Part shown: one piece after another, positions 1 to 64,000 of the stretch | How the letters are laid out: the number at the start of each line of letters is the position of its first letter | Position numbering within the stretch: position 1 is the stretch's first letter | Source of the DNA: Anaerolineales bacterium | Lineage (GTDB): Bacteria > Chloroflexota > Anaerolineae > Anaerolineales > UBA11579 | Length of the DNA: 64,000 nucleotides | Direction of reading: 5' to 3' | NCBI GenBank assembly: GCA_019637805.1 | Contig: JAHBVB010000002.1 | Span: 327,981-391,980, forward strand | Notes under the pieces: model-generated | Databases searched by the model: none | Seen by the model: only the letters and a program-made list of their open reading frames with translations | Told to the model about the DNA's origin: nothing | Translations under genes and position numbers: made by a program

Positions 1-1
1 C

Positions 2-286
2 GCCAACTTGGCGCAACTTCAGCCTGGGGATCAGATCATCATTCATGCCAAGGAAACCGGTCTCGATATCGTCTTCGTCATTTATGAGGTGATTACTTAC
101 ACAACCTTGGAATCGCTCGACCCGGCCATACTTGTGCGCATTTTCGGGGCCGGGCCGGTGACGGGCAAAGCAGCCCAGCCGGCCCAGGATGGCCTTTCCC
201 ATCTCGCCCTGATTACCTGCGCCGGAGACATCATTGACGGCGCATTCGATCATCACACAGTGGTTTACGCCACCCGCAGCGATTGA
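2..286 (+). CDS. Sortase family protein, C-terminal part (cut by window start)
   Basis: The reading frame is open to the left edge, so only about the last 94 residues are present. The fragment starts with a segment like the region before sortase strand beta-4 (ANLAQLQPGDQIIIHA). It then carries the sortase active-site motif LITCAGD, with the nucleophilic Cys in a TC pair, and ends HHTVVYATR, whose Arg fits the catalytic arginine. The catalytic His would lie in the missing part. Sortases are membrane-bound transpeptidases that cleave or attach exported proteins. The class cannot be assigned from this fragment. No partner substrate with a sorting signal was seen next to it. Confidence 0.8.
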   Translation, partial: ANLAQLQPGDQIIIHAKETGLDIVFVIYEVITYTTLESLDPAILVRIFGAGPVTGKAAQPAQDGLSHLALITCAGDIIDGAFDHHTVVYATRSD

Positions 287-330
287 GACTGCAGGTTGCT
301 TTATCTCAACACACATTCAAAGGAGTTTTC

Positions 331-477
331 ATGCTTGAAACCATTATCATTATTTTGCTCGTCTTATGGCTGCTCGGCGCGTTGGGCCGTGTGCGCGTCC
401 CCGCCTTAAGCGGGAATCTGGTTCACATCATCCTGGTGATCGCTGTGATCCTGATCATCTTTCGCTTGATGGGATAA
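331..477 (+). CDS. Tiny Lmo0937/DUF5670-type membrane protein
   Basis: A 48-residue protein made of two hydrophobic helices (about 3-18 and 27-46) with a short polar turn. The sequence style (MLETIIIILLVLWLLG, then HIILVIAVILIIFRL) matches the small Lmo0937/DUF5670 membrane proteins found in many bacteria, whose function is unknown. The ATG at 331 is chosen over an earlier in-frame start because AAAGGAG lies 6 nt upstream. It follows the sortase by 44 nt and is closed by a strong terminator. Confidence 0.75.
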   Translation: MLETIIIILLVLWLLGALGRVRVPALSGNLVHIILVIAVILIIFRLMG

Positions 478-491
478 GACTAGACCCAATC

Positions 492-528
492 AAAAAGGGC
501 GCAGGTTCCTGCGCCCTTTTTGATTTTT
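492..528 (+). terminator. Rho-independent terminator
   Basis: A perfect 14-bp stem (492-505 with 508-521, loop TT) is flanked by A and T runs. It ends the transcript of the tiny membrane protein. Confidence 0.9.
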
Positions 529-594
529 AAGTTAGACTTTTCAAGTATTCTGGTCGTTCAACGAAAAAACGCGCAGCTGTTGGCGTGCTAGCAC

Positions 595-615
595 AGGAGT
601 CTTGAAATTATTGCG
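595..615 (+). promoter_or_regulatory. RBS and probable non-ATG start of the ABC-F gene
   Basis: AGGAG at 595-599 is followed at 607 and 610 by two in-frame ATT codons. No ATG, GTG or TTG lies in frame between this RBS and the GTG at 631. Starting at ATT restores the first beta strand (IAFSLDRVTVSY) that ABC-F proteins normally have. Confidence 0.5.
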
Positions 616-630
616 TTCAGCCTCGACCGG

Positions 631-2262
631 GTGACGGTGTCCTATAATGCCGCCCCCGTGTTCGAAAATCTCTCTTGGGATATCCACAATGACCGCTGTG
701 TGGGCCTTGTAGGCCCCAACGGCGCCGGCAAGAGCAGCTTGCTGAAGATGATCAGCGGGGAGCTGAGCACCGAAAGTGGCTTTGCCAACGCGCGCGGCGC
801 CATCAGTATCGGTTACCTGCACCAGGAGCCGCGCCTGAACCCGGAATACAGCGTCATCCAGGAAGCACTGACCGCCTCCAGCCGGCTGCCGGAGCTGCAA
901 GCCCGCCTGGCCGGGGTGGAGGCCGATATGGGCCGGCCCGAGGTCTATTCAGATGAAAAGAAGCTCTCTCGCAAGATCGAAGAGCAGGCCGCGCTGCTGG
1001 AAGAATTTACCCGTATTGGCGGCCCGGGCTATGAAGGCCAGGTGCGTGCCACCTTGCTCAACCTGGGTTTTGAAGAGCACGAGCTGGAGCTGCCCATCAC
1101 CGCCCTGAGCGGCGGGCAGAAGAAGCTGGTTGGCTTGGCCAAATTGCTGGTGGTGCAACCTGACCTGCTGCTCCTCGACGAACCCGACAACCACCTCGAC
1201 ATGCAGGGTAAGGACTTCCTGGAGAAGTACATCCGCAGCTATCCGGGTGGAGTGGTCATCGTCTCGCATGACCGTTACTTGCTGGACGTCGTGGCCGATG
1301 AGATTGCCGACCTGGAAGAAGGTCGCATCACCGTCTATCCCGGCAACTACTCGGAATATGCCGCCGAAAAGGATGCGCGCCGCGTGCAGCAACAGCACCA
1401 GTTTGATGTTCAGCAGCGCGAAATCAAACGCCTGGAATTGTCTGCCAAGCGCATGTTGACCTGGGGCCGCTCGCACGAGAACGAAAAGCTCATCCGCCGC
1501 GCCAAGTCGATGATGAAGCGCATCGAAAAGATGGACAAGGTGGACAAGCCCCTCGCCGAGCGCAAGGATATGGGTCTGCAGCTGGCGGGCTGGCGCGGCA
1601 GCAACAAAGTGCTGGAGATCAGCGGGCTGCGCAAAGGCTTTGAGGTTGTGGGCGAAGAGCAGCGCAAGGAAGTGCTCACCGGCCTGGATCTGACCCTGTG
1701 GCACGGCGAACGTGTCGGCCTGGTGGGGCCGAACGGCGCCGGCAAGTCGCTGCTTTTTCGCTTGCTGCTGGATCGCGAGCAGCCCGATGCCGGCCAGATC
1801 AAGCTGGGGCCGAGCATCCGGCATGCTTATTACGCCCAGGAGCACGAGACGCTGGACAGCTCACGTTCCCTGCTGGACACAGTGCGCCGGGCGGCCAACC
1901 TCAGCGAACCTCACGCTACGAGCCTGCTGGCGCGTTTCCTCTACAGCTATCAGCAGCTCAACAACCGCGTCGATACGCTCTCCGGCGGCGAGCGCAGCCG
2001 TCTTCAGCTGCTGCTGATCATGCTCAGCGGGGCCAATTTCCTGCTGCTGGATGAGCCCACCAACAATCTGGACATTCGCTCCGCCGAGGTCTTGGAAGAA
2101 GTGCTCGAAGGGTTTGAGGGCAGCGTGATGATGATCTCACACGACCGTTATTTCCTCGACCAGGTCGCGACCCGCGTTGTCGAACTGCAGGATGGCAAAC
2201 TGATCGATTACCCCGGCGGCTACAGCGACTATCAGGAAGCTAAGGCAAAAGAGAAACGCTAG
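631..2262 (+). CDS. ABC-F family ATPase (ribosome-associated, EttA/Uup type)
   Basis: Two ABC ATPase domains sit on one chain with no membrane segment, the hallmark of ABC-F proteins that act on the ribosome. Domain 1 has GPNGAGKSS, the signature LSGGQKK and Walker B LLLLDEPDNHLD. Domain 2 has GPNGAGKSL, LSGGERSR and LLLDEPTNNLD. A basic, charged inter-domain linker follows domain 1 and carries RRAKSMMKRIEK. Walker B of domain 1 has DEPDNHLD where DEPTNHLD is usual. The GTG given here is the first conventional start, but it cuts into the first strand; an ATT at 607 fits the RBS better. The 3' end overlaps the convergent murJ gene by 4 nt. Confidence 0.92.
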   Translation: MTVSYNAAPVFENLSWDIHNDRCVGLVGPNGAGKSSLLKMISGELSTESGFANARGAISIGYLHQEPRLNPEYSVIQEALTASSRLPELQARLAGVEADMGRPEVYSDEKKLSRKIEEQAALLEEFTRIGGPGYEGQVRATLLNLGFEEHELELPITALSGGQKKLVGLAKLLVVQPDLLLLDEPDNHLDMQGKDFLEKYIRSYPGGVVIVSHDRYLLDVVADEIADLEEGRITVYPGNYSEYAAEKDARRVQQQHQFDVQQREIKRLELSAKRMLTWGRSHENEKLIRRAKSMMKRIEKMDKVDKPLAERKDMGLQLAGWRGSNKVLEISGLRKGFEVVGEEQRKEVLTGLDLTLWHGERVGLVGPNGAGKSLLFRLLLDREQPDAGQIKLGPSIRHAYYAQEHETLDSSRSLLDTVRRAANLSEPHATSLLARFLYSYQQLNNRVDTLSGGERSRLQLLLIMLSGANFLLLDEPTNNLDIRSAEVLEEVLEGFEGSVMMISHDRYFLDQVATRVVELQDGKLIDYPGGYSDYQEAKAKEKR

Positions 2263-3857
2263 GCGTGCGGGCTGGCGGATTGCCGGCCCATGTGTGCAAA
2301 GGCTTTAATTTCAGGCCACACAAAGGGCAGCGTCAGGCCCAGGCCGACCAGCATGCCCAACAGGGCGATCAGCCATGGCGGCCCCGGCGCAAAGCGCATC
2401 AGGCCAAACAGCGTCAGGCTGCCCAGGATGGAGGCCAGCCCCACGCGGGCCAGCGTGTCCCAGCTGCTCAACAGGCCCTGATAGCCGCGCCCCAGCAGCC
2501 AGAGCAGCAAGATCGCTTCGGATGTAAAGGCCAGCGTGCCTGCCAAGGCGATGCCGCCGGCGCCCATCCGGCCGGTCAACCACACCGCCAGCACAATGAA
2601 CACCACCGCGTTCAGCGCCGCCGCCCACATGGGTGTCTTGGCGTTTTGCGTGGCGTAAAACGAACGTGAGGCGATCTCCAGCAGAGCGTGCCCCGTCAGC
2701 CCGGCCAGGTACAGGCGCGTGACCCACACCACCAGGTCGACCTCGCCAGGGCTAAAGGCGGGAAAGGCGCGTGCCACCAGCGGTGGCAGGCCAATCGCCA
2801 GCAGCACTGCCGAGGGGACGGTAAAGGCCAGGATGGCGCGCACCGCGCCGTTCACGGTCTGCGTGAACTTTTCGCCCAGACCCAGGCTGAACAGTTCCGA
2901 GATGCTGGGCAGCAGGGCGATCGCCACCGCTGAGCCGAGCAGCGTCTCCGGCACCTGCATGATGAACCAGCCCAGGTTCAACGCCGTGATCGAGCCTTCG
3001 GGCAGCGGCGAAGCCAGGCTGTCGCGCGCCACGAAATAGATGTGAATAAAGAGCATCGTCAGCACCCGCGGCCCCATCAGGCGCAGCACCTGCTGCACGC
3101 CGGGGGTGTGCAGGCCCACCACGGGCTGCCAGCGGAAGCCGTAGCGCAACAGGCCGGGCACTTGGATGCCCAGGTGCAGCAGTGCCCCCAGAATCACGCC
3201 CCACACCAAGCCGTGGATGCCCATGCCTGCATGCGGCAGGGTGATGCTGCCCAACGAGTAACCGCTCTCCGGTGCCAGAATGAGCGCGCCAAAGATCTGG
3301 CCCACGTTGTAGAGCGCCGGGGCCAGCGCCGGCAGGAGGAAATGTTGGTTGGCTTGCAGCGCGGCCATCGCCAGGCCGCTTAGCGAAAAGATCAGGATGG
3401 CGACCAGGTCCAGGCGCATCAGTTCCACCGCCAGTGCTTGCTGCTCGGCAGGGAAGCCGGGGGCGATCACCACTTCGATCAGCCAGGGGGCAAAAAGGGC
3501 GATGATCACTGAAAGCAGCGCAGTCACGATGAACGCCAGATTCAGCACGCGCACGAACAGCGCCCAGGTTTCGCCGCGGCCGCGCTTTTCCAGGTAATCA
3601 GATAAGACCGGGATCAAGGCTACACCCAGCGCACCACCCGAGATCAGGGCGGAGAGCAGGTCCGGGATGTTGTTGGCCACGTTGAAGACGTCCAGTTCAT
3701 AGCTCAGGCCGAAATGGTTGTTGACGATGATCTGGCGCACAAAAGCCAGCACCTTGTCCACGCCAAAAAAGAAGGCGATCAACAGCGTTGAGCGGGCAAA
3801 ATGCGAGAGGCGGGGGGGCTTTTGAGTAGCGATGTGCGATTTTATCATGTCGACCAT
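2259..3857 (-). CDS. murJ: MurJ/MviN-family lipid II flippase
   Basis: A 532-residue polytopic protein of the MOP superfamily, the expected length for MurJ, which flips lipid-linked peptidoglycan precursor across the inner membrane. The N-terminus matches the family (STLLIAFFFGVDKVLAFVRQ, then ELDVFNVANNIPDLLSALISGGAL). About 14 hydrophobic segments follow. The start is ATG at 3857, with another in-frame ATG at 3848. It is transcribed toward the ABC-F gene with overlapping stop codons. Related MOP flippases for other polyprenol-linked glycans cannot be excluded, but the N-terminal motifs favour MurJ. Confidence 0.88.
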   Translation of the reverse strand: MVDMIKSHIATQKPPRLSHFARSTLLIAFFFGVDKVLAFVRQIIVNNHFGLSYELDVFNVANNIPDLLSALISGGALGVALIPVLSDYLEKRGRGETWALFVRVLNLAFIVTALLSVIIALFAPWLIEVVIAPGFPAEQQALAVELMRLDLVAILIFSLSGLAMAALQANQHFLLPALAPALYNVGQIFGALILAPESGYSLGSITLPHAGMGIHGLVWGVILGALLHLGIQVPGLLRYGFRWQPVVGLHTPGVQQVLRLMGPRVLTMLFIHIYFVARDSLASPLPEGSITALNLGWFIMQVPETLLGSAVAIALLPSISELFSLGLGEKFTQTVNGAVRAILAFTVPSAVLLAIGLPPLVARAFPAFSPGEVDLVVWVTRLYLAGLTGHALLEIASRSFYATQNAKTPMWAAALNAVVFIVLAVWLTGRMGAGGIALAGTLAFTSEAILLLWLLGRGYQGLLSSWDTLARVGLASILGSLTLFGLMRFAPGPPWLIALLGMLVGLGLTLPFVWPEIKAFAHMGRQSASPHA

Positions 3858-3864
3858 TCAGCAA

Positions 3865-3893
3865 TTGACAACACCCCCCACTTGCTATAAACT
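3865..3893 (+). promoter_or_regulatory. Promoter of the ABC exporter operon
   Basis: TTGACA (3865-3870), a 17-nt spacer and TAAACT (3888-3893). A TATAAA overlaps it with a 15-nt spacer. It points to the exporter genes and leaves a leader of about 130 nt. Confidence 0.6.
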
Positions 3894-4029
3894 ATCCAGC
3901 GTCGGTTCTGCCTCTACAGGCAGATTTTGCGTCTGGCCCTCTTCCCCCAATCTAATCGCTTAGGCGACTTATTGTCGTTCACCTATTTGGTGAGTTGTCT
4001 TTATTTGCTTCGTTAAGGAGTGTGTTTTC

Positions 4030-5853
4030 TTGTCCGCACAACCCGGTTCTGAATTGATCTCCCTGAAACAGGTGGGGGCCGAGAGTCTGTGGAAGGGCAT
4101 GTGGCGTCTGCTGGAAGGCCGCCGCCTGGCCTATGTCGGTTCCATGCTGGGCCTGGGTATTGCCGCCCTGGGCCGCTCATCCGTCTACCTGCTGCTTGGC
4201 TTTTTCATTGACGATGTGCTCTCCAGCCCGGATTTTGCTGCCCAAGTGCCGCTGGTGGCGCTCGGCTTCATCGGCCTGGCTGTGGTGCAGGGCTTCTTCA
4301 CCTACCTCAGCGGCACGCTGGCCGGTCGCACGGGCGAAGTCGTCGCTGAGCGCCTGCGCAACTACCTCTACGACCACATCCAGCGCCTGTCATTCAACTT
4401 TCACGATCGCACCAAGACCGGTGAGCTGATCCAGAAGGTGACTTCGGACGTGGACGCCGTGCGGCGCTTTATCGCCCAAGAAGCCACCCAGTTTGGCCGC
4501 ATCGTTACCTTGTTTCTGGCCAACTTTGCCGCGCTTTTCCTGCTGGACGGCCAGTTGGCTTGGCTCTCGGTGATCTGTGTGCCTATCACCATCCTGATGT
4601 CGATCTGGTTCTTTAAGCGCATCTCAGATGCCTATGAAGAGTTCCAGAACCAGGACGGCGTACTCTCCGCTGTGCTGCAAGAGAACTTGTCTGGTGTGCG
4701 CGTGGTGAAGGCCTTTGCCCGCCAGGAGTATGAGCAGAACAAGTTTGAAAAGGAAAACCAGGAGAAGTACGTACGCGGCCGCAAGCTGCTGATCTGGCAT
4801 TCGGCGTTCTGGCCCTTGTCAGACATCATCACCGGCGCGCAAATGCTCTTTGGCTACTACATCGGCGCCCAAATGACCATCAGCGGGCAGCTTTCCACTG
4901 GTGATTATCTTTCATATATCACTTTGTTGGTGTGGTTGATTTGGCCCATTCGCAACCTGGGTCGTGTCATCGTGGAAATGTCGCGCGGCCTGGTGTCCTT
5001 TGAGCGCGTCAGCCGCATCATCCGCGAAGAACGGGAACCGCTGGAAGATGGCCAGGCGTCTTTGCCGGAGCGGCTTAAAGGTGAAATCGCCTTTGAGAAC
5101 GTCAGCTTCGAGTACGAGCCCAACATGCCGGTGCTCAAGAACATCAGCTTCCACGTACAGCCCGGCCAAACCGTGGCGCTCTTGGGTTCCACCGGTTCTG
5201 GCAAAACCAGCCTGGTCAGCTTGCTGCCGCGTTTCTACGATTACACATCCGGCCGCATCCTGCTGGATGGCGTTGAGCTGAAAGACTATCCGCGGCGCTA
5301 CCTGCGCGAGCAAATCGGTATTGTGCTGCAAGAGCCTTTCCTGTTCTCGCGCACCATCCGTGAGAACCTGCGCTACAGCGTCGGCCGCGAGGTGGACAAT
5401 GCGGACATCGAAGCCGCCGCGGCGGACGCCGCCGTGCATGATGTCGTGCTGGGCTTCCCCAAGGGCTACGAGACCATCGTGGGCGAAAAGGGCGTCACGC
5501 TCTCCGGTGGCCAAAAGCAGCGCATCACCCTGGCACGCACGCTGCTCAAGAAGCCCAGCTTGCTGATCCTGGATGACTCCACTTCGGCGGTGGACACCGA
5601 GACAGAGGCGTCGATCCGCGCCGCCCTCAAGCGCCAGCTGGGTGGGCGCACGACCTTCATCATTGCGCATCGCATTCAAAGTGTCATGTCGGCTGATCTG
5701 ATCCTGGTCTTTGACAAGGGTCGTTTGGTGCAGCAGGGCACGCATGCGCAGTTGCTGGAACAAGACGGCATCTACCGTGAAGTGTTCAACATCCAAACGA
5801 TGATTGAGCATGAAGTCGAGCGGGAGGTTGCCTCGGCTAACCAAGGCCAATAG
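4030..5853 (+). CDS. ABC exporter half-transporter, degenerate-site subunit
   Basis: A 607-residue fusion of a six-helix exporter membrane domain (about 20-320) and an ABC ATPase domain. Walker A is LLGSTGSGKTSL and the signature is canonical LSGGQKQR. Walker B reads LLILDDSTSAVD, so the catalytic Glu is replaced by Asp, while the H-loop (IIAHR) is intact. With the next gene it forms a heterodimeric exporter of the BmrCD/TM287-288 kind. The start is TTG at 4030, preceded by AAGGAG at 4015-4020. The gap to its partner is 8 nt. Substrate is unknown; lipids, drugs or peptides are typical of the family. Confidence 0.92.
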   Translation: MSAQPGSELISLKQVGAESLWKGMWRLLEGRRLAYVGSMLGLGIAALGRSSVYLLLGFFIDDVLSSPDFAAQVPLVALGFIGLAVVQGFFTYLSGTLAGRTGEVVAERLRNYLYDHIQRLSFNFHDRTKTGELIQKVTSDVDAVRRFIAQEATQFGRIVTLFLANFAALFLLDGQLAWLSVICVPITILMSIWFFKRISDAYEEFQNQDGVLSAVLQENLSGVRVVKAFARQEYEQNKFEKENQEKYVRGRKLLIWHSAFWPLSDIITGAQMLFGYYIGAQMTISGQLSTGDYLSYITLLVWLIWPIRNLGRVIVEMSRGLVSFERVSRIIREEREPLEDGQASLPERLKGEIAFENVSFEYEPNMPVLKNISFHVQPGQTVALLGSTGSGKTSLVSLLPRFYDYTSGRILLDGVELKDYPRRYLREQIGIVLQEPFLFSRTIRENLRYSVGREVDNADIEAAAADAAVHDVVLGFPKGYETIVGEKGVTLSGGQKQRITLARTLLKKPSLLILDDSTSAVDTETEASIRAALKRQLGGRTTFIIAHRIQSVMSADLILVFDKGRLVQQGTHAQLLEQDGIYREVFNIQTMIEHEVEREVASANQGQ

Positions 5854-5861
5854 GATTTGCT

Positions 5862-7697
5862 ATGGAAGACTTTACCGAATTTCAAGAAGAAGAATTTTCC
5901 ACGACGGTCAACGGCCGCACCATCCGGCGCATCCTCGGCCTGCTGAAGGCACACTGGCCCTGGGCAGCGGGCTTCCTGCTGATGATCGGCCTGGTGTCCG
6001 TGTTGGACTCCTATTTCACTTACCTGAATAAGGAGATCATCGACCGCGGTGTGGCCGTGGGCGATATGGCCGAAGTGGCGCGCATTATGGTGCCCTACGG
6101 CCTACTCATGCTTGTCCAGGCCGCGGCGGTCTTCGGCTTCATCTACCTGACCGGTGTGCTCGGTGAAAAGGTGCGTTACGACTTGCGCCGCAAGATGTTC
6201 GACCACCTGCAGGGCCTGTCGCTGTCTTACTACAACCGCACTCCGGTGGGTTGGATCATCTCGCGGGTCAATTCGGACTCAGACCGCGTGGCGGAACTGG
6301 TTACCTGGGGCCTTTTGGATACCACCTGGGGCATCACCAACATCCTGACCGCGCTGGTGTTCATGGCGCTGATCAACTGGAAACTGACCGTCATCGTGGG
6401 CCTGATCATTCCGATCCTGGTGATCGTCGCCTCCTGGTTCCAGAAGAAGATCATCACTGAATATCGCGAGGTGCGCAAGATCAACTCGCGTATCACCGGC
6501 GCCTACAACGAGAACATCACGGGTGTGCGTGTGACCAAGTCGTTGGGGCGTGAAGAGGCCAACCTGCGTGAGTTTGGCGGCTTGACCAGCGAAATGCACA
6601 GGGCCGGCTTCCGCGCCGCCTGGCTTTCGGCGCTTTTCCTGCCCATCGTGCAGCTGATCAGCTCATTCGGTTTGGGGGCGGTCATCTGGTTCGGCGGTGT
6701 GGAAGTGCAGTTGGGCGGCATGACCATCGGCGGCATTTCTGCCTTCGTGACCTACATCACACTGATGCTCTTTCCCATCCAGGAAATGGCGCGGGTTTAC
6801 GCTGAACTGCAGCAGGCCATCGCCTCCGCTGAACGCATCTTCTCGCTGTTAGACGCCAAAGCCACCGTGGTGGACCGCCCCGGCGCCCGCGACCCGGGCA
6901 GCCTGGTGGGCGACATTCGCTTCGAGAATGTGACTTTCGCCTACGACGATGCCCCAGATGAAGCTGTCTTGAGTGACTTTGACTTGCATGTGGAGCAGGG
7001 CCAAACCATCGCCCTGGTGGGTCCCACCGGCGGCGGCAAGAGCACCATCGTCAATCTGGTCTGTCGCTTCTATGAGCCTACCAGCGGGCGCGTTTTGATT
7101 GCCGGCGAGGACTACACCCAGTACACCTTGCACGGTATTCAATCCCGCGTGGGGGTGGTGCTGCAAACTCCGCACCTCTTCTCCGGCAATGTGCGCGAAA
7201 ACATCCGCTATGGTCGCCTGGGGGCCAGCGATGCGGAAGTCGAAGAGGCCGCCAAGCTGGCCGGCGCGCACGACTTCATCGTCGACTTGGACAAGGGCTA
7301 CAATGCCGAAGTGGGTGAGGGTGGCAACCTGCTCTCCTTGGGCCAAAAGCAGTTGATCAGCCTGGCGCGCGCCGTGCTGGCTGACCCGGAGATCTTCGTG
7401 ATGGACGAGGCTACCAGCTCGGTGGATACGCTCACTGAAGCGCTGATCCAGAAGGGTATGGAAACCATGATGAAGGGCCGCACCAGTTTCATCATCGCCC
7501 ACCGCTTGTCCACCATCAAGCGCGCCGACCGCATCCTGGTCATCGAAAAAGGTCGCATCGCCGAAAGCGGCAGTCATGCCGAGCTGCTGCGCCAGCGCGG
7601 CCACTACTACAACCTCTACACGCAACAGTTTCGTGAGGAACTGACCCGCGAGCAGGATCCCTTCCTGGCGGGCAGGGCACTCCCCGCGGAAAACTAA
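5862..7697 (+). CDS. ABC exporter half-transporter, catalytic-site subunit
   Basis: A 611-residue exporter with an N-terminal membrane domain and a C-terminal ATPase. It has Walker A VGPTGGGKST, canonical Walker B IFVMDEATSSVD with Glu, and H-loop IIAHR. Its signature is LLSLGQKQ, so the second Gly of LSGGQ is lost. This complements the upstream subunit. The consensus ATP site pairs this Walker A/B with the partner's LSGGQ, and the degenerate site pairs the partner's Asp-type Walker B with this LSLGQ. It is translated right after its partner in one operon. Confidence 0.92.
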   Translation: MEDFTEFQEEEFSTTVNGRTIRRILGLLKAHWPWAAGFLLMIGLVSVLDSYFTYLNKEIIDRGVAVGDMAEVARIMVPYGLLMLVQAAAVFGFIYLTGVLGEKVRYDLRRKMFDHLQGLSLSYYNRTPVGWIISRVNSDSDRVAELVTWGLLDTTWGITNILTALVFMALINWKLTVIVGLIIPILVIVASWFQKKIITEYREVRKINSRITGAYNENITGVRVTKSLGREEANLREFGGLTSEMHRAGFRAAWLSALFLPIVQLISSFGLGAVIWFGGVEVQLGGMTIGGISAFVTYITLMLFPIQEMARVYAELQQAIASAERIFSLLDAKATVVDRPGARDPGSLVGDIRFENVTFAYDDAPDEAVLSDFDLHVEQGQTIALVGPTGGGKSTIVNLVCRFYEPTSGRVLIAGEDYTQYTLHGIQSRVGVVLQTPHLFSGNVRENIRYGRLGASDAEVEEAAKLAGAHDFIVDLDKGYNAEVGEGGNLLSLGQKQLISLARAVLADPEIFVMDEATSSVDTLTEALIQKGMETMMKGRTSFIIAHRLSTIKRADRILVIEKGRIAESGSHAELLRQRGHYYNLYTQQFREELTREQDPFLAGRALPAEN

Positions 7698-7714
7698 ACG
7701 CACCGCATGCAAAA

Positions 7715-7751
7715 AACAACCGGGCCACTGCTTAGCAGTGGCCCGGTTGTT
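7715..7751 (+). terminator. Stem-loop after the exporter operon
   Basis: An almost perfect 18-bp stem (AACAACCGGGCCACTGCT, single-T loop, complement). The T run after it is weak, so it may be a terminator or an mRNA-stabilising hairpin. Confidence 0.6.
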
Positions 7752-7822
7752 GGTCATCTCTCCCCTGAGAACCTAAAACCTACTTAACCAACACTAATTG
7801 CTCTTAGGCATAATTACTTGAT

Positions 7823-8752
7823 ATGCAAGACCCCTACGATAGCTACATGGAGCCGCCGCTGGAGGAAACCCAGCCTGGTGCTCCACGCCCACAGCCTGCT
7901 CTCACCCAGCGCAGTCGCCCCCTGCCGGCGGCCGTGCCGCCCCGCCGCCGCAAGCGCCGCTGGGCCTGGCTGCTGTTGTTCGCCTTCCTGATTTACACGC
8001 TCTTTCCCCTCCGCAGCAATGTGCTCGTCCTGGGCATCGACCGCACGCCCGAAGGCAGCGCCGTCGGGCGCAGCGACACCATGATCCTGCTCGGCATCCA
8101 GCCGCTGACTGGCCAGGTCAACATGCTCTCCATCCCGCGCGACCTGTGGGTGCCCATCCCCGGCTATGGCGAAAGCCGCGTCAACGCCGCCCACGCCTGG
8201 GGCGAAGCCGCCCAACCCGGCGGCGGGCCGCGTTTGGCGGCCAGCACCGTCAGCCAGAACCTGGGCGTGCATGTGGGTTACACGTTGCGTATCCGCCTGG
8301 AAGGCTTCCCGGATGTGATCGACGCGCTGGGCGGCGTGGATGTTGATCTCAGCCAACCGGCCGCCGGGTACCCGGCGGGCCGCCACCACCTGGACGGCAC
8401 CCAGGCCCTGGCGTTTGTGCGCGACCGCAGCGGAGATGACTTCTTCCGCCAGGCGCACGGCCAGCTCTTCGTCGTTTCGCTGGTCAAAAAACTGCTCAAC
8501 CCGCTCACTTGGTTGCGCATCCCCGGGGCCATGCTGGCCCTCGCTCAAACGGTGGATACCAATATTCCCGTCTGGGCCTGGCCGCGGCTGGGGATCGCGC
8601 TGACGCGGGGTGTGCTCTTCGATGGCCTGCAGGCCGTGGTGCTGCCGCGCACCGCCGTCAATCCCTGGGTCACTGCCGACGGTGCCCAAGTGCTGCTGCC
8701 AGACTGGAACCAGATCTTCCCCCTGGTGCGCGAGATGTTTGGTCTCTGGTAA
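7823..8752 (+). CDS. LytR-CpsA-Psr (LCP) family cell-wall glycopolymer ligase
   Basis: A 309-residue protein with a proline- and arginine-rich cytoplasmic N-terminus (1-48), one transmembrane helix (about 49-66) and an LCP domain. LCP landmarks are NVLVLGIDR, GRSDTMILL, MLSIPRDLWV with the phosphate-binding Arg, ESRVNAAHAWG, DALGGVDVDL and the late LDGTQALAFVRDR. LCP enzymes transfer polyprenol-linked glycans to peptidoglycan outside the membrane. This fits the nearby flippase and glycosyltransferase genes. No good Shine-Dalgarno is seen; CATAAT lies 8 nt before the ATG, so the mRNA may be nearly leaderless. Confidence 0.9.
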   Translation: MQDPYDSYMEPPLEETQPGAPRPQPALTQRSRPLPAAVPPRRRKRRWAWLLLFAFLIYTLFPLRSNVLVLGIDRTPEGSAVGRSDTMILLGIQPLTGQVNMLSIPRDLWVPIPGYGESRVNAAHAWGEAAQPGGGPRLAASTVSQNLGVHVGYTLRIRLEGFPDVIDALGGVDVDLSQPAAGYPAGRHHLDGTQALAFVRDRSGDDFFRQAHGQLFVVSLVKKLLNPLTWLRIPGAMLALAQTVDTNIPVWAWPRLGIALTRGVLFDGLQAVVLPRTAVNPWVTADGAQVLLPDWNQIFPLVREMFGLW

Positions 8753-8832
8753 GAAACATCCACCCAATCCTAATTTCCAATCCCTGATTACCAGTTACCA
8801 TATGTATCCATCACCCACACGGGAGGGATGCC

Positions 8833-9756
8833 ATGCGTGTATTGATTACCGGGGGTAGTGGTTTGCTTGGCCGGGCTTTGGCGCAAGACCTGGGCGCAGC
8901 TGGCTATGAAGTGATCGTCCTCAGTCGTAACCCGGACAAGGTCAAAGACTTGCCCAAAGGCGTGCGGGCGGTTGGCTGGGATGCCCGCACTGCGGCCAAC
9001 TGGGGCGTGCTGGCCGACGGGGCTGAGGCCATTGTCAACCTGGCCGGCGAAAGCATCAAGGGCGATGGCTTCCTGCCCAGCCGCTGGACCTCTGCCCGCA
9101 AGCAGCGCATCCTGCAGAGCCGTCTGGATGCGGGCGCGGCGGTCAGCGAAGCCGTGCGCCAGGCGCCGCGCAAACCCAAGCTGGTCTTGCAATCTTCGGC
9201 TGTGGGCTACTATGGTCCGCGCGGCGATGAAGCCGTCACTGAGGACCAGGCCCCGGGCAGCGACTTCCTGGCAGGTGTTTGCACCGCCTGGGAAGAGTCC
9301 ACTGCAGATGTAGAGAAGATGGGCGTGCGCCGGGTGGTCTTGCGCACCGGTTTGCCGCTCACCATGCAGGGTGGGGCCATGCCGCTGCTGGTGTTGCCCT
9401 TCCGCCTCTTCGCCGGAAATACTTTCGGCTCCGGCCAGCAGTATTATCCCTGGATCCACATTCAAGACTATGTCGCTGCCCTGCGTTTCCTGCTTGAGGA
9501 TGGCAAGGCCAGGGGCGCCTTCAACATCAGCGCGCCGCAGCCAGCCCGCAACCGGGACTTCGCCCGCACCTTGGGCCGCGTCTTGCGCCGCCCGGTATGG
9601 CTGCCGACTCCGGCCTTCGCCATGCGCTTGGCGATGGGTGAGGTTTCCACGGTGGTATTGGACGGCCAGAATGCGGTTCCTCAGCATTTGCAGGCCCGCG
9701 GCTTCAAGTTCGGCCATCCTCAGCTGGAACCCGCCTTGAGGGACCTGCTGCAATGA
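8833..9756 (+). CDS. TIGR01777-family epimerase-like SDR protein
   Basis: A 307-residue NAD(P)-binding protein of the atypical extended short-chain dehydrogenase type, like E. coli YfcH. The N-terminal nucleotide motif is [12 protein letters not shown], and NLAGESI and the segment [13 protein letters not shown] are family hallmarks. The C-terminal part (about 250-305) resembles the DUF1731 tail. The exact substrate of this family is unknown. The start ATG at 8833 follows GGGAGG. The stop overlaps the ATG of the lactate dehydrogenase gene by 4 nt, so the two are co-translated. Confidence 0.88.
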
Positions 9757-10694
9757 AGATCGGGGTGATTGGGGCCGGGTTGGTAGGTTCCACGGCCGCC
9801 TATGCTTTGATCATGCGCGGGGTGGGGCGCGAGATCGTCCTGGTCGACTTGGATGCCGCCCGGGCGGGCGCCGAGGCGGACGACCTGTACCATGCGGTGC
9901 CCTTCGCCCACCAGCTCACGGTCAGCGCCGGGGATTATGCTCAATTGGCCGGCTGTCGCCTGGTGGTGATCGCCGCCGGCGTGTCCCAGGAACCCGGCGA
10001 AACGCGTCTGCAGCTGCTCAGCCGCAACGCTGAGGTCTTTCGGCAGGTCATTCCCAACATTCTAAAGTATGCGCCAGAGGCGATTTTGCTGGTGGCCACC
10101 AACCCGGTGGATGTCATGACCCATTTGGCCGCCCACTTTGCCGGCCAGCTGGGTTTGCCCTCCAGCCGGGTGATCGGCTCTGGCACCACCCTGGATACCG
10201 CCCGTTTCCGCGCTCTGCTGGGCCGCCGCCTGCAGATCGACCCGCAGCATGTGCATGCTTACGTGCTGGGTGAACATGGCGATTCTGAGGTCTTGGCCTG
10301 GTCGCTGGTCACTGCCGCCAGTCTTCCGTTGGACGATTTCTGCCGGGATGCGGGCATCCAGCTCGGCCCCCAAGAACGGGATGAGATTGATGCCGGGGTG
10401 CGCCGGGCGGCTTACTCGATCATCGAGGGCAAAGGCGCCACCTACTACGGCATCGGCAGCGCGATCGCGCGGATTTGTGAGGTCATCCTGCGCGACCAGC
10501 GCGCGCTGCTCACCGTGTGCACGCCCTTAGAGGATCTGTTGGGTGTCCAGAATGTCACCGTGGCGATGCCCAACCTGCTGGGCGGCGCGGGCGTGATCCG
10601 CACCCTCTCCCAACCGCTGACCTCCCAGGAGCAGGAAGCCTTGCGGCGCAGCGCTTCCATAGTGCGCCAGGCGATCACCTCATTGGGCTTGTGA
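9753..10694 (+). CDS. ldh: L-lactate dehydrogenase
   Basis: A 313-residue NAD-dependent 2-hydroxyacid dehydrogenase that interconverts pyruvate and L-lactate in the cytosol. The N-terminal dinucleotide motif is [11 protein letters not shown]. The specificity loop reads SQEPGETR; the Gln is the lactate-type residue, where malate dehydrogenases carry Arg. The Arg of GETR, the Arg in DTARFR and the catalytic His in GEHGDSE are all present. The length is typical. It ends at a strong palindromic terminator shared with the convergent metallopeptidase gene. Confidence 0.92.
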
Positions 10695-10705
10695 AAGCTA
10701 AAAAA

Positions 10706-10745
10706 AATAAAAAGAGCCACAGCAGCTGCTGTGGCTCTTTTTATT
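10706..10745. terminator. Bidirectional terminator between convergent genes
   Basis: A perfect 40-bp palindrome with A-rich and T-rich ends (core AAAGAGCCACAGCAG and its complement) sits between ldh and the convergent metallopeptidase gene. It can terminate transcripts from both sides. Confidence 0.92.
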
Positions 10746-10756
10746 AGCTTGGTCGG

Positions 10757-11446
10757 CTAGCTGCGCCGGTTCATGCCCATCACGATCGAGGCGTAGTACA
10801 GCAGCTGCGAAATTGCGCCCGCCAGCGCGGCTACATAGGTCAATGCCGCTGCGTTGAGCACATTGCTCACGCCGCCGCTCTCCTGCGCATTGTTGATGAT
10901 GCCGCTGTTGGCCAGCAGCACCCGCGCCCGTCGAGACGCATCCAACTCTACTGGCAGTGTCGCTAGGGCGAACAGCGCGCCGCCAGAGAAGGTTAGCACA
11001 CCCAGCCAGGCGATGCCGGCGGCTTCCATGAACAGGCCCACCATCAACAGGATCCAACCCAGGTTGGAGCCGATGCTGACTGCCGGCACCATCGCCGAAC
11101 GCAGACGCAGCAACGGATAGTTTTCGTGGTCCTGCACAGCGTGACCCAATTCGTGGGCGGCGATCGCCGCCGCGGCCACGGAAGTGCCCTGGGCCACACC
11201 GGGCGAAAGGCGCAGCGTCTTGGAGCGCGGGTCGTAGTGGTCGGTCAGGTTACCGGGCACTTGCTCCAGTTTCAGATGAGTCAGCCCGTTGCTCTGCATC
11301 AGGCGGCGGGCCACTTCGGCCCCGCTCATGGCGTGGCTGTTCTGTACCCGGCTCCAGCGTGAATAGCTGGAGCTGACATACCATTGGGCCAGCATGGTCA
11401 GCAGAAAGGCTGGCACCATGCACAGCAAGTAAGAAGAATCATACAT
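10757..11446 (-). CDS. YugP-family membrane zinc metallopeptidase
   Basis: A 229-residue membrane protein with an N-terminal helix (4-24), the zinc-binding motif HELGH with AVQDHE behind it, and three C-terminal hydrophobic segments. This layout matches the neutral zinc metallopeptidase family of Bacillus YugP (Pfam Zn_peptidase_2), whose role is poorly known. A clear GAGGAG stands before the ATG at 11446. It lies 24 nt downstream of the S41 protease gene, which suggests a two-protease operon. Confidence 0.88.
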   Translation of the reverse strand: MYDSSYLLCMVPAFLLTMLAQWYVSSSYSRWSRVQNSHAMSGAEVARRLMQSNGLTHLKLEQVPGNLTDHYDPRSKTLRLSPGVAQGTSVAAAAIAAHELGHAVQDHENYPLLRLRSAMVPAVSIGSNLGWILLMVGLFMEAAGIAWLGVLTFSGGALFALATLPVELDASRRARVLLANSGIINNAQESGGVSNVLNAAALTYVAALAGAISQLLYYASIVMGMNRRS

Positions 11447-11470
11447 AGAAAAAGTTCCTCCTCGTGAGCT

Positions 11471-12952
11471 TTAGCGCTCGTTGATTAATTCAATCGCTTT
11501 GTCCAGTTGGGGGTCCAGGTCCTGGGCAAAGTCTTCTTCCGTCAGCGCCACGACATAGTCAGGCTCCAGGCCAACCCCATGGATCAAGCGGTCTTTGGAT
11601 GTCAGCCAGTGGGCGATCGTGATGCGCAAGGCCCCTTCGCCATTGGAGAGGGTCGCCGGGGTTTGTACCGAGCCTTTGCCGAAAGTAGTCTCACCCACTA
11701 GCGGCGCCCGGCCGTAGTCCTGCAGGGCGCCTGCCAGGATCTCCGAAGCCGAAGCGCTGCCATTGTTCACCAGCACCACCATCGGGATCTCGGTGGCCAG
11801 GCCGCCGCTGAGCACGTTGTACTGGTCGCGCTCGCCGTTGCCGTACTCCTCGATCAGCACGATGCCTTCTTTAAGGAACTCGGAGGTCAGACTCACCGCG
11901 GTGTTCAAGTATCCACCGCCATTGTTGCGCAGGTCCAGGATCAGGCCCTTGGGGTTCTGCGCTAGCAGATCTTCGAGGATGGCGCGCATCTCACGGTCGG
12001 TGTTGGCGCCAAAAGTGTTGAGCTGTATATAGGCGATGCCTTCATCCAGCATCTCGCCTTCCACGCTGGGGATGCTGATGTGGGCGCGCACGATGGTCAC
12101 ATCGAAGGTCGGCTCGCCTTCGCGGCGGATGGTCAGCGTGACGCGGGTGCCTTCCGGCCCCAGAATGTAGCCGATCACCGCATCGCCGGGAATGCCGGTC
12201 ATGTCGGTGCCATCCACAGCCAACACCTGGTCGCCGGGGCGCAGGCCGGCGGCCTCTGCCGGCGAGCCGGAGATGGGCGTGACGATGGTCACATATTCCG
12301 TGGTGGTGTCCACATAGGCGCCAATGCCTTCATACTCGCCGTCCAGTGAAATGTTGGATTGGCGCAGTTGGTCCGGGTCCATGTAGGCGGTGTGCGGGTC
12401 GCCCAGCGCTTCCACCATCGAGCGCAGCGAGGCGCGCAGCAGGTCCTGATAGCTGCCGCTGACCTCAGTTTGGCTGAACTGCACCGTGTGCCAGGCCTCC
12501 CAGAAGGGTGCAAAAGCAGCCTGGGCTTCCTGCGGCGTCTCGGCCTCAGCCGCCAGCGCTTCGGCGCTGGGGCTGCCGGCCGTCACGCTCAGCGCGTCCA
12601 GGCTGACCCCTTGTTCCTCCAGGTAGCCTAGCAGGCCGTCCAAGGCGCCTTCCGCCAGCACCTCATCATCCACTGGCTGCGAAACAAAGTCGTTGCGCAG
12701 GTAGCGGCGGCTCTCCCACATCGGGGCGAAAAGCTTCTCCAGGTCGGGGTTCTCCCCGGAAAGGGGTTGGGGCACCTGGGTCGGGCCGGCATTGAACTCG
12801 GTCAGCAGGTCCAGGGGGTTGTCCAGAGCGCTGTTGATCTCATCGCTGAACAGGAACATGCCTGCCGCCACTGCACCGATGGAGCAGACGCACAACATGG
12901 CCGCTACGGCTATCCCAGCCAAAACGTAAACAATAGGGCGAGATGATTTCAT
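11471..12952 (-). CDS. S41-family C-terminal processing protease (CtpA type) with PDZ domain
   Basis: A 493-residue exported protease. It has an N-terminal signal anchor (about 8-34), a helical region, a PDZ domain (about 195-290; SPAEAAGLRPGDQVLAVDG) and the S41 catalytic domain. The nucleophile Ser is in NNGSASASEIL and the general-base Lys in TTFGKGSVQ. Such Ser/Lys proteases trim or degrade cell-envelope proteins. The ATG at 12952 follows AAAGGATC. It leads the operon that continues with the YugP-type metallopeptidase. Confidence 0.92.
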   Translation of the reverse strand: MKSSRPIVYVLAGIAVAAMLCVCSIGAVAAGMFLFSDEINSALDNPLDLLTEFNAGPTQVPQPLSGENPDLEKLFAPMWESRRYLRNDFVSQPVDDEVLAEGALDGLLGYLEEQGVSLDALSVTAGSPSAEALAAEAETPQEAQAAFAPFWEAWHTVQFSQTEVSGSYQDLLRASLRSMVEALGDPHTAYMDPDQLRQSNISLDGEYEGIGAYVDTTTEYVTIVTPISGSPAEAAGLRPGDQVLAVDGTDMTGIPGDAVIGYILGPEGTRVTLTIRREGEPTFDVTIVRAHISIPSVEGEMLDEGIAYIQLNTFGANTDREMRAILEDLLAQNPKGLILDLRNNGGGYLNTAVSLTSEFLKEGIVLIEEYGNGERDQYNVLSGGLATEIPMVVLVNNGSASASEILAGALQDYGRAPLVGETTFGKGSVQTPATLSNGEGALRITIAHWLTSKDRLIHGVGLEPDYVVALTEEDFAQDLDPQLDKAIELINER

Positions 12953-13031
12953 TAAATGATCCTTTGAACGTGGAAATTTGGTATCAGCCAGCGTAGCATA
13001 GCTCTATTAGAACGGCATAAAACCCTGAGCG

Positions 13032-13265
13032 CTACGCCTCGCTGTCTTCTTCATCCCCGGCGCGCAAGGCTTGCACTCTCCGGGAGAGCTCACTCAGGCG
13101 ATCATCTTCGCCCTTCCAGGGGTTGCGGGCTACATTTGCAAGACGCGAGAAGAAATGGAATTCATTCAGTTTGCCCGGGCGGTGCAGCGCCAGCAAAAAG
13201 AGATTGATGGCGATGGCCGCCAGCACAGTGATGCCAATGATCAGGAGCACGTTTTGAATCGGCAC
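13032..13265 (-). CDS. Small single-helix membrane protein, unknown
   Basis: A 77-residue protein with one N-terminal transmembrane helix (about 5-28) and a charged cytoplasmic tail ending DEEDSEA. I recognise no family. It starts at GTG just 5 nt after the HAD phosphatase stop, so it is probably translated from the same message. Confidence 0.55.
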   Translation of the reverse strand: MPIQNVLLIIGITVLAAIAINLFLLALHRPGKLNEFHFFSRLANVARNPWKGEDDRLSELSRRVQALRAGDEEDSEA

Positions 13266-13270
13266 TGGGA

Positions 13271-13909
13271 TTATTCTACCAGTCCGGGCACCACTTCCAA
13301 CAGCTCTTCGATCACCGACACACTGTAATCCGCGGCTGGGTGCGGCTCACGCGTGCCCACCAGCACAGTGCTCATCCCCAGCTGCTTGGCCGGGTCCAGG
13401 TTGCGGGCCTGGTCGTCGGCGAACAGGCAGGCCGCCGCCGGCAGGCCGGTGCTGTCCAGGGCCATCAGGTAAGCCTCGGGCTGCGGCTTGTTGCGAAACC
13501 CCATGGCCTTGATGTCCACAATGCCATTGAAGTAGCGGCTGACCCCCAGGGCGCCCAGCACCCGGCGGGCGTGCTCCAGACTGGCATTGGTGAAGATCCA
13601 TTTCTGTTGCGGCAGATCCGCCAGCATCTTGTTCAGCCGGGCGTTGGGCCGCAGCATATCCTCGATGGGCAGGTCGTGCACATACAGCAAGTAATCATCT
13701 GGGTCCACCTGATAGGTGGCCATCAGCCCTTGCAGGGTGGTGCCGTAGGTGGCCAGCAGCTCATCCCGCAGGGCGGTGATGCCCCTGGCCGGGATATTCA
13801 AACGCTCGTGCATGTACTGCTCAATGCGGGAGCGCACGCCCGTCCAGATGCCGCTGCTGCGCGGGTAGAGGGTGTCGTCCAGATCGAAGAAGAGGGCCTG
13901 GGGTCGCAC
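13271..13909 (-). CDS. HAD-family phosphatase, pyrimidine 5'-nucleotidase-like
   Basis: A 212-residue haloacid-dehalogenase fold protein. Motif I is FFDLDDTLYP with the nucleophilic and acid Asp, motif II is WIFTNAS, a Lys follows in the GFRNKPQPEAY region, and motif IV is LFADDQARNLD. The FDLDDTLYP start and the small helical cap are typical of pyrimidine 5'-nucleotidase (SDT1-like) members. The substrate is inferred only. It begins at GTG one base after the upstream glycosyltransferase stop, so the two form an operon. Confidence 0.82.
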   Translation of the reverse strand: MRPQALFFDLDDTLYPRSSGIWTGVRSRIEQYMHERLNIPARGITALRDELLATYGTTLQGLMATYQVDPDDYLLYVHDLPIEDMLRPNARLNKMLADLPQQKWIFTNASLEHARRVLGALGVSRYFNGIVDIKAMGFRNKPQPEAYLMALDSTGLPAAACLFADDQARNLDPAKQLGMSTVLVGTREPHPAADYSVSVIEELLEVVPGLVE

Positions 13910-13910
13910 G

Positions 13911-15041
13911 CTAGGCCTGCAGCTCGCGGCTTTTTTCGATCACGTCGCTGTACACGTCCAACAATTGCTTCAGTGTCAGTTCCCAGGCATATTTGCGCGC
14001 CTTGATCTGCCCGGCGGCGCCCATGCGCTTGGCCAGTTCCAGGTCGGTGGCCAGTTCGACCACACTTTGCAGCAGCGCTTGGGCGTCTTCGGGGTCGTAG
14101 AGCAGGCCGGTGACGCCATGTTCCACCAGGTCGATCACTCCGCCGGAATTGGGCGCCACCACCGGCAGCCCGGAGGCCATCGCTTCGGCCACCACGTTGC
14201 CGTAGGTCTCCTCCGCGCCGGTGAAGGCGAAGATGTCGCCGGAGGCGAACGCGCTGGCCAGCTCTTCGCCGTGCAGATAGCCGGTGAAGAGCGTATCCGT
14301 CCCGGCAAACAAGCGTTCCAGCCGCGGCCGGTCCGGCCCATCGCCAATGATGGCGATCCGCACGCCCGGGATCTGCTTGGCCACCGGCACCAGCCAGTCG
14401 CAGCGCTTCTCGCGCGACAGGCGGCTGACGAAGATGATCAGCGGCTTCTCCGGCTCGCCGCCGGAGAGGCGCAGGCGCATTTCCGGGTCGGCATTGTTGG
14501 CTTGGAAGCGTTCCACATCCACGCCGCCGGACCAGACCGCCAGGCGTTCAAAGCCTTTGTCTTTCAGCTGGTTGAGGGTGAACTCAGAGGGGGTCAGGTT
14601 CAGATCCGCCTGGTTGTGCACCCAGCGGTAATAGCCGTAGATCGGCTGGGCCAGGAAGCCCAGCTTCCAGCGTCGCGCAAAGCCTGGCACGTCTGTGTGA
14701 TACGAAGCCACCACAGGGATGTGGTTCTTGCGCGCCGCACGCAGGCCAGCCAACCCCAGCGAGGTCGGGTTGACCAGGTGGATAATGTCCGGCTTGAACT
14801 TGATCAGCTCTTTTTCGACCCGCGCCACGGGCAGGGCCACACGCAGTTCCGGGTACAGGGGCACTTGCACGCTCATGCGCGCAAAGATCTCCGTGTTGGC
14901 GTATGAATCCACGGAGCCTTTCGGCGCAAACATAATGCTCTCGTGTCCTTGCTCCTTCAGGTAGTTGAGCAAATGGGTCAGGGTAACCACAATGCCATCC
15001 ACCTTGGGCAAGAAGACTTCAGTAAAGAATGCAATTCGCAT
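13911..15041 (-). CDS. GT4-family glycosyltransferase, SqdX/MgtA-like
   Basis: A 376-residue two-domain GT-B enzyme. The N-terminus MRIAFFTEVFLPKVDGIV closely follows the style of SqdX (sulfoquinovosyl-diacylglycerol synthase) and related mannosyl- or glycolipid transferases. The C-terminal donor domain has FVSRLSREKRCD and the EX7E-type segment ending EAMASGLPVVAPNSGG. It probably makes a membrane glycolipid, but donor and acceptor are not determined by sequence. AAGGG precedes the ATG at 15041. It is followed in an operon by the HAD phosphatase. Confidence 0.85.
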   Translation of the reverse strand: MRIAFFTEVFLPKVDGIVVTLTHLLNYLKEQGHESIMFAPKGSVDSYANTEIFARMSVQVPLYPELRVALPVARVEKELIKFKPDIIHLVNPTSLGLAGLRAARKNHIPVVASYHTDVPGFARRWKLGFLAQPIYGYYRWVHNQADLNLTPSEFTLNQLKDKGFERLAVWSGGVDVERFQANNADPEMRLRLSGGEPEKPLIIFVSRLSREKRCDWLVPVAKQIPGVRIAIIGDGPDRPRLERLFAGTDTLFTGYLHGEELASAFASGDIFAFTGAEETYGNVVAEAMASGLPVVAPNSGGVIDLVEHGVTGLLYDPEDAQALLQSVVELATDLELAKRMGAAGQIKARKYAWELTLKQLLDVYSDVIEKSRELQA

Positions 15042-15078
15042 AAGTGACCCTTTTCACCATTATAAATCAGCCTTGTTA

Positions 15079-15115
15079 AAGAAAAGAGCCGAGGGGCTCG
15101 CCCTCAGCTCTTTCT
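15079..15115 (-). terminator. Terminator of the metal ABC operon
   Basis: On the minus strand, AAAGAGCTGAGGG pairs with CCCTCGGCTCTTT (one U-G wobble) and is followed by TTTTCTTT. It lies directly after the last permease gene. Confidence 0.85.
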
Positions 15116-15117
15116 CT

Positions 15118-16224
15118 CTAAGCTCTCAGGTTTTGTTCGGCCATCTGGCGTCCCTGGGCTGTCAATTCCAGATGGTCGTTCGCGAGGCGGATCAGCCCGC
15201 CCTCACGGGCGCGCTGCACCACTTGTTGGGCGAACTGGGCCTCCCAGCGCAAGTGGTCGTGCAAATGATCCAGGCGGTTTTCCACGCGCGCCTCGGGCGT
15301 GCCTTCGTGGTGCAGCAGGTGGATGGTCAGCATCGTCTGGGCGAATTGCCAGCGCTGCCGCCGCCGGCGGGCGGCGATGGCCACCAGGCCGCGTTGCGGC
15401 GCCAGCAGCAGGCACAGCACGAACAGCAGGCCGATCATCGTGGCCATCGAGCCGGCGATGTTGGCGTCCAGCCAGCGGGCTGCCCAATAGCCGCCGATCG
15501 TGCCGGCCGCGCCGATCAGCACCGCATACAGTAGCATACGCTCCAGTTTGTCGGTCAGCAGGTAAGCGGCCGCCCCGGGCACGACCATAAAGGCAACCAC
15601 CAGGATCGAGCCGACCGCGTCAAAGGCGCCTACCGCGGTCACTGAGACCAGGGCCATCAGACTGTAGTGGATCAACGCGGGGGAAAAGCCCAGCGCCATG
15701 GCCAACCCGGCGTCAAAGGTGGCCAGCTTGAGTTCCTTGTAGAACAGGGCGATGAAGGCGATGTTGATCAGCAAAACCACGGCCATCAGCGCCAGCGAAT
15801 GCGGCACAGACAGCCCCAGCAGCTCCACGCGGTTGAAGGGTGCAAAAGCCAGCTCGCCCAACAGCACCGCGTCGGTGTCCAGATGCACGCCGCGGGCAAA
15901 GCGGGAGATCAGGATGACCGCCAGGCTGAACAGGGCCGGGAACACCAGGCCGATCGCCGCGTCCTGCTTGACCAGCTTGGTACGGTTCAGCAGTTCCGTC
16001 AAGCTGACCGTGATCAAACCCATGCCAGCGGCGGCGATGATCAGCCAGGGCGATTCCAGGTCGCCCAGTGCCATAAAGCCCAGCACAATACCCAGCAGCA
16101 CCGTATGGCTGATCGCGTCGCTCATCATGGCCATGCCGCGCAGCACCAGGAACACGCCGGGCAGGGCGCAGGCGGCCGCCACCACCAGGCCGATCAGTTG
16201 GATTTCAATTTGCGCGCTGCTCAT
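15118..16224 (-). CDS. Metal (Mn/Zn/Fe) ABC permease with C-terminal winged-helix tail
   Basis: A 368-residue ABC-3 family permease of the TroC/TroD/ZnuB type. About eight hydrophobic helices fill residues 8-270 (DAISHTVLLGIVLGF; VGAFDAVGSILVVAFMVVPGAAAYLLT). The tail (about 290-368) is soluble and looks like a small winged helix: LLHHEGTPE...VVQRAREGGLIRL...LELTAQG. The ATG at 16224 overlaps the upstream permease stop (ATGA); the much longer frame upstream is the shadow of that gene. It acts with the second permease, the ATPase and the binding protein of the same operon. Confidence 0.9.
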   Translation of the reverse strand: MSSAQIEIQLIGLVVAAACALPGVFLVLRGMAMMSDAISHTVLLGIVLGFMALGDLESPWLIIAAAGMGLITVSLTELLNRTKLVKQDAAIGLVFPALFSLAVILISRFARGVHLDTDAVLLGELAFAPFNRVELLGLSVPHSLALMAVVLLINIAFIALFYKELKLATFDAGLAMALGFSPALIHYSLMALVSVTAVGAFDAVGSILVVAFMVVPGAAAYLLTDKLERMLLYAVLIGAAGTIGGYWAARWLDANIAGSMATMIGLLFVLCLLLAPQRGLVAIAARRRRQRWQFAQTMLTIHLLHHEGTPEARVENRLDHLHDHLRWEAQFAQQVVQRAREGGLIRLANDHLELTAQGRQMAEQNLRA

Positions 16225-17360
16225 TGCGTCTCCTTGTGCGCCGGGGCGGCTTCCATGCGCTGCGCCTCGGCCAGCCCTTGCGCGGTCAGCGCCCACCAGT
16301 TGTTCTCGCCCGGCCTGACCAGCCCGCGCCCCTGCAGCGTTTGCAGGCTGCGGCGCAGGGCCGCGGCCCCGGTGACTGCGGCCAGGGCACTGACCGGGTG
16401 CGGTTCGGTCGGGTCGCTGTGTTGGGCGCTCATGCGGTACAGGTCCAGCAGCACGGCTTCGGTGCGCAGCCGGTTGCGGCTGCGCCAGTTGCGCCAGGCG
16501 TTCCAGGCCAGGCCGCGGTTGGGCGCCAGCAGCAGCGAGAAGAGCACGATGGCGCTGGCGCACAGCACGATCACCGGCCCAGTGGAGAGGCCGCTGCCCA
16601 GGCTGCTGATCAGCGCGCCGCTGACCCCGGCCAGGGCGCCGAAAAAGGCGGAAAGCAGCGCCATGCGCGCCAGGTCGTCGGTCCACTGCCGCGCCGCCGC
16701 CCCGGGGGCTACAATCATGGCGCTCATCAGCACCACACCTACGGCTTGCAGCCCCAGCACGATGGCCACCACCAGCAGCGAGGTCAGCAGGAGGTCCAGG
16801 CCTCGGGTCGGCAGGCCCAGGCTGCTGCCAAAGTCTTTGTCAAAGCTAAGCAGCTTGAATTCTTTCCACAGCAGCGCCACCACCAGCAGCGCCAGCCCGC
16901 CAAATACGGCCATGGTGACCACATCACGGGTCAGCAGGGCGGCGGCCTGCCCGAACAGGAAGGTGTTCAGCCCGGCTTGGCGTGCATCCGGGTTGCGCTG
17001 CAGAAAGGTGAGCAGCAACAGGCCCACGCCGAAGAAGCTGGAGAGCACAATGCCCAGGCTGGCGTCTTCTTTGATGCGCGTGTTGCGCGTGATCACGAAG
17101 AACAAGCCGATGGCCAAAAAGCCGGTCAACCCCGCGCCTAGCATCAGCACCAGCGGGGTCTTGGCGCCGGTGAGCATGTAGGCCAGGGCCACGCCGGGCA
17201 GGGCGGCATGCGAGAGCGCATCGCCCAGCAGGCTTTGGCGGCGCAACACCGCAAAGGCGCCCAGCACTCCGCTCACCGCGCCCAGGGTGGCCGTGCCCAG
17301 CGCCACAGTGCGCACGGTATGGTCGGTGACCAGGCTGGTCAGCAAGTCCCACCAGTTCAT
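16221..17360 (-). CDS. Metal ABC permease with C-terminal winged-helix tail
   Basis: A 379-residue ABC-3 permease, paralogous to the next gene of the operon. The membrane part has the family patterns [20 protein letters not shown] and [20 protein letters not shown]. Residues from about 290 form a soluble winged-helix-like tail (VLLDLYRM...[24 protein letters not shown]). Two permeases of this kind usually pair as a heterodimer. The start ATG at 17360 overlaps the ATPase gene stop by 4 nt. The fused tail may sense metal or bind the regulator; that is inference. Confidence 0.9.
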
Positions 17361-18109
17361 GCGGCTTCCTTGCGCGCCGCGCTGAGGAAGGACACCCGTC
17401 CGCCGTAAGTGGCGCGCAGGTTGTCCTCGGTGAACACCTCAGCCACCGGGCCGCTGGCGATGCGGCGCACGTTCAGCAGCGTGACCCAGTCAAAATACTC
17501 CGGCACGGTTTGCAGGTCGTGGTGCACGGCCAGCACGGTTTTGCCGGCGGCGCGCAGCTCCTTCAGCAGCTCCACGATCGCCCGCTCCGTGGTGGCGTCC
17601 ACGCCCTGGAAGGGCTCATCCATAAAGTAGATCTGCGCATCCTGCACCAAGGCCCGCGCCAGGAAAGTGCGCTGCTGCTGCCCGCCGGAGAGCTGGCTGA
17701 TCTGGCGCTGGGCATAGTCGCTCATGCCCACTTTCTCCAGGGCGGCCTCGGCGGCTTTGCGCTCGGCTGCGCCCGGGCGGCGCACCCAACCCAGCTTGCC
17801 GTAGTTGCCCATCATGACCACGTCCAGCACGCTGGTGGGAAAGTCCCAGTCCACGCTGCCGCGCTGCGGCACATAGCCCACCAGGCGGCGTTGCTCCGCG
17901 TAAGGCTTGCCAAAGATCGCCACCTGGCCGGCCGCCGTCGGCAGCAGGCCCAGGGTGGCTTTCAGCAGAGTGGTCTTGCCGGCGCCGTTGGGGCCGACAA
18001 TCGCCATCAAAATACCTTGTGGGACGTCGAGGTCGACGTCCCACAAGACAGCTTTTTCCTGATAGGCGACGGTCAGGTCGTTAATTTGAACCGCTAGCTG
18101 CTCTTCCAA
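17357..18109 (-). CDS. Metal ABC transporter ATP-binding protein
   Basis: A 250-residue ABC ATPase that powers the two permeases. It has Walker [11 protein letters not shown], the Q-loop region [14 protein letters not shown] typical of Mn/Zn importers, signature LSGGQQQR, Walker [13 protein letters not shown] and the H-loop AVHHD. I place the start at TTG 18109, 5 nt after GAGG and just past the binding-protein stop. The longer frame up to 18247 runs antisense-like through the neighbouring gene and lacks similarity. Confidence 0.9.
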
Positions 18110-18116
18110 GTTGGCC

Positions 18117-19055
18117 TCATTTCTCTCCCAGCAGAGCGGAGACGATCGTGTCAATGTTGTGACGCACCATGCCCAGGTAAGTGCCTTCCGGCGTGCCGGG
18201 GCTGCCCATCGCATCCGAGAAGAGCTGCCCGCCAATGCTGACCTCAAACCCGCGGGCGGCCACTGCCTCCTGCAGCGCTTCCACGTTGCGCACTGGCACC
18301 GAGGATTCGATGAAGACTGCCGGCACCTGGTTCTGCACGATGAAAGCCGTCAGCTCCTGCACATCGGCGGTCGAAGCTTCAGACTGCGTGCTGATGCCTT
18401 GCAGACCCAGCACGCGGAACTGATAGGCCCGCCCGAAATAATTGAAAGCGTCGTGGGCGGTGATCAGGACACGCTGTTCGGCGGGCAGGCGGGCGGCCTG
18501 CTCGCGCACATAGGCGTCCAGGGCTTCCAGCTCGGCCAGGTAGGCCGCCGCATTGGCCTGGTAGTCGGCGGCGTTCTCGGGGTCAAAGTCGATGTAAGCA
18601 TCGCGGACGGCGCCGACTACATACTGCCACAGCTGAACATCGAACCAGACATGCGGGTCGTACTCATCATCGTAGATCGGCGAGGCCAGGCGCTCTCCAA
18701 CCGGAATGCTCTCGGCCAGGGCCACTACGGTCTTGTACTCGCGGATCTGTTCCAGGATCTGGTTCATCTGGGCTTCCAGGTACAAGCCATTGTAGAAAAT
18801 GATCTCGGCTTCCTGCAGGATGGTCACATCGCCTTCGGAGGCGACATACAAGTGCGGGTCCACGCCGGCGCCCATCAGCCCGGTGACGTGCACATGTTCG
18901 CCGCCCACAATGGCGGCGGCATCGGCGATCTGGCCGATGGTGGTGACGACATTGATCTTGCCCTCAGCGTCTGGGTTGGCCGGGGCGGCACAGGCACTCA
19001 TCAGCAGGGCCCCAGCCAACAGCAGGGCGAATGCGGTTTGGTATCGAGAAGGCAT
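18117..19055 (-). CDS. Metal ABC transporter substrate-binding lipoprotein (ZnuA/TroA/MntC type)
   Basis: A 312-residue lipoprotein with a lipobox ending in MSACAAP (Cys 21). It belongs to cluster A-I binding proteins. Likely ligands are the His in DPHLY, the His in DPHVWFD, the Glu in FIESS and the Asp in LFSDAMG. A His-His-Glu-Asp set is the pattern of Mn/Fe-type members, and no His-rich loop of ZnuA is present, so Mn or Fe is more likely than Zn. It leads the importer operon. AAGGAG precedes the ATG, and a DtxR-type operator lies 20 bp further up. Confidence 0.9.
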
Positions 19056-19074
19056 AAAACTGTGCTCCTTGGAA

Positions 19075-19090
19075 TTTAGGTATGACTAAA
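19075..19090. promoter_or_regulatory. DtxR-family operator before the metal ABC operon
   Basis: The imperfect palindrome TTTAGGTATGACTAAA lies between a promoter and the binding-protein gene. Read on the minus strand (TTTAGTCATACCTAAA) it matches 15 of 16 bases of the site at 20767-20782, at the DtxR-family gene itself. Confidence 0.75.
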
Positions 19091-19094
19091 TATA

Positions 19095-19122
19095 AGTTTA
19101 TCAATACCGATATATTTGTCAA
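19095..19122 (-). promoter_or_regulatory. Promoter of the metal ABC operon
   Basis: On the minus strand TTGACA (19122-19117), a 16-nt spacer and TAAACT (19100-19095). The operator begins 4 bp downstream and would cover the start of transcription. Confidence 0.65.
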
Positions 19123-19130
19123 GTGTCAGT

Positions 19131-19168
19131 TTTTAAAAAGTCAGCGCCCACTGCAAAGTGGGCGCTGA
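19131..19168 (-). terminator. Terminator of the CDF transporter operon
   Basis: A 12-bp stem (TCAGCGCCCACT and its complement, loop GCAA) is followed on the minus strand by CTTTTAAAAA. Confidence 0.8.
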
Positions 19169-19174
19169 GGGTAA

Positions 19175-20083
19175 TTAGTGAGCGTGAGCCTCGGCCAGCA
19201 TGCAATCGTCAGGGCCGTACTCGATTTCAATGGTGGTGTGCAGCAAATGCTTGTCGTGTAGCAGGGCGCGGATGCGCTCGCGCAGAGCCATGACCTCATG
19301 GCGCGGCGTGTCCTCCGCCACCATCACATGCATGGTCAGCACGTGGTTCTCGCCTTCCAGCGACCAGGCGTGCATGTGGTGGGTGGCCTGCACGCCCGGC
19401 AGGGCTTCGACCGCTTTCTGGATGCCGCTGGTGTCCAGCTCTTCGGGCACGGCCTGCAGGAACAACGCCACGGTCTTGCGCAGGTTGCGCGCCACGTTGT
19501 ACAAAATGTAGATCGAGATCAAGATCGACAGGATCGGGTCCAGGATCGGCAGGTTGGTGAACATCATCACGATGCTGGCCACCAGCACCGCCGCCCAACC
19601 CAGCACATCTTCGATCAGGTGCCAGGCCACCACGCGGGCATGCATCGAATTTTCGTCCCGCAGACGCAGCGCCCCAAAGCCGTTGACCACAATGCCGATG
19701 ATCGCCAACAGCAGCATGCCCTGCGCATTGGTCTCCTGCGGGTTCAGCAGCCGCGGCACGGCCTCGCTGATCATATACAGCGAGCCAGCCAGCAGGATCA
19801 CCGTGTTAATGAAGGCGCCTAGCAGCGAGAAGCGCCGGTAGCCGTAAGTGAATTTGGCGTCCTCGGATTTCTTGGAATAGCGCTCCAGATACCAGGCCAG
19901 CCCCAGCGACATGCTGTCGCCGAAGTCGTGCAGCGCATCGCTCAGGATCGCCAGGCTGTTGGTCCACAGTCCGCCGATGATCTCCAGAATGGCGAAGCCC
20001 AGGTTGAGAAAGAAGGCCAGCTTGATGTTGTCGCCGCCATGAGGGTGCGCGTGCGCGCCTGAATGCGAATGGTCGTGGCTCAT
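19175..20083 (-). CDS. CDF-family zinc/divalent cation exporter
   Basis: A 302-residue cation diffusion facilitator. It has a His-rich cytosolic N-terminus (HDHSHSGAHAHPHGG), six membrane helices and a C-terminal metallochaperone-like domain. The transport site is formed by ALHDFGD in helix 2 and HLIED in helix 5, the His/Asp set typical of Zn-exporting ZitB/CzcD members. It swaps cytosolic metal for protons. The ATG overlaps the DtxR-family stop by 4 nt, so sensor and exporter are co-translated while the importer is divergently controlled by the same kind of operator. Confidence 0.92.
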   Translation of the reverse strand: MSHDHSHSGAHAHPHGGDNIKLAFFLNLGFAILEIIGGLWTNSLAILSDALHDFGDSMSLGLAWYLERYSKKSEDAKFTYGYRRFSLLGAFINTVILLAGSLYMISEAVPRLLNPQETNAQGMLLLAIIGIVVNGFGALRLRDENSMHARVVAWHLIEDVLGWAAVLVASIVMMFTNLPILDPILSILISIYILYNVARNLRKTVALFLQAVPEELDTSGIQKAVEALPGVQATHHMHAWSLEGENHVLTMHVMVAEDTPRHEVMALRERIRALLHDKHLLHTTIEIEYGPDDCMLAEAHAH

Positions 20084-20775
20084 TTCACCTCTACATAGAC
20101 CTGGTTGGTGACCCGCGGCCCCAGCACGACCTCGCTCTCCTGCCCGGCCACCTGCACGCTCAGGTTGCCGTCGAATTCCGAATAGCTCTTAACCCCCACC
20201 TCGGCCTGCGGCACCAGGCCCAGCTGGCTCAGGTGGCGCAGCAGCTCGGCGTCCGTGTCGCGCACGCGCACCACGGTAGCCTGCTGGCCGGCCCGCAGGC
20301 TGCTCAGCGGCGTGTGCGAAGAGTCGGGCAGGCTCAGGTCCAGGCGCGGGATGGGGTCGCCGTGCGGGTCCAGGCTGGGGTTGCCCAGGGCGGCCGCAAT
20401 GCGCTCTTCAAACTGCTCGGAGATGAAGTGCTCCAGCCGGTCGGCTTCCTCATGCACCTCATCCCACTCGTAGCCCAGCACCTGGTGCAGAAACAGCTCC
20501 AGCAGGCGGTGGTGGCGCAGGGTTTCCAGCGCGGCCCGTTCGCCGTCTTGGGTCAGGCGCACGCCCTGGTGCTTCTGATACTCCACCAGCGCCGGCTGGC
20601 CCGCCGCCAACTTTTGCAGCATGCCAGTCACCGAGGCGGGGGCCACGCTCAAATACTCGGCCAGCGCATTGGTGGAGGCGCGCTTCTCGCCGCGGGTCAA
20701 TTCGTAAATGGCTTTGAGGTAATCCTCAATCGACTGCGAGTGCAGCTCACGCACGGCCTTGCCAGATTTAGTCAT
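20080..20775 (-). CDS. DtxR/MntR-family metal-dependent repressor with FeoA-like domain
   Basis: A 231-residue regulator. The winged helix (about 12-75) has IEDYLKAIYELTRGEKRASTNALAEYLSV and SVTGMLQKLA. A dimerisation domain (about 76-145) has HHRLLELFLHQVLGYEWDEVHEEADRLEH, with typical metal-ligand residues. A C-terminal FeoA/SH3-like domain (about 155-230) follows. The start is ATG at 20775. A TATACT lies 6 nt upstream with TTGACC 17 nt further, so the mRNA should begin at the ATG. A DtxR-type palindrome covers the start codon, which implies autorepression. Confidence 0.92.
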   Translation of the reverse strand: MTKSGKAVRELHSQSIEDYLKAIYELTRGEKRASTNALAEYLSVAPASVTGMLQKLAAGQPALVEYQKHQGVRLTQDGERAALETLRHHRLLELFLHQVLGYEWDEVHEEADRLEHFISEQFEERIAAALGNPSLDPHGDPIPRLDLSLPDSSHTPLSSLRAGQQATVVRVRDTDAELLRHLSQLGLVPQAEVGVKSYSEFDGNLSVQVAGQESEVVLGPRVTNQVYVEVK

Positions 20776-20782
20776 AGCTAAA
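20767..20782. promoter_or_regulatory. DtxR-family operator over the regulator's own start codon
   Basis: TTTAGTCATAGCTAAA, with TTTAG/CTAAA arms and a 6-nt centre. It spans the ATG (20773-20775) and the predicted transcription start. Confidence 0.75.
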
Positions 20783-20810
20783 GTATAGTGAGCTAGCGTC
20801 CCAGGGTCAA
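20782..20810 (-). promoter_or_regulatory. Leaderless promoter of the DtxR-family gene
   Basis: On the minus strand TTGACC, a 17-nt spacer and TATACT, then 6 nt to the ATG. There is no room for a ribosome-binding site. Confidence 0.7.
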
Positions 20811-20832
20811 ACCCAAATTTGGGTATAGACTT

Positions 20833-20838
20833 TATAAT
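20833..20838 (+). promoter_or_regulatory. -10 element at leaderless distance
   Basis: TATAAT ends 7 nt before the ATG at 20846. A 14-bp palindrome (ACCCAAATTTGGGT, 20811-20824) sits where the -35 region would be. Confidence 0.55.
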
Positions 20839-20845
20839 CCGGCGC

Positions 20846-21463
20846 ATGTACATCACCTGCCCATGGTGCGGCACCAACCATGCTGAGTTCCAATCCAACT
20901 GCAAGAACTGCGGCGCGCCGCTGCCCACACCGCAGCAGCAGGCAGCCGAGCGCAAGCGCAGCGGTTTGCAGATCCCGCCGTCGCCGCCGCGCGAAATGTC
21001 GGGTGGTTTCATCTGGCGCTGGTTGGTGACTGATGGCTGGTCGATTACCGCCTTTGTGTTCTTGATGCTGGCCATCAGCTTCATCCCCGCCGGTTTGGGG
21101 CTGATCGTGGGGGTTGTGACTGCCCTGATCGGGATCCCTTTGTTTCTGGTGGGCGTGGTAATGCTGGCCGCCGCCGCCGGCGTTTTCTATTGGCGCTTTA
21201 CCCTGGCCCAGCGCCTGCTCAAAGTGCTGCGCGAAGGACTCACCACTAGAGGCGAGATCACTGAAGTGCGCCAGAATTACTCAGTGCAGATCAATGGGCG
21301 CAGCCCTTGGATCATCAATTACATATTCAGGCTGGATGGGACGGACTACACAGGTACGGTGACCACCATGAATACCCCCCAATATCTTAATCCCGGCGAC
21401 GCTACGGCCATCCTCTACCTGGCCGAAGATCCGCAATACAACGGGATCTACCCGCACCCCTAA
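20846..21463 (+). CDS. Zinc-ribbon membrane protein, unknown
   Basis: A 205-residue protein. The N-terminus holds a zinc-ribbon pair (CPWC at 5-8 and CKNC at 21-24), followed by a Pro-rich linker and two membrane helices (about 65-120). The cytoplasmic or exposed tail (EITEVRQNYSVQINGRSPWIINYIFRLDG) resembles DUF3592-like beta domains. No precise function is known. The ATG at 20846 is chosen because translation from an upstream TTG would begin before the -10 box. It is divergent from the DtxR-family gene. Confidence 0.7.
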   Translation: MYITCPWCGTNHAEFQSNCKNCGAPLPTPQQQAAERKRSGLQIPPSPPREMSGGFIWRWLVTDGWSITAFVFLMLAISFIPAGLGLIVGVVTALIGIPLFLVGVVMLAAAAGVFYWRFTLAQRLLKVLREGLTTRGEITEVRQNYSVQINGRSPWIINYIFRLDGTDYTGTVTTMNTPQYLNPGDATAILYLAEDPQYNGIYPHP

Positions 21464-22254
21464 TCTTCAGCAGAATAGCTGGGCCAGTCCACGTCCACAA
21501 AGCGCACATAGCCGTGCTTCTCCGCCGCGCTGACCCGGCCATGGGAGGCTTGCTCACAGCCCGGCTCATCTTCCACCTCGATGGTATAGCCATACGAGCC
21601 CAGCGCCACAAAGACGAATTCACCGCCCTGGCACACCCAGGCCTCCAGCACATACGGCACCTGGCCTGAGTCGTCGCCGCGCGAAGGCTCCAGCACCAGG
21701 CCGCTGTAGCTCACCGTCATCAGGCTGCCCAACCGCTCGGCGCGGATGTTGCTCATCGGACCGTAGTAGCTGGACCAGGCCATGACCACGTGCGGGTCTG
21801 TGGGCGGCAGTGAAAGCGGGTCCCCCTGGATATCCAAATAGTCCGGGCCGCCGTTCACCCAGCAGCGGTTGGTGCCGCCGATGGCGCGCGCCAGCACCCA
21901 GGGGCTGGGGCTGTGCTCCATGCGGCCTAGCAGCTCGATCGTGCTTCCGCCGGCAAAGGTGAAATGGAACAAATAGGGCGCCCCCGGCCCGATGCGGCAG
22001 CTCAGCCGCCCGTCCACCACCACCTTGGCGCGCAGCGAACTGACATAGGTCGGCGTCAGCGTGGGCGTGGCGGTATCGGTCGGGATGGGGGTGAGTGTCT
22101 CGCTCGGCAGGGACGTGGCGCTGGGTGGCACGGGGCTGTTGGTAGGGCTGGCCTCAGCCAGCGTGGGCGTTGCGCTCGGCGCGGCGGCCGGGGGGGCGGC
22201 GCAGGCTGCCAGCAGCACGGCCAATAGCAGGAGGGGCAGGGGAGTGCGCATCAC
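21460..22254 (-). CDS. SH3-like lipoprotein, tandem paralogue 1
   Basis: A 264-residue lipoprotein with lipobox LLAACAAP (Cys 18) and a long Pro/Thr/Ser linker (about 22-70). A bacterial SH3-like segment (GRLSCRIGPGAPYLFHFTFAGG) is followed by a Cys-containing C-terminal domain with EAWVCQGG and DEPGCEQ. It is paralogous to the next upstream gene. The domain probably binds wall or matrix material outside the cell; nothing more can be said. The 3' ends of this gene and the zinc-ribbon gene overlap by 4 nt. Confidence 0.75.
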   Translation of the reverse strand: MMRTPLPLLLLAVLLAACAAPPAAAPSATPTLAEASPTNSPVPPSATSLPSETLTPIPTDTATPTLTPTYVSSLRAKVVVDGRLSCRIGPGAPYLFHFTFAGGSTIELLGRMEHSPSPWVLARAIGGTNRCWVNGGPDYLDIQGDPLSLPPTDPHVVMAWSSYYGPMSNIRAERLGSLMTVSYSGLVLEPSRGDDSGQVPYVLEAWVCQGGEFVFVALGSYGYTIEVEDEPGCEQASHGRVSAAEKHGYVRFVDVDWPSYSAED

Positions 22255-22256
22255 GC

Positions 22257-23039
22257 TTAGGGCGGCCAGGGCACGCCGACCCAGCCGGTGTAGCCGTGCT
22301 TGTCTGAGCCGAAGGCCCGCGCCCGCGAGGGCTGGTCACAGCCGGCGTCGTCCTGAATTTCCAGGGAAGTGCGGCTGGTGCCGTAAGCGCGGAACAAATA
22401 CACGCCGCCCTGGCACACCCAGGCCTCCACCAGGTACTTGTCCTGGCTGTGCTGGTCGCCGGGCAGCCAATCGAAGGGTTCCCACTGCACAGTGACGATA
22501 TTGCCAGTGCGCCGGGCGGAGACGCCCTTCAGCGGGTCGTAAGGCTGCGTGGTGTAGGGCAGCACCAGGTGTGGATTGTCGATCGGGTAGACCAGGCTGC
22601 GGTCCACGCCCAGGCTGATCAGTTCCTGGCTCACCCAGCATTTGCGCTTGTGGCTGCGCTCCACCTGCTCGATGTACCACCAGTTCTCGTTCAGCTGCAT
22701 ATGGCCCAATACGTTGACCACGTCGCCTTCATACACCGTGTCGCGCAGCAGGTAAGCGCCGCCCGGGCCGTAGCGGCAGGAAGCCTGGGCCACGTTGACC
22801 ACGCCCCAGCTGAACTCCGGCGTGGGGCTCAGCGTGGCGCTGGGCGTCGGCGTTTCGCTGGGGGTCAGCGTGATCGTGGGCGTGCTGGTTGGGCTGGGGG
22901 TCAGGCTGGCGGTGGCGGTCGCCGTGGGCGGCTGGGTGGCGCTGGCCTCCGGGGTGGGTGTGGCCGTCGGCGCCGGGGGCGCGCAGGCCGCCAGCCACAA
23001 GACAGCCATTGCCAGCACCAGGGCCTGTGAGGAGCGCAT
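22257..23039 (-). CDS. SH3-like lipoprotein, tandem paralogue 2
   Basis: A 260-residue lipoprotein with the signal MRSSQALVLAMAVLWLAACAPP and a Thr/Pro-rich linker of about 55 residues. An SH3-like segment (QASCRYGPGGAYLLRDTVYEGD) and a C-terminal domain shared with its neighbour (VEAWVCQGG, QDDAGCDQ, DKHGY) follow. I start it at ATG 23039 because TATAAT (minus strand, 23052-23047) ends 7 nt before it. A longer frame reaching 23276 would run through the promoter of the cold-shock gene. It is 2 nt from the paralogue downstream, a local duplication. Confidence 0.75.
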   Translation of the reverse strand: MRSSQALVLAMAVLWLAACAPPAPTATPTPEASATQPPTATATASLTPSPTSTPTITLTPSETPTPSATLSPTPEFSWGVVNVAQASCRYGPGGAYLLRDTVYEGDVVNVLGHMQLNENWWYIEQVERSHKRKCWVSQELISLGVDRSLVYPIDNPHLVLPYTTQPYDPLKGVSARRTGNIVTVQWEPFDWLPGDQHSQDKYLVEAWVCQGGVYLFRAYGTSRTSLEIQDDAGCDQPSRARAFGSDKHGYTGWVGVPWPP

Positions 23040-23046
23040 GGACGGC

Positions 23047-23052
23047 ATTATA
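23047..23052 (-). promoter_or_regulatory. -10 element at leaderless distance
   Basis: TATAAT on the minus strand, 7 nt before the ATG of the SH3-like lipoprotein. Confidence 0.55.
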
Positions 23053-23126
23053 CACCCCGGGAACCGGCAGATTTTGCCTCTTGGCGTTCTATTGTAGGTT
23101 TGTTCAAAAAATGATACGATATTTAC

Positions 23127-23135
23127 TGGTATACA
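23127..23135 (+). promoter_or_regulatory. Extended -10 promoter of cold-shock gene 1
   Basis: TGGTATACA fits an extended -10 (TGn plus hexamer). It would give a leader of about 72 nt. Confidence 0.45.
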
Positions 23136-23167
23136 GGCAGTTCTAATACGGGGGGTAGGCTTCTCGA

Positions 23168-23210
23168 GTTGGAACACTGGATCCGGAAAAATAAGGAAAG
23201 GAGTTCCAAT
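23168..23210 (+). promoter_or_regulatory. Leader hairpin next to the cold-shock RBS
   Basis: TTGGAAC (23169-23175) pairs with GTTCCAA (23203-23209), with a G-U pair extending it. The right arm starts at the last base of the Shine-Dalgarno AAGGAG (23198-23203). The second cold-shock gene has the same layout. Confidence 0.6.
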
Positions 23211-23214
23211 CCCA

Positions 23215-23424
23215 ATGGCTGAACGCGAACAGGGAACCGTGAAATGGTTCAATGGCTCTAAGGGCTTCGGATTCATCTCCCGCGATGGCGGCGAAGATGT
23301 TTTCGTTCACTTTAGCGCCATCAGCGGCGATGGCTACCGCAATTTGGAAGAGGGCCAGCGTGTTGAATTCACGGTAACCCAGGGCCAAAAGGGCCTCCAA
23401 GCCCAAGACGTGACTGTGATCTAA
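23215..23424 (+). CDS. Cold-shock protein (CspA family)
   Basis: A 69-residue single cold-shock domain, full length. RNP-1 is KGFGFISR and RNP-2 is VFVHFSAI; the family start [17 protein letters not shown] is intact. These proteins bind single-stranded RNA and act as RNA chaperones, in the cold or constitutively. It is a close paralogue of the gene at 28189. AAGGAG precedes the ATG by 11 nt, and a hairpin can mask it. It is closed by its own terminator, so it is monocistronic. Confidence 0.96.
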
Positions 23425-23448
23425 CTAAGTCACAGACCAGTCAACCCA

Positions 23449-23480
23449 AAACGCCGCCGGACCCCCGGCGGCGTTTTTTT
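23449..23480 (+). terminator. Terminator of cold-shock gene 1
   Basis: AAACGCCGCCGG, loop ACCC and the complementary arm, followed by a run of seven T. Confidence 0.92.
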
Positions 23481-23590
23481 GTTCCCATCCGTCATCGTGG
23501 GGCAGGCCCGGGCGCCCTTGGGCAAGACAGGCTTGCCTGTCTGGTTTATACTAGGCTCACCATCCAATAAATAACCGCTGTGGAGCTGCG

Positions 23591-24457
23591 ATGAAACTTC
23601 CCAAACTCGAAAACACCGCCGATGTCGGCATCTTGATTATCGTACTCATGCTGCTGGGCCTGGCCGTGACCTGGCCGCTGCTGGGCCAATGGGAGGCCGT
23701 GCGCGGCTTCGGCGCTGAGCTGCTGATCTTGGCCGTGACCTTTTACATCGCCCGCCAGTACCTGCCCTGGGAAGACGCGCCGCGCGAGCGCATCCGCCGC
23801 CCCGGCCCCGAACTGTGGATCGGCCTGCTGGGCTTTGTGGTTTTCTACATCGCCTGGCCCTTCGTGGCGGGCGGCGGCGGCCCGGTGGTCTTCCTGGCGC
23901 CCGGCATCCTGGCCGCCCTGACCCTGGCGGCGCTGCGCTATGGCCGGGCCGCCTGGGGCCTGCGCTGGCCCACCGGGCGTGAGCTGATCGTGCTGGCCGT
24001 GGTGGCCGCCGTGGCCGTCGGCCTCAGCCGCCTGTTTGGCGGCCTGCTGCCCCCCAGCGAGGCGCAGCTCCTGGCTACCCACCGGCCGCTGATCCCCGGC
24101 TTGATGCTGGACTTTAGCCAGATAGGGGCCAACCTGCTGCCCGCCCTGCTCATCGTCTTCTTGACTGTCATCGGCTATGAACTGTACTTCCGCGTCTTCC
24201 TGCAGACGCGCCTGGCGCAGGTACTGCCGGGCCGTTGGGCGCTGTTCGCCCAGGCCGCCCTGTACTTCGCCGGCGCCATGCTGCCGCTGCTGATCGTCAG
24301 CCGCGGCGACCCCAGCGTCTTCCCGCCGGCCTCGGTGCTGACCCAGTTCGCCATGCTCTCCAACGGTGTGCTGGCCGGCTATTTCTGGCGAAAAACCGGG
24401 AGTCTGCCCTTGCTGGTGCTGCTGCACCTGCTGGCGTTCGTCAGGTGGGGGCTGTAG
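23591..24457 (+). CDS. Polytopic membrane protein, possibly degenerate CPBP (CAAX-like) protease
   Basis: A 288-residue protein with about eight hydrophobic helices. The segment GYELYFRVFLQTRLAQVLPG resembles motif 1 of CPBP/ABI membrane proteases (EExxxR), but the first Glu is Tyr. The later His motifs are only suggested by LLHLLAF near the end. It is therefore either a diverged, perhaps inactive, CPBP homologue or another membrane protein. It is GC-rich like the chromosome and stands directly before the AT-rich AAA/protease island. Confidence 0.55.
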   Translation: MKLPKLENTADVGILIIVLMLLGLAVTWPLLGQWEAVRGFGAELLILAVTFYIARQYLPWEDAPRERIRRPGPELWIGLLGFVVFYIAWPFVAGGGGPVVFLAPGILAALTLAALRYGRAAWGLRWPTGRELIVLAVVAAVAVGLSRLFGGLLPPSEAQLLATHRPLIPGLMLDFSQIGANLLPALLIVFLTVIGYELYFRVFLQTRLAQVLPGRWALFAQAALYFAGAMLPLLIVSRGDPSVFPPASVLTQFAMLSNGVLAGYFWRKTGSLPLLVLLHLLAFVRWGL

Positions 24458-24464
24458 AGCATGC

Positions 24465-24493
24465 TTGTTGTTTTGAGAACTCGTCGATACTAT
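24465..24493 (+). promoter_or_regulatory. Promoter of the AAA-protease island
   Basis: TTGTTG (24465-24470), a 17-nt spacer and TACTAT (24488-24493), 20 nt before the ATPase ATG. Confidence 0.5.
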
Positions 24494-24513
24494 TGTCGCG
24501 AAAGGTTTTTTGA

Positions 24514-25509
24514 ATGGCATCTGGGGATTTATTAAAGAAACTGTTTCGCAGTTTTAAGAGGCAAGATACCGATGCTTTCTATAGTGCTGCCTTGGAGGTT
24601 ATTGCAGAAGAGAAGAAGAAAAACCACAATGTTCTTGCCGAAGATTTGCAAAAAATACTCAATAATGGTAATGATCACAAGTTTATTCCGGCCGATAGGT
24701 CTTTTGAACGTTTACCACAGGATAAAGACAAAGGAACTTTGTTAGTTGAGGTTAAATCTTCTAACAGAATGTTGTCGGATCTTGTACTAAGTCCTGATAT
24801 TGCCGACCAAATAACCACTATATTGGATGAGTTTAGAGATGGTTCAGTTCTGAGAACTTATGGATTGAGACCAAAACAGAAAATTTTATTTGCCGGTCCT
24901 CCCGGATGTGGAAAAACAGTCACTGCTGAGGCACTCGCAACTGAACTAGGACTACCACTTCTTTATACTCGTTTTGATGCAGTTATTTCTTCCTTACTTG
25001 GAGAAACTGCGGCGAATTTGCGGAAAGTGTTTGAATTTGCGCAAAAGGGGACATGGGTGGTTTTCTTTGATGAATTTGATGCCATAGGAAAATCTCGACA
25101 AGACATTGGCGAGCATGGTGAATTAAAGCGAGTAGTAAACACTTTTCTGCAACTTCTCGATAACTTTATGTCTGATAGTATTTTAATAGCTGCCACTAAT
25201 CACGAAACTCTTCTTGACAGGGCTATTTGGAGGAGGTTTGACGAGATCGTATACTTTAATAAGCCCGAACCAGATGAAATCAGGAAACTTGTAGCAATGA
25301 GACTGAGGGGATTTCCGCATTCTGGTTTAAATATTGATAGTTTTATCAGTTCTATGCATGGCTGGTCACATGCAGATATAGAGAGGGCAACGATTGATGC
25401 TATAAAAATGGTGATAATTGCTGGAGAATCAGAGGTCACCAATGTGTTTTTTCGCAAAGCGGTGGAGATGCAAAAAAACCGAATGGGTGTAATACTTCAA
25501 AATTCTTGA
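24514..25509 (+). CDS. AAA ATPase of a predicted anti-phage ATPase-protease pair (IteA-like)
   Basis: A 331-residue AAA ATPase. The N-terminal helical domain (1-110) is followed by Walker A GPPGCGKT (128-135), Walker B VVFFDEFD (182-189), sensor-1 Asn 229 (IAATNH) and Arg finger candidates 240-241. The C-terminal lid ends at about 330. It is followed at once by a subtilisin-like protease gene. This pair recurs in defence contexts; I recall the names IteA and IteS for it, unverified here. Codon use is AT-rich (ATA, AGA, TTA common), unlike all neighbours, which points to transfer. The ATG follows AAAGG. Confidence 0.85.
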   Translation: MASGDLLKKLFRSFKRQDTDAFYSAALEVIAEEKKKNHNVLAEDLQKILNNGNDHKFIPADRSFERLPQDKDKGTLLVEVKSSNRMLSDLVLSPDIADQITTILDEFRDGSVLRTYGLRPKQKILFAGPPGCGKTVTAEALATELGLPLLYTRFDAVISSLLGETAANLRKVFEFAQKGTWVVFFDEFDAIGKSRQDIGEHGELKRVVNTFLQLLDNFMSDSILIAATNHETLLDRAIWRRFDEIVYFNKPEPDEIRKLVAMRLRGFPHSGLNIDSFISSMHGWSHADIERATIDAIKMVIIAGESEVTNVFFRKAVEMQKNRMGVILQNS

Positions 25510-25529
25510 ATTCCTTTTTGGGGATAGTA

Positions 25530-27902
25530 ATGGCAGACTCAAATCAGCACCAGCATTTAAATTTCGAAAAACTGAATATTGAGCGTCCCAGAAGAAAAAT
25601 TGGAGGGCCGGGTTCTAGACCCCGTCGGGACAATAGACAACATGGTAAAGAAATTCTTGAGAGCATTAATCTTCTGAAACAAGACTTTGAATCCCAACAT
25701 CGTGAACTACCACCAAGATTTGATCCAGCGATGATATTTGCCCTTAAATTGGAGGGAAGCATTGACGAAATCGAATTAAAGCGAACCAGTTTAACTGTAC
25801 TGGCAGAAGAACCAGGTGGAGTTGTTGTATTGTTTTCTCCCGACCAGCTGTCTGGGTTTCAATCGAAAATCGAATCATATAGTGGAGAAATACCGCCGAA
25901 TCAAAAAAACCCTAGCTACAATTGGGTTGCGTCTGTAACCACAGATATGCATTTATGGGGAGCGCAAGATCGTATGGGGACAAAACTTGAGAAAAGGGAA
26001 ATCGTTGATCATTTGGAATATATTGTTGATGTAGAAATATGGGTCTATGGCAGCGTAGAAGAGCAACATAGTCGGCGTCTTCAGCTCACTAACTTTGTTA
26101 TTGAAAATAACGGACGCATTCTTGATAACTTCGAAAATGAATTTGTGAGCTTGTCGCGGATTAGCGTACACGGTGAAAGCCTTAAAAGACTATTAGGGAT
26201 CGATATTGTTCAAAGAATAGAACTTCCTCCTGAACCTTCGGTTCTTGTAAGTGAGCAGATAGGAACTTCAATTGATGCATTAGAAATCCTGGGCCCTCCA
26301 CCGGAAGGAAGTCCAGGTGTGTGCATAATTGATAGTGGTGTTGTCTCCAGCCATCCGTTGCTTGCTCAAGCAATTGGGGATGTCCGAGCAATTCCCGCTA
26401 GGTTTGGAGACGGGGTTGATGATAATGGGCATGGAACAAAGGTGTCTGGCTTAGTTCTTTGTGGCGATGTAAGCAAGGCAATAAGTGCTGGGAGCTTTGA
26501 GCCACAGATATTCATCTATTGTGTCAAGGTTACGAACAAAGACAATAGATTTGACGATGAGCGATTGATCGTAAACCAAATGGCTGATGCAATTCGAACT
26601 TTGCACGGGGAATACAACTGCCGGGTATTTAATATTTCTCTGGGCGATGAAGAGCAGATATACATGGGGGGAAGACCTTCTTCATGGGCTTATATTCTTG
26701 ATGTACTTGCACGGGATTTGGACATAGTCATTGTGGTCTCTAGTGGAAATCAAACCACGGTTCAAGGCGTCACTGGCCCTGACGCAAATATGATAATATC
26801 TCGATATCCAGATCACTTACTGGATGACGAATCGAGAATAATTGAACCTGCCACAGCTGTTAATGCATTGACGGTGGGGAGTTTAGTTAATTCAGAGAAT
26901 AGCTATCATGCTGTAGCAAATGGAAATGACCCTGGATTTAGGGTTTTTGCCCCACTACATTTCCCCTCCCCCTTTACTAGAGTTGGCCCGGGAGTAAACG
27001 GCTCGATAAAACCAGATGTTGTTGAAGAGGGTGGCAGTTTTATTTGGTCGCGATATGTGGATGGCTTTACTAATGATCCTGAGCAAGAAATTGTTTCAAC
27101 TAACCATGAATTCTTGCAACGCTTGTTTACCTTTGATAAGGGTACAAGTTATGCTGCAGCCAAAGTTTCCCATCTTGCCGGCCTGCTATTAAGGGAGTAT
27201 CCCCATAGTTCGGCTAATTTGATTAGAGCTTTGATTGGTGCCTCTTCGGAAATCCCTGCGACGTTCAATCGGCGTTATAACTTGCCTGAACTACTTCGGA
27301 TGGTGGGCTATGGGCGACCAGACCCCAAGAAGGCATTGTATTCAAGTGATCAAAGAGTAACTTTGGTTGCTGAAGATGAAATTGGAATAGACAAACTCCA
27401 TCTTTACGAAGTACCGATACCTGAAGAATTTTCCTCAGGTGCAGGAAGGCGGAGGATAAGCGTAACTCTGGCTTATGATCCACCAGTCAGAACAACTAGA
27501 CTTGAATATTTGGGGTGTTTCATGGAATTTAATCTTTTTAGGGGGCTTACTATTGATCAAATTGTTGATTGGTACGCTGAAAGGCCCCAAGGCTTTCAGC
27601 CAGAACAATTCGGCAAGGCACATGCATGTCCAATGGAGCCAAGGGTGCGATTGAGAAGCAAAGGCACTTTGCAGAAAGGATATTTTGAGTTTTCTCGGAA
27701 TAGAGCGCTTCAGGAATATCAGGGTGATACGCTTCACCTTTTGATAAAGTGCAAATCCGGCTGGGCCACTGAGGATAATCTTGCTACCCAGCGTTATGCC
27801 CTAGCGATAACTATGGAACATCTAGAGGAAGACATTGCTATTTACAATAGAGTTCAACAACGCTTGCAACAACAAGTTCGTGTTCGGGCCACTGCAGCCT
27901 AG
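25530..27902 (+). CDS. Subtilisin-like S8 protease of the anti-phage pair (IteS-like)
   Basis: A 790-residue protease. The first 240 residues form a charged, unknown domain that may recognise targets or the ATPase. The S8 domain follows, with Asp 268 (CIIDSGV), His 301 (DNGHGTKVSG), oxyanion Asn 407 (SSGNQ) and Ser 540 (KGTSYAAAKVSHLAG), so the triad is complete. About 200 further residues complete the chain. No signal peptide is present, so it acts inside the cell. I choose ATG 25530 (GGGGA upstream); a TTG at 25506 overlaps the ATPase stop. The base composition is as AT-rich as the ATPase gene. Confidence 0.85.
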   Translation: MADSNQHQHLNFEKLNIERPRRKIGGPGSRPRRDNRQHGKEILESINLLKQDFESQHRELPPRFDPAMIFALKLEGSIDEIELKRTSLTVLAEEPGGVVVLFSPDQLSGFQSKIESYSGEIPPNQKNPSYNWVASVTTDMHLWGAQDRMGTKLEKREIVDHLEYIVDVEIWVYGSVEEQHSRRLQLTNFVIENNGRILDNFENEFVSLSRISVHGESLKRLLGIDIVQRIELPPEPSVLVSEQIGTSIDALEILGPPPEGSPGVCIIDSGVVSSHPLLAQAIGDVRAIPARFGDGVDDNGHGTKVSGLVLCGDVSKAISAGSFEPQIFIYCVKVTNKDNRFDDERLIVNQMADAIRTLHGEYNCRVFNISLGDEEQIYMGGRPSSWAYILDVLARDLDIVIVVSSGNQTTVQGVTGPDANMIISRYPDHLLDDESRIIEPATAVNALTVGSLVNSENSYHAVANGNDPGFRVFAPLHFPSPFTRVGPGVNGSIKPDVVEEGGSFIWSRYVDGFTNDPEQEIVSTNHEFLQRLFTFDKGTSYAAAKVSHLAGLLLREYPHSSANLIRALIGASSEIPATFNRRYNLPELLRMVGYGRPDPKKALYSSDQRVTLVAEDEIGIDKLHLYEVPIPEEFSSGAGRRRISVTLAYDPPVRTTRLEYLGCFMEFNLFRGLTIDQIVDWYAERPQGFQPEQFGKAHACPMEPRVRLRSKGTLQKGYFEFSRNRALQEYQGDTLHLLIKCKSGWATEDNLATQRYALAITMEHLEEDIAIYNRVQQRLQQQVRVRATAA

Positions 27903-28142
27903 CATGGAAATAGCTGCTCTCCCTCGCAGAATGGCTGGTTACTGGGCTGTAACTTTGTGTCAATTCCCCTGGACGAAACGGGTGCGTTGGTAGTGTTTAG
28001 CTAGCCACCTGCGTCCGAAAGATGCTTTCCGAGGTGGCCCAAACTCTAACGTTCCGCCTATATATAATCCATCGAAACCTGTTACACTCTCATTGTTAGT
28101 TAGCAGTGGCAGTTTTCAAACTGGGGGCATTTGCTTCAAATT
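27903..28142. other. Intergenic stretch after the defence pair
   Basis: It holds a partial inverted repeat (GCCACCT at 28004-28010 and its complement near 28033) without a T run, a TATAAT at about 28062 and a TTACACT further down that may start the cold-shock transcript. No gene, repeat family or integrase remnant was seen. Confidence 0.4.
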
Positions 28143-28183
28143 GGAACTCCTGTGTAACTGAAAAAACGCAAGAAAGGAGTTCC
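28143..28183 (+). promoter_or_regulatory. Anti-Shine-Dalgarno hairpin in cold-shock leader 2
   Basis: GGAACTCCT (28143-28151) is perfectly complementary to AGGAGTTCC (28175-28183), which contains nearly the whole Shine-Dalgarno AAGGAG (28174-28179). Folding would block translation. The loop is 23 nt and A-rich. Confidence 0.7.
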
Positions 28184-28188
28184 TAATC

Positions 28189-28401
28189 ATGGCAGACAGA
28201 ATCCAAGGCACCGTCAAATGGTTTAACGGCGAAAAGGGTTTCGGTTTCATTGCTCGCGATGGTGGTGAAGATGTCTTTGTACACTTCAGCGCGATCAGCG
28301 GCGATGGCTTCCGCAACCTGCAAGAGGGCCAGAAGGTAGAATTTACCGTCACCCAGGGCCAAAAAGGCCCCCAAGCCCAAGACGTAACGCCCGTAATCTA
28401 G
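28189..28401 (+). CDS. Cold-shock protein (CspA family), second copy
   Basis: A 70-residue cold-shock domain that is nearly the same as the protein at 23215 ([34 protein letters not shown]). RNP-1 and RNP-2 are intact. The two genes share not only coding sequence but also the leader layout and a terminator hairpin, so they look like a duplication with kept regulation. The ATG at 28189 follows AAGGAG by 9 nt. It lies just downstream of the AT-rich island but has chromosomal base composition. Confidence 0.96.
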
Positions 28402-28423
28402 GCGTTGGCGTAAGAGCCAAACC

Positions 28424-28456
28424 AAAACGGCCCGCAGCAATGCGGGCCGTTTTCTT
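28424..28456 (+). terminator. Terminator of cold-shock gene 2
   Basis: AAAACGGCCCGCA, loop GCAA and the perfect complement, then TTTT/CTTT. Confidence 0.9.
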
Positions 28457-28476
28457 TACTCATTGAGTCCGTCGAG

Positions 28477-28770
28477 TTATCCCTGGCTAAACGCCAAATA
28501 CAGCAGTCCCAGGCCAAACAGCAGCAGGATCAGCAATACGCCCGTCTTGCGGCGCAACTGGCCCTCCAGCACCAACAGGGCCGCCTGGCTGAGGAAGAAC
28601 AAGCCGCCCAGCCCCAGGGCCAGCGGGTTGTAGCCCGCCTCTTCCTGGCCGAACAGGTCGCCCAGGAACATCGACAGCCCTATCGGGATCAGCAAGGCCA
28701 ATGAAAACACCCGCCAGCGCGGCAGGCCCGGCGTGGCCAGCATCTCGGTCAGACGTTCAAAGATCTTCAT
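28477..28770 (-). CDS. Small membrane protein, unknown
   Basis: A 97-residue protein with a short amphipathic start (MKIFERLTEMLATPGLPRWR) and three hydrophobic helices (about 21-36, 49-66 and 76-94). No family is recognised. It is encoded convergent to the cold-shock gene and divergent from the T-box leader. A start at 28770 is the only sensible one. Confidence 0.55.
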   Translation of the reverse strand: MKIFERLTEMLATPGLPRWRVFSLALLIPIGLSMFLGDLFGQEEAGYNPLALGLGGLFFLSQAALLVLEGQLRRKTGVLLILLLFGLGLLYLAFSQG

Positions 28771-28869
28771 AGCTACCGTCGAAAAGAATTATACAAGGCC
28801 GTCCGATAGCTACCCCTGACAGCTTGCGGCTAAGAGCCAATCGCTAATAGCTTTTTGTGGCATAATGCG

Positions 28870-29170
28870 CCCACAGGCTGAGACGAAAACGAGTACGCCC
28901 GTCACGGCTGGCAAGCGACCCCGGGAGAGTGAGAGCCGGGGCAGTCCAGCGGGCCGAAGATCCTTTCCGAGCCTAGACCTGAACGGCCACCGGCCTAGTA
29001 AGCGATACGGCCCGCCCACCGTTACCGGGCGCGGAGATGTATGCTCAGCTTGCTGATCGTAGTCTTCGACAGAGTGCTACGCCAAGCGTAGAATGCAGGT
29101 GGTACCGCGGGAGCAAAACTCTCGTCCTGCACACTGAATTCAGTGTGCAGGACGAGAGTTTTGCTTTAGC
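28870..29170 (+). ncRNA. T-box riboswitch (isoleucine) of ileS
   Basis: A tRNA-sensing leader of about 300 nt before the isoleucyl-tRNA synthetase gene. Stem I begins near AGTA (28893-28896). The specifier candidate is ATC at 28960-28962 in GAAGATC, an Ile codon. The T-box core GGTGGTACCGCG lies at 29098-29109. GCAGG before it can pair with CCTGC (29126-29130) as antiterminator. The competing terminator is a perfect palindrome with 27-bp arms (29112-29138 and 29139-29165). Uncharged tRNA-Ile would favour read-through. A likely -10 (CATAAT) is at 28861-28866. Confidence 0.9.
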
Positions 29171-29256
29171 GCCTAGCTTTTAGTGAATAGCTAGTGGCTA
29201 ACAGCTGCACTTATAGCGTATGGCTTATGGCTTAGCCAAACAAGGAGCAACACAAC

Positions 29257-32200
29257 ATGGCATTTCGCGAAGTACCCAACAAACTCGACTTCATTGCGAT
29301 GGAGCATTCCATCCTCAAATTCTGGGACGAGACCCAGGCGCTGGCCAAGCTGCGCAGTCTGCGCCTGGGCGCGCCCAAGTGGAGCTTTGTTGACGGCCCC
29401 ATCACCGCCAACAACCCGATGGGCGTGCACCATGGCTGGGGCCGCACCTACAAAGACCTCTACAATCGCTATTACGCCATGCAAGGCCGCGAACTGCGCT
29501 ACCAGCAGGGCTTCGACTGCCAGGGCCTGTGGGTCGAGGTCGAGGTGGAAAAGGAGCTCAACTTCGCCAGCAAACGCGACATCGAAGCCTACGGTCTGGC
29601 CAGCTTCGTGCTGCGCTGCAAAGAGCGCGTGCTGCGCTATGCCGCGGTGCAGACCGAGCAGTCCATCCGCCTGGGCTACTGGATGGAGTGGGACTCGCCA
29701 GACCAACTGCGCTGGCTGGGCGAGCAGTTGGCCGCCAACCCCGGGCAGGTCATCGAATATCAAGGGCCGGCCGGCATCGCCGAAGGCACCGCCGAGCAGA
29801 TCGTCGGCCGCCTGGGCATGCCCGAGCTGGGCGGCAGCTACTTCACCTTCAGCGACGAGAACAACTACATCATCTGGGCCTTCCTCAAGAAATGCTGGGA
29901 GAAGGGCTGGCTCTACCGTGGGGCCGACTCGATGCCCTGGTGCCCGCGCTGCGCCACCGGTATCAGCCAGCACGAGATCGAGTCGGATGGCTACAAAGAA
30001 GTCACCCACCGCACCGTCACCCTGCGCTTCCCGCTGCGCGGCCGCCAGAACGAAAGCCTGCTGATCTGGACCACCACACCCTGGACGCTGCCCAGCAACG
30101 TGGCCGCCGCCGTCGGCCCTGACCTGACCTACGCCAAAGTGCGCCAGGGCGAGCAGGTGTACTACCTCTCCAAGGGTACGCTGGGCATGCTGCAGGGCGA
30201 GCACGAACTGCTGGCCGAGCTGCAGGGCCGCGAGATGGAAGGCTGGGCCTATGACGGCCCCTTCGACGAGCTCGCCCCGGCCCAGGCTGAGGGCGGCTTC
30301 ACCGAAGTGGCCGAGATCAAAGAAGGCATCAGCCAGAACGCGGCCCAGGCCCACCGCGTCATCCTCTGGGATGGAGTGGGGGAAGAAGAAGGCACCGGCA
30401 TCGTGCACATCGCCCCCGGCTGCGGCGCCGACGACTACCGCCTGGGCCGCGAGCAGCAGCTGCCCGTCGTGGTCTGCATCGACGACGAGGGCCGCTTCCT
30501 GCCCGGCACTGCCGATTGGCTGCAGGGCAAAGACGTCAACGAAGCCCGCCAGCCCATCCTCGACGCGCTGGAGCGCAAGGGCATCCTCTACCACACCAGC
30601 GACTACACCCACCGCTATCCCACCTGCTGGCGCTGCAAGACCGAGCTGGTCTGGCGCGTGGTGGACGAATGGTTCATCAGCATGGGCCAGACGTACGACA
30701 AGCCCCGCCAGGATCTGACCCAGGCCGAGAAAGACGCCAGCCTGCGTTATCAGATCATGGACGTCGTCGACCAGATCCGCTGGGTGCCGGAGTTCGGCCA
30801 CGCCCGAGAGATGGATTGGCTGCGCAACATGCACGACTGGATGATCAGCAAGAAGCGCTACTGGGGTCTGGCGCTGCCCATCTGGGTCTGTGACGATTGC
30901 AGCCAGCACACCGTGTTGGGCAGCAACACCGAACTGCACGAACGCGCCGTGGCGGGCTGGGATGAATTCGCCGGCCACACCCCGCACCGCCCTTACATCG
31001 ACGCGGTCAAGTTAGCCTGCGAGCATTGCGGCGGCCAAATGAGCCGCATCCCCGATGTGGGCAACCCCTGGCTGGACGCCGGTGTGGTGCCCTTCAGCAC
31101 CCTGCGCTACCGCCAGGAACCGGACTATTGGAACAAATGGTTCCCCGCCGATTGGATCAGCGAAAGCTTCCCCGGCCAGTTCCGCAATTGGTTTTACAGC
31201 CTCTTGGCCATGGGTACCGTGCTGGCCGAGACCGCGCCTTTCCTCAACCTGTTCAGCTATTCCACTCTGTTGGATGAGCAGGGCAAGCCCATGCATAAAA
31301 GCGCCGGCAACTCCATTGAATTCAACGAAGCCGCCGACAAGATGGGCGTGGATGTGATGCGCTGGATGTACGCCGCACAAAAGCCGGAGAACAACCTGCT
31401 CTTCGGCTACAACAAGGCCGACGATGTGCGCCGCCGCTTCCTCATCCCGCTGTGGAATGTCTACAGCTTCTTCGCCACCTACGCCCGCTTGGACGGCTGG
31501 ACGCCGGACGCCGCCGCTTTTGACGCGGATCACCCCGAAGGCGCCACGCCCCAGTCCGAGAATCCGCTCGACCGCTGGATCCTGGCGCGCCTCAACCAGA
31601 CCGTCACTCAGGTCAGCCATTCGCTGGACAATTGGGACGCTTTCGCCAGCACGCTGGCCGTCGAAGCCTTGATCGATGACCTGACCAACTGGTATGTGCG
31701 CCGCAGCCGGCGCCGCTTCTGGCGCAGTGAGCAGGACGCCGACAAGGGCCAGGCCTACGCCACGCTGTACCATGTGCTGGTCAAGCTGGTGCGCCTGATC
31801 GCCCCGCTTACGCCCTTCGTCACCGAGGAGATCTATCAGAATCTGGTTGTCAACCAGAATGCGGATGCGCACTCCAGTGTCCACATGACGCGTTGGCCCC
31901 TGGCCGACCCGGCCGCGCAGGATGACGCCCTGGTGGCGCAGATGGGTCTGGCCCGCCAAGTGGCCAGCCTGGGCCTCAGCGCCCGCGGCAATGCGAATCT
32001 TAAAGTCCGCCAGCCGCTGGCCGCCGTGCGTGTGCACGCCGGCGGGGCGGCCAGCAGCCTGCCGGACTACCTGACCGAAATCGTCCAGGACGAGCTCAAC
32101 GTCAAAGCCTTGCTCTTCGTCCAGGACGCCGGCGAACTGGTGACCTATCGCCTGCAGCCGGACAACGTCAAGCTCGGCCCGCGCTTTGGCGCCGATTTCC

Positions 32201-32673
32201 CAGCACTGCGCAAGGCCCTCGAAGCGTTGGATCCGGCGGGGGTCAAAGCCCAGCTCGACCGCGGCGAAAGCGTGGAAGTGCATCTGGGCGGCCAGGCGCA
32301 CGCGTTGGCCGCCGACGAGATCTTGGTCAGCAGCCAGCCGGCCGAAGGCCTGGCGGTGGCGGCCGACAAAGGCGTCACCGTCGGCCTGGACACCGCGCTG
32401 ACGCCGGAGCTCAAGGCCGAAGGCACCGCCCGCGAGATCGTGCGCCGCATCCAGGACATGCGCAAGAAGGCCGGCTTCAACATCGAAGACCGCATCCACA
32501 CCAGCTACCAGGCCGCCGGCCCTCTCGCCGCCGTCCTGACCGACTGGGCCGACTACATTAAAGCCGAAACGCTCAGCGAGCAGCTGAGCGAGGACACCCC
32601 AGCGGCCGACGCCTACAGCGAGGAGCACAAGCTGGATGGCGAAGTTGTCACCTTAGCCGTCTTTCGTAGTTGA
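29257..32673 (+). CDS. ileS: Isoleucyl-tRNA synthetase with altered GXHH signature (IleRS2-like)
   Basis: A 1138-residue class I synthetase that charges tRNA-Ile. The first signature is PMGVHHGWGR (residues 54-63), so the usual HXGH is replaced by GXHH. The KMSKS-like loop reads PMHKSAGNS (Lys 681). An editing domain (about 200-420), the catalytic domain, the anticodon-binding domain and a long C-terminal part are present. The length and HKSAGN loop fit the long, eukaryote-like IleRS2 group. The Ile T-box leader confirms amino acid identity. GGAG stands before the ATG at 29257. Confidence 0.92.
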   Translation: MAFREVPNKLDFIAMEHSILKFWDETQALAKLRSLRLGAPKWSFVDGPITANNPMGVHHGWGRTYKDLYNRYYAMQGRELRYQQGFDCQGLWVEVEVEKELNFASKRDIEAYGLASFVLRCKERVLRYAAVQTEQSIRLGYWMEWDSPDQLRWLGEQLAANPGQVIEYQGPAGIAEGTAEQIVGRLGMPELGGSYFTFSDENNYIIWAFLKKCWEKGWLYRGADSMPWCPRCATGISQHEIESDGYKEVTHRTVTLRFPLRGRQNESLLIWTTTPWTLPSNVAAAVGPDLTYAKVRQGEQVYYLSKGTLGMLQGEHELLAELQGREMEGWAYDGPFDELAPAQAEGGFTEVAEIKEGISQNAAQAHRVILWDGVGEEEGTGIVHIAPGCGADDYRLGREQQLPVVVCIDDEGRFLPGTADWLQGKDVNEARQPILDALERKGILYHTSDYTHRYPTCWRCKTELVWRVVDEWFISMGQTYDKPRQDLTQAEKDASLRYQIMDVVDQIRWVPEFGHAREMDWLRNMHDWMISKKRYWGLALPIWVCDDCSQHTVLGSNTELHERAVAGWDEFAGHTPHRPYIDAVKLACEHCGGQMSRIPDVGNPWLDAGVVPFSTLRYRQEPDYWNKWFPADWISESFPGQFRNWFYSLLAMGTVLAETAPFLNLFSYSTLLDEQGKPMHKSAGNSIEFNEAADKMGVDVMRWMYAAQKPENNLLFGYNKADDVRRRFLIPLWNVYSFFATYARLDGWTPDAAAFDADHPEGATPQSENPLDRWILARLNQTVTQVSHSLDNWDAFASTLAVEALIDDLTNWYVRRSRRRFWRSEQDADKGQAYATLYHVLVKLVRLIAPLTPFVTEEIYQNLVVNQNADAHSSVHMTRWPLADPAAQDDALVAQMGLARQVASLGLSARGNANLKVRQPLAAVRVHAGGAASSLPDYLTEIVQDELNVKALLFVQDAGELVTYRLQPDNVKLGPRFGADFPALRKALEALDPAGVKAQLDRGESVEVHLGGQAHALAADEILVSSQPAEGLAVAADKGVTVGLDTALTPELKAEGTAREIVRRIQDMRKKAGFNIEDRIHTSYQAAGPLAAVLTDWADYIKAETLSEQLSEDTPAADAYSEEHKLDGEVVTLAVFRS

Positions 32674-32744
32674 CCACAACGTAAGAAGGACTCTGCCCCT
32701 TGCCTCCTTTATAATCATGTGACCCTTCCGATTGGCGGTGAGTT

Positions 32745-33509
32745 ATGCGAAAAACAAAACGATTTTTGTGGTTAGTGGGTCTGTTGATGTTTTTGCTAGT
32801 GGGATGCGCTTCCACTACAGTCGAACCCACTATAGAAGTTACACCCTTTACCGGCGCAGCTTTAGTGCCTACGAACACCGAAACCGCTGTACCCACCGCG
32901 ACACGGATTCCCCCGACGGCAACAGTAGCCCCTCCTGATATCCTGTCTTCATTCTTGGAGAATATAGAAGTTGTTGCCTTTTATGATTTTAATAGAAATG
33001 ATGGTTGGGATGTACACTGTGCTTGTGTTTTCAGTGGCGGAGAATTTGTGATGAATTCACGTAACTGGAATGCTGCCGTTTGGCGCAAGAACAGCATAGC
33101 GGCTGGAGAAGGAATTGTCCTTGACTTCGTCTTTTCAGAAAAGGTTCAATTTGAAGTTCTATTTGATATTGGTGAATGGGATACAAATCAGTATCGGCGT
33201 TTTGGAATCTATATAAATGACAATGTTGCTGGCGCGAACCTGTGGGCAGGCACTCAGTTGTTTCATGGTCGCTTAGGTGGAAACTTCTCTCTTAAACCTG
33301 GCACTCAATATTCGATGACTATGGCAGTAATAGAAGGCGGCGAATTTCTTGCTGTGATTTGGGACCCAACTGACCCCACAAAATTTATCAGTACTCATGA
33401 GCGTATTGGGGAAAGTTGGGCTGGTAGAGATTGGAAATTTTCTATTGGCGGGAATCAGGGACGAGTGAACGTCGATAATCTGCGAATGATTTCCTTTGGG
33501 GATAACTAG
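32745..33509 (+). CDS. Lipoprotein with beta-sandwich-like domain, unknown
   Basis: A 254-residue lipoprotein: basic start, hydrophobic helix, lipobox LLVGCAST (Cys 21), a Thr/Pro linker (about 25-65) and a globular domain rich in aromatic beta strands (VVAFYDFNRNDGWDV; IEGGEFLAVIWDPTDP; NVDNLRMISFG). It resembles secreted LamG/DUF1080-like sandwich domains in pattern only. The gene is visibly less GC-rich than its neighbours, which may mean late arrival. TATAAT lies about 30 nt upstream. Confidence 0.65.
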   Translation: MRKTKRFLWLVGLLMFLLVGCASTTVEPTIEVTPFTGAALVPTNTETAVPTATRIPPTATVAPPDILSSFLENIEVVAFYDFNRNDGWDVHCACVFSGGEFVMNSRNWNAAVWRKNSIAAGEGIVLDFVFSEKVQFEVLFDIGEWDTNQYRRFGIYINDNVAGANLWAGTQLFHGRLGGNFSLKPGTQYSMTMAVIEGGEFLAVIWDPTDPTKFISTHERIGESWAGRDWKFSIGGNQGRVNVDNLRMISFGDN

Positions 33510-33525
33510 GTGTTGATGTTAGTTT

Positions 33526-34536
33526 CTAACTAACTTCATTCACCCAACCCACCACTGTCTCCACCCAATCCTCATTCGTATTCAAACACGGCACCAGGGT
33601 TAACGCCTCGCCGCCGGCTTCCAGGAACGTCTCCCGCCCGCGCAGGCCAATCTCCTCCAGTGTCTCCACGCAGTCGGCCACGAAGGCCGGGCAGATCACA
33701 GCCAGGCGCTTCACGCCGCTGTGCGCCAGCCGGGTGAGCTGCTCCACAGTGAACGGCCGCATCCAGGTATCCGGCCCCAGCCGGGACTGAAACCCCACCG
33801 AATAGTCCTCCACCTCCAGCCCCAACGCGCCGGCGACCGCCTCGGTGGTCGCCAGCGACTGGTGGCGGTAGCAGGTGGCATGGGCCGGCGAAGGCTGGCT
33901 GCAGCAGTCCGGACTGCTCAGGCAGTGGCCCCCGGTGGGGTCGCTTTTGCGCAGGTGGCGTTCCGGCACACCGTGGTAACTAAACAGCAGATGGTCATGG
34001 CCCTCCACATAGGGCCTGGCGCTTTCCACCAGTGCGCCGATGTAGCGCGGGTCGTTGTAAAAGGGTGGGTGGGTCTCCAACGTCATCCCTGGGTGCAGTT
34101 CCGCCAGGCGCTCGGCGGTTTCCACGATGCAAGTCTCCACCGTCGGCATGGCGAACTGCGGATACAGCGGGATGGCGTAGATCTGCTCGGCCCCCGCATC
34201 CAACAGTTCACGCAGCGCGCCGCGAATGGATGGGTTGCCGTAGCGCATCCCCAGCGCCACGGGCAGCTGGGTGCGCGCCTGCACTTGCTCGCGCAGCCGC
34301 TGACTGATTACTACCAACGGCGAGCCCTCGGGCCACCAAATGGATTGATACGCTTCTGCCGAACTGTAGGGTCGCTTGGGCAGAATGAACAGGCTGACTG
34401 CCATGCGCCGGATCGGGTATGGATAATCCAGCACGCGTTCATCCATCAGAAATTCTTCCAAATAGGGGCGCACATCCTCGGGTGTCGGACTGTCCGGCGA
34501 TCCCAGGTTGATCAACAAAATACCTTTTTGCGTCAT
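33526..34536 (-). CDS. hemH: Ferrochelatase
   Basis: A 336-residue ferrochelatase that inserts iron into the porphyrin in heme synthesis. Family landmarks are GILLINLGSPDSPTPEDVRPYLEEF, LPVALGMRYGNPSI, and the catalytic His in LLFSYHGVPERHL. The C-terminal part has YSVGFQSRLGPDTWMRP and CPAFVADCVETLEEI. A Cys-rich insert (SSPDCCSQPSPAHATC) is also found in other members. The ATG at 34536 is preferred to the longer frame to 34668, whose extra N-terminus lies in the terminator of fabH. No other heme gene is in the window. Confidence 0.92.
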   Translation of the reverse strand: MTQKGILLINLGSPDSPTPEDVRPYLEEFLMDERVLDYPYPIRRMAVSLFILPKRPYSSAEAYQSIWWPEGSPLVVISQRLREQVQARTQLPVALGMRYGNPSIRGALRELLDAGAEQIYAIPLYPQFAMPTVETCIVETAERLAELHPGMTLETHPPFYNDPRYIGALVESARPYVEGHDHLLFSYHGVPERHLRKSDPTGGHCLSSPDCCSQPSPAHATCYRHQSLATTEAVAGALGLEVEDYSVGFQSRLGPDTWMRPFTVEQLTRLAHSGVKRLAVICPAFVADCVETLEEIGLRGRETFLEAGGEALTLVPCLNTNEDWVETVVGWVNEVS

Positions 34537-34620
34537 TCCATAGCCTCGGCGGCACATCCTAACGGCCGCCGCACGACCTGACCAGCCAACTTTGCGACCT
34601 TTGCTAGGTTTGCATAACTT

Positions 34621-34657
34621 GCAACAAAAAAGCGGCGCACCAACTGGTGCGCCGCTT
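34621..34657 (-). terminator. Terminator of the fabF-fabH operon
   Basis: A 13-bp stem (AAGCGGCGCACCA and its complement, 2-nt loop) is followed on the minus strand by TTTTTTGTTGC. Confidence 0.88.
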
Positions 34658-34669
34658 GGGTTGTGCATC

Positions 34670-35785
34670 TTACGCCGAGGAGTCTTTGCCCCGGCCCCAG
34701 AACAAGCCTTCGATGAAGCGCCAGATGCGCCGCAAGAACGAGCGCAGGCGAGCGCGACGGCGGTAGCCGCGCACTTGGATCGGCTTGGCTTCTTCGAACG
34801 GCCCGGTCCAGCGGATCGCCAGCGAGCCCCAGGTCAGCCCGGCGCCAAAACCCACCATCACGGTATTGTCGCCGCTGTTCAGCATGCCTTGCTCCACCGC
34901 TTCGCACACCGCAATCGGGATCGAGGCGGTGGAGGTGTTGCCGTACTTCTGCACGTTCACGGCAAAGCGTTCCATCGGCAGCTTCAGTCCGCGCGCCGCG
35001 GCTTGAATGATGCGGAAGTTGGCCTGGTGCGGCACGATCAGGGCCACATCGTCCATCTCCAGGCCGGCTTTGTCCATCGCCTCGCGTGAGGCGGCTGCCA
35101 TTACGCGGGTCGCAAAGCGGAAGACTTCATTGCCGTTCATATGGATGAAGTGCAGGCCATCCAGCACGGTCTGTGTGCTGGCCGGGTTCACACTGCCGCC
35201 GCCGGGGATCGACAGCAGGTTGCCGCCGGAGCCATCCGAACGCATCACCGCCGAAAGCACGCCGCCCGGTTCCTCGGCGGCCTGCAGCACAAAAGCGCCG
35301 GCCCCGTCGCCGAACAGGATGCAGGTGCTGCGGTCGGTCCAATCGACAATGCGCGACAAGGTCTCCGAGCCGATCACCAGGGCGCTCTTGATCTGCCCGC
35401 TGCGGATGGCTTGGGTGGCCATGTTGAGCGCATAGATAAACCCGGTGCAGGCCGCCGAAAGGTCGAAAGCGCCGGCCTTCTCCGCGCCCAGCCGGTCTTG
35501 CACTACGCTGGCCGTGGAAGGGAATACGTATTCCGGCGACGAAGTCGCCACGACGATCAGGTCCAGTTCGGTGGGGGGCAGCTTGGCCATGCGCAGCGCA
35601 TTCGTGGCCGCTTCCACGGCCAATGAGGCGGTGGTGTCGCTCTTGCTGGCGATGTGGCGCTGCTCAATGCCGGTGCGTTCGCGGATCCACTCATCGTTGG
35701 TATCCACCATTTCGGCCAGGTCATTGTTGGTCAGAATTTTCTTGGGGACATGCATGCCCCAGCCTGTGATGTGTGCGTAAGTCAT
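34670..35785 (-). CDS. fabH: 3-oxoacyl-ACP synthase III (KAS III)
   Basis: A 371-residue condensing enzyme that starts fatty-acid synthesis from acyl-CoA and malonyl-ACP. The catalytic triad is Cys in LSAACTGFIYAL, His in PHQANFRI and Asn in GNTSTASIP. The last 40 residues form an unusual Arg-rich extension (RGYRRRARLRSFLRRIWRFI), probably an amphipathic helix able to touch membrane or ACP. The ATG is directly adjacent to the fabF stop, so the two are translationally coupled. Confidence 0.92.
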   Translation of the reverse strand: MTYAHITGWGMHVPKKILTNNDLAEMVDTNDEWIRERTGIEQRHIASKSDTTASLAVEAATNALRMAKLPPTELDLIVVATSSPEYVFPSTASVVQDRLGAEKAGAFDLSAACTGFIYALNMATQAIRSGQIKSALVIGSETLSRIVDWTDRSTCILFGDGAGAFVLQAAEEPGGVLSAVMRSDGSGGNLLSIPGGGSVNPASTQTVLDGLHFIHMNGNEVFRFATRVMAAASREAMDKAGLEMDDVALIVPHQANFRIIQAAARGLKLPMERFAVNVQKYGNTSTASIPIAVCEAVEQGMLNSGDNTVMVGFGAGLTWGSLAIRWTGPFEEAKPIQVRGYRRRARLRSFLRRIWRFIEGLFWGRGKDSSA

Positions 35786-37036
35786 TTAGTCCGCCTGTGC
35801 CTGATAGCGGCCCACAATCACAGTGGCGTTGTGCCCCCCAAAGCCGAAGGAGTTGGACATGCATATATCAATTTCGGCTGCGCGGGCCTGGTTGGGTACC
35901 ACGTCCAGGTCGCACAGCGGGTCAGGTGTCTCGTAGTTGATCGTCGGCGGCAGCATGCCATCGCGGATGGCCAGCAGACAGAACATCGCCTCGATCGCGC
36001 CGGCGGCGCCGATCATGTGCCCGGTCATCGACTTGGTCGAGGAAACCGGGATCTTGTAGGCGTGCTCGCCGAAAGTGGTCTTGATGGCGGCTGTCTCGCT
36101 TTTGTCGTTGAGCGGCGTGCTGGTGCCGTGGGCGTTGATGTAGTCGATCTGTTCCGGCTTCAGGCCGGCGTCGTCCAGCGCCATGCGCATGCAGTCCACC
36201 GCGCCGCGGCCGTTCTCGGCAGGAGCCGAGATATGGAAGGCGTCGTTGGTGCTTCCGTAACCCAGAATTTCGCCGTAGATCTTGGCGCCGCGCGCCTGGG
36301 CGTGCTCCAGCGATTCCAGCATCAGCACCGCCGCGCCTTCGCCCATCAGGAAACCGTCGCGGTTGGCGTCAAAGGGCCGGGAGGCGCCCTGGGGGTTGTC
36401 GTTGTTGCCGGTCAGGGCGGTCATATTGCCCAGCCCGGCCATGGCCAGGTCATTCACCGAAGCTTCAGAGCCGCCGGCCAGCATCACATCAGCCTGGCCG
36501 CGGCGAATGACTTCAGCCGCCTCGCCCAGAGCGTTGCCGCCTGTGGCGCAGGCGGTGGAAATGGCCCAGTTGGGGCCTTGGATCTGCAACTCGATGGCGA
36601 TCAAGCCGCCCGCCGAGTCGGGGATCATCATCGGCACCAGGAAGGGGCTCACACGGTCGGGGCCGCTTTTCATAAAGACCTTGACCTGTTCGATCAGGCT
36701 CGTGGAGCCGCCAATGCCGCTGCCCACCAGGCAGCCCACCCGCAGGCGGTTGCTGTCGGTCACTTGCAGGCCGCTGTCTTGCATGGCTTCCTGCGCCGCG
36801 GCCATCGCCAGCTGCGCAAAGCGGTCCATGCGGCGCGCCTCACGGTGCCCGAACAGCGCCGCCGCATCAAAACCCTTGACTTCAGCGGCCACGCGGCTTT
36901 TGTGCAGGGTCGGATCGATCAGCGTGATCGGGCCTCCGCCAGGCGTGCCAGCCAAGATTGCGGCCCAGGTGCTTTCAACAGTATGGCCGAGAGGGCTGAC
37001 ACAGCCCAGGCCGGTGATGACGACTCGTTTTTTCAT
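35786..37036 (-). CDS. fabF: 3-oxoacyl-ACP synthase II (KAS II)
   Basis: A 416-residue condensing enzyme for fatty-acid chain elongation. It starts KKRVVITGLGCVSPLG and has the Cys-His-His triad: Cys in STACATGGNALGEA, His in NAHGTSTPLND and His in KSMTGHMIGAAGA. The length and start are typical. It is the first gene of a fabF-fabH pair; fabD, fabG and acpP are not adjacent. Confidence 0.95.
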   Translation of the reverse strand: MKKRVVITGLGCVSPLGHTVESTWAAILAGTPGGGPITLIDPTLHKSRVAAEVKGFDAAALFGHREARRMDRFAQLAMAAAQEAMQDSGLQVTDSNRLRVGCLVGSGIGGSTSLIEQVKVFMKSGPDRVSPFLVPMMIPDSAGGLIAIELQIQGPNWAISTACATGGNALGEAAEVIRRGQADVMLAGGSEASVNDLAMAGLGNMTALTGNNDNPQGASRPFDANRDGFLMGEGAAVLMLESLEHAQARGAKIYGEILGYGSTNDAFHISAPAENGRGAVDCMRMALDDAGLKPEQIDYINAHGTSTPLNDKSETAAIKTTFGEHAYKIPVSSTKSMTGHMIGAAGAIEAMFCLLAIRDGMLPPTINYETPDPLCDLDVVPNQARAAEIDICMSNSFGFGGHNATVIVGRYQAQAD

Positions 37037-37193
37037 TGTGTGTATAGATCTCGCTTCTCACGGTTATAACACGGGGAGGGTGGATACGATGCGGAATAGC
37101 TGTAAGCGCTAAGCCGTAAGCTATAGCACTTCGGCGTTCTGAAATCGAACTTCTAACTTGCTGTTGCAGTTCCTGATTTGAGGCTCATGCTGA

Positions 37194-37526
37194 TTAATCC
37201 CCTGGTCCCAGCACCCACTCGATGGGCAGCGAGACACACTGGCCGCAGCCGATCGCTGGCTCGGCCACTGGGCATTCACATTTGTGGCAATACGCGCTGA
37301 CCTGCACTTCAGGGCGCAGGAAGAACAGCGGTTTGTTCACTTTGGGGGAGAGCTGCTGGTGTTCGCAGGCATTGGCTTGCAAAATGTCCGGCACCGGGCA
37401 GGTCTCACATAGGCGCGGTTCCCAGGTTTGCCCGGCGGCCTCCAGCAGCCGGCAGCGCTCTACGTGGCGACCACGGAAATAGTCCCCAAAGAAGTGGCGG
37501 CACTCTCTGCCAGCAGGAGTCTGCAT
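37194..37526 (-). CDS. Small Cys-rich protein, probably metal-binding, unknown
   Basis: A 110-residue soluble protein with ten cysteines grouped as RECRHFFGDYFRGR, RCRLL, CETCPVP, ACEHQQL, YCHKCECPV and GCGQCV. The spacing suggests one or two zinc or iron-sulfur sites. I recognise the pattern as a conserved hypothetical in Chloroflexi, with no known role. It stands alone between fabF and a repeat-like stretch. Confidence 0.6.
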   Translation of the reverse strand: MQTPAGRECRHFFGDYFRGRHVERCRLLEAAGQTWEPRLCETCPVPDILQANACEHQQLSPKVNKPLFFLRPEVQVSAYCHKCECPVAEPAIGCGQCVSLPIEWVLGPGD

Positions 37527-37551
37527 GCGAGAATTATAGCTCTATGGAAGA

Positions 37552-37660
37552 ATCGTCATTGCGAGGAGCCCGGCAACGCCAGGAGCGACGAAGCAATCTG
37601 TTTTGCTGAATGGCTACTTCGCTTGGAGATTGCTTCGCTCGACCTGTTGCGCAGCGTAAA
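37552..37660. repeat. REP/MITE-like dispersed repeat
   Basis: The stretch begins TCATTGCGAGGAGC, contains CGACGAAGCAATCT and ends with the reversed AGATTGCTTCG. This inverted layout and motif (ATTGCGAGGAGC...GACGAAGCAATC) is a known type of short interspersed palindrome in Chloroflexi and other bacteria. No coding potential was found. Confidence 0.6.
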
Positions 37661-37683
37661 GCTGGCAATACCGGCGCGAATAT

Positions 37684-38241
37684 CTACGCCCGGGTGACGT
37701 ATTCCCCCGTGCGGGTGTCCACACGGATTATGTCGCCTTGATTGATGAAGGCGGGCACCTGCACTTGCAGGCCGGTCTCGGTGGTCACCAGTTTGTTCAC
37801 GCCGGTGGCCGTGTCGCCGCGCACGGCAGTTTCCGCCTGGGTCACTTGCAGGTCCACGGTAGTGGGCAGTTCCACATCCAGCGCTTCGCCCTGGTAAAAG
37901 GTCAGCTTCACGTCCAAGCCTTCTTTCAAATAACCCACCACATCCCCCAGGGTTTCCTCAGTGAGGGCCGGCTGCTCAAAAGTTTCCTGGTCCATGAAGA
38001 TGTAGTCTTCGCCGTCTTTGTACAGGTATTGGACTGTGTGGTAATCCAGGCGCACATCCTGCACGCGCATCCCGGAATTGAAGGTCTTGTCGGTGATCGA
38101 CCCGCTGCGCAGGTCACGGGCTTTGATGCGGATGGTGGCGCTGCCACGCCCGGGCTTGCTGTGAGAATAATCCAGCACCTTGTACAGGTTGCCGTCTTGC
38201 TCAAAGGTGGTGCCTTTGCGCAAATCGTTTACATCGATCAT
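37684..38241 (-). CDS. efp: Translation elongation factor P
   Basis: A 185-residue, three-domain factor that rescues ribosomes stalled at polyproline. The N-terminal domain has the loop HSKPGRGSAT, whose tip is Arg 32 in place of the common Lys. C-terminal strands (GLQVQVPAFINQGDIIRVDTRTGEYV) match the family. An Arg tip is the type rhamnosylated by EarP in some proteobacteria, but no earP is adjacent. GAGGAG precedes the ATG at 38241. Proline-rich proteins in this window, such as the lipoprotein linkers, are the kind of substrate that needs it. Confidence 0.94.
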   Translation of the reverse strand: MIDVNDLRKGTTFEQDGNLYKVLDYSHSKPGRGSATIRIKARDLRSGSITDKTFNSGMRVQDVRLDYHTVQYLYKDGEDYIFMDQETFEQPALTEETLGDVVGYLKEGLDVKLTFYQGEALDVELPTTVDLQVTQAETAVRGDTATGVNKLVTTETGLQVQVPAFINQGDIIRVDTRTGEYVTRA

Positions 38242-38330
38242 TAGAGCTCCTCATTGGGCCCAGAGAAAACGGGCGGGCGGGATTATAACCCTAAACAATT
38301 CGCTTAGGTGGGCGCAACCTTCCTTAATGG

Positions 38331-38336
38331 TACACT
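38331..38336 (+). promoter_or_regulatory. -10 element at leaderless distance
   Basis: TACACT ends 7 nt before the ATG at 38344 of the response regulator. No Shine-Dalgarno is present. Confidence 0.5.
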
Positions 38337-38343
38337 TCCGCGC

Positions 38344-38748
38344 ATGATGGCCAACACCCCCCGCAAGGTGGTCTGCGTCGAGGATGAAGTCGAAATGATC
38401 GATCTCATTCGCCTCATTCTCAGCCGCCGCGGTTTCGAGGTGATTGGCGCCAATGGCGGGCGGGAAGGATTGGAGATCATTCGGGCGGAATTGCCCGACC
38501 TGGTCTTGCTGGACCTGATGATGCCCGATGTGGACGGTTGGCAGGTCTACCAGCAGCTCAAAGCCGACCCGGCCACGGCGGAGATCCCCGTGATTGTCGT
38601 CACGGCCAAAGCCCAAAACATCGACAAAGTGCTGGGCCTGCACATCGCCAAGGTGGACGACTACATCCCCAAGCCCTTCAGCTTGCAAGAATTGGTTGAC
38701 CGGGTGGAAGCGGTGCTCAAGCGCCGCGACCAGGCCCGCGCCGCTTAG
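38344..38748 (+). CDS. Stand-alone response regulator receiver protein
   Basis: A 134-residue CheY-like domain with no output domain. The acidic pair is in VCVEDEVEM, the phosphorylated Asp in LVLLDLMMPDVDGW, Thr in IVVTAKA and Lys in YIPKPFSLQEL. A short basic tail follows. The partner kinase is not in the window. The ATG at 38344 (or 38347) follows TACACT by 7 nt. The next gene begins 10 nt after its stop, so the two may be co-transcribed. Confidence 0.88.
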   Translation: MMANTPRKVVCVEDEVEMIDLIRLILSRRGFEVIGANGGREGLEIIRAELPDLVLLDLMMPDVDGWQVYQQLKADPATAEIPVIVVTAKAQNIDKVLGLHIAKVDDYIPKPFSLQELVDRVEAVLKRRDQARAA

Positions 38749-38758
38749 TGTCACCCTT

Positions 38759-39136
38759 ATGCGCCGGGTTCAAGTCCTCAACCGCAACCGCGCCCTCCAG
38801 CTGCCCCTCGAAGTAGACTATTGCGCTTCATTCTTGTGCAAACTGCGCGGCCTGTCCTGGCGGCGGCACTTGGCGCCTGGACATGGCTTGCTGATGGCCG
38901 AGGCGGGCGAAAGCCGCCTGAACACCGCCATTCACATGCTGGGCATGGCTTTCGACCTGAGCATCATCTGGCTGGACAGTGACTTGCGTGTGGTGGATGT
39001 GCGCCCGGCCTGGCGCTGGCGTTCCTTCCTAACCCCGCGCAAAGCGGCTCGCTATGTGATAGAGTGTCGGCTTGAGCGTTTAGAGGAATTTCAGATTGGC
39101 GATCAAATCGAACTTCAAGACATCCTTGCTGCTTAG
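38759..39136 (+). CDS. DUF192 family protein
   Basis: A 125-residue protein with the DUF192 core: LLMAEAGESRLNTAIHMLGMAFDLSIIWLDSDLRVVDVRPA, then an EC...LE pattern near the end. The function of DUF192 is unknown. This copy lacks a signal peptide, unlike many members. Its 3' end overlaps the start of the LysM/M23 gene by 41 nt. Confidence 0.8.
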   Translation: MRRVQVLNRNRALQLPLEVDYCASFLCKLRGLSWRRHLAPGHGLLMAEAGESRLNTAIHMLGMAFDLSIIWLDSDLRVVDVRPAWRWRSFLTPRKAARYVIECRLERLEEFQIGDQIELQDILAA

Positions 39137-40505
39137 CCTGCTGGCCGCAGCCTTATTGCTCGTCACCACCCCAGCATTCGCCCAGGAAGAAGCAGAGGCG
39201 GAAGGGGTGCGCTATGTGGTGCAGCCCGGCGACACACTCTCCAGCATTTCTGTGCGTTTTGACGTGGCGCTCAATGAACTCATCGAGGCCAACAGCCTGA
39301 TCAACCCCAACAGCCTGAATGTCGGCGATGTGCTGGTGATCCCTGGGATTGATTGGATCGAAGGCACCCTGGTCCTGCAGCCTCTGCCCATCGGCGAGGA
39401 CTACGTCAGTTTAAAGCGCCGCTATCTGCTGAGCGACGCGGACATGGCCCGCCTCAACCGCTTCACCAGCACCAGCCCTGAGCAGATCTACACCGGCTTC
39501 CAAGTCATGCTGGCCACCGAGCACGGCGAGCTGACCGAGAGCGCCCGCGCCCTGGTGCGCCCGGGAATTTCGCTGCTGGAACTGGCCGCGGCTTCCGGCG
39601 ACAGCCCCTGGGGTCTGGTGGCCGCCAACCAGTTGCCCGGCACCTGGGCTGCATTGCCTGGCGATGTGCTTTTCACGCCGGGGCGCCCCGGGAATGGCCC
39701 CGGGGGCTTGCCGGGTGAAGTTGCCAATCTGCAAATGGCGGCGCCGGGCTTTTTGCAAGGCGCCACCCTGCAGCTCAACTTTGATGCACCAACCGACCTC
39801 ACCTTGAGCGGTGAGTTTGCCGGCTATCCGCTGCGCTTCTTCCGCTACGAAGACGCCTGGGTCAGCCTGCAAGGGATTCCGCTGGATGCGGTGGGCGAGC
39901 GCTACTCTCTGCAGCTTTCCGGCACCTTGCCGGATGGTTCGCCGTTCGCCTTTGCCCAGCCCGTGCGCGTGGCCAGCGCCGGCTATGAGCGGGCCAACCT
40001 GACTGTGCGGCCGGAACTTCTCGACGATCAGCTCAACGCCAGTGAGCTGGCCTATGTGGCTGAGATCATGTCGCAAGTCACGCCCGAACGGCTGTGGGAG
40101 CGCGGCTGGGGTTGGCCGCACGACCTGGTCAACGAGATCACCTCAGGTTTTGGCCTATTCCGCACCTACAACGGCGGCCTGGCCTCCAGTTACCATACCG
40201 GGGTGGACTTTGGCGGCGGCGCTTTGCTGGCCATCTACGCGCCTGCACCCGGACGGGTGGTCTTCGCTGGCCCGCTGGACATCCGCGGCAATGCCACCAT
40301 TATCGATCATGGCTGGGGTGTGTTTACTGGCTATTGGCACCAGGCGGAGATCTATGTGAGCGTGGGCGATGTGGTTGAGCCGGGCCAGGTGCTGGGTATT
40401 GTCGGCGGTACCGGCCGCGTGAATGGCCCGCACCTGCATTGGGAGCTGTGGGTGGGTGGGGTGCCGGTCCAGCCTTTGGACTGGCTGGCCCGCACATACC
40501 CTTAG
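39096..40505 (+). CDS. LysM and M23 peptidase protein (cell-wall hydrolase)
   Basis: A 469-residue exported protein. It has a signal peptide (1-29, ending TPAFA), a LysM domain (about 38-84; RYVVQPGDTLSSISVRFDV), a second degenerate LysM-like stretch, a central beta region and an M23 metallopeptidase domain at the C-terminus. Zinc and catalytic residues are in SSYHTGVDFG, IDHGWGVFTGYWH and GPHLHWEL. It cuts peptidoglycan cross-links. The TTG start at 39096 gives the signal peptide and follows GAGGA by 9 nt; it lies inside the DUF192 gene. Confidence 0.9.
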   Translation: MAIKSNFKTSLLLSLLAAALLLVTTPAFAQEEAEAEGVRYVVQPGDTLSSISVRFDVALNELIEANSLINPNSLNVGDVLVIPGIDWIEGTLVLQPLPIGEDYVSLKRRYLLSDADMARLNRFTSTSPEQIYTGFQVMLATEHGELTESARALVRPGISLLELAAASGDSPWGLVAANQLPGTWAALPGDVLFTPGRPGNGPGGLPGEVANLQMAAPGFLQGATLQLNFDAPTDLTLSGEFAGYPLRFFRYEDAWVSLQGIPLDAVGERYSLQLSGTLPDGSPFAFAQPVRVASAGYERANLTVRPELLDDQLNASELAYVAEIMSQVTPERLWERGWGWPHDLVNEITSGFGLFRTYNGGLASSYHTGVDFGGGALLAIYAPAPGRVVFAGPLDIRGNATIIDHGWGVFTGYWHQAEIYVSVGDVVEPGQVLGIVGGTGRVNGPHLHWELWVGGVPVQPLDWLARTYP

Positions 40506-40744
40506 TCTTCGGCTTTGCCGAAATTGTCCCGGTAGATCTGGCGGGCGCGCACTTCGTGGCGTTCCGGGACAAAGATCTCGACTTCGGCCATATACCCGTG
40601 ATGCAACCCATAGACATGGCCAATGCCCTCTTTGGTCAGCATGCAGGGGATCTCCTCAGCTTCCAGCAAACCGCGCAGCACCTCGGCCAGGATCGAGTCT
40701 TCCATCACGGCGATGCGGGTTAATTTGGGGTCGCGATTTGGCAT
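40502..40744 (-). CDS. DUF2007-type small protein
   Basis: An 80-residue protein (MPNRDPKLTRIAVMEDSILAEVL...EEIPCMLTKEGIGHVYG...IFVPERHEVRARQIY). The layout, a compact alpha/beta unit starting with a helix that moves a Glu-rich loop, fits DUF2007 (putative signal-transducing) proteins. The function is unknown. I use ATG 40744 with AGAGG upstream, not the longer frame. It is convergent with the M23 gene (4-nt overlap) and divergent from the following unit. Confidence 0.72.
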   Translation of the reverse strand: MPNRDPKLTRIAVMEDSILAEVLRGLLEAEEIPCMLTKEGIGHVYGLHHGYMAEVEIFVPERHEVRARQIYRDNFGKAED

Positions 40745-40752
40745 TTGTCCTC

Positions 40753-40780
40753 TTGAGAAAGTTGCGGGCTCAGGTATAAT
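40753..40780 (+). promoter_or_regulatory. Promoter of the 40846-42902 unit
   Basis: TTGAGA (40753-40758), 16-nt spacer and TATAAT (40775-40780). It gives a leader of about 60 nt. Confidence 0.65.
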
Positions 40781-40845
40781 ATCGCCGCTTTGCTTCACAG
40801 TAGTGTAGTTCCGCTTCATTTTCCCACAATTCAAGTGCAGAGCGC

Positions 40846-42453
40846 ATGAGCAGCCAGTCTTCTACTTTGTCTGCCCAGCAGCCCGCACTCGAGATGGATT
40901 GGGAGCAATTCAGCATTCGGTCAGCCGATCTCGAATTTCTCTCCGCATACCTGCTTGAAGAAGAAACGCCCCTCGGCCCAGAAGCGCTGGCCGCCCAACT
41001 CATTCGCCATCGCATGGAACAGCAGCAAGAGCATGTGGCCGCCCAACAAGCCGCGGCCCGGCCCTACCTGCCCCAAGAGCGTTATCAGGTCGGTGACCAG
41101 CTCAGCTTCCCCGCCCTGGGCTGGCAGGCAGGCCGCGTCAGCGCCGTGCGCCCGGCCAGGACCTTGGGCGAAGCCGTCTTTGATGTCATCACGGTGGAAT
41201 TTGCCGATGGAGCCAGCCGCGAGTACGCTGCCGGGCTGGAGGAGCATGTCCTCAATCATCCGCCTGAAGTGGAAGAAGCCCCCGAGGATGTGCTGGCCGC
41301 CGCGGTCAGCGATCATGCCGCCCGCATCGCGCCCCAATTGGTGGAGGCGCTGCGCCAAAGCCCGGACTTCGTCTATATCGCCGGCCGCTGGTTCCCCAAA
41401 GCCCTGATCGTGGATGTCGACTCCGGCCAACTCAACGTTGCCGAAGCCTTGATGGACATGGCTTCCGGCGGCCCGCTGCTCACCGCCCAGCTTCTCGGCG
41501 AAGTCGAGCTGCCCAGCGGCGTCAATCCGCGGCTGGCCGAATTCTCTCTCGACCTCGCTCTGCAAGAGGACCCGCGCTTCGACGAAGTGGGGCCTTCGGG
41601 CGAGGTCGCCTGGTTCCTGCGTCGTTTGGAGCCGGAGCCGCTGCAGCGCACCCCCCTGCATCTAAGCTATGAAACCCTGGAGCACGACCGCGCCGCGCTG
41701 ACCGAAGATATGCTGGCGTTCGAAACCCAGTTTGATGATGAACTGACCCCCGCCGAATTTCAACCCCAGGCGGAGGGCGATCACATCCAGGTCGCCCTGC
41801 TCTACCCGCACTGGCGGGTGGGCAGCCTGCCGCTGACCCGCCGCCTGGCCGCGTTCTTCCCCAGCGCTTACGAATCCCCCCGTGTGCGTTTCGATTTTGT
41901 TGACACGTCCAGCGGGGCGCGTTTTGAAGGTTGGGTCGACCGCGAGCACGGGTACATCGTTGGGTTGCGCCAGTGGTACCTGGACCGCGGCCTGATGCCC
42001 GGCGCCTTTGTGCAGCTCAGCCGCAGCCAGCAGCCGGGTGAGGTGCTCATCTCCGTGGATGCCCACCGCTCCAGCAAAGAGTGGGTGCGCACGGCTTTGG
42101 TGGGGGCGGATGGCGGCGTGGTGTATGCCATGCTCAAGCAGACCGTGGCAGCATCTTTCAATGAGCGCATGATGATGCACCTGCCGGCTGATCTCAGCCC
42201 GCTGGATGCGGTCTGGGAACGCCGCATTGGCAAGCCGGTCAGCAACTTCGCCCAGATCGTAGCCACCACCCTGCGGGAACTGGCCAAGCTCAACCCGCAG
42301 AACCACGTGCATGCGGAGGAGCTCTATTCGGCCCTCAACCTGGTCTTGCGCTGCCCGCCGGCCCCGCTGCTGGCCTTGCTGGCCACTCGCCCTCAATTTG
42401 AACACGTTGGCCATTTGCACTTCCGCCTGGCCGAACAGATCGCAGACGCATGA
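40846..42453 (+). CDS. Unknown large soluble protein upstream of the ubiquitin-like operon
   Basis: A 535-residue acidic, soluble protein with no signal peptide or membrane helix. No family was recognised. A Gln/Ala-rich helix lies near 50-75, a small beta domain (KYQVGD-like, about 77-130) follows, and segments such as DPRFDEVGPSGEVAWFLRRLEP look like a winged-helix wing. The stop overlaps the next ATG by 4 nt. It is separated from the E1-like gene by a terminator and a tRNA, so any functional link is conjecture. Confidence 0.75.
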   Translation: MSSQSSTLSAQQPALEMDWEQFSIRSADLEFLSAYLLEEETPLGPEALAAQLIRHRMEQQQEHVAAQQAAARPYLPQERYQVGDQLSFPALGWQAGRVSAVRPARTLGEAVFDVITVEFADGASREYAAGLEEHVLNHPPEVEEAPEDVLAAAVSDHAARIAPQLVEALRQSPDFVYIAGRWFPKALIVDVDSGQLNVAEALMDMASGGPLLTAQLLGEVELPSGVNPRLAEFSLDLALQEDPRFDEVGPSGEVAWFLRRLEPEPLQRTPLHLSYETLEHDRAALTEDMLAFETQFDDELTPAEFQPQAEGDHIQVALLYPHWRVGSLPLTRRLAAFFPSAYESPRVRFDFVDTSSGARFEGWVDREHGYIVGLRQWYLDRGLMPGAFVQLSRSQQPGEVLISVDAHRSSKEWVRTALVGADGGVVYAMLKQTVAASFNERMMMHLPADLSPLDAVWERRIGKPVSNFAQIVATTLRELAKLNPQNHVHAEELYSALNLVLRCPPAPLLALLATRPQFEHVGHLHFRLAEQIADA

Positions 42454-42902
42454 GCGAGAACTCCGAACCTCAAGAGAACGAAATCCTGCGTTCCAGTCTC
42501 ATTCGCCCCACGCTGGACACGCCCTTTCACATTGACTTCTCCTGGTGGCGGCAGAACGACCAGGAATGGCAGGTCTTTCTGTACGGCCTGCTCAGTGAAG
42601 AGCAGCAGGCCAGTGTGGGCCGGATTAACCTGGACGATACGATTGACCGGGTGGACCCGCAAACTGCCCAGGTCACCCAGATCGACGCACTGCAATACCT
42701 GCTCAGCTCCCACTACGGCGCCAACGATGAGCAGGGCGGTTCCTCGCTGATCGAGTCGATCTTCCGCGCCTTCCTTAAGAATGGCAACCAGCCCCTGACC
42801 GCGGAGCAGTTGGCCGCAGACCTGGGCCGCCCGGCGCAGACCATCCTGCGCACACTCTCCGGCCGTCAGGTCTACCGCGGCATCCGCCCCGCCAATGTTT
42901 AA
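42450..42902 (+). CDS. Unknown protein with C-terminal helix-turn-helix
   Basis: A 150-residue protein coupled to the previous gene by ATGA. The C-terminal 55 residues (LIESIFRAFLKNGNQPLTAEQLAADLGRPAQTILRTLSGRQVYRGIRP) look like a winged helix-turn-helix. The first 95 residues are acidic and unrecognised. It may be a DNA-binding or adaptor partner of the large upstream protein. A strong terminator follows. Confidence 0.72.
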   Translation: MSENSEPQENEILRSSLIRPTLDTPFHIDFSWWRQNDQEWQVFLYGLLSEEQQASVGRINLDDTIDRVDPQTAQVTQIDALQYLLSSHYGANDEQGGSSLIESIFRAFLKNGNQPLTAEQLAADLGRPAQTILRTLSGRQVYRGIRPANV

Positions 42903-42916
42903 TGGCTTTATGGAAT

Positions 42917-42948
42917 AAAAAGAGCCTGCGTTAGCAGGCTCTTTTTGG
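42917..42948 (+). terminator. Terminator after the two-gene unknown unit
   Basis: AAAAAGAGCCTGC, loop GTTA and the perfect complement ending in TTTTT. Confidence 0.92.
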
Positions 42949-42952
42949 TTTC

Positions 42953-43028
<76 letters not shown>

Positions 43029-43151
43029 TGGTCGATAGCGATTATACAGGCTTGTCGGGCTTCCCACGCTTTCCGTGCTTGGAATATGAGAAAAATTTAG
43101 CGGCGTAGCACTTTTCGCTCGTCTCCCGTTCACTTCGCCAGCGCAATGGAA

Positions 43152-43168
43152 TGCTGGTCTGACCAGCA
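43152..43168. promoter_or_regulatory. FadR/GntR-type operator before the E1-like gene
   Basis: TGCTGGTCTGACCAGCA is a perfect palindrome (8-bp arms, one central base) that contains TGGTNNNACCA, the core bound by FadR-subfamily GntR proteins. It lies 28 nt before a gene that itself encodes a GntR-type DNA-binding domain. Confidence 0.75.
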
Positions 43169-43196
43169 GACCACTGCCTTTGGAGAGAGACCGCTG

Positions 43197-44828
43197 ATGA
43201 GCAACGCTATCCCCAGAAGCAGCATCCCAGAGCTGGTGGCCGGCAAACTGGCCGCCGCACTGCTGGAAAAAGACTACCTGCCGGGCGCCTACCTGCCGCC
43301 GGAGCGTGACCTGATCAAGGACCTCGGCGTCAGCCGCTCCTCGCTGCGCGAGGGACTGCAGATCCTGGCTGAGGCCGAGCTGATCGAAGCGCACCAGGGG
43401 GTTGGCTGGCTGGTGGCCGCCTTATCGGCGCAGCAGGCGGCCAAAGCCCGCAAGCTGGCCGCCCGCCTGGCGCCACCTGCTGCGGACAAGCCGGCACGGC
43501 GCAAACCGGCCGCGCCGGCTGCCGGGCCACAGCGCCTGCCCGTGGCCAAAGAGAAGCCGCTGCACATCCCCAACCTCAAGAAAGACCGTCTGGGCACTTT
43601 CGACTTCATCTCCTGGTGGGAACGCGACAAAGTGCGCGACGCCAAGGTTATGGTGGTGGGGGCGGGCGCTTTGGGCAACGAGGTCATCAAGAACCTCACG
43701 CTGATGGGCATTGGCCACATCTACGTGGTCGATTTTGACAATGTCGAACTGGCCAACCTCAGCCGCTCGATCCTCTTTCGTGAGAAGGACTCCGGGCGGG
43801 AAAAAGCTCAGTTGGCCGCCGCCCGCGCCAAAGAGATCAACCCCGACGTAAAAGTGCAATACCTGCACGGCGATATCACGCATGACATTGGTTTGGGCGT
43901 CTTCCGCCGTATGGACGTCATCATCGGCTGCCTGGACAACCGTGAGGCGCGCCTGGCGGTCAACCGCTTTGCCTATTGGATGAACAAACCGTGGGTGGAT
44001 GGCGCCATCCAGGAACTGCTCGGATTGGTGCGCGTGTTCGTCCCCGGCGACGGCGCCTGCTTCGAATGCACCCTCACCGAGCAGGCCCGCCGCGACCTGG
44101 CCCTGCGTTACTCCTGCCCGCTGCTGGCCCGCCAGAACATCTTGCTGGGCAAAGTGCCCACCACGCCCACCATCGCTTCCATTATCGGCGCCATGCAGTC
44201 GCAGGAGGCGCTCAAGCTGATCCACAGCATGCCGGTGGAGCCGGGCAAGGTCACGCACTTCAACGGCTACACCAATCACATGCACACCACGGCCTACCTG
44301 GCCGAGGAGGACTGCGAGAGCCATTGGATCTACGGTGAGATCACCGAGACACCGTTGCGCGCCGAGAGCACCACCCTGGGCGAGATGCTGGATGTCGTTT
44401 TCGCTGATCTGGGCGAGGACGCTGTGCTGGAGTTGGATGAGGAGCTGGTGCTCTCGCTGAATTGCATGGCTTGCAACACTTCTGAACGAGTGCTCAAGCC
44501 CATGTCCGACGTGTCCTTTGAGGCTGGGCATTGCCCCACCTGTGGCGAGATGCGTGAGGTCAACATGACCCACACTATCCGCGGCGACGAAGATTTCCTT
44601 GACCGCAGCCTGGCCAGTGTGGGCGTGCCACCGCTGCATGTGCTGCGCGCCACCAACGGCCGTGATTTTCGCTTCTACGAACTCAGCGGCGACTTGCATA
44701 AAGCGCTGCACTTCAACGATTTTGCCGAGGCGGTACCGACACCCTCGCCAGAAGCGCGTGTGCGCCTGGGTGAACCGGTCAGCGAATCTGGGGACACGGC
44801 CGCGGCGCGCATCCATCTGATGGATTGA
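43197..44828 (+). CDS. GntR-E1 fusion: ubiquitin-activating-like enzyme with DNA-binding domain
   Basis: A 543-residue protein with three parts. Residues 8-75 form a GntR winged helix of FadR type (PPERDLIKDLGVSRSSLREGLQIL). A basic Ala/Pro linker follows (76-120). From about 130 comes a ThiF/E1 adenylation domain: GAGALG (155-160), Asp 179/181, Arg 190, Lys 203 and CLDN (245-248). CFEC (288-291) and a later pair (CMAC 423-426 or CPTC 446-449) could hold zinc. Cys 307 is the likely thioester Cys, spaced from CFEC as in MoeB. ATG 43197 follows GGAG. It is first in the ubiquitin-like operon. Confidence 0.9.
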   Translation: MSNAIPRSSIPELVAGKLAAALLEKDYLPGAYLPPERDLIKDLGVSRSSLREGLQILAEAELIEAHQGVGWLVAALSAQQAAKARKLAARLAPPAADKPARRKPAAPAAGPQRLPVAKEKPLHIPNLKKDRLGTFDFISWWERDKVRDAKVMVVGAGALGNEVIKNLTLMGIGHIYVVDFDNVELANLSRSILFREKDSGREKAQLAAARAKEINPDVKVQYLHGDITHDIGLGVFRRMDVIIGCLDNREARLAVNRFAYWMNKPWVDGAIQELLGLVRVFVPGDGACFECTLTEQARRDLALRYSCPLLARQNILLGKVPTTPTIASIIGAMQSQEALKLIHSMPVEPGKVTHFNGYTNHMHTTAYLAEEDCESHWIYGEITETPLRAESTTLGEMLDVVFADLGEDAVLELDEELVLSLNCMACNTSERVLKPMSDVSFEAGHCPTCGEMREVNMTHTIRGDEDFLDRSLASVGVPPLHVLRATNGRDFRFYELSGDLHKALHFNDFAEAVPTPSPEARVRLGEPVSESGDTAAARIHLMD

Positions 44829-44829
44829 T

Positions 44830-45714
44830 ATGGCCACGAATGTCATTCAAATGCCGCGCATGAATTCTTCCCCCAGCACCTTCGGTCACCTGCTGGAACA
44901 GGTCGTCCTGGTAACGCTCATCACGGCCGTCACCGCCCTGGCTTTGCTGCTGCTCTTTTCGTTGGAGTTGCAGGTTTCCCTGACAGCCATGAAATATGCC
45001 GCGCTGGGCTTGGTGGGCTTGGTGGCGGGCTTCAGCGCGCGGCGTCTGCTAGCGGGGCGTAGCTATGCCCTGCGCCTGTCCACCGCTGGGCTGGCCATCT
45101 GCCTGGGGCTGGGCTTGATGAATGAGGCCAGCCGCGGCTTTATTGGCATTGACCCCTTGCACCAATTCGCCCACATCACCTTCGAGCAGAACGGGCTGGC
45201 TCTGCTCACCAGCAGCCTGGCGGCCTGGCTGGCGCTGAGCGCCTTTGCCCGGCCGCGCACTGAGATCCTGGTGGAGCCGCGCCCGGCCGCTTCGCTGGAA
45301 GTGGCGGCGCCTGTACCTCCCATCAGCGTCTCGCCTGCGCCGCGGCCGCGTGTGCGCGCCGCGCGCCCAGCTCGCCGACCCACCATCCGCACCTCGATCG
45401 CCAATTGGAGCGGGCGCGTCAAAACCAGTTTGGTCAGCCTGTGGCCGGGCCGCCGCGTGCGCCGCGGCCCCAGCCTGCGCCAGCCCCGCCAGCGCATCGC
45501 CGCTCCGGCGGCGCCTAAGCGCACCCGGCGGGGCCGCCGGACAGCTGTGCATTTTTCCAGTGCGGAGACCCATGTCTGCCCGTACTGCCTGGAAGAAGTC
45601 ACCAAGAAAGACCCGCGCGGCGTGCAGATTTGCAAAGTGTGCAAAACCTGGCACCACCGCGATTGCTGGGAGATCACTGGCGTTTGCCAGGTGCCGCATC
45701 AATACGCAGAGTAA
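44830..45714 (+). CDS. Membrane-anchored RING-like protein, predicted E3
   Basis: A 294-residue protein that starts 1 nt after the E1 stop. The N-terminal 140 residues hold three to four membrane helices (about 23-45, 52-72, 83-100 and 121-140). A basic Pro/Arg/Ala-rich linker spans 141-240. The C-terminus is a binuclear treble-clef finger: C250-x2-C253, C268-x2-C271, H275/H276, C279, C286 and H290, in the RING order. Its place between E1 and E2 genes argues for a ubiquitin-ligase role at the membrane. No biochemical proof can be drawn from sequence. Confidence 0.82.
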   Translation: MATNVIQMPRMNSSPSTFGHLLEQVVLVTLITAVTALALLLLFSLELQVSLTAMKYAALGLVGLVAGFSARRLLAGRSYALRLSTAGLAICLGLGLMNEASRGFIGIDPLHQFAHITFEQNGLALLTSSLAAWLALSAFARPRTEILVEPRPAASLEVAAPVPPISVSPAPRPRVRAARPARRPTIRTSIANWSGRVKTSLVSLWPGRRVRRGPSLRQPRQRIAAPAAPKRTRRGRRTAVHFSSAETHVCPYCLEEVTKKDPRGVQICKVCKTWHHRDCWEITGVCQVPHQYAE

Positions 45715-45727
45715 ACGAGGAGATCCT

Positions 45728-46567
45728 ATGGCTGAAACCGAAATCACGATCATCATGCCCAGCGGTGGGGCGCGCAAGGCCGAAATGCCGGACGACATCC
45801 CCATCCGCGACCTGGTCACCGAGCTGGCTTCGCTGCTGGAGCTGCCCACTGTAGGGCCAGACGGCCGCCCGATGGGCTACCGCCTGGACAGCAAGGCCCT
45901 GGGCCGTGAACTGAAGGAGGACGAGACCCTGGCTACTGCCGGCGTGCCTGCCGACGACCGCCTGATCCTGACCGCCGACATCACCGCCGGCGCCGTCGGC
46001 ACGGAAAGCCCGCGTCTGCGCCGCCTGAAAGCCGACCACACCCGCATGCAGGAGCTGGCGGCTCAGAGCGACTTTATCGACTTCAAGGCGCTTTCCGAGC
46101 GGCCAGGCCTGCCGCCGGAAAAATACATCGTGACCTACACCTGCAAAGGCATCGTGGGCGTTGACCGTTCCGGCACGCCCAAGTTTGGCGAACGCCACCA
46201 GGTGGAGATCTATCTGCACAACCAATACCCGCAGCGTTGGCCGGGGATGAAGTGGCTGACCCCGGTCTGGCATCCCAACATCAACCACCTCAACGGCACA
46301 GTCTGTGTGGACGCTGCCTGGTGGACGGCCAGCCGCTCGCTGGACCGCCTGGTGTTGATGATCGGCGAGATGGTGCAGTACAAGAACTTCCACGACGATC
46401 CCACCAAACCGCCATTCCCCTGGGATCCGGAGGCCGCCCGCTGGAGCCGGGAATACCGGCGCCGCAACCCACGCGCCTTCCCGGTGGATGCGCGCGAGTT
46501 GCTGCGCCCAGAGCGGGTCCGCATCAAGGACAAGCCCAAAACCAAGCCGCGCATTCGCCTCAAATAG
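45728..46567 (+). CDS. Ubiquitin-like domain fused to E2 conjugating enzyme (UBC fold)
   Basis: A 279-residue fusion. Residues 1-88 are a YukD-type beta-grasp domain about 69 percent identical (61 of 88 by eye) to the free protein encoded next. Residues about 95-235 are an E2 fold with Pro-rich YPQRWPGMKW, the HPN motif (182-184) and the active-site Cys 193 in NGTVCVD, followed by Trp 198/199; this is the order of eukaryotic E2s. The chain ends in a basic tail TKPRIRLK. ATG 45728 with GAGGAG upstream is chosen. Confidence 0.9.
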   Translation: MAETEITIIMPSGGARKAEMPDDIPIRDLVTELASLLELPTVGPDGRPMGYRLDSKALGRELKEDETLATAGVPADDRLILTADITAGAVGTESPRLRRLKADHTRMQELAAQSDFIDFKALSERPGLPPEKYIVTYTCKGIVGVDRSGTPKFGERHQVEIYLHNQYPQRWPGMKWLTPVWHPNINHLNGTVCVDAAWWTASRSLDRLVLMIGEMVQYKNFHDDPTKPPFPWDPEAARWSREYRRRNPRAFPVDARELLRPERVRIKDKPKTKPRIRLK

Positions 46568-46574
46568 TGGTTCC

Positions 46575-46590
46575 CGGCAGCATGCTGCCG
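46575..46590 (+). other. Palindromic hairpin before the free Ubl gene
   Basis: CGGCAGCATGCTGCCG is a perfect palindrome between the E2 stop and the Ubl RBS. With the hairpin at 46901-46932 it brackets the Ubl cistron. Confidence 0.5.
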
Positions 46591-46624
46591 TTGATTGCCA
46601 AGAAGAACTTGAAAGGAGTTAGAC

Positions 46625-46891
46625 ATGGCAGAGATCCCTGTAACCGTAGTATTGCCCTCGGGGGGCAGCCGTTCCGCCGATGTGCCCGATGACGTGGAGG
46701 TCAAGGACCTCATCCCGGAATTGGCCACTTCACTGGAACTGCCCACCACCGGCCCGGACGGCCGCCCGATGGGCTACCGCTTGGACAGCAAGGCCCTGGG
46801 CCGCGAGTTGAAGGACCAGGAAACCCTGTCTGGCGCCGGCATCCCCGCCGAAGACCGGCTGATCATGACCGCCGACGTCACCGCCGGGTAA
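46625..46891 (+). CDS. Free ubiquitin-like protein (YukD/EsaB-type beta-grasp)
   Basis: An 88-residue beta-grasp protein. It begins EIPVTVVLPSGG, has a central helix (VKDLIPELATSLEL) and ends DRLIMTADVTAG, so the chain terminates in Ala-Gly with no extra residues to trim. A bare C-terminal Gly is what an E1 can adenylate. It is nearly a copy of the N-terminal domain of the E2 fusion. AAAGGAG precedes the ATG by 7 nt, the strongest RBS of the operon, which suits a modifier needed in excess. A role as the conjugated modifier is inferred. Confidence 0.88.
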   Translation: MAEIPVTVVLPSGGSRSADVPDDVEVKDLIPELATSLELPTTGPDGRPMGYRLDSKALGRELKDQETLSGAGIPAEDRLIMTADVTAG

Positions 46892-46900
46892 TGACTTGGC

Positions 46901-46932
46901 CTGGGCAGGGCTGGCAAAACAGCCCTGCCCAG
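46901..46932 (+). other. Strong hairpin between Ubl and isopeptidase genes
   Basis: CTGGGCAGGGCTG pairs perfectly with CAGCCCTGCCCAG (loop GCAAAA). A TTTTT run comes only at 46941. It may stabilise the Ubl mRNA or act as a partial terminator. Confidence 0.65.
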
Positions 46933-46949
46933 ACGCCTGCTTTTTGCTT

Positions 46950-47618
46950 ATGACCCACACCAACATCTCCCCACTGGTAGCGGCTCAGGCGCCCCGCCCG
47001 GCGCGTCTGCCGCTGGAGCGCGCCCAGCGCTGGCTGGCCGAGGGTGAGCCGGATGCTGCGCCGCACACTCAGGTCTTCATGACCCAAACTGCCTTCCAGG
47101 CCATCCACCGTCACGCCAACACCGACTTGGATAACGAAGTAGGCGGCTGGTTGGCGGGGCGGCACTGTCAGGATCCGGACACGGGTCAGCCTTACCTGGT
47201 GGTGGAGGCGCTCCTGCCCGCCCAGCAGGTGCGCTCGGGCAGCACCTTCCTCACTTTCACACACGACAGCCAGGTGGCCATGCTGGCCGCCCTGGAGGAG
47301 CGCTACGCCAACAAGCACATTGTGGGCTGGTACCACACCCATCCGCGCATGAGCGTTTTTCTCTCCGGTTACGACCTTTGGCTGCATCGGCACTTTTTCC
47401 CGCATCGCTGGCAGGTAGCGCTGGTGGTGGAACCGCACAGCCACACCGCGGGCTTCTTTATTCGAGACAAAGAGGGCAACTTGAACGCCCAGCAAGGCTA
47501 CGGTTTTTACGAGCTCTTTAACCGCAAATCCCACCCGGTGGTGGACTGGAAGAATTTACACCAGCCACCGGCTTCAGACAAAGGCCAAGCCAAGGCCGCT
47601 CAGGAGGCAGAAGAATGA
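46950..47618 (+). CDS. JAMM/JAB metallo-isopeptidase (deubiquitinase-like)
   Basis: A 222-residue MPN+ protein. The complete JAMM zinc motif is present: Glu 63 (DNEVGG), His 129 and His 131 (WYHTHP), Ser 139 and Asp 142. Eukaryotic relatives such as Rpn11 remove ubiquitin from targets. It follows the Ubl gene and would reverse its conjugation. The N-terminal 40 residues and the Gln/Ala/Glu-rich tail are extra. I start at ATG 46950; a longer frame to 46896 would read through the hairpin. No clear RBS is seen. The stop overlaps the next ATG by 4 nt. Confidence 0.92.
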   Translation: MTHTNISPLVAAQAPRPARLPLERAQRWLAEGEPDAAPHTQVFMTQTAFQAIHRHANTDLDNEVGGWLAGRHCQDPDTGQPYLVVEALLPAQQVRSGSTFLTFTHDSQVAMLAALEERYANKHIVGWYHTHPRMSVFLSGYDLWLHRHFFPHRWQVALVVEPHSHTAGFFIRDKEGNLNAQQGYGFYELFNRKSHPVVDWKNLHQPPASDKGQAKAAQEAEE

Positions 47619-48472
47619 ACCGCTACACCCGTCTGTATTACTACAGCCTATTGGGCGCCATTGGCGGCCTGATCGGCTGGCAGGCCAGCAATCTGCTCGG
47701 CCTTTCGTTCGTGCAGAATCTTTATCTCAGCGAAGTCGTCGTTGGGGCGCTGATCGGCCTGTGCATCGGCGCCCTGATCGGCCTTAGTGAGGGCCTGGCC
47801 GCCCGCAGCCCGCTCTACGGCCTGCGGGCCGGGCTGATCAGCGGGCTGCTCGGCGCCCTGGGCGGCGCGGCCGGGCTGCCGCTGGCCGAATATGCCTTCC
47901 AAAGCCTGGGCGGCGAAGCCTGGACGCGTGCGCTGGGTTGGGCCATCTTCGGCGCCTTTATCGGCGCCGGCTTGGGTTTCAGCAGCGGGTCCCAGCTGTG
48001 GAAGCCGATCCTGGGCGGCCTGCTGGGTGGCGCGGTCGGCGGCTTTTTGCTGGAGTTCGCCCGCCAGCGCTTTGCCGACCCATTGATGGGCAAGGCGGCC
48101 GGCCTGGGCCTGCTCGGCGCGGCGGTGGGCGCTTTCATTGCCCTCATTGTGCTGCTGCTCTCCAAAGCCTGGCTGGAAGTGGTTACGGGCAAGATGAAGG
48201 GCACGGAATTCGTGCTGGACAAGTTCATTCACGCCAATGGGCCTTCGGCCTATATCGGCTCAGATGCGCTCAAGGCAGACATCGTCCTGCCTGATCCGGA
48301 TATTGCCCCACAACATGCCCTGCTCAAAGGCGCAGACACGCACATGACGCTCAAGGATATGAGCAGTCAGGGCACTTTTATCAACAACCGCCGGATCGAA
48401 GTCGCCAATCTAAAAGACGAACAGGCCATTCGGATCGGCAATACCCAAATGGTCTATCACGAAAAGAGGTAA
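47615..48472 (+). CDS. Polytopic membrane protein with C-terminal FHA-like domain
   Basis: A 285-residue protein. Residues 8-185 hold about six Gly/Ala-rich membrane helices. Residues 200-285 form an FHA-like sandwich (AYIGSDALKADIVLPDPDIAPQHALL, then GTFINNRRI). The usual phospho-Thr Arg after the Gly is Ser here, and the Ser of SxxH is Ala, so phosphopeptide binding is doubtful. It is coupled to the isopeptidase gene by ATGA, so it belongs to the operon. It may place the pathway at the membrane. Confidence 0.8.
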   Translation: MNRYTRLYYYSLLGAIGGLIGWQASNLLGLSFVQNLYLSEVVVGALIGLCIGALIGLSEGLAARSPLYGLRAGLISGLLGALGGAAGLPLAEYAFQSLGGEAWTRALGWAIFGAFIGAGLGFSSGSQLWKPILGGLLGGAVGGFLLEFARQRFADPLMGKAAGLGLLGAAVGAFIALIVLLLSKAWLEVVTGKMKGTEFVLDKFIHANGPSAYIGSDALKADIVLPDPDIAPQHALLKGADTHMTLKDMSSQGTFINNRRIEVANLKDEQAIRIGNTQMVYHEKR

Positions 48473-48475
48473 CCC

Positions 48476-49597
48476 ATGAAGACACTTCGCCTCTCCATCA
48501 CGCTTTTGGCTGTCTTGGCCCTTTTGGGGACTGCGGCCTTCGCACCCCTGGCCCAGGCCGAGGAGAACATCCGCGTCACCCAGGTGGATACCAGCCAATT
48601 CCCGCGTGTCACTGTCTACGTCTCCGCCACGGACGCGGCCGGCAATCCGTTGCCGGTGGACCCCAACCGCATTCAGCTGGCCGAGAATGGCCAGCCCATC
48701 CCGCTGGACCGCATTGAAGGCATTGGCGATGTGGGGGCACTGACCACCATGCTGGTCATGGATGTCTCCGGCAGCATGGACACGGCTGGCAAGCTGGATG
48801 CAGCCAAAGCGGCCGCACACCAGTTCATTGACCGTATGCGCCCCGGCGACCAGGTGGGCCTAATCGCTTTCAACACGCAGATCGAAACCGTGCAGCCCAT
48901 CACCAGCGACCAGGAAGCCCTGCGCGCCGCGGTGGACAGCCTGACTGCCGGCGATGACACCGCCATGTATGACGCGCTCATGGCAGCCGTGGAGCAGTTG
49001 GAGGCCGAGAGCGGCCGCAAAGCGATCATTGTGCTGACCGATGGCATGGACAATTCCAGTTCCGCCAATACCGACACGGTCGTCAATCGCATCGGCCCCA
49101 TGGGGCTCTCCATCTCGGCGGTGGGCCTTGGTTTGCCGGGGCAGGGCGGCGCCATGGCGGGTATTAATCAGCCGCGCTTGCAGGACCTGGCCGATAGGGC
49201 TGGCGGCCTGTATGGCTACGCTGAAGACGAGGACAGCCTGACCACCCTATACAGCAGCTACGCCACCGCGCTGCAGAGCGAGTACGCCATCACCTACACC
49301 TCGCCGGCCACCCTGCGTGATGGGGTCAACCGCGCCCTCAGCGTTTCGCTGGCTTCGTCGACGGGTGCCTCAGGCAGTGACACGGCCGCCCAGTACAACC
49401 CCGGTGGCCTGGTGCCAGAGGTGGCCCAGCCCGCCTCTTGGACGCTGTTTGCTGCCGTCATCCTGATCCTGGTTGCGCTGGTGGCTGTGCCCATGCTGTG
49501 GGGCAGCCTGCGGAGCAATCTTGCCCCCGCCTCTGGTGGAAGCGGTGGCAAAGTCCGCTTGAAAAAGCCGGCCAATGTGCGCATCAAGCTCAAATAA
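48476..49597 (+). CDS. Membrane von Willebrand factor A (vWA) protein
   Basis: A 373-residue exported protein with signal peptide (1-28), a vWA domain (about 75-270) with an intact metal site (DVSGSMD, the Thr in DDTAMYDAL, and LTDGMDN), a C-terminal membrane helix (about 321-343) and a short basic cytosolic tail ending NVRIKLK. The tail end resembles that of the E2 fusion (PRIRLK). It starts 3 nt after the FHA-like gene, ends the operon, and would carry its binding domain outside the cell. Its target is unknown. Confidence 0.85.
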   Translation: MKTLRLSITLLAVLALLGTAAFAPLAQAEENIRVTQVDTSQFPRVTVYVSATDAAGNPLPVDPNRIQLAENGQPIPLDRIEGIGDVGALTTMLVMDVSGSMDTAGKLDAAKAAAHQFIDRMRPGDQVGLIAFNTQIETVQPITSDQEALRAAVDSLTAGDDTAMYDALMAAVEQLEAESGRKAIIVLTDGMDNSSSANTDTVVNRIGPMGLSISAVGLGLPGQGGAMAGINQPRLQDLADRAGGLYGYAEDEDSLTTLYSSYATALQSEYAITYTSPATLRDGVNRALSVSLASSTGASGSDTAAQYNPGGLVPEVAQPASWTLFAAVILILVALVAVPMLWGSLRSNLAPASGGSGGKVRLKKPANVRIKLK

Positions 49598-49627
49598 AGA
49601 AAAGCCCCGTCAGGGGCTTTTCTTTTT
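49596..49627. terminator. Terminator of the ubiquitin-like operon
   Basis: AAAGAAAAGCCCC, loop GTCA and complement, ending in TCTTTTT. It overlaps the 3' coding end of the convergent gene and may serve both directions. Confidence 0.9.
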
Positions 49628-50776
49628 CGGCTGGAGCGCTTGCCAGCCGGGCAGGGCCAGCACCACGCTGGCCGCCAGGAACAGATAAGCCCCGCACAGT
49701 TCCAGGGTTTCTTCTATCCAATAATCCCAGTCCTCACCGGTGGGGTGCAGCATGCTGATGTTGTCTTTGAACGAGATCAGATAACGGTCCATCGCCTGGG
49801 CGAAAACAATGATCAGCACGGCAGCCACTACGTAGATATAGGCCGGGTGGGTTTGGAAGAAGGTTTTGCGAAAGCGGTCCAGCCAGTTGCCCAAGCGGGT
49901 CAATCTGCCGGATGCCGCCAACAAGACCAACCCGGTCACGCCACTGGCCGCCAACAGCCACAGCAGGGGGGCGGCCAGGCGTTGCACCAGCACGACCTTG
50001 TCTGGTGCCGAGTCCAGCGGCGCCCAAGCCACAAAGGCCAGCCCGGCCAGCGCGGCCAGCCAAAGGGCGGCGGGCAACAAGCGGCGGCTGATCGCTTTCG
50101 AAGTCAGCCAGCCAGCAAACCAGGGCTGCCGCCACAGCCACAGGGGCAACAGCCCGCCCGCCAGCAGTCCGCCCACCAGCAGCAGGCGCGTGGCGGAGTA
50201 GCCCAATAACAGGCTGCCCTTGGCATCTGCAGGCAGTGAGAGCAGGTAGACGATGCCAAACAAAGACAAAGCCAGGAAGAAGCCCAGGTGCAGGTTGGAC
50301 AGGGCCTTGGTTCGCTTGGCCAACAGCCAGTACAGCCCAATAAAAAGCAGCCAGACGACCAGGATCGCTAAAACGCTCAGCAGCAGCTGGCCGCCCAATT
50401 CAAAATGCCAACCGGCATCGGCCAGCTCGATTTGAATGACCTCATTCAACACCCCCACGAAATTGTGCAGGTCGTAGACCGGCACATTGTGCCGCTCCCA
50501 GGTCAGCGGCTGCACTGCGCCGCTTTCCACCCCATAGGATGATTCTTCCAGAAACGCAAACAAACTGATCAGCGGAATGGGCAAGTAAGTCCACAGCTGT
50601 TTGCGGCGCAGCAAAAGCAGCACAAGCGCGCACAGGATCGTGGCCACCAGATAGGTCGGTGGGCTCATCGGCTCCGGGGCGGGCAGGGAGCCCGGTAGAA
50701 AGCTAAACAACAGCAGGCAAGCGGCCAAAATGGCCAGAACCATGCCGATGTGCACGAGGGGGTTTGTCACTTTCAT
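49610..50776 (-). CDS. Polytopic membrane protein, unknown, paralogue A
   Basis: A 388-residue protein with about ten hydrophobic helices. It shares landmarks with the next gene upstream: EESSYG...DLHN in the first third and a final WIEETLELCGAYLFL. The family is not recognised. It is the last gene of a four-gene membrane-protein operon that includes a glycosyltransferase-like protein, so a role in envelope glycan or lipid modification is possible. The ATG overlaps the previous stop. Confidence 0.7.
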   Translation of the reverse strand: MKVTNPLVHIGMVLAILAACLLLFSFLPGSLPAPEPMSPPTYLVATILCALVLLLLRRKQLWTYLPIPLISLFAFLEESSYGVESGAVQPLTWERHNVPVYDLHNFVGVLNEVIQIELADAGWHFELGGQLLLSVLAILVVWLLFIGLYWLLAKRTKALSNLHLGFFLALSLFGIVYLLSLPADAKGSLLLGYSATRLLLVGGLLAGGLLPLWLWRQPWFAGWLTSKAISRRLLPAALWLAALAGLAFVAWAPLDSAPDKVVLVQRLAAPLLWLLAASGVTGLVLLAASGRLTRLGNWLDRFRKTFFQTHPAYIYVVAAVLIIVFAQAMDRYLISFKDNISMLHPTGEDWDYWIEETLELCGAYLFLAASVVLALPGWQALQPKKKSP

Positions 50777-51945
50777 GCGGGTTCCTTTGAACTATCGTTT
50801 ATTGTCTTGAAATGCCGTCCAGCCAGAAAAAAGAAGACCGCCCCCAGCATTTCAAAGACCTCCTCCGTCCACAACCCCCACAGAGGGATGTGTTCAGCCG
50901 GTGGTATCCATTGGTTGAGCGGGATGACCTCACGGTCGATCAGCTGGGCCACCAGAATTAGCGCCAGCGCAAAGCCGGCATAGAAATAGGCGGGTTCACT
51001 TTCCAGCCAGTTCAGCGCATCTCGCAGCCAGGCGCCTAGGGAGCGGCGGAAGTGCCCGCGCCAAGCCATGATGCTCAGCCAGGCCAGCCCGGCTGCCGCC
51101 AGCAGCCACATGGCGACTGGCGTCACCCGGGCCAGGCGCACCTGCGCATCTGGCAGGAAGACAAAGGTCGCCTGCACCTGATAGGCCAAGCCAGCCAGCA
51201 CCAGCGCGGCAGCCCACAGGGCAACCTGCTGGCCGCGGCGGCCGGTCAGCCAAGCTGCCAGCTTGGCTTTTAGCGGCTGCCAGCCGGTGCGGCGGGCCAG
51301 GCACAAAGGCAGGGCGGAGGCAAGCAAAATGCCGGCTATGGTGGAGAGCCTTGCTATGGAATAGCCGCCCCACACGGCCGTACGCTCATCTGCAGGCAGC
51401 GCCAGCAGCCAGCCAGCCGCCGCCAGGCCCAGCAGCAGCCAACCGGTTGGCGTCCAGCGTACGATCCGGTCTTGGCGTTCCGTCTCCTTGGATAGTTGCA
51501 AACCCCAGGCGAACAAAAAGCCGCCCAAGATCAGGGCGCCATCCAGAAACAGGAACTTCATAAATTCAGCGGCCTGCCAGTTCTTTTCTGCCAGCCACAG
51601 GCTCAGCAGTTCCTGTCCCAGGCCGAAGGCATTGTGCAGATCACGCACCTCGGTGTTGTAGCGCGTGGAATAAAACGGCTGGATGTCAAATACTTCGCTG
51701 CCGTAGCCGCTCTCATCCAATAAGGCCAGCAGGCACAGCAAGACGATCGGCCCATACAACCATTTGCGCCCTTTGGGCAATTTTAGCCAGGCCAGCAGGC
51801 ATACCAGAAGCGCTATCGCATAGACAAAAGGACTGATGTCTTCGGGGTGCGGTAAGCGGTCTGCGAATAGTGTGTAAAGGCTGAAGCCTGCGGCGGTGAT
51901 CAGGGCGCAGTGAACCAGCAGTTTGCGAAAAGGCGTTTTTGTCAT
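50773..51945 (-). CDS. Polytopic membrane protein, unknown, paralogue B
   Basis: A 390-residue protein with about ten hydrophobic helices, paralogous to gene A (DESGYG, DLHNAFG and WTEEVFEMLGAVFFFLAG). I use ATG 51945, which shares one base with the stop of the gene before (TGATG); the longer frame is inside that gene. Conserved acidic and Asp-Leu-His-Asn residues could form an active site, but no function is known. Confidence 0.7.
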   Translation of the reverse strand: MTKTPFRKLLVHCALITAAGFSLYTLFADRLPHPEDISPFVYAIALLVCLLAWLKLPKGRKWLYGPIVLLCLLALLDESGYGSEVFDIQPFYSTRYNTEVRDLHNAFGLGQELLSLWLAEKNWQAAEFMKFLFLDGALILGGFLFAWGLQLSKETERQDRIVRWTPTGWLLLGLAAAGWLLALPADERTAVWGGYSIARLSTIAGILLASALPLCLARRTGWQPLKAKLAAWLTGRRGQQVALWAAALVLAGLAYQVQATFVFLPDAQVRLARVTPVAMWLLAAAGLAWLSIMAWRGHFRRSLGAWLRDALNWLESEPAYFYAGFALALILVAQLIDREVIPLNQWIPPAEHIPLWGLWTEEVFEMLGAVFFFLAGRHFKTINDSSKEPA

Positions 51946-53351
51946 CAGGCGTTCTTGTTCGCCCGACTTTCGGCCAGGGCGTCCAAAATATACCCGGGTA
52001 GCAGCCAAAGCAACAGGCGGAACAGCAAAACCGAACTGAGCGCATGGCGCACGATGCCGGCTGCATCACCGTGTATGCTCACAAACAGGGTACCTACGGA
52101 GCCCAGGAAGAACAGCCAGAACAGTAAAGCCAGGCCAATCCGGGTCCTGTTGCCCCGCTTGACGGCCAGCCAGAGCAGCACCCCCAGCTGGAGGACCACC
52201 AGCCATACGATCAAGCTGTCGGTCGGGTGCAGCAGGTCGCCCAGGTAAACCAGGAAGGCCGGCGTAACTTCCGTGTCTCGGCGGAAGAAAGGCTGGGCGT
52301 TCTCCGTGAAGGCGTGCTGGGTGTCCTCGACGAATTCCTGCAGCGCCCACTGCGGGTGGCTGGCCAGGAAGGCCATATAGCTTTGCGTGCCGTTCTGTTC
52401 CGTCCAGCGCACCAGATCGCTTAGGTTGAAAAGCGAAAGCTCCGTCAGGTTGCCGCCCACTTCGGCCAGCAATTCTTCAGACACGGGCAGACCGCGCGCT
52501 TCAAAGAAGGCGCGGTGCTCCGCTACCGGCAGGACGCGGTCCAGCAGATTGTTGAAGAACGGGTTGATCCAGCGGCCGCTCTGCTGCGCCAGGCTGGAGG
52601 CGGTCACGAACAGCAGCACTAGAGCCAGCCCAAGCCCGGCCAGGGCTGCCGTGGGCAGCTGGCTGCGGTCTGGCTGCCAGAACCGCATGGCGATCAGGGC
52701 CGCCACAAAGGCCGGCAGCATGTAGTTGTTGGTGTCGCGCGCAAACACCCACAGCACGGTGATCAGCAGCCATAACGCTCCCAGGGCCAGCCGTTTGCCG
52801 CGCCCGGCAGGCTTTGCAGCCCCCAATGTGCGCATGAGTTCGATGGATACAGCCAGCAAAGCCACCAGCAGTGAGATCGCCAGCGGTTCGGAGAGCATCA
52901 CATAGTCCCATTCCACTACTTGCGGGCTTAAGCCGAACAGCAGCACTAAACCGGCGGCCAGGTACTGCAATGGCGGTGTCTCAATACTGCGGAAAACCGC
53001 CCAAGCCAAAGCCACCCAAGCCAGCGTGGCCACCATCGCCTGCAGAGTGGTGATGCGCTCAAAGCCGGGCTGCCAGACCAGCGGCGGGTGCAGCTGGTCA
53101 CCCGGGCTGCTGATGTTGGTGATCTGGTAACCGCTGTCAGGCTCCAAAGCCTGGTAGGCCCAGGCAATTGTAGGCTGTTGGATGGACGTGAAAAATCTCA
53201 GAGAGGGGAAACCCAGCTGACCTGCCTCCCCGTACCGGTCACTGTCGTAGTTGGAGACAGACAGGCTCAGGTGCGGGTACTGGCTTATCCGCAGCCATAG
53301 GGCCAGTGCAACCAGCGCCAGGAAGCCCAGTAACTTTGCATTCAACTTCAT
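51945..53351 (-). CDS. Polytopic membrane protein, possible GT-C glycosyltransferase
   Basis: A 468-residue membrane protein. The start, a membrane helix and then an extracytoplasmic loop with YDSDRYGEAGQLGFPSLRFF, is like lipid-linked-sugar GT-C enzymes, where an acidic pair in the first loop is catalytic. About ten helices and a C-terminal loop region follow. The family is not certain. ATG 53351 overlaps the upstream stop by 4 nt. Confidence 0.68.
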   Translation of the reverse strand: MKLNAKLLGFLALVALALWLRISQYPHLSLSVSNYDSDRYGEAGQLGFPSLRFFTSIQQPTIAWAYQALEPDSGYQITNISSPGDQLHPPLVWQPGFERITTLQAMVATLAWVALAWAVFRSIETPPLQYLAAGLVLLFGLSPQVVEWDYVMLSEPLAISLLVALLAVSIELMRTLGAAKPAGRGKRLALGALWLLITVLWVFARDTNNYMLPAFVAALIAMRFWQPDRSQLPTAALAGLGLALVLLFVTASSLAQQSGRWINPFFNNLLDRVLPVAEHRAFFEARGLPVSEELLAEVGGNLTELSLFNLSDLVRWTEQNGTQSYMAFLASHPQWALQEFVEDTQHAFTENAQPFFRRDTEVTPAFLVYLGDLLHPTDSLIVWLVVLQLGVLLWLAVKRGNRTRIGLALLFWLFFLGSVGTLFVSIHGDAAGIVRHALSSVLLFRLLLWLLPGYILDALAESRANKNA

Positions 53352-54010
53352 CTGGCCTGCCTCAGCCGCCAAGCGGCAAACAGCAGGAAGGGCGGCATCA
53401 ACTCCAGTGCATACAGGCGGGGCAGTTCAGGGCTGGGCACCGCCCAGGCAAAAGCCAGCAAGCCGAGCGCTAGCAAAGCCAGAAGGCCTGCCCAGAGGTT
53501 GGGCGCCCCTTGGCTGCGGGTCAGCCACAGGCCTGCGCCCACCGTCGCCAGCCCGTACAGATTTAGCGCCAGAGCCAGCCAGCGTGTGGGGCGGTTGGTG
53601 GCCAGCAGGTCGCCCAGCTGGCTGTAGATCGGCTGGGCTGGGGCATACCAGGTTTGCGCCTGGGTCAGTTGGGTGCTGAGGGCCGGCCCCAGAGCCACGG
53701 CGGAAACAGCCAGCAGGGCGGGGGTCAGCTTCCTCAGCAGGCTGTTTCCGGGCAGTACTAGGTTGGTGTAGCCGTGGCCCAGCCAGGCGACCAGCAGCAT
53801 GCCGCGGCCCCAATAAAACAGCTTCACCAAAGTCTCATTGAGTTCGAAGCGCAGCCCGATCTGGATGCCCAGCAAGAGCGCCAAAGCCAAGAGGCCGCTG
53901 CCCAATAGAGACTGGCTGGGGTCACTTTGTGATCGGGCTTGTTGCAGGATCAGGGCGGCAAACCCGCCGGCGAACACCAGGGCCAACAGTAGCCAATAGT
54001 CAGGCAGCAT
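53348..54010 (-). CDS. Polytopic membrane protein, unknown
   Basis: A 220-residue protein with six to seven hydrophobic helices and short loops. No family recognised. ATG 54010 is chosen because TAGAAT lies 7 nt upstream, a leaderless arrangement, and the extra N-terminus of the longer frame is Cys-rich and implausible. It opens the four-gene membrane operon running down to 49610. Confidence 0.62.
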   Translation of the reverse strand: MLPDYWLLLALVFAGGFAALILQQARSQSDPSQSLLGSGLLALALLLGIQIGLRFELNETLVKLFYWGRGMLLVAWLGHGYTNLVLPGNSLLRKLTPALLAVSAVALGPALSTQLTQAQTWYAPAQPIYSQLGDLLATNRPTRWLALALNLYGLATVGAGLWLTRSQGAPNLWAGLLALLALGLLAFAWAVPSPELPRLYALELMPPFLLFAAWRLRQAR

Positions 54011-54017
54011 GGCGGCG

Positions 54018-54023
54018 ATTCTA
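54018..54023 (-). promoter_or_regulatory. -10 element at leaderless distance
   Basis: TAGAAT on the minus strand ends 7 nt before the ATG at 54010. Confidence 0.5.
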
Positions 54024-54127
54024 GCACTTTCGCTGGTACATCTGATGCTTTTCTTACATGCGCAATAGGGAAGCTGGGTACAATACCTGAGCACTAATAT
54101 TCTTCCGTCAATTGAGGAGCACTATAT

Positions 54128-54643
54128 ATGGAAAGAACTGGTTTATTGCAGCTGGGGGGCAAGGACGTGACTGTCATTGGTCCCGACATTGAAGTCGGCC
54201 AGAATGCCCCGGAATTCACCGTCCACGACCACGACTGGAACCAAGTGAAGGCGCTTGAGAGCACGCAGGGCAAGGTGCGCATCATCGCCTCTCTGCCTTC
54301 GCTGGCCACTGGCGTTTGCGATGCCGAGACGCGCCGTTTTAATGAAGAAGCGGCTGCCTTGGGCGACGATGTGGTCATCTACGGCATCAGCGCCGATCTG
54401 CCGTTCTCGCTGAAGAGCTGGTGCGCCGCCAGCGGTGTCGACAAGGTCAAGGTCGTTTCCGATGCCTACGACACCAACTTCGGCGAGAAGTACGGCGTGC
54501 TGGTCAAAGAGCGCCGTATCCTGCGCCGCGCCGTCTTCGTCCTGGACAAAGAGGGCAAGGTGGTTTATTCCGACTATATGGCTGCCTTGGGAGACTCGCC
54601 GGACTTTGAGGCCGTGCTGGCCGCCGCCCGTGGAGCGCTCTAG
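54128..54643 (+). CDS. tpx: Thiol peroxidase (Tpx, peroxiredoxin family)
   Basis: A 171-residue atypical 2-Cys peroxiredoxin that reduces peroxides with thioredoxin. The peroxidatic Cys 64 is in ATGVCDAETRRF and the resolving Cys 99 in KSWCAASGVD. Length and motifs match E. coli Tpx. The start follows GAGGAG, with TACAAT about 45 nt upstream. It heads a stress cluster with Hsp20 and Lon. Confidence 0.93.
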   Translation: MERTGLLQLGGKDVTVIGPDIEVGQNAPEFTVHDHDWNQVKALESTQGKVRIIASLPSLATGVCDAETRRFNEEAAALGDDVVIYGISADLPFSLKSWCAASGVDKVKVVSDAYDTNFGEKYGVLVKERRILRRAVFVLDKEGKVVYSDYMAALGDSPDFEAVLAAARGAL

Positions 54644-54652
54644 GCGATCAGC

Positions 54653-55057
54653 ATGCGCCGGGGCGAGCTGACCATTCGGCAGTCTTCCACTTCCTGGAGT
54701 GAACCCCAGGAAGTGCATTTCCGCGTCACCACGGTGACGCGGCAGTGGAAGTCCCGGCCGCACCTCTGGCGTCCACCTACGGACCTGCAGGAAACTGACA
54801 AGACCTTAGTCGTACGCATGGAAATCGCCGGGATGCAAGACGCCGAACTGCACATTGCGGTGGAGGGACGCCAGCTGGCTTTGTACGGGCTGCGCCAGCC
54901 GCCCAGCCAGCAAGGCGCCTATCACCAGCTCGAAGTGCGCTATGGGGATTTTCTCTCCGTGCTGGACCTGCCTGCCGAAGTGGACAGTGACCACATCACC
55001 GCAGAATACGCCGACGGCTTTTTGTTGGTCACCTTGCCTAAGGCGGGCAGCCGCTAA
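54653..55057 (+). CDS. Hsp20/alpha-crystallin small heat-shock protein
   Basis: A 134-residue protein with an alpha-crystallin domain (about 43-130): [36 protein letters not shown], then [29 protein letters not shown]. Small heat-shock proteins hold unfolded proteins without ATP. The N-terminal arm is short and basic. Its stop TAA overlaps the first base of the lon ATG, so holdase and protease are translationally coupled. Confidence 0.9.
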
Positions 55058-57657
55058 TGCCTTTTGACTGGTGGGATGACTTGAACCCCGATTGGGAATG
55101 GAACGAGGCCAATAGCGAGGCGGAGCTGTATGAAGTCTTGCTGGGGCCAACTGTGACCAAGGTCGTACCCGGTAAAGACGACGCCGATCCCAGCGGGGAT
55201 GGCCAAACCGAGGGCACGGAAGTGCCGGCGGAACTGCCCATCCTGCCGCTGCGCGGCGTGGTGGTCTACCCGCAAACTGGTGTGCCGCTGACGATTGGGC
55301 AGCCACGCTCCATCCGCCTGGTGGACGATGCCGTCTCTGGCAGCCGCCTGGTGGGCCTGGTCGCTTCCAAGGACCCTGAAAAAGAAAACCCTGGGCCGGA
55401 AGACCTGTATCGTGTGGGCACCTTGGCCTCGGTGCATCGCCTCTTCCGTTCCCCAGACGGCACCATCCGCTTGCTGGTTCAGGGGCTTTCGCGCATTCGC
55501 ATCGGCGAATTCGTGGCCAGCGAACCGTACCTCAAGGCCAAAGTCGAGGCCTACCCGGAGACCAGCGAGCAGAACCTGGAAATCGAAGCGCTGGCCCGTA
55601 GTGTGCGCAGCCAGTTCGAACGCATTGCCGAACTGATTGGCAGCATCCCCCAGGAATTGATTTCCTCGATCTTGGAGATTGAGAACCCGCTGCAAACGGT
55701 CTATCTGATCGCCAATTTGCAGCGCATGGACCTGGCAGATGCCCAGCAGGTCTTGGAATACGACTCGCTGCGTGACAAACTGCAAAAACTGGTCGAATTT
55801 CTGACCCGTGAAATCGAAGTGCTTGAAGTCGGCCAGCGCATTCAGAATGAAGCGCGTTCCGAGATCGAGGGCATGCAGCGCGATTACTTCCTGCGTGAGC
55901 AGCTCAAGGCCATTCAGCGCGAGCTGGGCGAAACCGATGAGACCGCCGCCGAAGTGGAAGAGCTGAGCAAGAAGATTGATGCGGCCAAGATGCCTGAAGA
56001 GGCGGATAAACAAGCCCGCCGTGAGCTCGACCGGCTCTCCAAGCTGAATACCGCGGCCGCTGAATACGGCGTAATTCGCACCTATCTCGATTGGCTGGTG
56101 GCGCTGCCCTGGTCCAAGTCTTCAGACGACAACTTGGATATCGTTCACGCTCGCAAAGTGCTCGACCGTGACCATTTCGGCCTCAGCGACGTCAAAGAGC
56201 GCATTTTGGAGTACTTGGCTGTGCGCAAGCTGCGCCACGAACGCGCTGGCGAGCTGGGCAAAACCACACGCAAGGACACGCTGCGTCGCGAACGGGAAGG
56301 GGTGATCCTGTGCTTTGTCGGCCCGCCTGGCGTCGGCAAGACCTCGCTGGGCCACTCCATCGCCCACGCGCTGGGGCGTGAATTTGTGCGCATTTCGCTG
56401 GGCGGCGTGCGTGACGAAGCCGAGATCCGCGGCCACCGCCGCACCTACATCGGCGCTTTGCCCGGCCGCATCATGCAGGCCCTGCGCCGGGTGGAGACGC
56501 GCAACCCGGTCTTCATGCTCGACGAAGTTGACAAGTTGGGCAACGATTTCCGCGGCGACCCGTCCTCCGCTTTGCTGGAGGTGTTGGACCCCGAACAGAA
56601 CAACGAATTCCGCGACCATTACCTGGAAGTCGCCTTTGACCTCTCGCAGGTCATGTTCATCACCACCGCCAACTCGCTGGAATCGATCCCCGGACCGTTG
56701 CGCGATCGCATGGAGATCATTCGTCTCTCGAGCTACACCGAGAACGATAAGCTGGCCATCGCCAAAGGCTACTTGGTGCCTCGCCAACTGGCCGAGAACG
56801 GTCTACGCAAGGGCGAGGCCAAGTTCAGCCCCCAAGCGCTGCGCAGCCTGATCCGCTCTTACACTCGCGAGGCGGGCGTGCGCAATCTGGAGCGCCAGAT
56901 CGGCGCGGTGTGCCGCAAAGTGGTGACCAAGATCGCCGAAGGCGTGGTGAAATCCGTCAGTATCACCCCTGAGTTGGTGCGTGAATACTTAGGCCCACCC
57001 AAGTTCTACCACACCGAAGATATTGCCAAGCGCACCGCCATGCCTGGCGTGGTGACTGGCCTGTCTTGGACGCCGAGTGGCGGCGATGTGCTCTTCATCG
57101 AAGCCACGCGTATGCCGGGCAGCAAGGGTTTCCAGCTTTCCGGCCAGCTGGGTGATGTGATGCAAGAGTCGGCTAAAGCTGCCTTGTCCTTCGTGCGTTC
57201 CCGGGCGGAGAAATTGGGCATCGACGCTGACTTCTTCCAGAAGACCGACCTCCACTTGCATGTGCCGGCGGGTGCCCAGCCAAAGGACGGCCCCTCGGCC
57301 GGCGTCACGATGGTGACCGCGCTGGTTTCGCTGCTCACCGGCCGGCCGCTCAAGCCGCATGTCAGCATGACCGGCGAAATTACGCTGCGCGGCCAGGTCA
57401 TGCCAGTCGGCGGCATCAAAGAAAAGGTCCTGGCTGCCCACCGTGCTGGCATCAGGACCGTGATCCTGCCTGAACGCAACCAGGTCGACCTGGAAGAGCT
57501 GCCCAAAGAAGTGCGTGACAAAATGACCTTCCATTTCGTCCGCACCATGGACGAAGTGTTGGAGTTCGCACTGGTAGCCCGACCAGCCAAACCCGGCCGT
57601 GAGCAGGCCAATGGAGCCAAACGCAAGCCCAGCACCGCGCCTGCGTCCCATGCCTAA
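55057..57657 (+). CDS. lon: Lon ATP-dependent protease
   Basis: An 866-residue Lon. An N-terminal substrate domain (about 45-240), a coiled-coil helix, an AAA domain with Walker A GPPGVGKT (422-429) and FMLDEVDK, and a protease domain with the Ser-Lys dyad Ser 747 ([10 protein letters not shown]) and Lys 790 (GGIKEK). The first 45 residues, with the Trp-rich start [15 protein letters not shown], are an added acidic extension. The stop lies inside the next gene, which begins 8 nt earlier. Confidence 0.96.
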
Positions 57658-58015
57658 GCACATCGTTTTACTGGAAGACGAACCGCTGTTGCTTGAACTG
57701 CTGCAGCAGGTTCTCCTCTTGGAAGGTCACCAGGCGACCTGCCTGAGCGACCCTCAAACCCTCATTGAAGTTCTGCGCGCCGAAAAACCCGATGCCCTAC
57801 TGCTGGATGTAAACTTGCAAGACGGCAATGGATTGGATTTGCTGGGTAAGATACGCGCAGACCACAACCTCAAAAACCTGTTCGTGATCCTTTCTTCCGG
57901 CATGGATTACCGGCAAAATGCCCACCAGGCTGGCGCGAACGCATTTTTGATGAAACCATATTCCCCCGGCGCCTTGCTAGACCTGTTAGAGTCTCAAGGG
58001 GTACAGGGAGGCTAG
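57650..58015 (+). CDS. Stand-alone response regulator receiver protein
   Basis: A 121-residue CheY-like domain: acidic pair in [11 protein letters not shown], phospho-Asp in [17 protein letters not shown], Ser in VILSSGMD and Lys in [12 protein letters not shown]. No output domain is attached. ATG 57650 overlaps the end of lon by 8 nt; an earlier GTG would overlap it by 59. The location ties it to the stress cluster, but its kinase is unknown. Confidence 0.85.
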
Positions 58016-58024
58016 AGTATATTT

Positions 58025-59890
58025 ATGTGGCCTAAAAACCTACTACAAAAGAAAACAGAAGCAAAAAACAACGACAACCCACACCCGTCCATGAACTGGT
58101 ATTCCATGGACTTGCACATTCACACCCCGGCATCTAGCGATTATCAGAATCCCGAAGCCAGTTATCTGGACATTTTGCGCAGGGCTGAGGCGCGTGATCT
58201 GGATATCATCGCCCTGACCGACCATAACACCGTGGCGGGCTGCCGGGCCATGGAAGCGGAGATGGAGCAGCTGCGCTTGCTGCGCTCGCTCAACCGCATC
58301 CTGCCCGAAGAGGAACAGCGCCTGCAAGAATTTGAACGCCTGGTCGGCAAAGTGCTGGTTCTGCCGGGCTTTGAATTCACCGCCACCTTCGGTTTTCACA
58401 TCCTGGGCATTTTCCCGCCTGATAAATCGCTGCGTGAGCTGGAATACATCCTCCTGGATTTGAATGTTCCTGCCAACCAACTGGAGGATGGTTCGGTCAC
58501 GGTGGGCGCCTCTGCGGATGTGCTCACCGCCTATCATGCCATTCATGAGGCCGGCGGACTGGCGATTGCCGCCCATGCCAATTCCAGCAATGGCGTCGCC
58601 ATGCGCGGCATCAAGTTTGGCGGCCAAACCAAGATTGCTTATACCCAGGACCTGCACTTGCACGCCTTGGAGATCACAGATCTGGAAAAACGCGGGCGCT
58701 TTTCCACGGCGGCTTTCTTCAGCGGCAGCAAACCCGAATACCCGCGGCGCATGCACTGCATTCAAGGCTCAGATGCCCATCGCTTGGACAATGATCCCGT
58801 GCGCCGTGCCAACCTGGGCATCGGCGGGCGTGTCACGGAAGCCCTGCTGCCGGAACGCAGCTTTGCGGCCTTAAAAGAGCTATTTGAGGGCAATGACTTT
58901 GCTCGCACCCGCCCCCGGGTGGGCAAGCGTCAGACCAAGGACAAAGAGCCCGCTTTCGATTTCGTGCAAGCCGCCCGTGAAGAGGGCAGCAACATCGTGC
59001 AGGAATTCCATGAGAGCCTGCGCGGGGCACGCCTCAATGATGTGATTGCGGATGTATGCGCCTTCGCCAACACCAACGGCGGTTCGTTGTTCATTGGCGT
59101 CAGCGACGACCCGCGCCGGCCGGTGGCCGGGGTGCGCGTGGCTGGCATGGCCGTGCGACGCCTGGAGAAAGAGATCAGCCAGCGCATCAGCCCGGAACTG
59201 CATTGCACGGTGGATGTGCACAAATCCGGCGGCAAGGACATCATCCGTATCCTGGTGCCGCGCGGGGATGAACGGCCGTACGCCATTGATGACAACAAGA
59301 TCTATATTCGCTCCGAGGCGGAAACCGGCCTGGCCGTGCGCGATGAAATCGTGCGTCTGATCGCCAAGCAGGCTGAGCCTGAACCGGCGCCCCCGGCACG
59401 TGAAGAGCGCGGAGGGCGCAAGACGGGCCGCAATGGCGCGGCCACCAAGCCGCCCGCCACCCGCAGCAAACCGGCGGCGGCTAAGCCGGCCCGGCCGCGC
59501 CCAGAGGCGCCACCCCCGGCAGAAGACGCGCCGCGCACGGGTGTCGAAGTCGTCAGCATGGAGCAGCGCGATGGCGCCTCGTATTACGTGGTGCGTGACC
59601 TGCGCAACGGCATGGTGGTCAACAACGTCACCGAAAAATCGGCCCGCAAGTTGTGGCACTACGCCATCAAGGCCTATGCTGAACTACAGCCGAACCCGTC
59701 TGCGGATTGGCGCGGCAACTTCGGCTTGTTAAAAGCCCATACCCAGTATAAGCAGCGGCGTTTTGACCTGGTGCAGCGCGTGGATGGTGATCTGCGTTAC
59801 TACTTCGGCGTCACCGAAGATGGCATTCATGGACCGTGGACGCAATTCGTGCCGCAGGATGGGCCGGCCCCGGAAGAGCCCGAACACTAA
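58025..59890 (+). CDS. PHP phosphoesterase fused to AlbA_2/Schlafen-type domain
   Basis: A 621-residue fusion. Residues about 28-280 are a PHP domain with its metal-ligand motifs: [32 protein letters not shown] and QGSDAHRL. Residues about 325-450 match the AlbA_2 (Schlafen-like) domain: [36 protein letters not shown] basic Pro/Ala linker and a C-terminal domain of unknown fold (about 510-610) follow. PHP enzymes cut phosphoesters; AlbA_2 binds nucleic acid. Together they suggest an RNA or DNA processing enzyme. The ATG is 10 nt after the receiver gene. Confidence 0.85.
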
Positions 59891-61410
59891 TTGCCTAGCG
59901 AATACACATCCCCATAGCGCCCGGTGAACAATAGACGTAAGACCAGGTGCTGCGCCATTTCATCCGGCGTGGGCACCTGGTCTTTGTAATCCAGGTCGCG
60001 TTCAAACCAGATCAGCACGGCCTGCTCGTCCTGCTTGGGCCACTCCGCAAAGCTTTGGATGGCTAAGGCCGCGTCTTCGCCCAAGTCCACTTCATAGCGC
60101 GGCAGGCGCCGGATCCATTGGCGCAGGTAGAACCAAGCGGCGGCTTCGTTATTGCTGTACACCACCACATCATCCTCAAAGGGCTCGGATTGCAAATAGG
60201 CCACAATGTCGGACTGGCGGATGGTGCGCGTATTGTACAGGTTATAAAAGCTGACGTCGCCTTCACGCAGTGACGCGCGCACATAGGCTTGCACCCGATA
60301 CACCGGTAGCAGCATCACGAACGCCAGTGCGGTCAACAGGAGTCTGCGGTCTGTCTGCGGAAGCATCCGCTGCAAGACTGTGAAGGCCAGCACGAGGAAC
60401 ATGGGCAGCAGCAGCACATGCAGTCGCTGGCTGCCGGGTACGCGGTGTTCACTGGTACTGATGGTGAAGATCAGCACTCCGGCGTAGACCAGGAACATCA
60501 CCAGTGAGGGCAGCACAGCATGGCTTTGCAGGTCCGCCAGCAGGGAGGGGATGCGCTTGCGGCCCGCTGCCAGCAGGCCGGCAAGCGCGACGATCAGCAC
60601 CAGGGCCACTGCCGGGCCGTTTGTCCAGCTAAGCGGCACAAACCAGCCGCCTATTTTTTCGAAGAGCACCAGGAAATTCGTCCAGGCCTCGGCGGGGCGG
60701 TGTGTGCCCAGCAGTGTGCCGCTGTTGGGCAGATTGAAGAGCAGCGCCCAAGCGGCGATTGGTGCGCTGGCGGCCAGGCCAAAGCTTGCCGCCCGCGCCA
60801 AGGCAGCTGGCCAGTTCGGCCGCCAAGCCAGCAGCACCAGCAGGGCGCCCCCGGCGATCAACAACACTCCGGCGTAACGCAGGAAAGTGCTGGCGATGGC
60901 CAGGGCTACCATGGCAGTAAACTGTGCCGGTTGGCGTTTTTCCACGTAGCCCTGTGCCACCAACAAGAAGCCCAACAAGCACGCCGCAAACAGTGGGTCT
61001 GAAGCGATGTTGGCGCTCACTTCAATGAAAGGCAGCGAGCTGGCCACCAGCAGGCTGGCGGCCGCCGCCCAGCCCTTGCTGGGCAGGCTGCGCTCAAAGA
61101 GCCGGCCGCTGAGCAGGATGATGGCGCCAAAACACAAGACATTAAGAATTTGACTGCTGACCAGAACCTCTGTCTTCAGCAGCCTGCTGGTGGCAGCCAG
61201 CAGCAGGGGATACAGCGGCGGCCAATTGGTCAGCGGCCGGCCGAAATAATCCAACAAGCCCCGCCCCGCCAAAAGGCTTTCTGCCGTGGAGAGATAGCGA
61301 GCACCGTCCGTGGAAAGTCCGGGGCCGAATGTCGCTGTGGCCAGCCAGACCAAGGTCATGCCGAGCAGGCTGAGGCAAACCAGCAAAACGCGATATTGTC
61401 GGGAATTCAT
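59887..61410 (-). CDS. GT39/ArnT-like membrane glycosyltransferase
   Basis: A 507-residue protein with about twelve hydrophobic helices. The first loop carries GPGLSTDGARYLSTAESLLAGRGLLDYFG and NWPPLYPLLLA, the pattern of PMT/ArnT-type enzymes, whose acidic residues in loop 1 act in sugar transfer from polyprenyl phosphate. A soluble C-terminal domain (about 390-507) follows. ATG 61410 is chosen: TACAAT lies 7 nt upstream, at leaderless spacing. Its 3' end overlaps the convergent PHP gene by 4 nt. Confidence 0.78.
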   Translation of the reverse strand: MNSRQYRVLLVCLSLLGMTLVWLATATFGPGLSTDGARYLSTAESLLAGRGLLDYFGRPLTNWPPLYPLLLAATSRLLKTEVLVSSQILNVLCFGAIILLSGRLFERSLPSKGWAAAASLLVASSLPFIEVSANIASDPLFAACLLGFLLVAQGYVEKRQPAQFTAMVALAIASTFLRYAGVLLIAGGALLVLLAWRPNWPAALARAASFGLAASAPIAAWALLFNLPNSGTLLGTHRPAEAWTNFLVLFEKIGGWFVPLSWTNGPAVALVLIVALAGLLAAGRKRIPSLLADLQSHAVLPSLVMFLVYAGVLIFTISTSEHRVPGSQRLHVLLLPMFLVLAFTVLQRMLPQTDRRLLLTALAFVMLLPVYRVQAYVRASLREGDVSFYNLYNTRTIRQSDIVAYLQSEPFEDDVVVYSNNEAAAWFYLRQWIRRLPRYEVDLGEDAALAIQSFAEWPKQDEQAVLIWFERDLDYKDQVPTPDEMAQHLVLRLLFTGRYGDVYSLGN

Positions 61411-61417
61411 TGGCAGC

Positions 61418-61423
61418 ATTGTA
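61418..61423 (-). promoter_or_regulatory. -10 element at leaderless distance
   Basis: TACAAT on the minus strand ends 7 nt before the ATG at 61410; a TTGTTC lies 18 nt further upstream. Confidence 0.5.
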
Positions 61424-61505
61424 ACTTGCCAGTTTTGTCAGGAACAAAATTGCGCAAGCTGGCGTTTAGTAAGTAAGATACTTGTGAAAGGACGGAATTT
61501 TAATT

Positions 61506-61922
61506 ATGAAACTACGCATGCTTGTATTGTTATCTGCCTTGCTGCTCCTTCTGGCTGCCTGCGCCCCAGTAGCCGGGCAGGAACTGGCTGGCACCTCCTG
61601 GGTGCTGCAAAGCCTGGATGGCAACACTCAGGTGGGTGAAGCGCTTAGGGGCCAGCCGGTGACGATCAGCTTCGCTGATGAGACCCAGGTCAACGGCTCT
61701 TCTGGCTGCAACGGCTATGGCGGTAGCTACGAGTCAGACACGCGTGACGGCAGCCTGCTCTTCTCGCCGCTGGTATCCACGCTGATGGCCTGCCAAGAGG
61801 ACATTATGGCGGTGGAGCAAAGCTTCTTTGCGGCTTTGCAAGCCGCCAGCGGCTATGAGGTCTCCGGCAATACGCTGACGATCACTTCCAACGAATACAC
61901 CCTGGTCTTCACCCGCCAGTAA
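61506..61922 (+). CDS. META-domain lipoprotein (HslJ-like)
   Basis: A 138-residue lipoprotein: signal MKLRMLVLLSALLLLLAAC with lipidated Cys 19, then one META domain (LAGTSWVLQSLDG, VNGSSGCNGYGGSYE, STLMACQEDIMAVEQSFFAAL, NTLTITSNEYTLVFTRQ). META domains occur in HslJ, linked to heat-shock and novobiocin tolerance, but the mechanism is unknown. AAAGGA lies upstream. It is a single-gene transcript closed by a long terminator. Confidence 0.9.
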   Translation: MKLRMLVLLSALLLLLAACAPVAGQELAGTSWVLQSLDGNTQVGEALRGQPVTISFADETQVNGSSGCNGYGGSYESDTRDGSLLFSPLVSTLMACQEDIMAVEQSFFAALQAASGYEVSGNTLTITSNEYTLVFTRQ

Positions 61923-61936
61923 AGCACTCGAACAAC

Positions 61937-61976
61937 AAAAAAAGAGCCTCGTATTTACGAGGCTCTTTTTTTTTTT
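61937..61976. terminator. Bidirectional terminator between convergent genes
   Basis: GAGCCTCGTA, loop TT and complement, flanked by seven A and eleven T. It ends the META gene and, reversed, the SNase-like lipoprotein gene. Confidence 0.95.
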
Positions 61977-61988
61977 GTTGTCAGAAAT

Positions 61989-62567
61989 CTATGGCGCGGC
62001 CTGTGCAAAGGCGTTGTCACAGGCTGTGTTCGGCTCTTCGGCGGAGACGAAGGCTGCACCTCGGCGTACCAATTCCAGATTGACAAAGACGCCGTCTGCC
62101 ACTACGTAGCGAGGCAGGCGGCCCCATTCATCGGTGTCTTGTTCGTCGCTGATCAGCATGACCTCTTTGCCAGCCACTAGTTGTGCGTTGACGTCCGTGG
62201 GCAGGTCACCCGAGTCGATGCCGATGTAGCGCACTTCCCATTCTCTGCCGTCTATGCGTACCATGATGGCGTCACCCGTGACGATCTCGGTGACAGTCGC
62301 CAGCACGCGCAGAGTGCTGTTGGGTACACACCCTGCGTCGCTGGGCAGTGGGGGCAGCAGCACGCCGCCCTGCACGCCCGGACCGTCTTGGGCGGGTTGG
62401 GTAGCCTCAGGCGCTTCTTCAACCGGGGCCTGGTTTTCGGCGTTTTGCTGTTCCATCAGCAGCGCCACCTGGGTGTTCACGGCATCCTGGTCTGCCTGAC
62501 CGGAAGAGCCGCAAGCCGCCAGCAGCAAAGCGGCCAAAGCGAGTGTTAAAAAGGTTTTTGTCTTCAT
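61989..62567 (-). CDS. Lipoprotein with SNase-like fold
   Basis: A 192-residue lipoprotein: lipobox LLLAACGSS (Cys 19), an acidic Gln/Ala/Pro linker (about 24-70) and a staphylococcal-nuclease-like OB domain (ATVTEIVTGDAIMVRIDGREWEVRYIGIDS; LVAGKEVMLISDEQDTDEWGRLPRYVVADGVFVNLELVRRGAAFV). The loop that holds the catalytic Glu in nucleases is shortened, so it may bind rather than cut. AAAGGAAC precedes the ATG and TATAAT lies about 30 nt further up. Confidence 0.82.
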   Translation of the reverse strand: MKTKTFLTLALAALLLAACGSSGQADQDAVNTQVALLMEQQNAENQAPVEEAPEATQPAQDGPGVQGGVLLPPLPSDAGCVPNSTLRVLATVTEIVTGDAIMVRIDGREWEVRYIGIDSGDLPTDVNAQLVAGKEVMLISDEQDTDEWGRLPRYVVADGVFVNLELVRRGAAFVSAEEPNTACDNAFAQAAP

Positions 62568-62629
62568 AGTTCCTTTATTTTAGCCAATCAAGATTAATCC
62601 CATTATAGCGAACCAAAATGAGGCCAAAA

Positions 62630-63139
62630 TTACTGTTCAGGGGTGTAGGGCGCTTTGCCATGTTGGTCGCCTACGAAAGTGGGTAAGCCTGTATGGCCCA
62701 GCAATTGGCGGATGGCCTGTGCTTCGCCCAGATGGTACCAATAGTGATGCGTTGTGCGCCACAAGCGGGAGCCGATGCTCTCCTTGTAGGGTTCGCCTTT
62801 GTCGTTGAGTGTGTGCGTAACCAGGTCTTGGCTGGTCAGCGCGTCCAGCCAGGGGTCGCTGGCGGCCGTGACGGTATGCCAGCCCTCCCAAGCCTCTTCC
62901 AATGCGGGCACCGCCAACGGCGCGCCGCTGCCTTGGGCGCGCACACCCGGCGCCGGCATCAGCCCCTGGGCGTGGGTCAGCCAATAGAGCTGCTCCTGCC
63001 AGGCCAGATGGGCGATGATCCAGCTGATCGGGTTGAGCGGCTCAAACTGACGCGCGGCCTCCTCGGCGGTCACGTCTTTGAGGCCGCGCTCGAATTCTTT
63101 GCGGGTGAAACGCAGTTGCAAGACGAGAGGGTGGGGCAT
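62630..63139 (-). CDS. DinB-family protein
   Basis: A 169-residue four-helix-bundle protein. Metal-ligand His residues appear at ISWIIAHLAWQEQLYW and THHYWYHLGEAQAIRQLLGH, the pattern of the DinB/YfiT group. Many are thiol-dependent transferases or hydrolases; the substrate here is unknown. It lies 9 nt after the glycine dehydrogenase gene on the same strand and could share its message. Confidence 0.82.
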   Translation of the reverse strand: MPHPLVLQLRFTRKEFERGLKDVTAEEAARQFEPLNPISWIIAHLAWQEQLYWLTHAQGLMPAPGVRAQGSGAPLAVPALEEAWEGWHTVTAASDPWLDALTSQDLVTHTLNDKGEPYKESIGSRLWRTTHHYWYHLGEAQAIRQLLGHTGLPTFVGDQHGKAPYTPEQ

Positions 63140-63148
63140 TGGATCCGG

Positions 63149-64000
63149 CTACGCCTCCCCGCTACGCGGGAACTCGCAGCACAGCACCAACTGCCGGGCC
63201 GCTTTGACTTCGTCCATGCGGCCGAACTTGGTGGTGTGCGGCGCGTTGCGCAGGGTGTCCGGCTCGCTGTGCGCTTCCTCGGCGATCTTGAGCATCGCCT
63301 CGGCGAAGGCGTCCAGGGTAGCCTTGTCTTCGGTCTCGGTGGGCTCAATCATCAGCGCCTCGCGCACGATCAGCGGGAAGTAGTTCGTCGGCGGGTGGAA
63401 GCCGTAGTCCATCAGACGCTTGGAAATGTCCAGCGCATGCACATCCGGCGTATCCGCCCAGCGGCCTTCCAGCACCACTTCGTGCATGCACGGGCGGTCG
63501 TAGGCCACCTTATAGGCGCCTTCCAGGCGGGCTTTGAGGTAATTGGCGTTCAGCACCGCGTGCTCGGCCACGGCTTTCAAGCCCTCAGCGCCTTGCATCA
63601 GAATGTAGGTGAAGGCGCGTACGTGCATGCCAAACTGGCCGTGGAAAGCCTTCAGCCGGCCGATGCTGTCTTTGGGCATCACCCAGTCGTACTCAGGGGC
63701 TTCTCCTTCACTGGCCTGTTGGGCAATGCCGGCAATTGGGCCGGGCAAAAAGTCGGCCAGGTGCTGCGCCACGCACACTGGACCGGAGCCGGGGCCGCCG
63801 CCACCGTGCGGAGTAGTGAAGGTCTTGTGCAGGTTGAGATGGATGACGTCAAAGCCCAGGTCGCCAGGGCGGCAGACGCCCAGCAGGGCGTTCATGTTGG
63901 CCCCGTCGCCATACACCAGACCACCGGCAGCATGCACTGCCTCAATCGCCTCAACAACCTGCTCTTCGAACAGTCCCAGGGTGTTGGGGTTGGTCAGCAT
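63149..64000 (-). CDS. gcvPB: Glycine dehydrogenase (decarboxylating) subunit 2, partial
   Basis: The C-terminal 283 residues of the P-protein beta subunit; the start lies beyond the right edge. It has DVIHLNLHKTFTTPHGGGGPGSGP, with the PLP Lys in HKTF, and MHEVVLEG, then a C-terminal PTETEDK region. With subunit 1, T and H proteins it cleaves glycine to CO2, ammonia and a methylene unit. The split subunit form is usual in Chloroflexi, Firmicutes and archaea. Other gcv genes would lie outside the window. Confidence 0.92.
   Translation of the reverse strand: MLTNPNTLGLFEEQVVEAIEAVHAAGGLVYGDGANMNALLGVCRPGDLGFDVIHLNLHKTFTTPHGGGGPGSGPVCVAQHLADFLPGPIAGIAQQASEGEAPEYDWVMPKDSIGRLKAFHGQFGMHVRAFTYILMQGAEGLKAVAEHAVLNANYLKARLEGAYKVAYDRPCMHEVVLEGRWADTPDVHALDISKRLMDYGFHPPTNYFPLIVREALMIEPTETEDKATLDAFAEAMLKIAEEAHSEPDTLRNAPHTTKFGRMDEVKAARQLVLCCEFPRSGEA

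Follow-up and report, generated by a model that had tools for sequence, protein, structure and literature searches.

A T-box leader with a long, perfectly palindromic terminator upstream of the isoleucyl-tRNA synthetase gene of an Anaerolineales bacterium

The window analysed here, a stretch of 64,000 nucleotides (G000:C2:327981-391980) from an uncultured Anaerolineales genome assembled into 5 contigs (2.34 Mb), carries an ileS gene on its plus strand (29257-32673), preceded by a Shine-Dalgarno sequence AAGGAG (29242-29247, plus strand) and by a full-length transcription-type T-box leader (28871-29165). An extended -10 element, TG-G-CATAAT (TGGCATAAT, 28858-28866, plus strand), present upstream of all 10 ileS leaders of the genus, would place the transcript start at about 28873. 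We call this promoter putative because a consensus promoter scan missed it (no good -35 element); the only site listed by the scan, at 29066-29094, was discarded because it lies within the T-box leader. Degenerate 7-nt repeats (TAGCTAT/TAGCTAA type) are present on both sides of the leader (28761-28861 and 29141-29241) and also behind the leuS T-box of the same genome (G000:C1:237855-237886). Repeats of this type give 25 matches in the genome at up to three mismatches (12 and 13 by strand, many of them overlapping) and none for the reversed control, but in the window alone their density is not above chance, the same maximum (7) being reached by 2 of 20 shuffles. The repeat block 3' of the terminator is absent from the close relative L041. 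Elsewhere in the window, a gene pair encoding an AAA ATPase and an S8 protease (24514-27902) resembles the anti-phage pair IteA/IteS, with scores below the NCBIfam cut-offs (246.7 of 510 bits and 118.8 of 900 bits).

The ileS product (1138 amino acids) passes the isoleucine-tRNA ligase profile TIGR00392 with 689.5 bits (cut-off 621.4) and is the sole full-length ileS match in the genome, the others being partial, with 27-36% identity. Where HXGH and KMSKS are expected, it carries GVHH and MHKS, respectively; of 80 related loci, 78 show A/GXHH and two are not readable. About 50 extra residues are apparently located before residue 190, at which the best TIGR00392 stretch begins with profile position 140. 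The best matches among structure chains, judged by sequence match, are the 1032-residue chains 8c8u, 8c8v, 8c8w and 8c9d (up to 649 bits), followed by 1ile (588 bits), whereas chains of 917-921 residues reach at most 227 bits. We take the four former chains to be the IleRS2 structures of the GXHH/mupirocin study and the 917-921-residue chains to be IleRS1. The synthetase, which the original prediction had called odd, is thus probably a type 2 (IleRS2) enzyme of the GXHH sort, a motif reported to confer mupirocin hyper-resistance on IleRS2 (PMC10485003). The GVHH motif is shared with the enzymes described in that study; two differences are the MHKS signature, a string not present in the main text of the article, and the T-box preceding the gene, a word absent from the same text.

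Gathering-level Rfam scans were nearly empty, returning a single tRNA and no T-box for the whole window and just one T-box for ten related loci, and a permissive search was therefore used. With Infernal (cmscan), the T-box model RF00230 matches positions 28871-29132 of the plus strand over its complete length (model positions 1-219), with 78.1 bits and an E-value of 2.9e-17, the score being equal in a search of the genome. The T-box leader claimed by the original prediction is thereby borne out by the full-length match, although its score falls below the Rfam gathering cut-off of 93 for this model, which formally corresponds to a ground for refutation named in that prediction. We do not take the low score as a refutation; the cut-off is a database threshold and not a structural feature, and the leader is filed as a T-box because its E-value and anatomy fit and because six of the seven T-boxes of its genome miss the cut-off. 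These seven were identified in the whole genome at E ≤ 1, one of them being weak (E 0.0016), and those below the cut-off include the leaders of pheS, leuS and serS. The genes downstream of four of them (trpS, pheS, leuS and serS) each score above their NCBIfam cut-off; valS and the gene behind L006 in this genome were assigned by eye, as were the trpS- and pheS-type leaders of other genomes. Among 61 genomes, counting this one, all contain a T-box at E ≤ 0.1 and 40 contain one above the cut-off. The Rfam cut-off seems too strict for the T-boxes of these Anaerolineales.

The RF00230 alignment assigns positions 28876-28973 (plus strand; model positions 1-103) to Stem I, in which we recognize a GA/kink-turn motif (28879-28884 with 28968-28970), a specifier loop, AGUA (28892-28895) opposite the specifier, and apical loops, the names of these sub-motifs following PMC7583486 and common usage. 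The ATC triplet proposed earlier as a specifier candidate corresponds to an AUC (Ile) codon at 28960-28962 (plus strand), in the context GAA-G-AUC, and lies inside the Stem I specifier internal loop of the Infernal alignment. The codon is identical, within GAA-N-AUC, in all 10 aligned ileS leaders (nine from this genus and one from another). A pattern search accepting GAA-N-AUC at any place within the 260 nt preceding the core, inside the specifier loop or not, recovered it in 34 of the 42 leaders whose core was recognised; of the eight missed leaders, L086 and L127 do have GAA-N-AUC. The base 3' of the specifier is C, here and in most relatives compared, where the Rfam consensus has a purine. 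Stem I is followed by Stem II, with GAA (28981-28983) and AGUA (28997-29000), and by Stem IIA/B with the F-box CCGUUA (29019-29024), together spanning 28974-29024 of the plus strand in the alignment. The purine string GAGUG, Stem III (CUACGC/GCGUAG) and the following AA (29072-29093, plus strand, same alignment) fit the rule 5'-RRRxG-stem III-AA-3' (PMC7583486).

The antiterminator (29094-29131, plus strand) is the best fold of 29090-29132, with -16.4 kcal/mol, and consists of helix A1 (29094-29099/29126-29131), the bulge UGGUACC (29100-29106) and helix A2 (29107-29113/29119-29125). The terminator hairpin (29112-29165, plus strand) reaches -47.6 kcal/mol. Both folds were obtained and are mutually exclusive, sharing the region 29112-29131, in agreement with the antiterminator complementarity noticed earlier. 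The scan of 30 of the 48 tRNA loci of the genome revealed a tRNA-Ile(GAU) with discriminator A, whose acceptor strand reads CAGGCCC followed by A, with CCA not encoded; the UGGU of the bulge is complementary to the ACCA end of this cognate tRNA. Both tRNA-Ile(GAU) and its discriminator A agree with the UGGU bulge and with the specifier "C rule" quoted in PMC7583486. Together with the TIGR00392 score, the AUC specifier, the UGGU bulge and the tRNA confirm the isoleucine identity of the synthetase, for which the leader had been cited as support.

The leader thus resembles the class I transcriptional T-boxes (RF00230; PMC7583486) in possessing Stem I with a kink-turn motif and specifier loop, Stem II, Stem IIA/B with the F-box, the Stem III purine string, a UGGN bulge, antiterminator and terminator, all in the usual order. 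It differs from them in its score below the Rfam cut-off, in the approximately 50 nt (29025-29076) separating the F-box from Stem III, and in its terminator, whose arms are 27 nt long and perfectly paired. T-boxes upstream of ileS have been reported in Dehalococcoides, which belongs to the same phylum (Chloroflexi), and in Deinococcus (PMC2494555); going by their description in that source, the regulated gene and amino acid are the same as here.

The two terminator arms (29112-29138 and 29139-29165) are 100% complementary over their 27 nt with 0 nt between them, which confirms the perfect 54-nt palindrome of the original prediction. The DNA has no loop, whereas the RNA would form 25 bp closed by the 4-nt loop AAUU. 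The arms were also correctly described there as unusually long. None of the other T-boxes in a set of 34 (36 loci including this ileS leader, minus L024 and L028) has a perfect arm as long as its 27 bp; the next-longest are 22 bp (G010) and 21 bp (same genome as the window), both in trpS-type leaders, and the remaining 31 have at most 13 bp. Perfect hairpin arms reached at most 12 bp in 20 Markov shuffles of the window, and in 664 kb of its own genome the palindrome is the longest of 69 perfect hairpins, the count covering those whose centre is 3 or 4 nt and whose outer arm has 12 bp or more. The palindrome is thus real and extreme, and stands at the end of a continuous distribution. Its basal 7 bp correspond to an A-rich stretch paired with the U-tract, an arrangement shared with further hairpins in the window (e.g., 10706-10745, with 20-bp arms). 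Termination may be very tight, as the original prediction had supposed, but the U-tract UUUUGCUUU (29159-29167, plus strand) is interrupted by GC and lies mostly within the palindrome; a terminator scan reports the hairpin as 29117-29160 with the tail TTGCTTTAGC. Matches of the palindrome to micro-RNA families were discarded as an effect of the long hairpin, being far below the cut-offs and, for several of them, on both strands.

The length of the terminator varies widely within the genus. In the ten ileS leaders, the longest perfect arm is 27 bp in the window, 26 in G003, 23 in G010, 21 in both G001 and G007, 12 in G002, 7 in both G004 and G008, and 5 in both G009 and G005 (arms of the nine relatives being counted within 100 nt of the T-box core); the G002 stem is itself long but interrupted by one G-U pair. 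Long perfect arms are also present in trpS-type leaders (21 bp in this genome, 22 in G010, 13 in G003, 22 in G007, 21 in G008 and 23 in G002). A simple pattern recognised the T-box core in 40 of 75 named orthologous loci (80 fetched minus five without upstream sequence). Among these 40, the three long-armed genus members (26, 23 and 21 bp) are followed by L078 with 16 bp, all others having at most 11 bp. From the 35 loci without the core pattern, seven were tested with Infernal: L057 has a T-box directly 5' of ileS, L046 and L048 have one approximately 1.6 and 0.8 kb upstream, respectively, and in the other four no T-box was detected at E ≤ 0.001. Compared by synthetase, TGS_CHL2 (96% protein identity), TGS_CHL7 (89%) and ACE_CHL1 (77%), all MAGs named "Anaerolineales bacterium", are among the closest named records.

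The original prediction also considered an RNase III-type history possible. In this reading, the palindrome would have a second role as an RNase III site, the stem of read-through transcripts refolding and being cut to create a new 5' end of the ileS mRNA. The perfect 25-bp RNA stem, which exceeds two helical turns, would be suitable for such a role, and the genome encodes RNase III (243.7 bits, cut-off 166.25). However, in four of the ten ileS leaders of the genus, the perfect arms located up to 100 nt from the core reach at most 7 bp, and an RNase III site is therefore not a conserved need; we consider this additional role improbable.

To examine pairing in the terminator, we compared the five long-armed leaders, i.e., half of the ten ileS leaders of the genus, picked for their long terminators and leaving out G002 and the four short ones. 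In these leaders, 96.6% of the terminator cells are paired, against 31-50% in slid controls, and both strands carry changes at 11 of the 25 terminator pairs; two basal pairs are broken in L117 and L126. Since the choice of long-armed leaders itself favours pairing, the evidence lies in the both-side changes and not in the 96.6%. Further pair types are not above shuffles in the same five leaders (11 versus a mean of 14.2). The apex sequences differ between two sets of leaders (window, G003 and G010 versus G001 and G007), which implies that the long stem either arose twice or persisted during sequence turnover. From these sequence comparisons, elongation at the level of the lineage appears to be the best explanation for the arm length.

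The changes on both arms in relatives also disfavour the inverted-repeat history suggested for the palindrome in the original prediction, and point to selection for pairing over a recent inverted-repeat insertion. Such an insertion, or else a hairpin-templated (template-switch) mutation of the DNA rendering both arms and centre symmetric, nevertheless deserves consideration. The trpS leader of this genome differs from the matching G010 leader by one inserted base, placed symmetrically in each arm, and complementary centres are found in 35 of the 69 perfect hairpins counted above in 664 kb, against an assumed 26%. However, both-arm changes are also expected from selection for RNA pairing, and five other genomes pooled (two from the same genus and three more distant) give 27 of 59 (Fisher p 0.60); symmetric hairpins are therefore nothing special to this genome. 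The idea that it makes unusually symmetric hairpins was accordingly rejected, the comparison with the five pooled genomes giving p values of 0.25, 0.60 and 0.22 at three arm thresholds. Overall, an origin of the palindrome at the DNA level seems unlikely. Complementary hairpin centres remain above the assumed 26% both in this genome (samples L197-L206 and L237-L256 plus the window) and in the five pooled genomes, which may hint at a DNA-level process not specific to it.

Folding of growing transcripts from 29090, without tRNA, suggests how the two structures would compete. The antiterminator is the best fold when the transcript ends at 29132-29140 (-16.4 to -16.7 kcal/mol). At 29142 and 29144, a third fold is more stable than the antiterminator, by 2.6 and 0.8 kcal/mol, respectively, and at 29146-29148 the best fold combines a 5-bp A1, A2 and a 6-bp apical terminator hairpin. 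From 29150, about 19 nt past the completion of A1, the terminator displaces A1 (-26.1 versus -21.9 kcal/mol) and later A2. The leader up to 29133 is no more stable than shuffled sequences (z -0.85, 41 of 200 shuffles being at least as good) and its most stable free fold differs from that of a T-box, whereas z reaches -5.93 for the leader up to 29180, the strength coming with the terminator. This free fold, the very stable terminator and the score below the Rfam cut-off could be read as signs of a decayed T-box that no longer switches and has left a plain intrinsic terminator. We consider this very improbable, as the specifier, the bulge, the F-box and the A1/A2 complementarity are retained in species whose synthetases share 73-96% identity.

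We thus favour, with a probability of roughly 95%, ordinary tRNA-Ile-dependent antitermination combined with a terminator elongated at the lineage level as the best explanation for the locus; it draws on the anatomy of the leader, its conservation, the tRNA match and the both-arm changes, all of which are directly observed. The AUC specifier in Stem I would pair with the GAU anticodon, and the UGGU bulge with the 3' ACCA of uncharged tRNA, stabilising the antiterminator (29094-29131) so that RNA polymerase could continue into ileS. With charged tRNA or no tRNA, the 3' arm of the terminator would capture the 3' strands of A1 and A2, and transcription would stop near 29160-29170. In the folding model, the long arms would allow an apical terminator hairpin (around 29131-29146) to coexist with the antiterminator and then to branch-migrate through A1 and A2; terminator folding may begin at the elongated apex ahead of any invasion of the antiterminator. 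Switching, its kinetics and the strength of termination are predictions from these features.

A different peculiarity was observed at the other end of the sister leaders. The Stem I kink-turn and basal helix, present in the window, appear to be missing in six of the ten ileS leaders of the genus: L042 (G008), L043 (G009), L117 (G007), L126 (G001), L127 (G005) and L129 (G002). A simple rule applied to 44 ileS leaders located the specifier loop in 35 and gave no assignment for nine. GAGY, the 3' strand of the kink-turn, follows the specifier within 14 nt in 29 of these 35 and is missing in six; three of the nine unassigned leaders (L051, L071 and L102) show GAGC. In the six leaders lacking GAGY, the specifier is followed by CUCUGUUG(U/C)A(C/U)GCAA, the linker CUCUGUUGUACGCAA is nearly conserved, and the -10 element lies nearer to the lower Stem I helix. 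The distance from the end of TGGCATAAT to AGUA is 13-19 nt in five of the six, versus 25-27 nt in the four leaders with the motif (window, G003, G004 and G010). In L129, UUGC can pair with GCAA in a fold, but its bases are located where the promoter discriminator is expected. As judged by eye, the pheS-type leaders of the same six genomes retain GAG(U) after the specifier, and the standard kink-turn seems to be missing as well from the trpS-type leaders L187 (G007), L190 (G008) and L191 (G002) and from L004 and L005 (leuS) of the window's genome. In that genome, the weak T-box L007 (G000:C2:563052-563290, 24.7 bits), located before serS (441.3 bits), likewise has by eye an odd or reduced Stem I.

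According to PMC7583486, T-boxes with Stem II likely require the kink-turn, and any T-box working without it, as proposed for the ileS leader of S. aureus, would be of interest; among the literature matches listed on this point, the phrase "without a K-turn" was found only in that review. We propose tentatively, at somewhat less than even odds, that the ileS T-box of the genus has been remodelled at both ends. In several species, the terminator would have been elongated into a perfect palindrome exceeding 20 bp, and a sister group of six species (G001, G002, G005, G007, G008 and G009), to which the window does not belong, would have predicted transcript starts near the lower Stem I helix and no kink-turn, with Stem I, Stem II, the F-box, the specifier and the T-box conserved. 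If this is true, the sister leaders would be a natural case of a T-box that contains Stem II and works in the absence of a kink-turn.

The ileS leader of the window looks like a normal tRNA-sensing T-box, ordinary in kind, whose unusual feature is its long perfect terminator hairpin. For annotation, which it chiefly supports, the AUC specifier of the T-box fixes the isoleucine identity of the gene, and six of the seven T-boxes of this genome illustrate how many are overlooked by the Rfam cut-off in these Anaerolineales. Should the sister leaders that show no visible kink-turn prove functional, they would be relevant to a question left open by the 2020 review (PMC7583486). Finally, the occurrence in front of the same gene, within one genus, of arms of 5-7 bp and of 21-27 bp provides matched natural cases for relating terminator length to competition with the antiterminator.

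Follow-up and report, generated by a model that had tools for sequence, protein, structure and literature searches.

A seven-gene operon of an Anaerolineales bacterium (Chloroflexota) was found to carry, in conserved form, all the catalytic parts of a ubiquitin-type conjugation pathway, together with a FadR-type domain on its E1 and a matching operator upstream of the E1 gene, as shown by sequence and structure models. It likely encodes a self-contained, reversible, membrane-anchored conjugation system that is self-regulated, tail-docked and non-proteasomal in its output; activity, target and tail partner are inferred only. The operon occupies positions 43197-49597 of a 64,000-nt stretch of contig JAHBVB010000002.1 (the window), and its genes, all on the + strand, encode an E1, a membrane RING-type protein, a Ubl-E2 fusion, a free Ubl, a JAMM isopeptidase, a membrane FHA protein and a membrane vWA protein (Table 1). 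A full E1-E2-RING-JAMM cycle is thus placed in bacteria, in many Anaerolineae and including cultured strains, which opens to experiment a pathway that was long regarded as eukaryotic and allows the questions of how and why ubiquitin-type signalling existed outside eukaryotes to be addressed free of proteasome interference.

Table 1. Features of the conjugation operon and its flanks (window coordinates).
Feature	Coordinates	Strand	Evidence
Palindromic FadR-type operator TGCTGGTCTGACCAGCA, core TGGTCTGACCA (43155-43165)	43152..43168		Pattern match, site counts
GntR-E1	43197..44828	+	Pfam, PDB profile, model, superpositions, alignment
Membrane RING-type protein	44830..45714	+	Pfam, genome scan, ligand pattern, TM scan
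Ubl-E2 fusion	45728..46567	+	Pfam, model, fold matches, PDB profile
Free YukD-like Ubl	46625..46891	+	Pfam, homologue counts, pI
JAMM isopeptidase	46950..47618	+	Pfam, residue positions, motif conservation
Multi-TM FHA protein, FHA domain C-terminal	47615..48472	+	Pfam, TM scan
vWA protein	48476..49597	+	Pfam, TM scan, MIDAS, tail motif
Intrinsic terminator (likely), AAAAGCCCC-GTCA-GGGGCTTTT followed by a T run	49600..49627		Read directly from sequence

The intergenic gaps are, in gene order, 1, 13, 57, 58, -4 (ATGA) and 3 nt. An earlier note, made from sequence alone, had claimed this gene order and a complete conjugation operon, and both held, as judged by profile matches, the catalytic residues and structure models of two of the proteins. 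Its tight junctions, ATGA overlap and longer gaps around the Ubl gene were confirmed by gene coordinates, but its 14-nt gap before the E2 gene failed narrowly (13 nt by coordinates). The active residues it had listed (E1 Cys307, E2 HPN and Cys193, the RING ligands, the JAMM set and the Ala-Gly end of the Ubl) also held, as did its placing of the RING, FHA and vWA proteins in the membrane, by TM scan, and its description of the target as unknown. The cycle of ligation and removal that it had inferred is supported by profiles, active residues and the E1 and E2 models, although activity remains an inference only. Of the checks it had proposed, profile and structure analysis gave a Pfam match for every gene and E1 and E2 models that fit the expected folds, and a neighbourhood survey showed the operon to be kept across 80 related loci. 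That note did not mention the pairing of E1 and operator or the tail motif common to several of the proteins, nor how deeply the operon is conserved or that a proteasome is lacking.

The related loci are mostly from Anaerolineae, Pelolinea submarina and Leptolinea tardivitalis among them. The seven-gene order was intact, with one exception, in every locus not truncated by a contig end, and no eighth conserved gene was found across these loci. The window's enzymes share roughly 45-90% identity with their orthologues, against about 30% for its RING membrane protein, which evolves fast. The genes, their order and their catalytic residues are found again in about 80 loci, which rules out a chance origin; the seven genes form one conserved unit. 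Within the genus, each of the eight good genomes has the operon, whereas its distribution in the wider class is patchy (29/210); in 18 loci it adjoins a ribosomal protein cluster (nusG, rplK, rplA, rplJ).

The E1 consists of a winged helix (residues 14-73; GntR, 3.9e-14 in Pfam), a ThiF-type adenylation domain (140-373; ThiF, 3.8e-55), a C-terminal domain (about 380-505) that resembles a ubiquitin-fold domain (UFD) with a zinc ribbon, and a loose tail bearing the motif RVRL...RIHL. The ATP motif GAGALG and Cys307 were invariant in an alignment of 49 sequences, and Cys307 is inferred to be the catalytic cysteine from this invariance and from its position outside both predicted zinc sites. A PDB profile search gave higher scores against UBA7 and UBA1 (131 and 113 bits) than against ThiF and MoeB (92 and 85 bits). 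For residues 130-498 of the model, superposition spans about 290-309 residues on UBA3, SAE2, UBA7 and UBA1, compared with about 225 residues on ThiF/MoeB; the extra part is therefore the UFD region. An acidic xELDxEL element in this region and a basic RxRRL at helix A of the E2 resemble the acidic/basic E1-E2 docking pair described in eukaryotes (PMC12355090).

The helix-turn-helix of the E1 is of the PdhR/FadR type, and the operator core, similar to that of E. coli FadR sites (PMC4259882), lies 42 nt 5′ of the E1 start as the single match in the window. Of 67 orthologous upstream regions, 48 contain this core form, which never appeared in shuffles. Across 1.27 Mb from 81 loci, 54 of 57 operator sites fell within 60 nt upstream of an E1 gene; therefore the E1 very probably regulates its own operon, by repression or activation, as inferred from sequence. 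The start at 43197 is preferred over an alternative at 43146, since the operator core falls between the two. No sigma-70 consensus promoter was found by pattern scan. Elsewhere in the genus, the operator sites of G005, G008 and G011 lie at one common locus, which is a weak lead; other operator sites in the window's own genome showed no similarity to that locus.

The Ubl-E2 fusion joins a YukD-like Ubl (45728-45991; YukD, 1.5e-9 in Pfam) to a UBC domain (UQ_con, 6e-11) with HPN at 182-184 and Cys193, and to a C-terminal tail ending RIRLK. The HPN and Cys were kept in 80 of 81 loci. Its model (81.9 pLDDT) matched UBC structures with Z of about 11 over 130-140 residues (rmsd 3.0-4.2) as well as ubiquitin structures, among them that of Caldiarchaeum and one of a bacterial Ubl, and UBE2K was the closest profile to the E2 in the PDB profile search. 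The free Ubl is an acidic protein of 88 aa that ends in TAG (pI 4.2; YukD, 5e-10), and 74 of 77 homologues have this length and end. The fused Ubl carries TAG at residues 86-88 in all 75 copies, followed by residues that vary. Fused and free Ubls formed two clades, with 4 exceptions among 152, indicating that they are not interchangeable.

The RING-type protein has about four TM segments and a C-terminal Prok-RING_1 domain, which scored just below the 29.1-bit cut-off in a single-protein search (26.7 bits, 5.5e-6) and above it in a genome scan (30.9 bits). The ligands C250, C253, C268, C271, H275/H276, C279 and C286 satisfy the finger pattern, which was found in 78 of 81 homologues; the profile match is marginal, and the fold is inferred from profile and ligands. 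The JAMM enzyme (Prok-JAB, 2e-11 in Pfam) carries Glu63, His129, His131, Ser139 and Asp142, and the strict JAMM pattern was present in 77 of 82 homologues, the remainder being mostly divergent or truncated. The FHA protein has about five TM segments and YscD-like/FHA matches (5.6e-13 and 4.7e-12). The vWA protein (VWA, 6e-21) has a signal peptide, the MIDAS motif DVSGSM at 96, one C-terminal TM segment and a short basic tail ending RIKLK.

A hydrophobic-basic-hydrophobic motif recurs in the loose tails of the E1, E2, JAMM and vWA proteins, about tenfold over shuffles, although the window's own JAMM enzyme lacks it; the excess was weak in the RING linker and nil in the FHA protein. The regular expression was picked after inspection of the tails, and the shuffles overstate independence because the loci are related. 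Genome-wide, the only proteins ending in the exact motif were the E2 and vWA proteins of this operon, so that no further tail partner was identified; since their count equals that of a reversed-pattern control, only the location of these ends is informative. Because the models leave the linker and the tails of both E1 and E2 disordered, no docking partner is seen in them, nor did the E2 model place a contact between the E2 tail and the fused Ubl. The recurrence of the motif suggests that it serves as a common docking handle, with its partner inferred only; if so, it would lead directly to partners and substrates.

In the proposed mechanism, the free Ubl, already glycine-ended, would be adenylated by the E1, carried on Cys307 and passed by the E1 C-terminal domain to the E2 at Cys193. 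The membrane RING protein would steer it onto lysines of membrane or membrane-proximal targets, and the JAMM enzyme would take it off; covalent transfer to lysine is inferred from sequence and models. The E1, probably as a homodimer, would regulate its operon from the operator, so that tagging capacity would track E1 abundance or workload, an unexpected coupling of conjugation to gene control if true. The tail motif would most likely offer the acidic Ubl a basic strand. Foremost among the candidate receptors or substrates is the vWA protein, with its vWA domain outside and tail inside, and the FHA protein probably couples the system to phospho-threonine signalling. A search for a 20S proteasome found none in the genome of the window, which is 95% complete, and none in three genomes of Pelolinea/Leptolinea. 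Given this result in four operon-bearing genomes, tagging probably serves as a signal at the membrane and not as a mark for the proteasome, and the output is probably membrane signalling or turnover; degradation of tagged proteins by another protease remains possible. A bolder reading, against which we lean slightly, is that the E1 is the transcription factor of the whole pathway, its free and Ubl-charged states setting expression, and that the tails bring a vWA surface receptor together with the E1, E2 and JAMM at the acidic Ubl, forming a proteasome-independent, receptor-linked circuit.

Several alternatives to the conjugation system were considered. An anti-phage role like that of CBASS or Bil, with phage or immune proteins as the targets of tagging, is favored by weak PADLOC matches of the E1 and JAMM to E1-E2 and JAB models, and by the activity of known bacterial ubiquitin-like systems in defence (PMC10097602). 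However, no whole-set model fits, no defence gene was seen in the recurrent flanking clusters, 18 loci lie beside ribosomal protein genes, and retention in each of the eight good genus genomes is unlike typically patchy defence genes, yet distribution in the wider class is itself patchy; this role is considered unlikely. CBASS Cap2/Cap3 shares E1 and E2 chemistry undone by a JAMM enzyme, but Cap2 is an E2-E1 fusion that conjugates a CD-NTase, not a Ubl (PMC10097602), whereas here E1 and E2 are separate genes and the operon has no CD-NTase. BilABCD likewise has a bacterial Ubl, E1, E2 and JAMM, but is distinguished by an extra inactive adenylation domain on the E1, a CEHH E2 and a two-Ubl BilA, with no RING listed (PMC11354881); the present E1 has one adenylation domain with an N-terminal GntR winged helix, the E2 has HPN, and a RING-type gene is present. 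A sulfur-transfer role, with a ThiF/MoeB-kind activator and a sulfur-carrier Ubl, would agree with the single adenylation domain and with ThiF/MoeB folds giving the best Z alignments. It is very unlikely in view of the co-conserved E2, RING-type protein and JAMM, the UFD-like domain and higher scores against eukaryotic E1s, and the operon's lack of genes for thiamine or molybdenum.

It was also considered that the YukD-like Ubls and FHA/YscD-like parts build a type VII membrane exporter to which the enzymes are secondary. YukD is a known type VII partner, reported as unconjugated in Bacillus (PMC1779556), and the fused Ubl superposes on ESX-5 entries 7b9f/7b9s. However, neither an FtsK-like ATPase nor a WXG100 gene was seen in the operon or its recurrent flanking clusters, a separate YukD locus exists elsewhere in the genome, and the conserved TAG end and intact E1, E2 and JAMM sites favor conjugation, making this explanation very unlikely. 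The fused Ubl might instead be a precursor, cleaved by the JAMM enzyme after TAG to free a second Ubl, as CsRpn11 cuts Caldiarchaeum pro-ubiquitin (PMC5654768). The invariant TAG with variable residues next to it would fit, but the free Ubl requires no processing, the E2s of deeper relatives (L064, L065 and L066) lack a fused Ubl, and the two Ubls fall into separate clades; this possibility is regarded as unlikely.

Burroughs, Iyer and Aravind reportedly predicted, in 2011, prokaryotic E1/E2/RING/JAB systems with YukD-like Ubls. The operon meets the description of such a set, with a ThiF E1, a UBC-fold E2, Prok-RING_1, JAMM ligands of the Prok-JAB family and a YukD-like Ubl with a C-terminal glycine. 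The five core components were thus already predicted, and the GntR-E1 with its operator, the Ubl-E2 fusion, the tail motif and the FHA and vWA membrane partners appear to be variant features. The operon was not found described for Anaerolineae in the literature searched, which is weak evidence, as Burroughs 2009/2011 and a 2012 review were outside its coverage. The Caldiarchaeum subterraneum operon, which works in vitro, similarly comprises ubiquitin, E1, E2, a small RING and Rpn11/JAMM, but it is archaeal, uses a precursor ubiquitin, and is described without GntR, FHA or vWA (PMC5654768, PMC6043591). In two sister operons (family f10; L065 and L066), no FHA or vWA homologues were found by tblastn, and the E1 lacks GntR; their E1, Ubl, E2 and JAMM are homologous at 34-56% identity, and L066 has RING genes, with two Prok-RING_1 and two JAMM genes. 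At the 3′ end of the operon, the likely terminator, absent from the pattern-scanner output, is common to the operon and to a convergent gene ending at 49610.

The seven-gene set had been put forward by the earlier note as a complete ubiquitin-type conjugation operon, and this claim held with small corrections only, including a gap before E2 of 13 nt instead of 14 nt. A position check found the catalytic and ligand residues where the note had placed them. The HMM check that it had proposed was run with Pfam, and all seven proteins gave domain matches: ThiF and GntR for E1; Prok-RING_1 for the RING protein (slightly below the cut-off for the protein alone, above it when the whole genome was scanned); UQ_con and YukD for Ubl-E2; YukD for the free Ubl; Prok-JAB for JAMM; and YscD-like/FHA and VWA for the FHA and vWA proteins, respectively. 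The structure model of E2 shows both UBC and ubiquitin folds. For E1, 43197 is the most likely start, in preference to a longer frame from 43146.

Because the E1 adenylation domain matches one ThiF-type unit, the enzyme is inferred to act, probably, as a homodimer. In profile comparisons, the eukaryotic UBA7 and UBA1 scored above ThiF or MoeB. The E1 model (pLDDT 80) comprises a winged helix, an adenylation domain, and a C-terminal domain, and its superposition on UBA3, SAE2, UBA7, and UBA1 reaches residue 498 and covers 60-80 more residues than that on ThiF; these long superpositions have large rmsd, and are thus support, not proof. Residues C288, C291, C373, and H376 resemble the usual zinc site, and C423, C426, C446, and C449 a second one. 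With the other cysteines assigned to these two apparent sites, Cys307 is inferred to be the best candidate for the catalytic cysteine, without any activity having been shown.

The GntR part of E1 resembles PdhR and FadR. A predicted operator, TGGTCTGACCA, lies 42 nt upstream of the E1 start, and a core much like its own has been described in E. coli FadR sites (PMC4259882). The core form was found in 48/67 upstream regions and never in shuffles; with close variants included, 54 of the 57 sites in 1.27 Mb of loci fall ≤60 nt upstream of E1. Within the genus, the operon operator is the site retained across genomes at least 90% complete, one more locus being common to three of them. This evidence is strong, and E1 very likely autoregulates its own operon, as inferred from sequence without binding data; the sign and signal are undetermined.

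The free Ubl, an 88-aa protein, ends in TAG in 74/77 loci, and therefore needs no trimming. The fused Ubl copies retain TAG, yet group in a clade apart from the free form. The Ubl-E2 fusion is suggested to be a derived state, because three relatives (L064, L065, and L066) lack it. Helix A of E2 carries a conserved basic RxRRL, and the C-terminal domain of E1 a conserved acidic ELDxEL; by analogy, this pair resembles eukaryotic E1-E2 docking (PMC12355090).

The TM scan predicted about four TM segments in the RING protein and about five in the FHA protein; the vWA protein has a signal peptide, a C-terminal TM, and then a short basic tail. The pattern [IV][RKH][LIMF] recurs in loose tails, with observed versus shuffle-expected counts of 164 vs 15 (E2), 99 vs 10 (vWA), 160 vs 19 (E1), and 52 vs 4 (JAMM N-termini). 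It forms the terminal end of E2 in 76/81 loci and of vWA in 56/66; where all four proteins were readable (n=58), 36 loci carried it in every one of them and another 21 in three. These counts are descriptive only, since the pattern was picked after the tails were inspected and the loci share kinship. The simplest reading is a single partner common to the tails, most likely the acidic free Ubl (pI 4.2); both are inferences without binding data. Searches of the source genome and of three cultured-lineage genomes turned up no 20S proteasome.

Scanning 84,980 species genomes yielded 80 loci, nearly all from Chloroflexota/Anaerolineae MAGs, together with Pelolinea submarina, Leptolinea tardivitalis, and Leptolinea sp. 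HRD-7. The Chloroflexota neighbourhood survey, also proposed in the note, showed that relatives keep the gene order: E1, RING, E2, Ubl, JAMM, FHA, vWA, on a single strand, in all loci except L156 and those truncated by a contig end. Searches with E2 and RING placed the operon in 8/8 genus genomes at least 90% complete; across the class, its distribution is patchy (29/210 good-quality genomes, with the distant type of family f10 also counted). No flanking gene recurred across the locus set as an eighth member; an rplK/rplA/rplJ ribosomal cluster lies upstream in 18 loci.

A 2011 paper reportedly predicted prokaryotic E1/E2/RING/JAB sets with YukD-like Ubls. The operon meets membership of these systems on each feature tested, and it fails the membership tests for Bil and CBASS. 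The core idea is already known, and the operon is a variant of these sets on account of its regulator-E1 with operator, shared tail motif, and fixed FHA/vWA partners, no activity having been shown.

Coordinates of the operon, its neighbor, and related loci
Feature	Sequence	Position	Strand	Description
Operon	Window	43197-49597	+	Seven genes
tRNA-Arg (TCT)	Window	42953-43028	-	Directly upstream of operon, opposite strand
Sister operon	L066 (family f10 genome)	7345-13777		CAP-domain gene, E1 without GntR, free Ubl, E2 without Ubl, two JAMM, two Prok-RING_1
Sister operon	L065 (family f10 genome)			E1 without GntR, E2 without Ubl
YukD gene	L073 (source genome, C2:460154-460348)	1402-1737		Additional YukD gene of the genome that carries the operon
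YukD-like domain	L068 (family f29)	8688-8948		N-terminal to TM and WD40-like repeats
YukD-like domain	L069 (family f29)	8719-8970		N-terminal to TM and WD40-like repeats

L156 (Candidatus Magnetocorallium), the sole locus among the 80 whose record title names a non-Chloroflexota organism, is a rearranged relative in which RING and JAMM are each present as two genes and E1 lacks GntR. An additional JAMM gene is present in four operons (L134, L138, L143, and L147), in several of which the vWA tail runs beyond the motif, ending, for example, in PWDE..KH. In the sister operon, one of the two JAMM genes is followed by a TM, and the E2 C-terminus, IKFG or IKIG, recalls the tail motif. The L073 region, possibly a type VII-like secretion locus, also has a short ORF resembling WXG100-type proteins.
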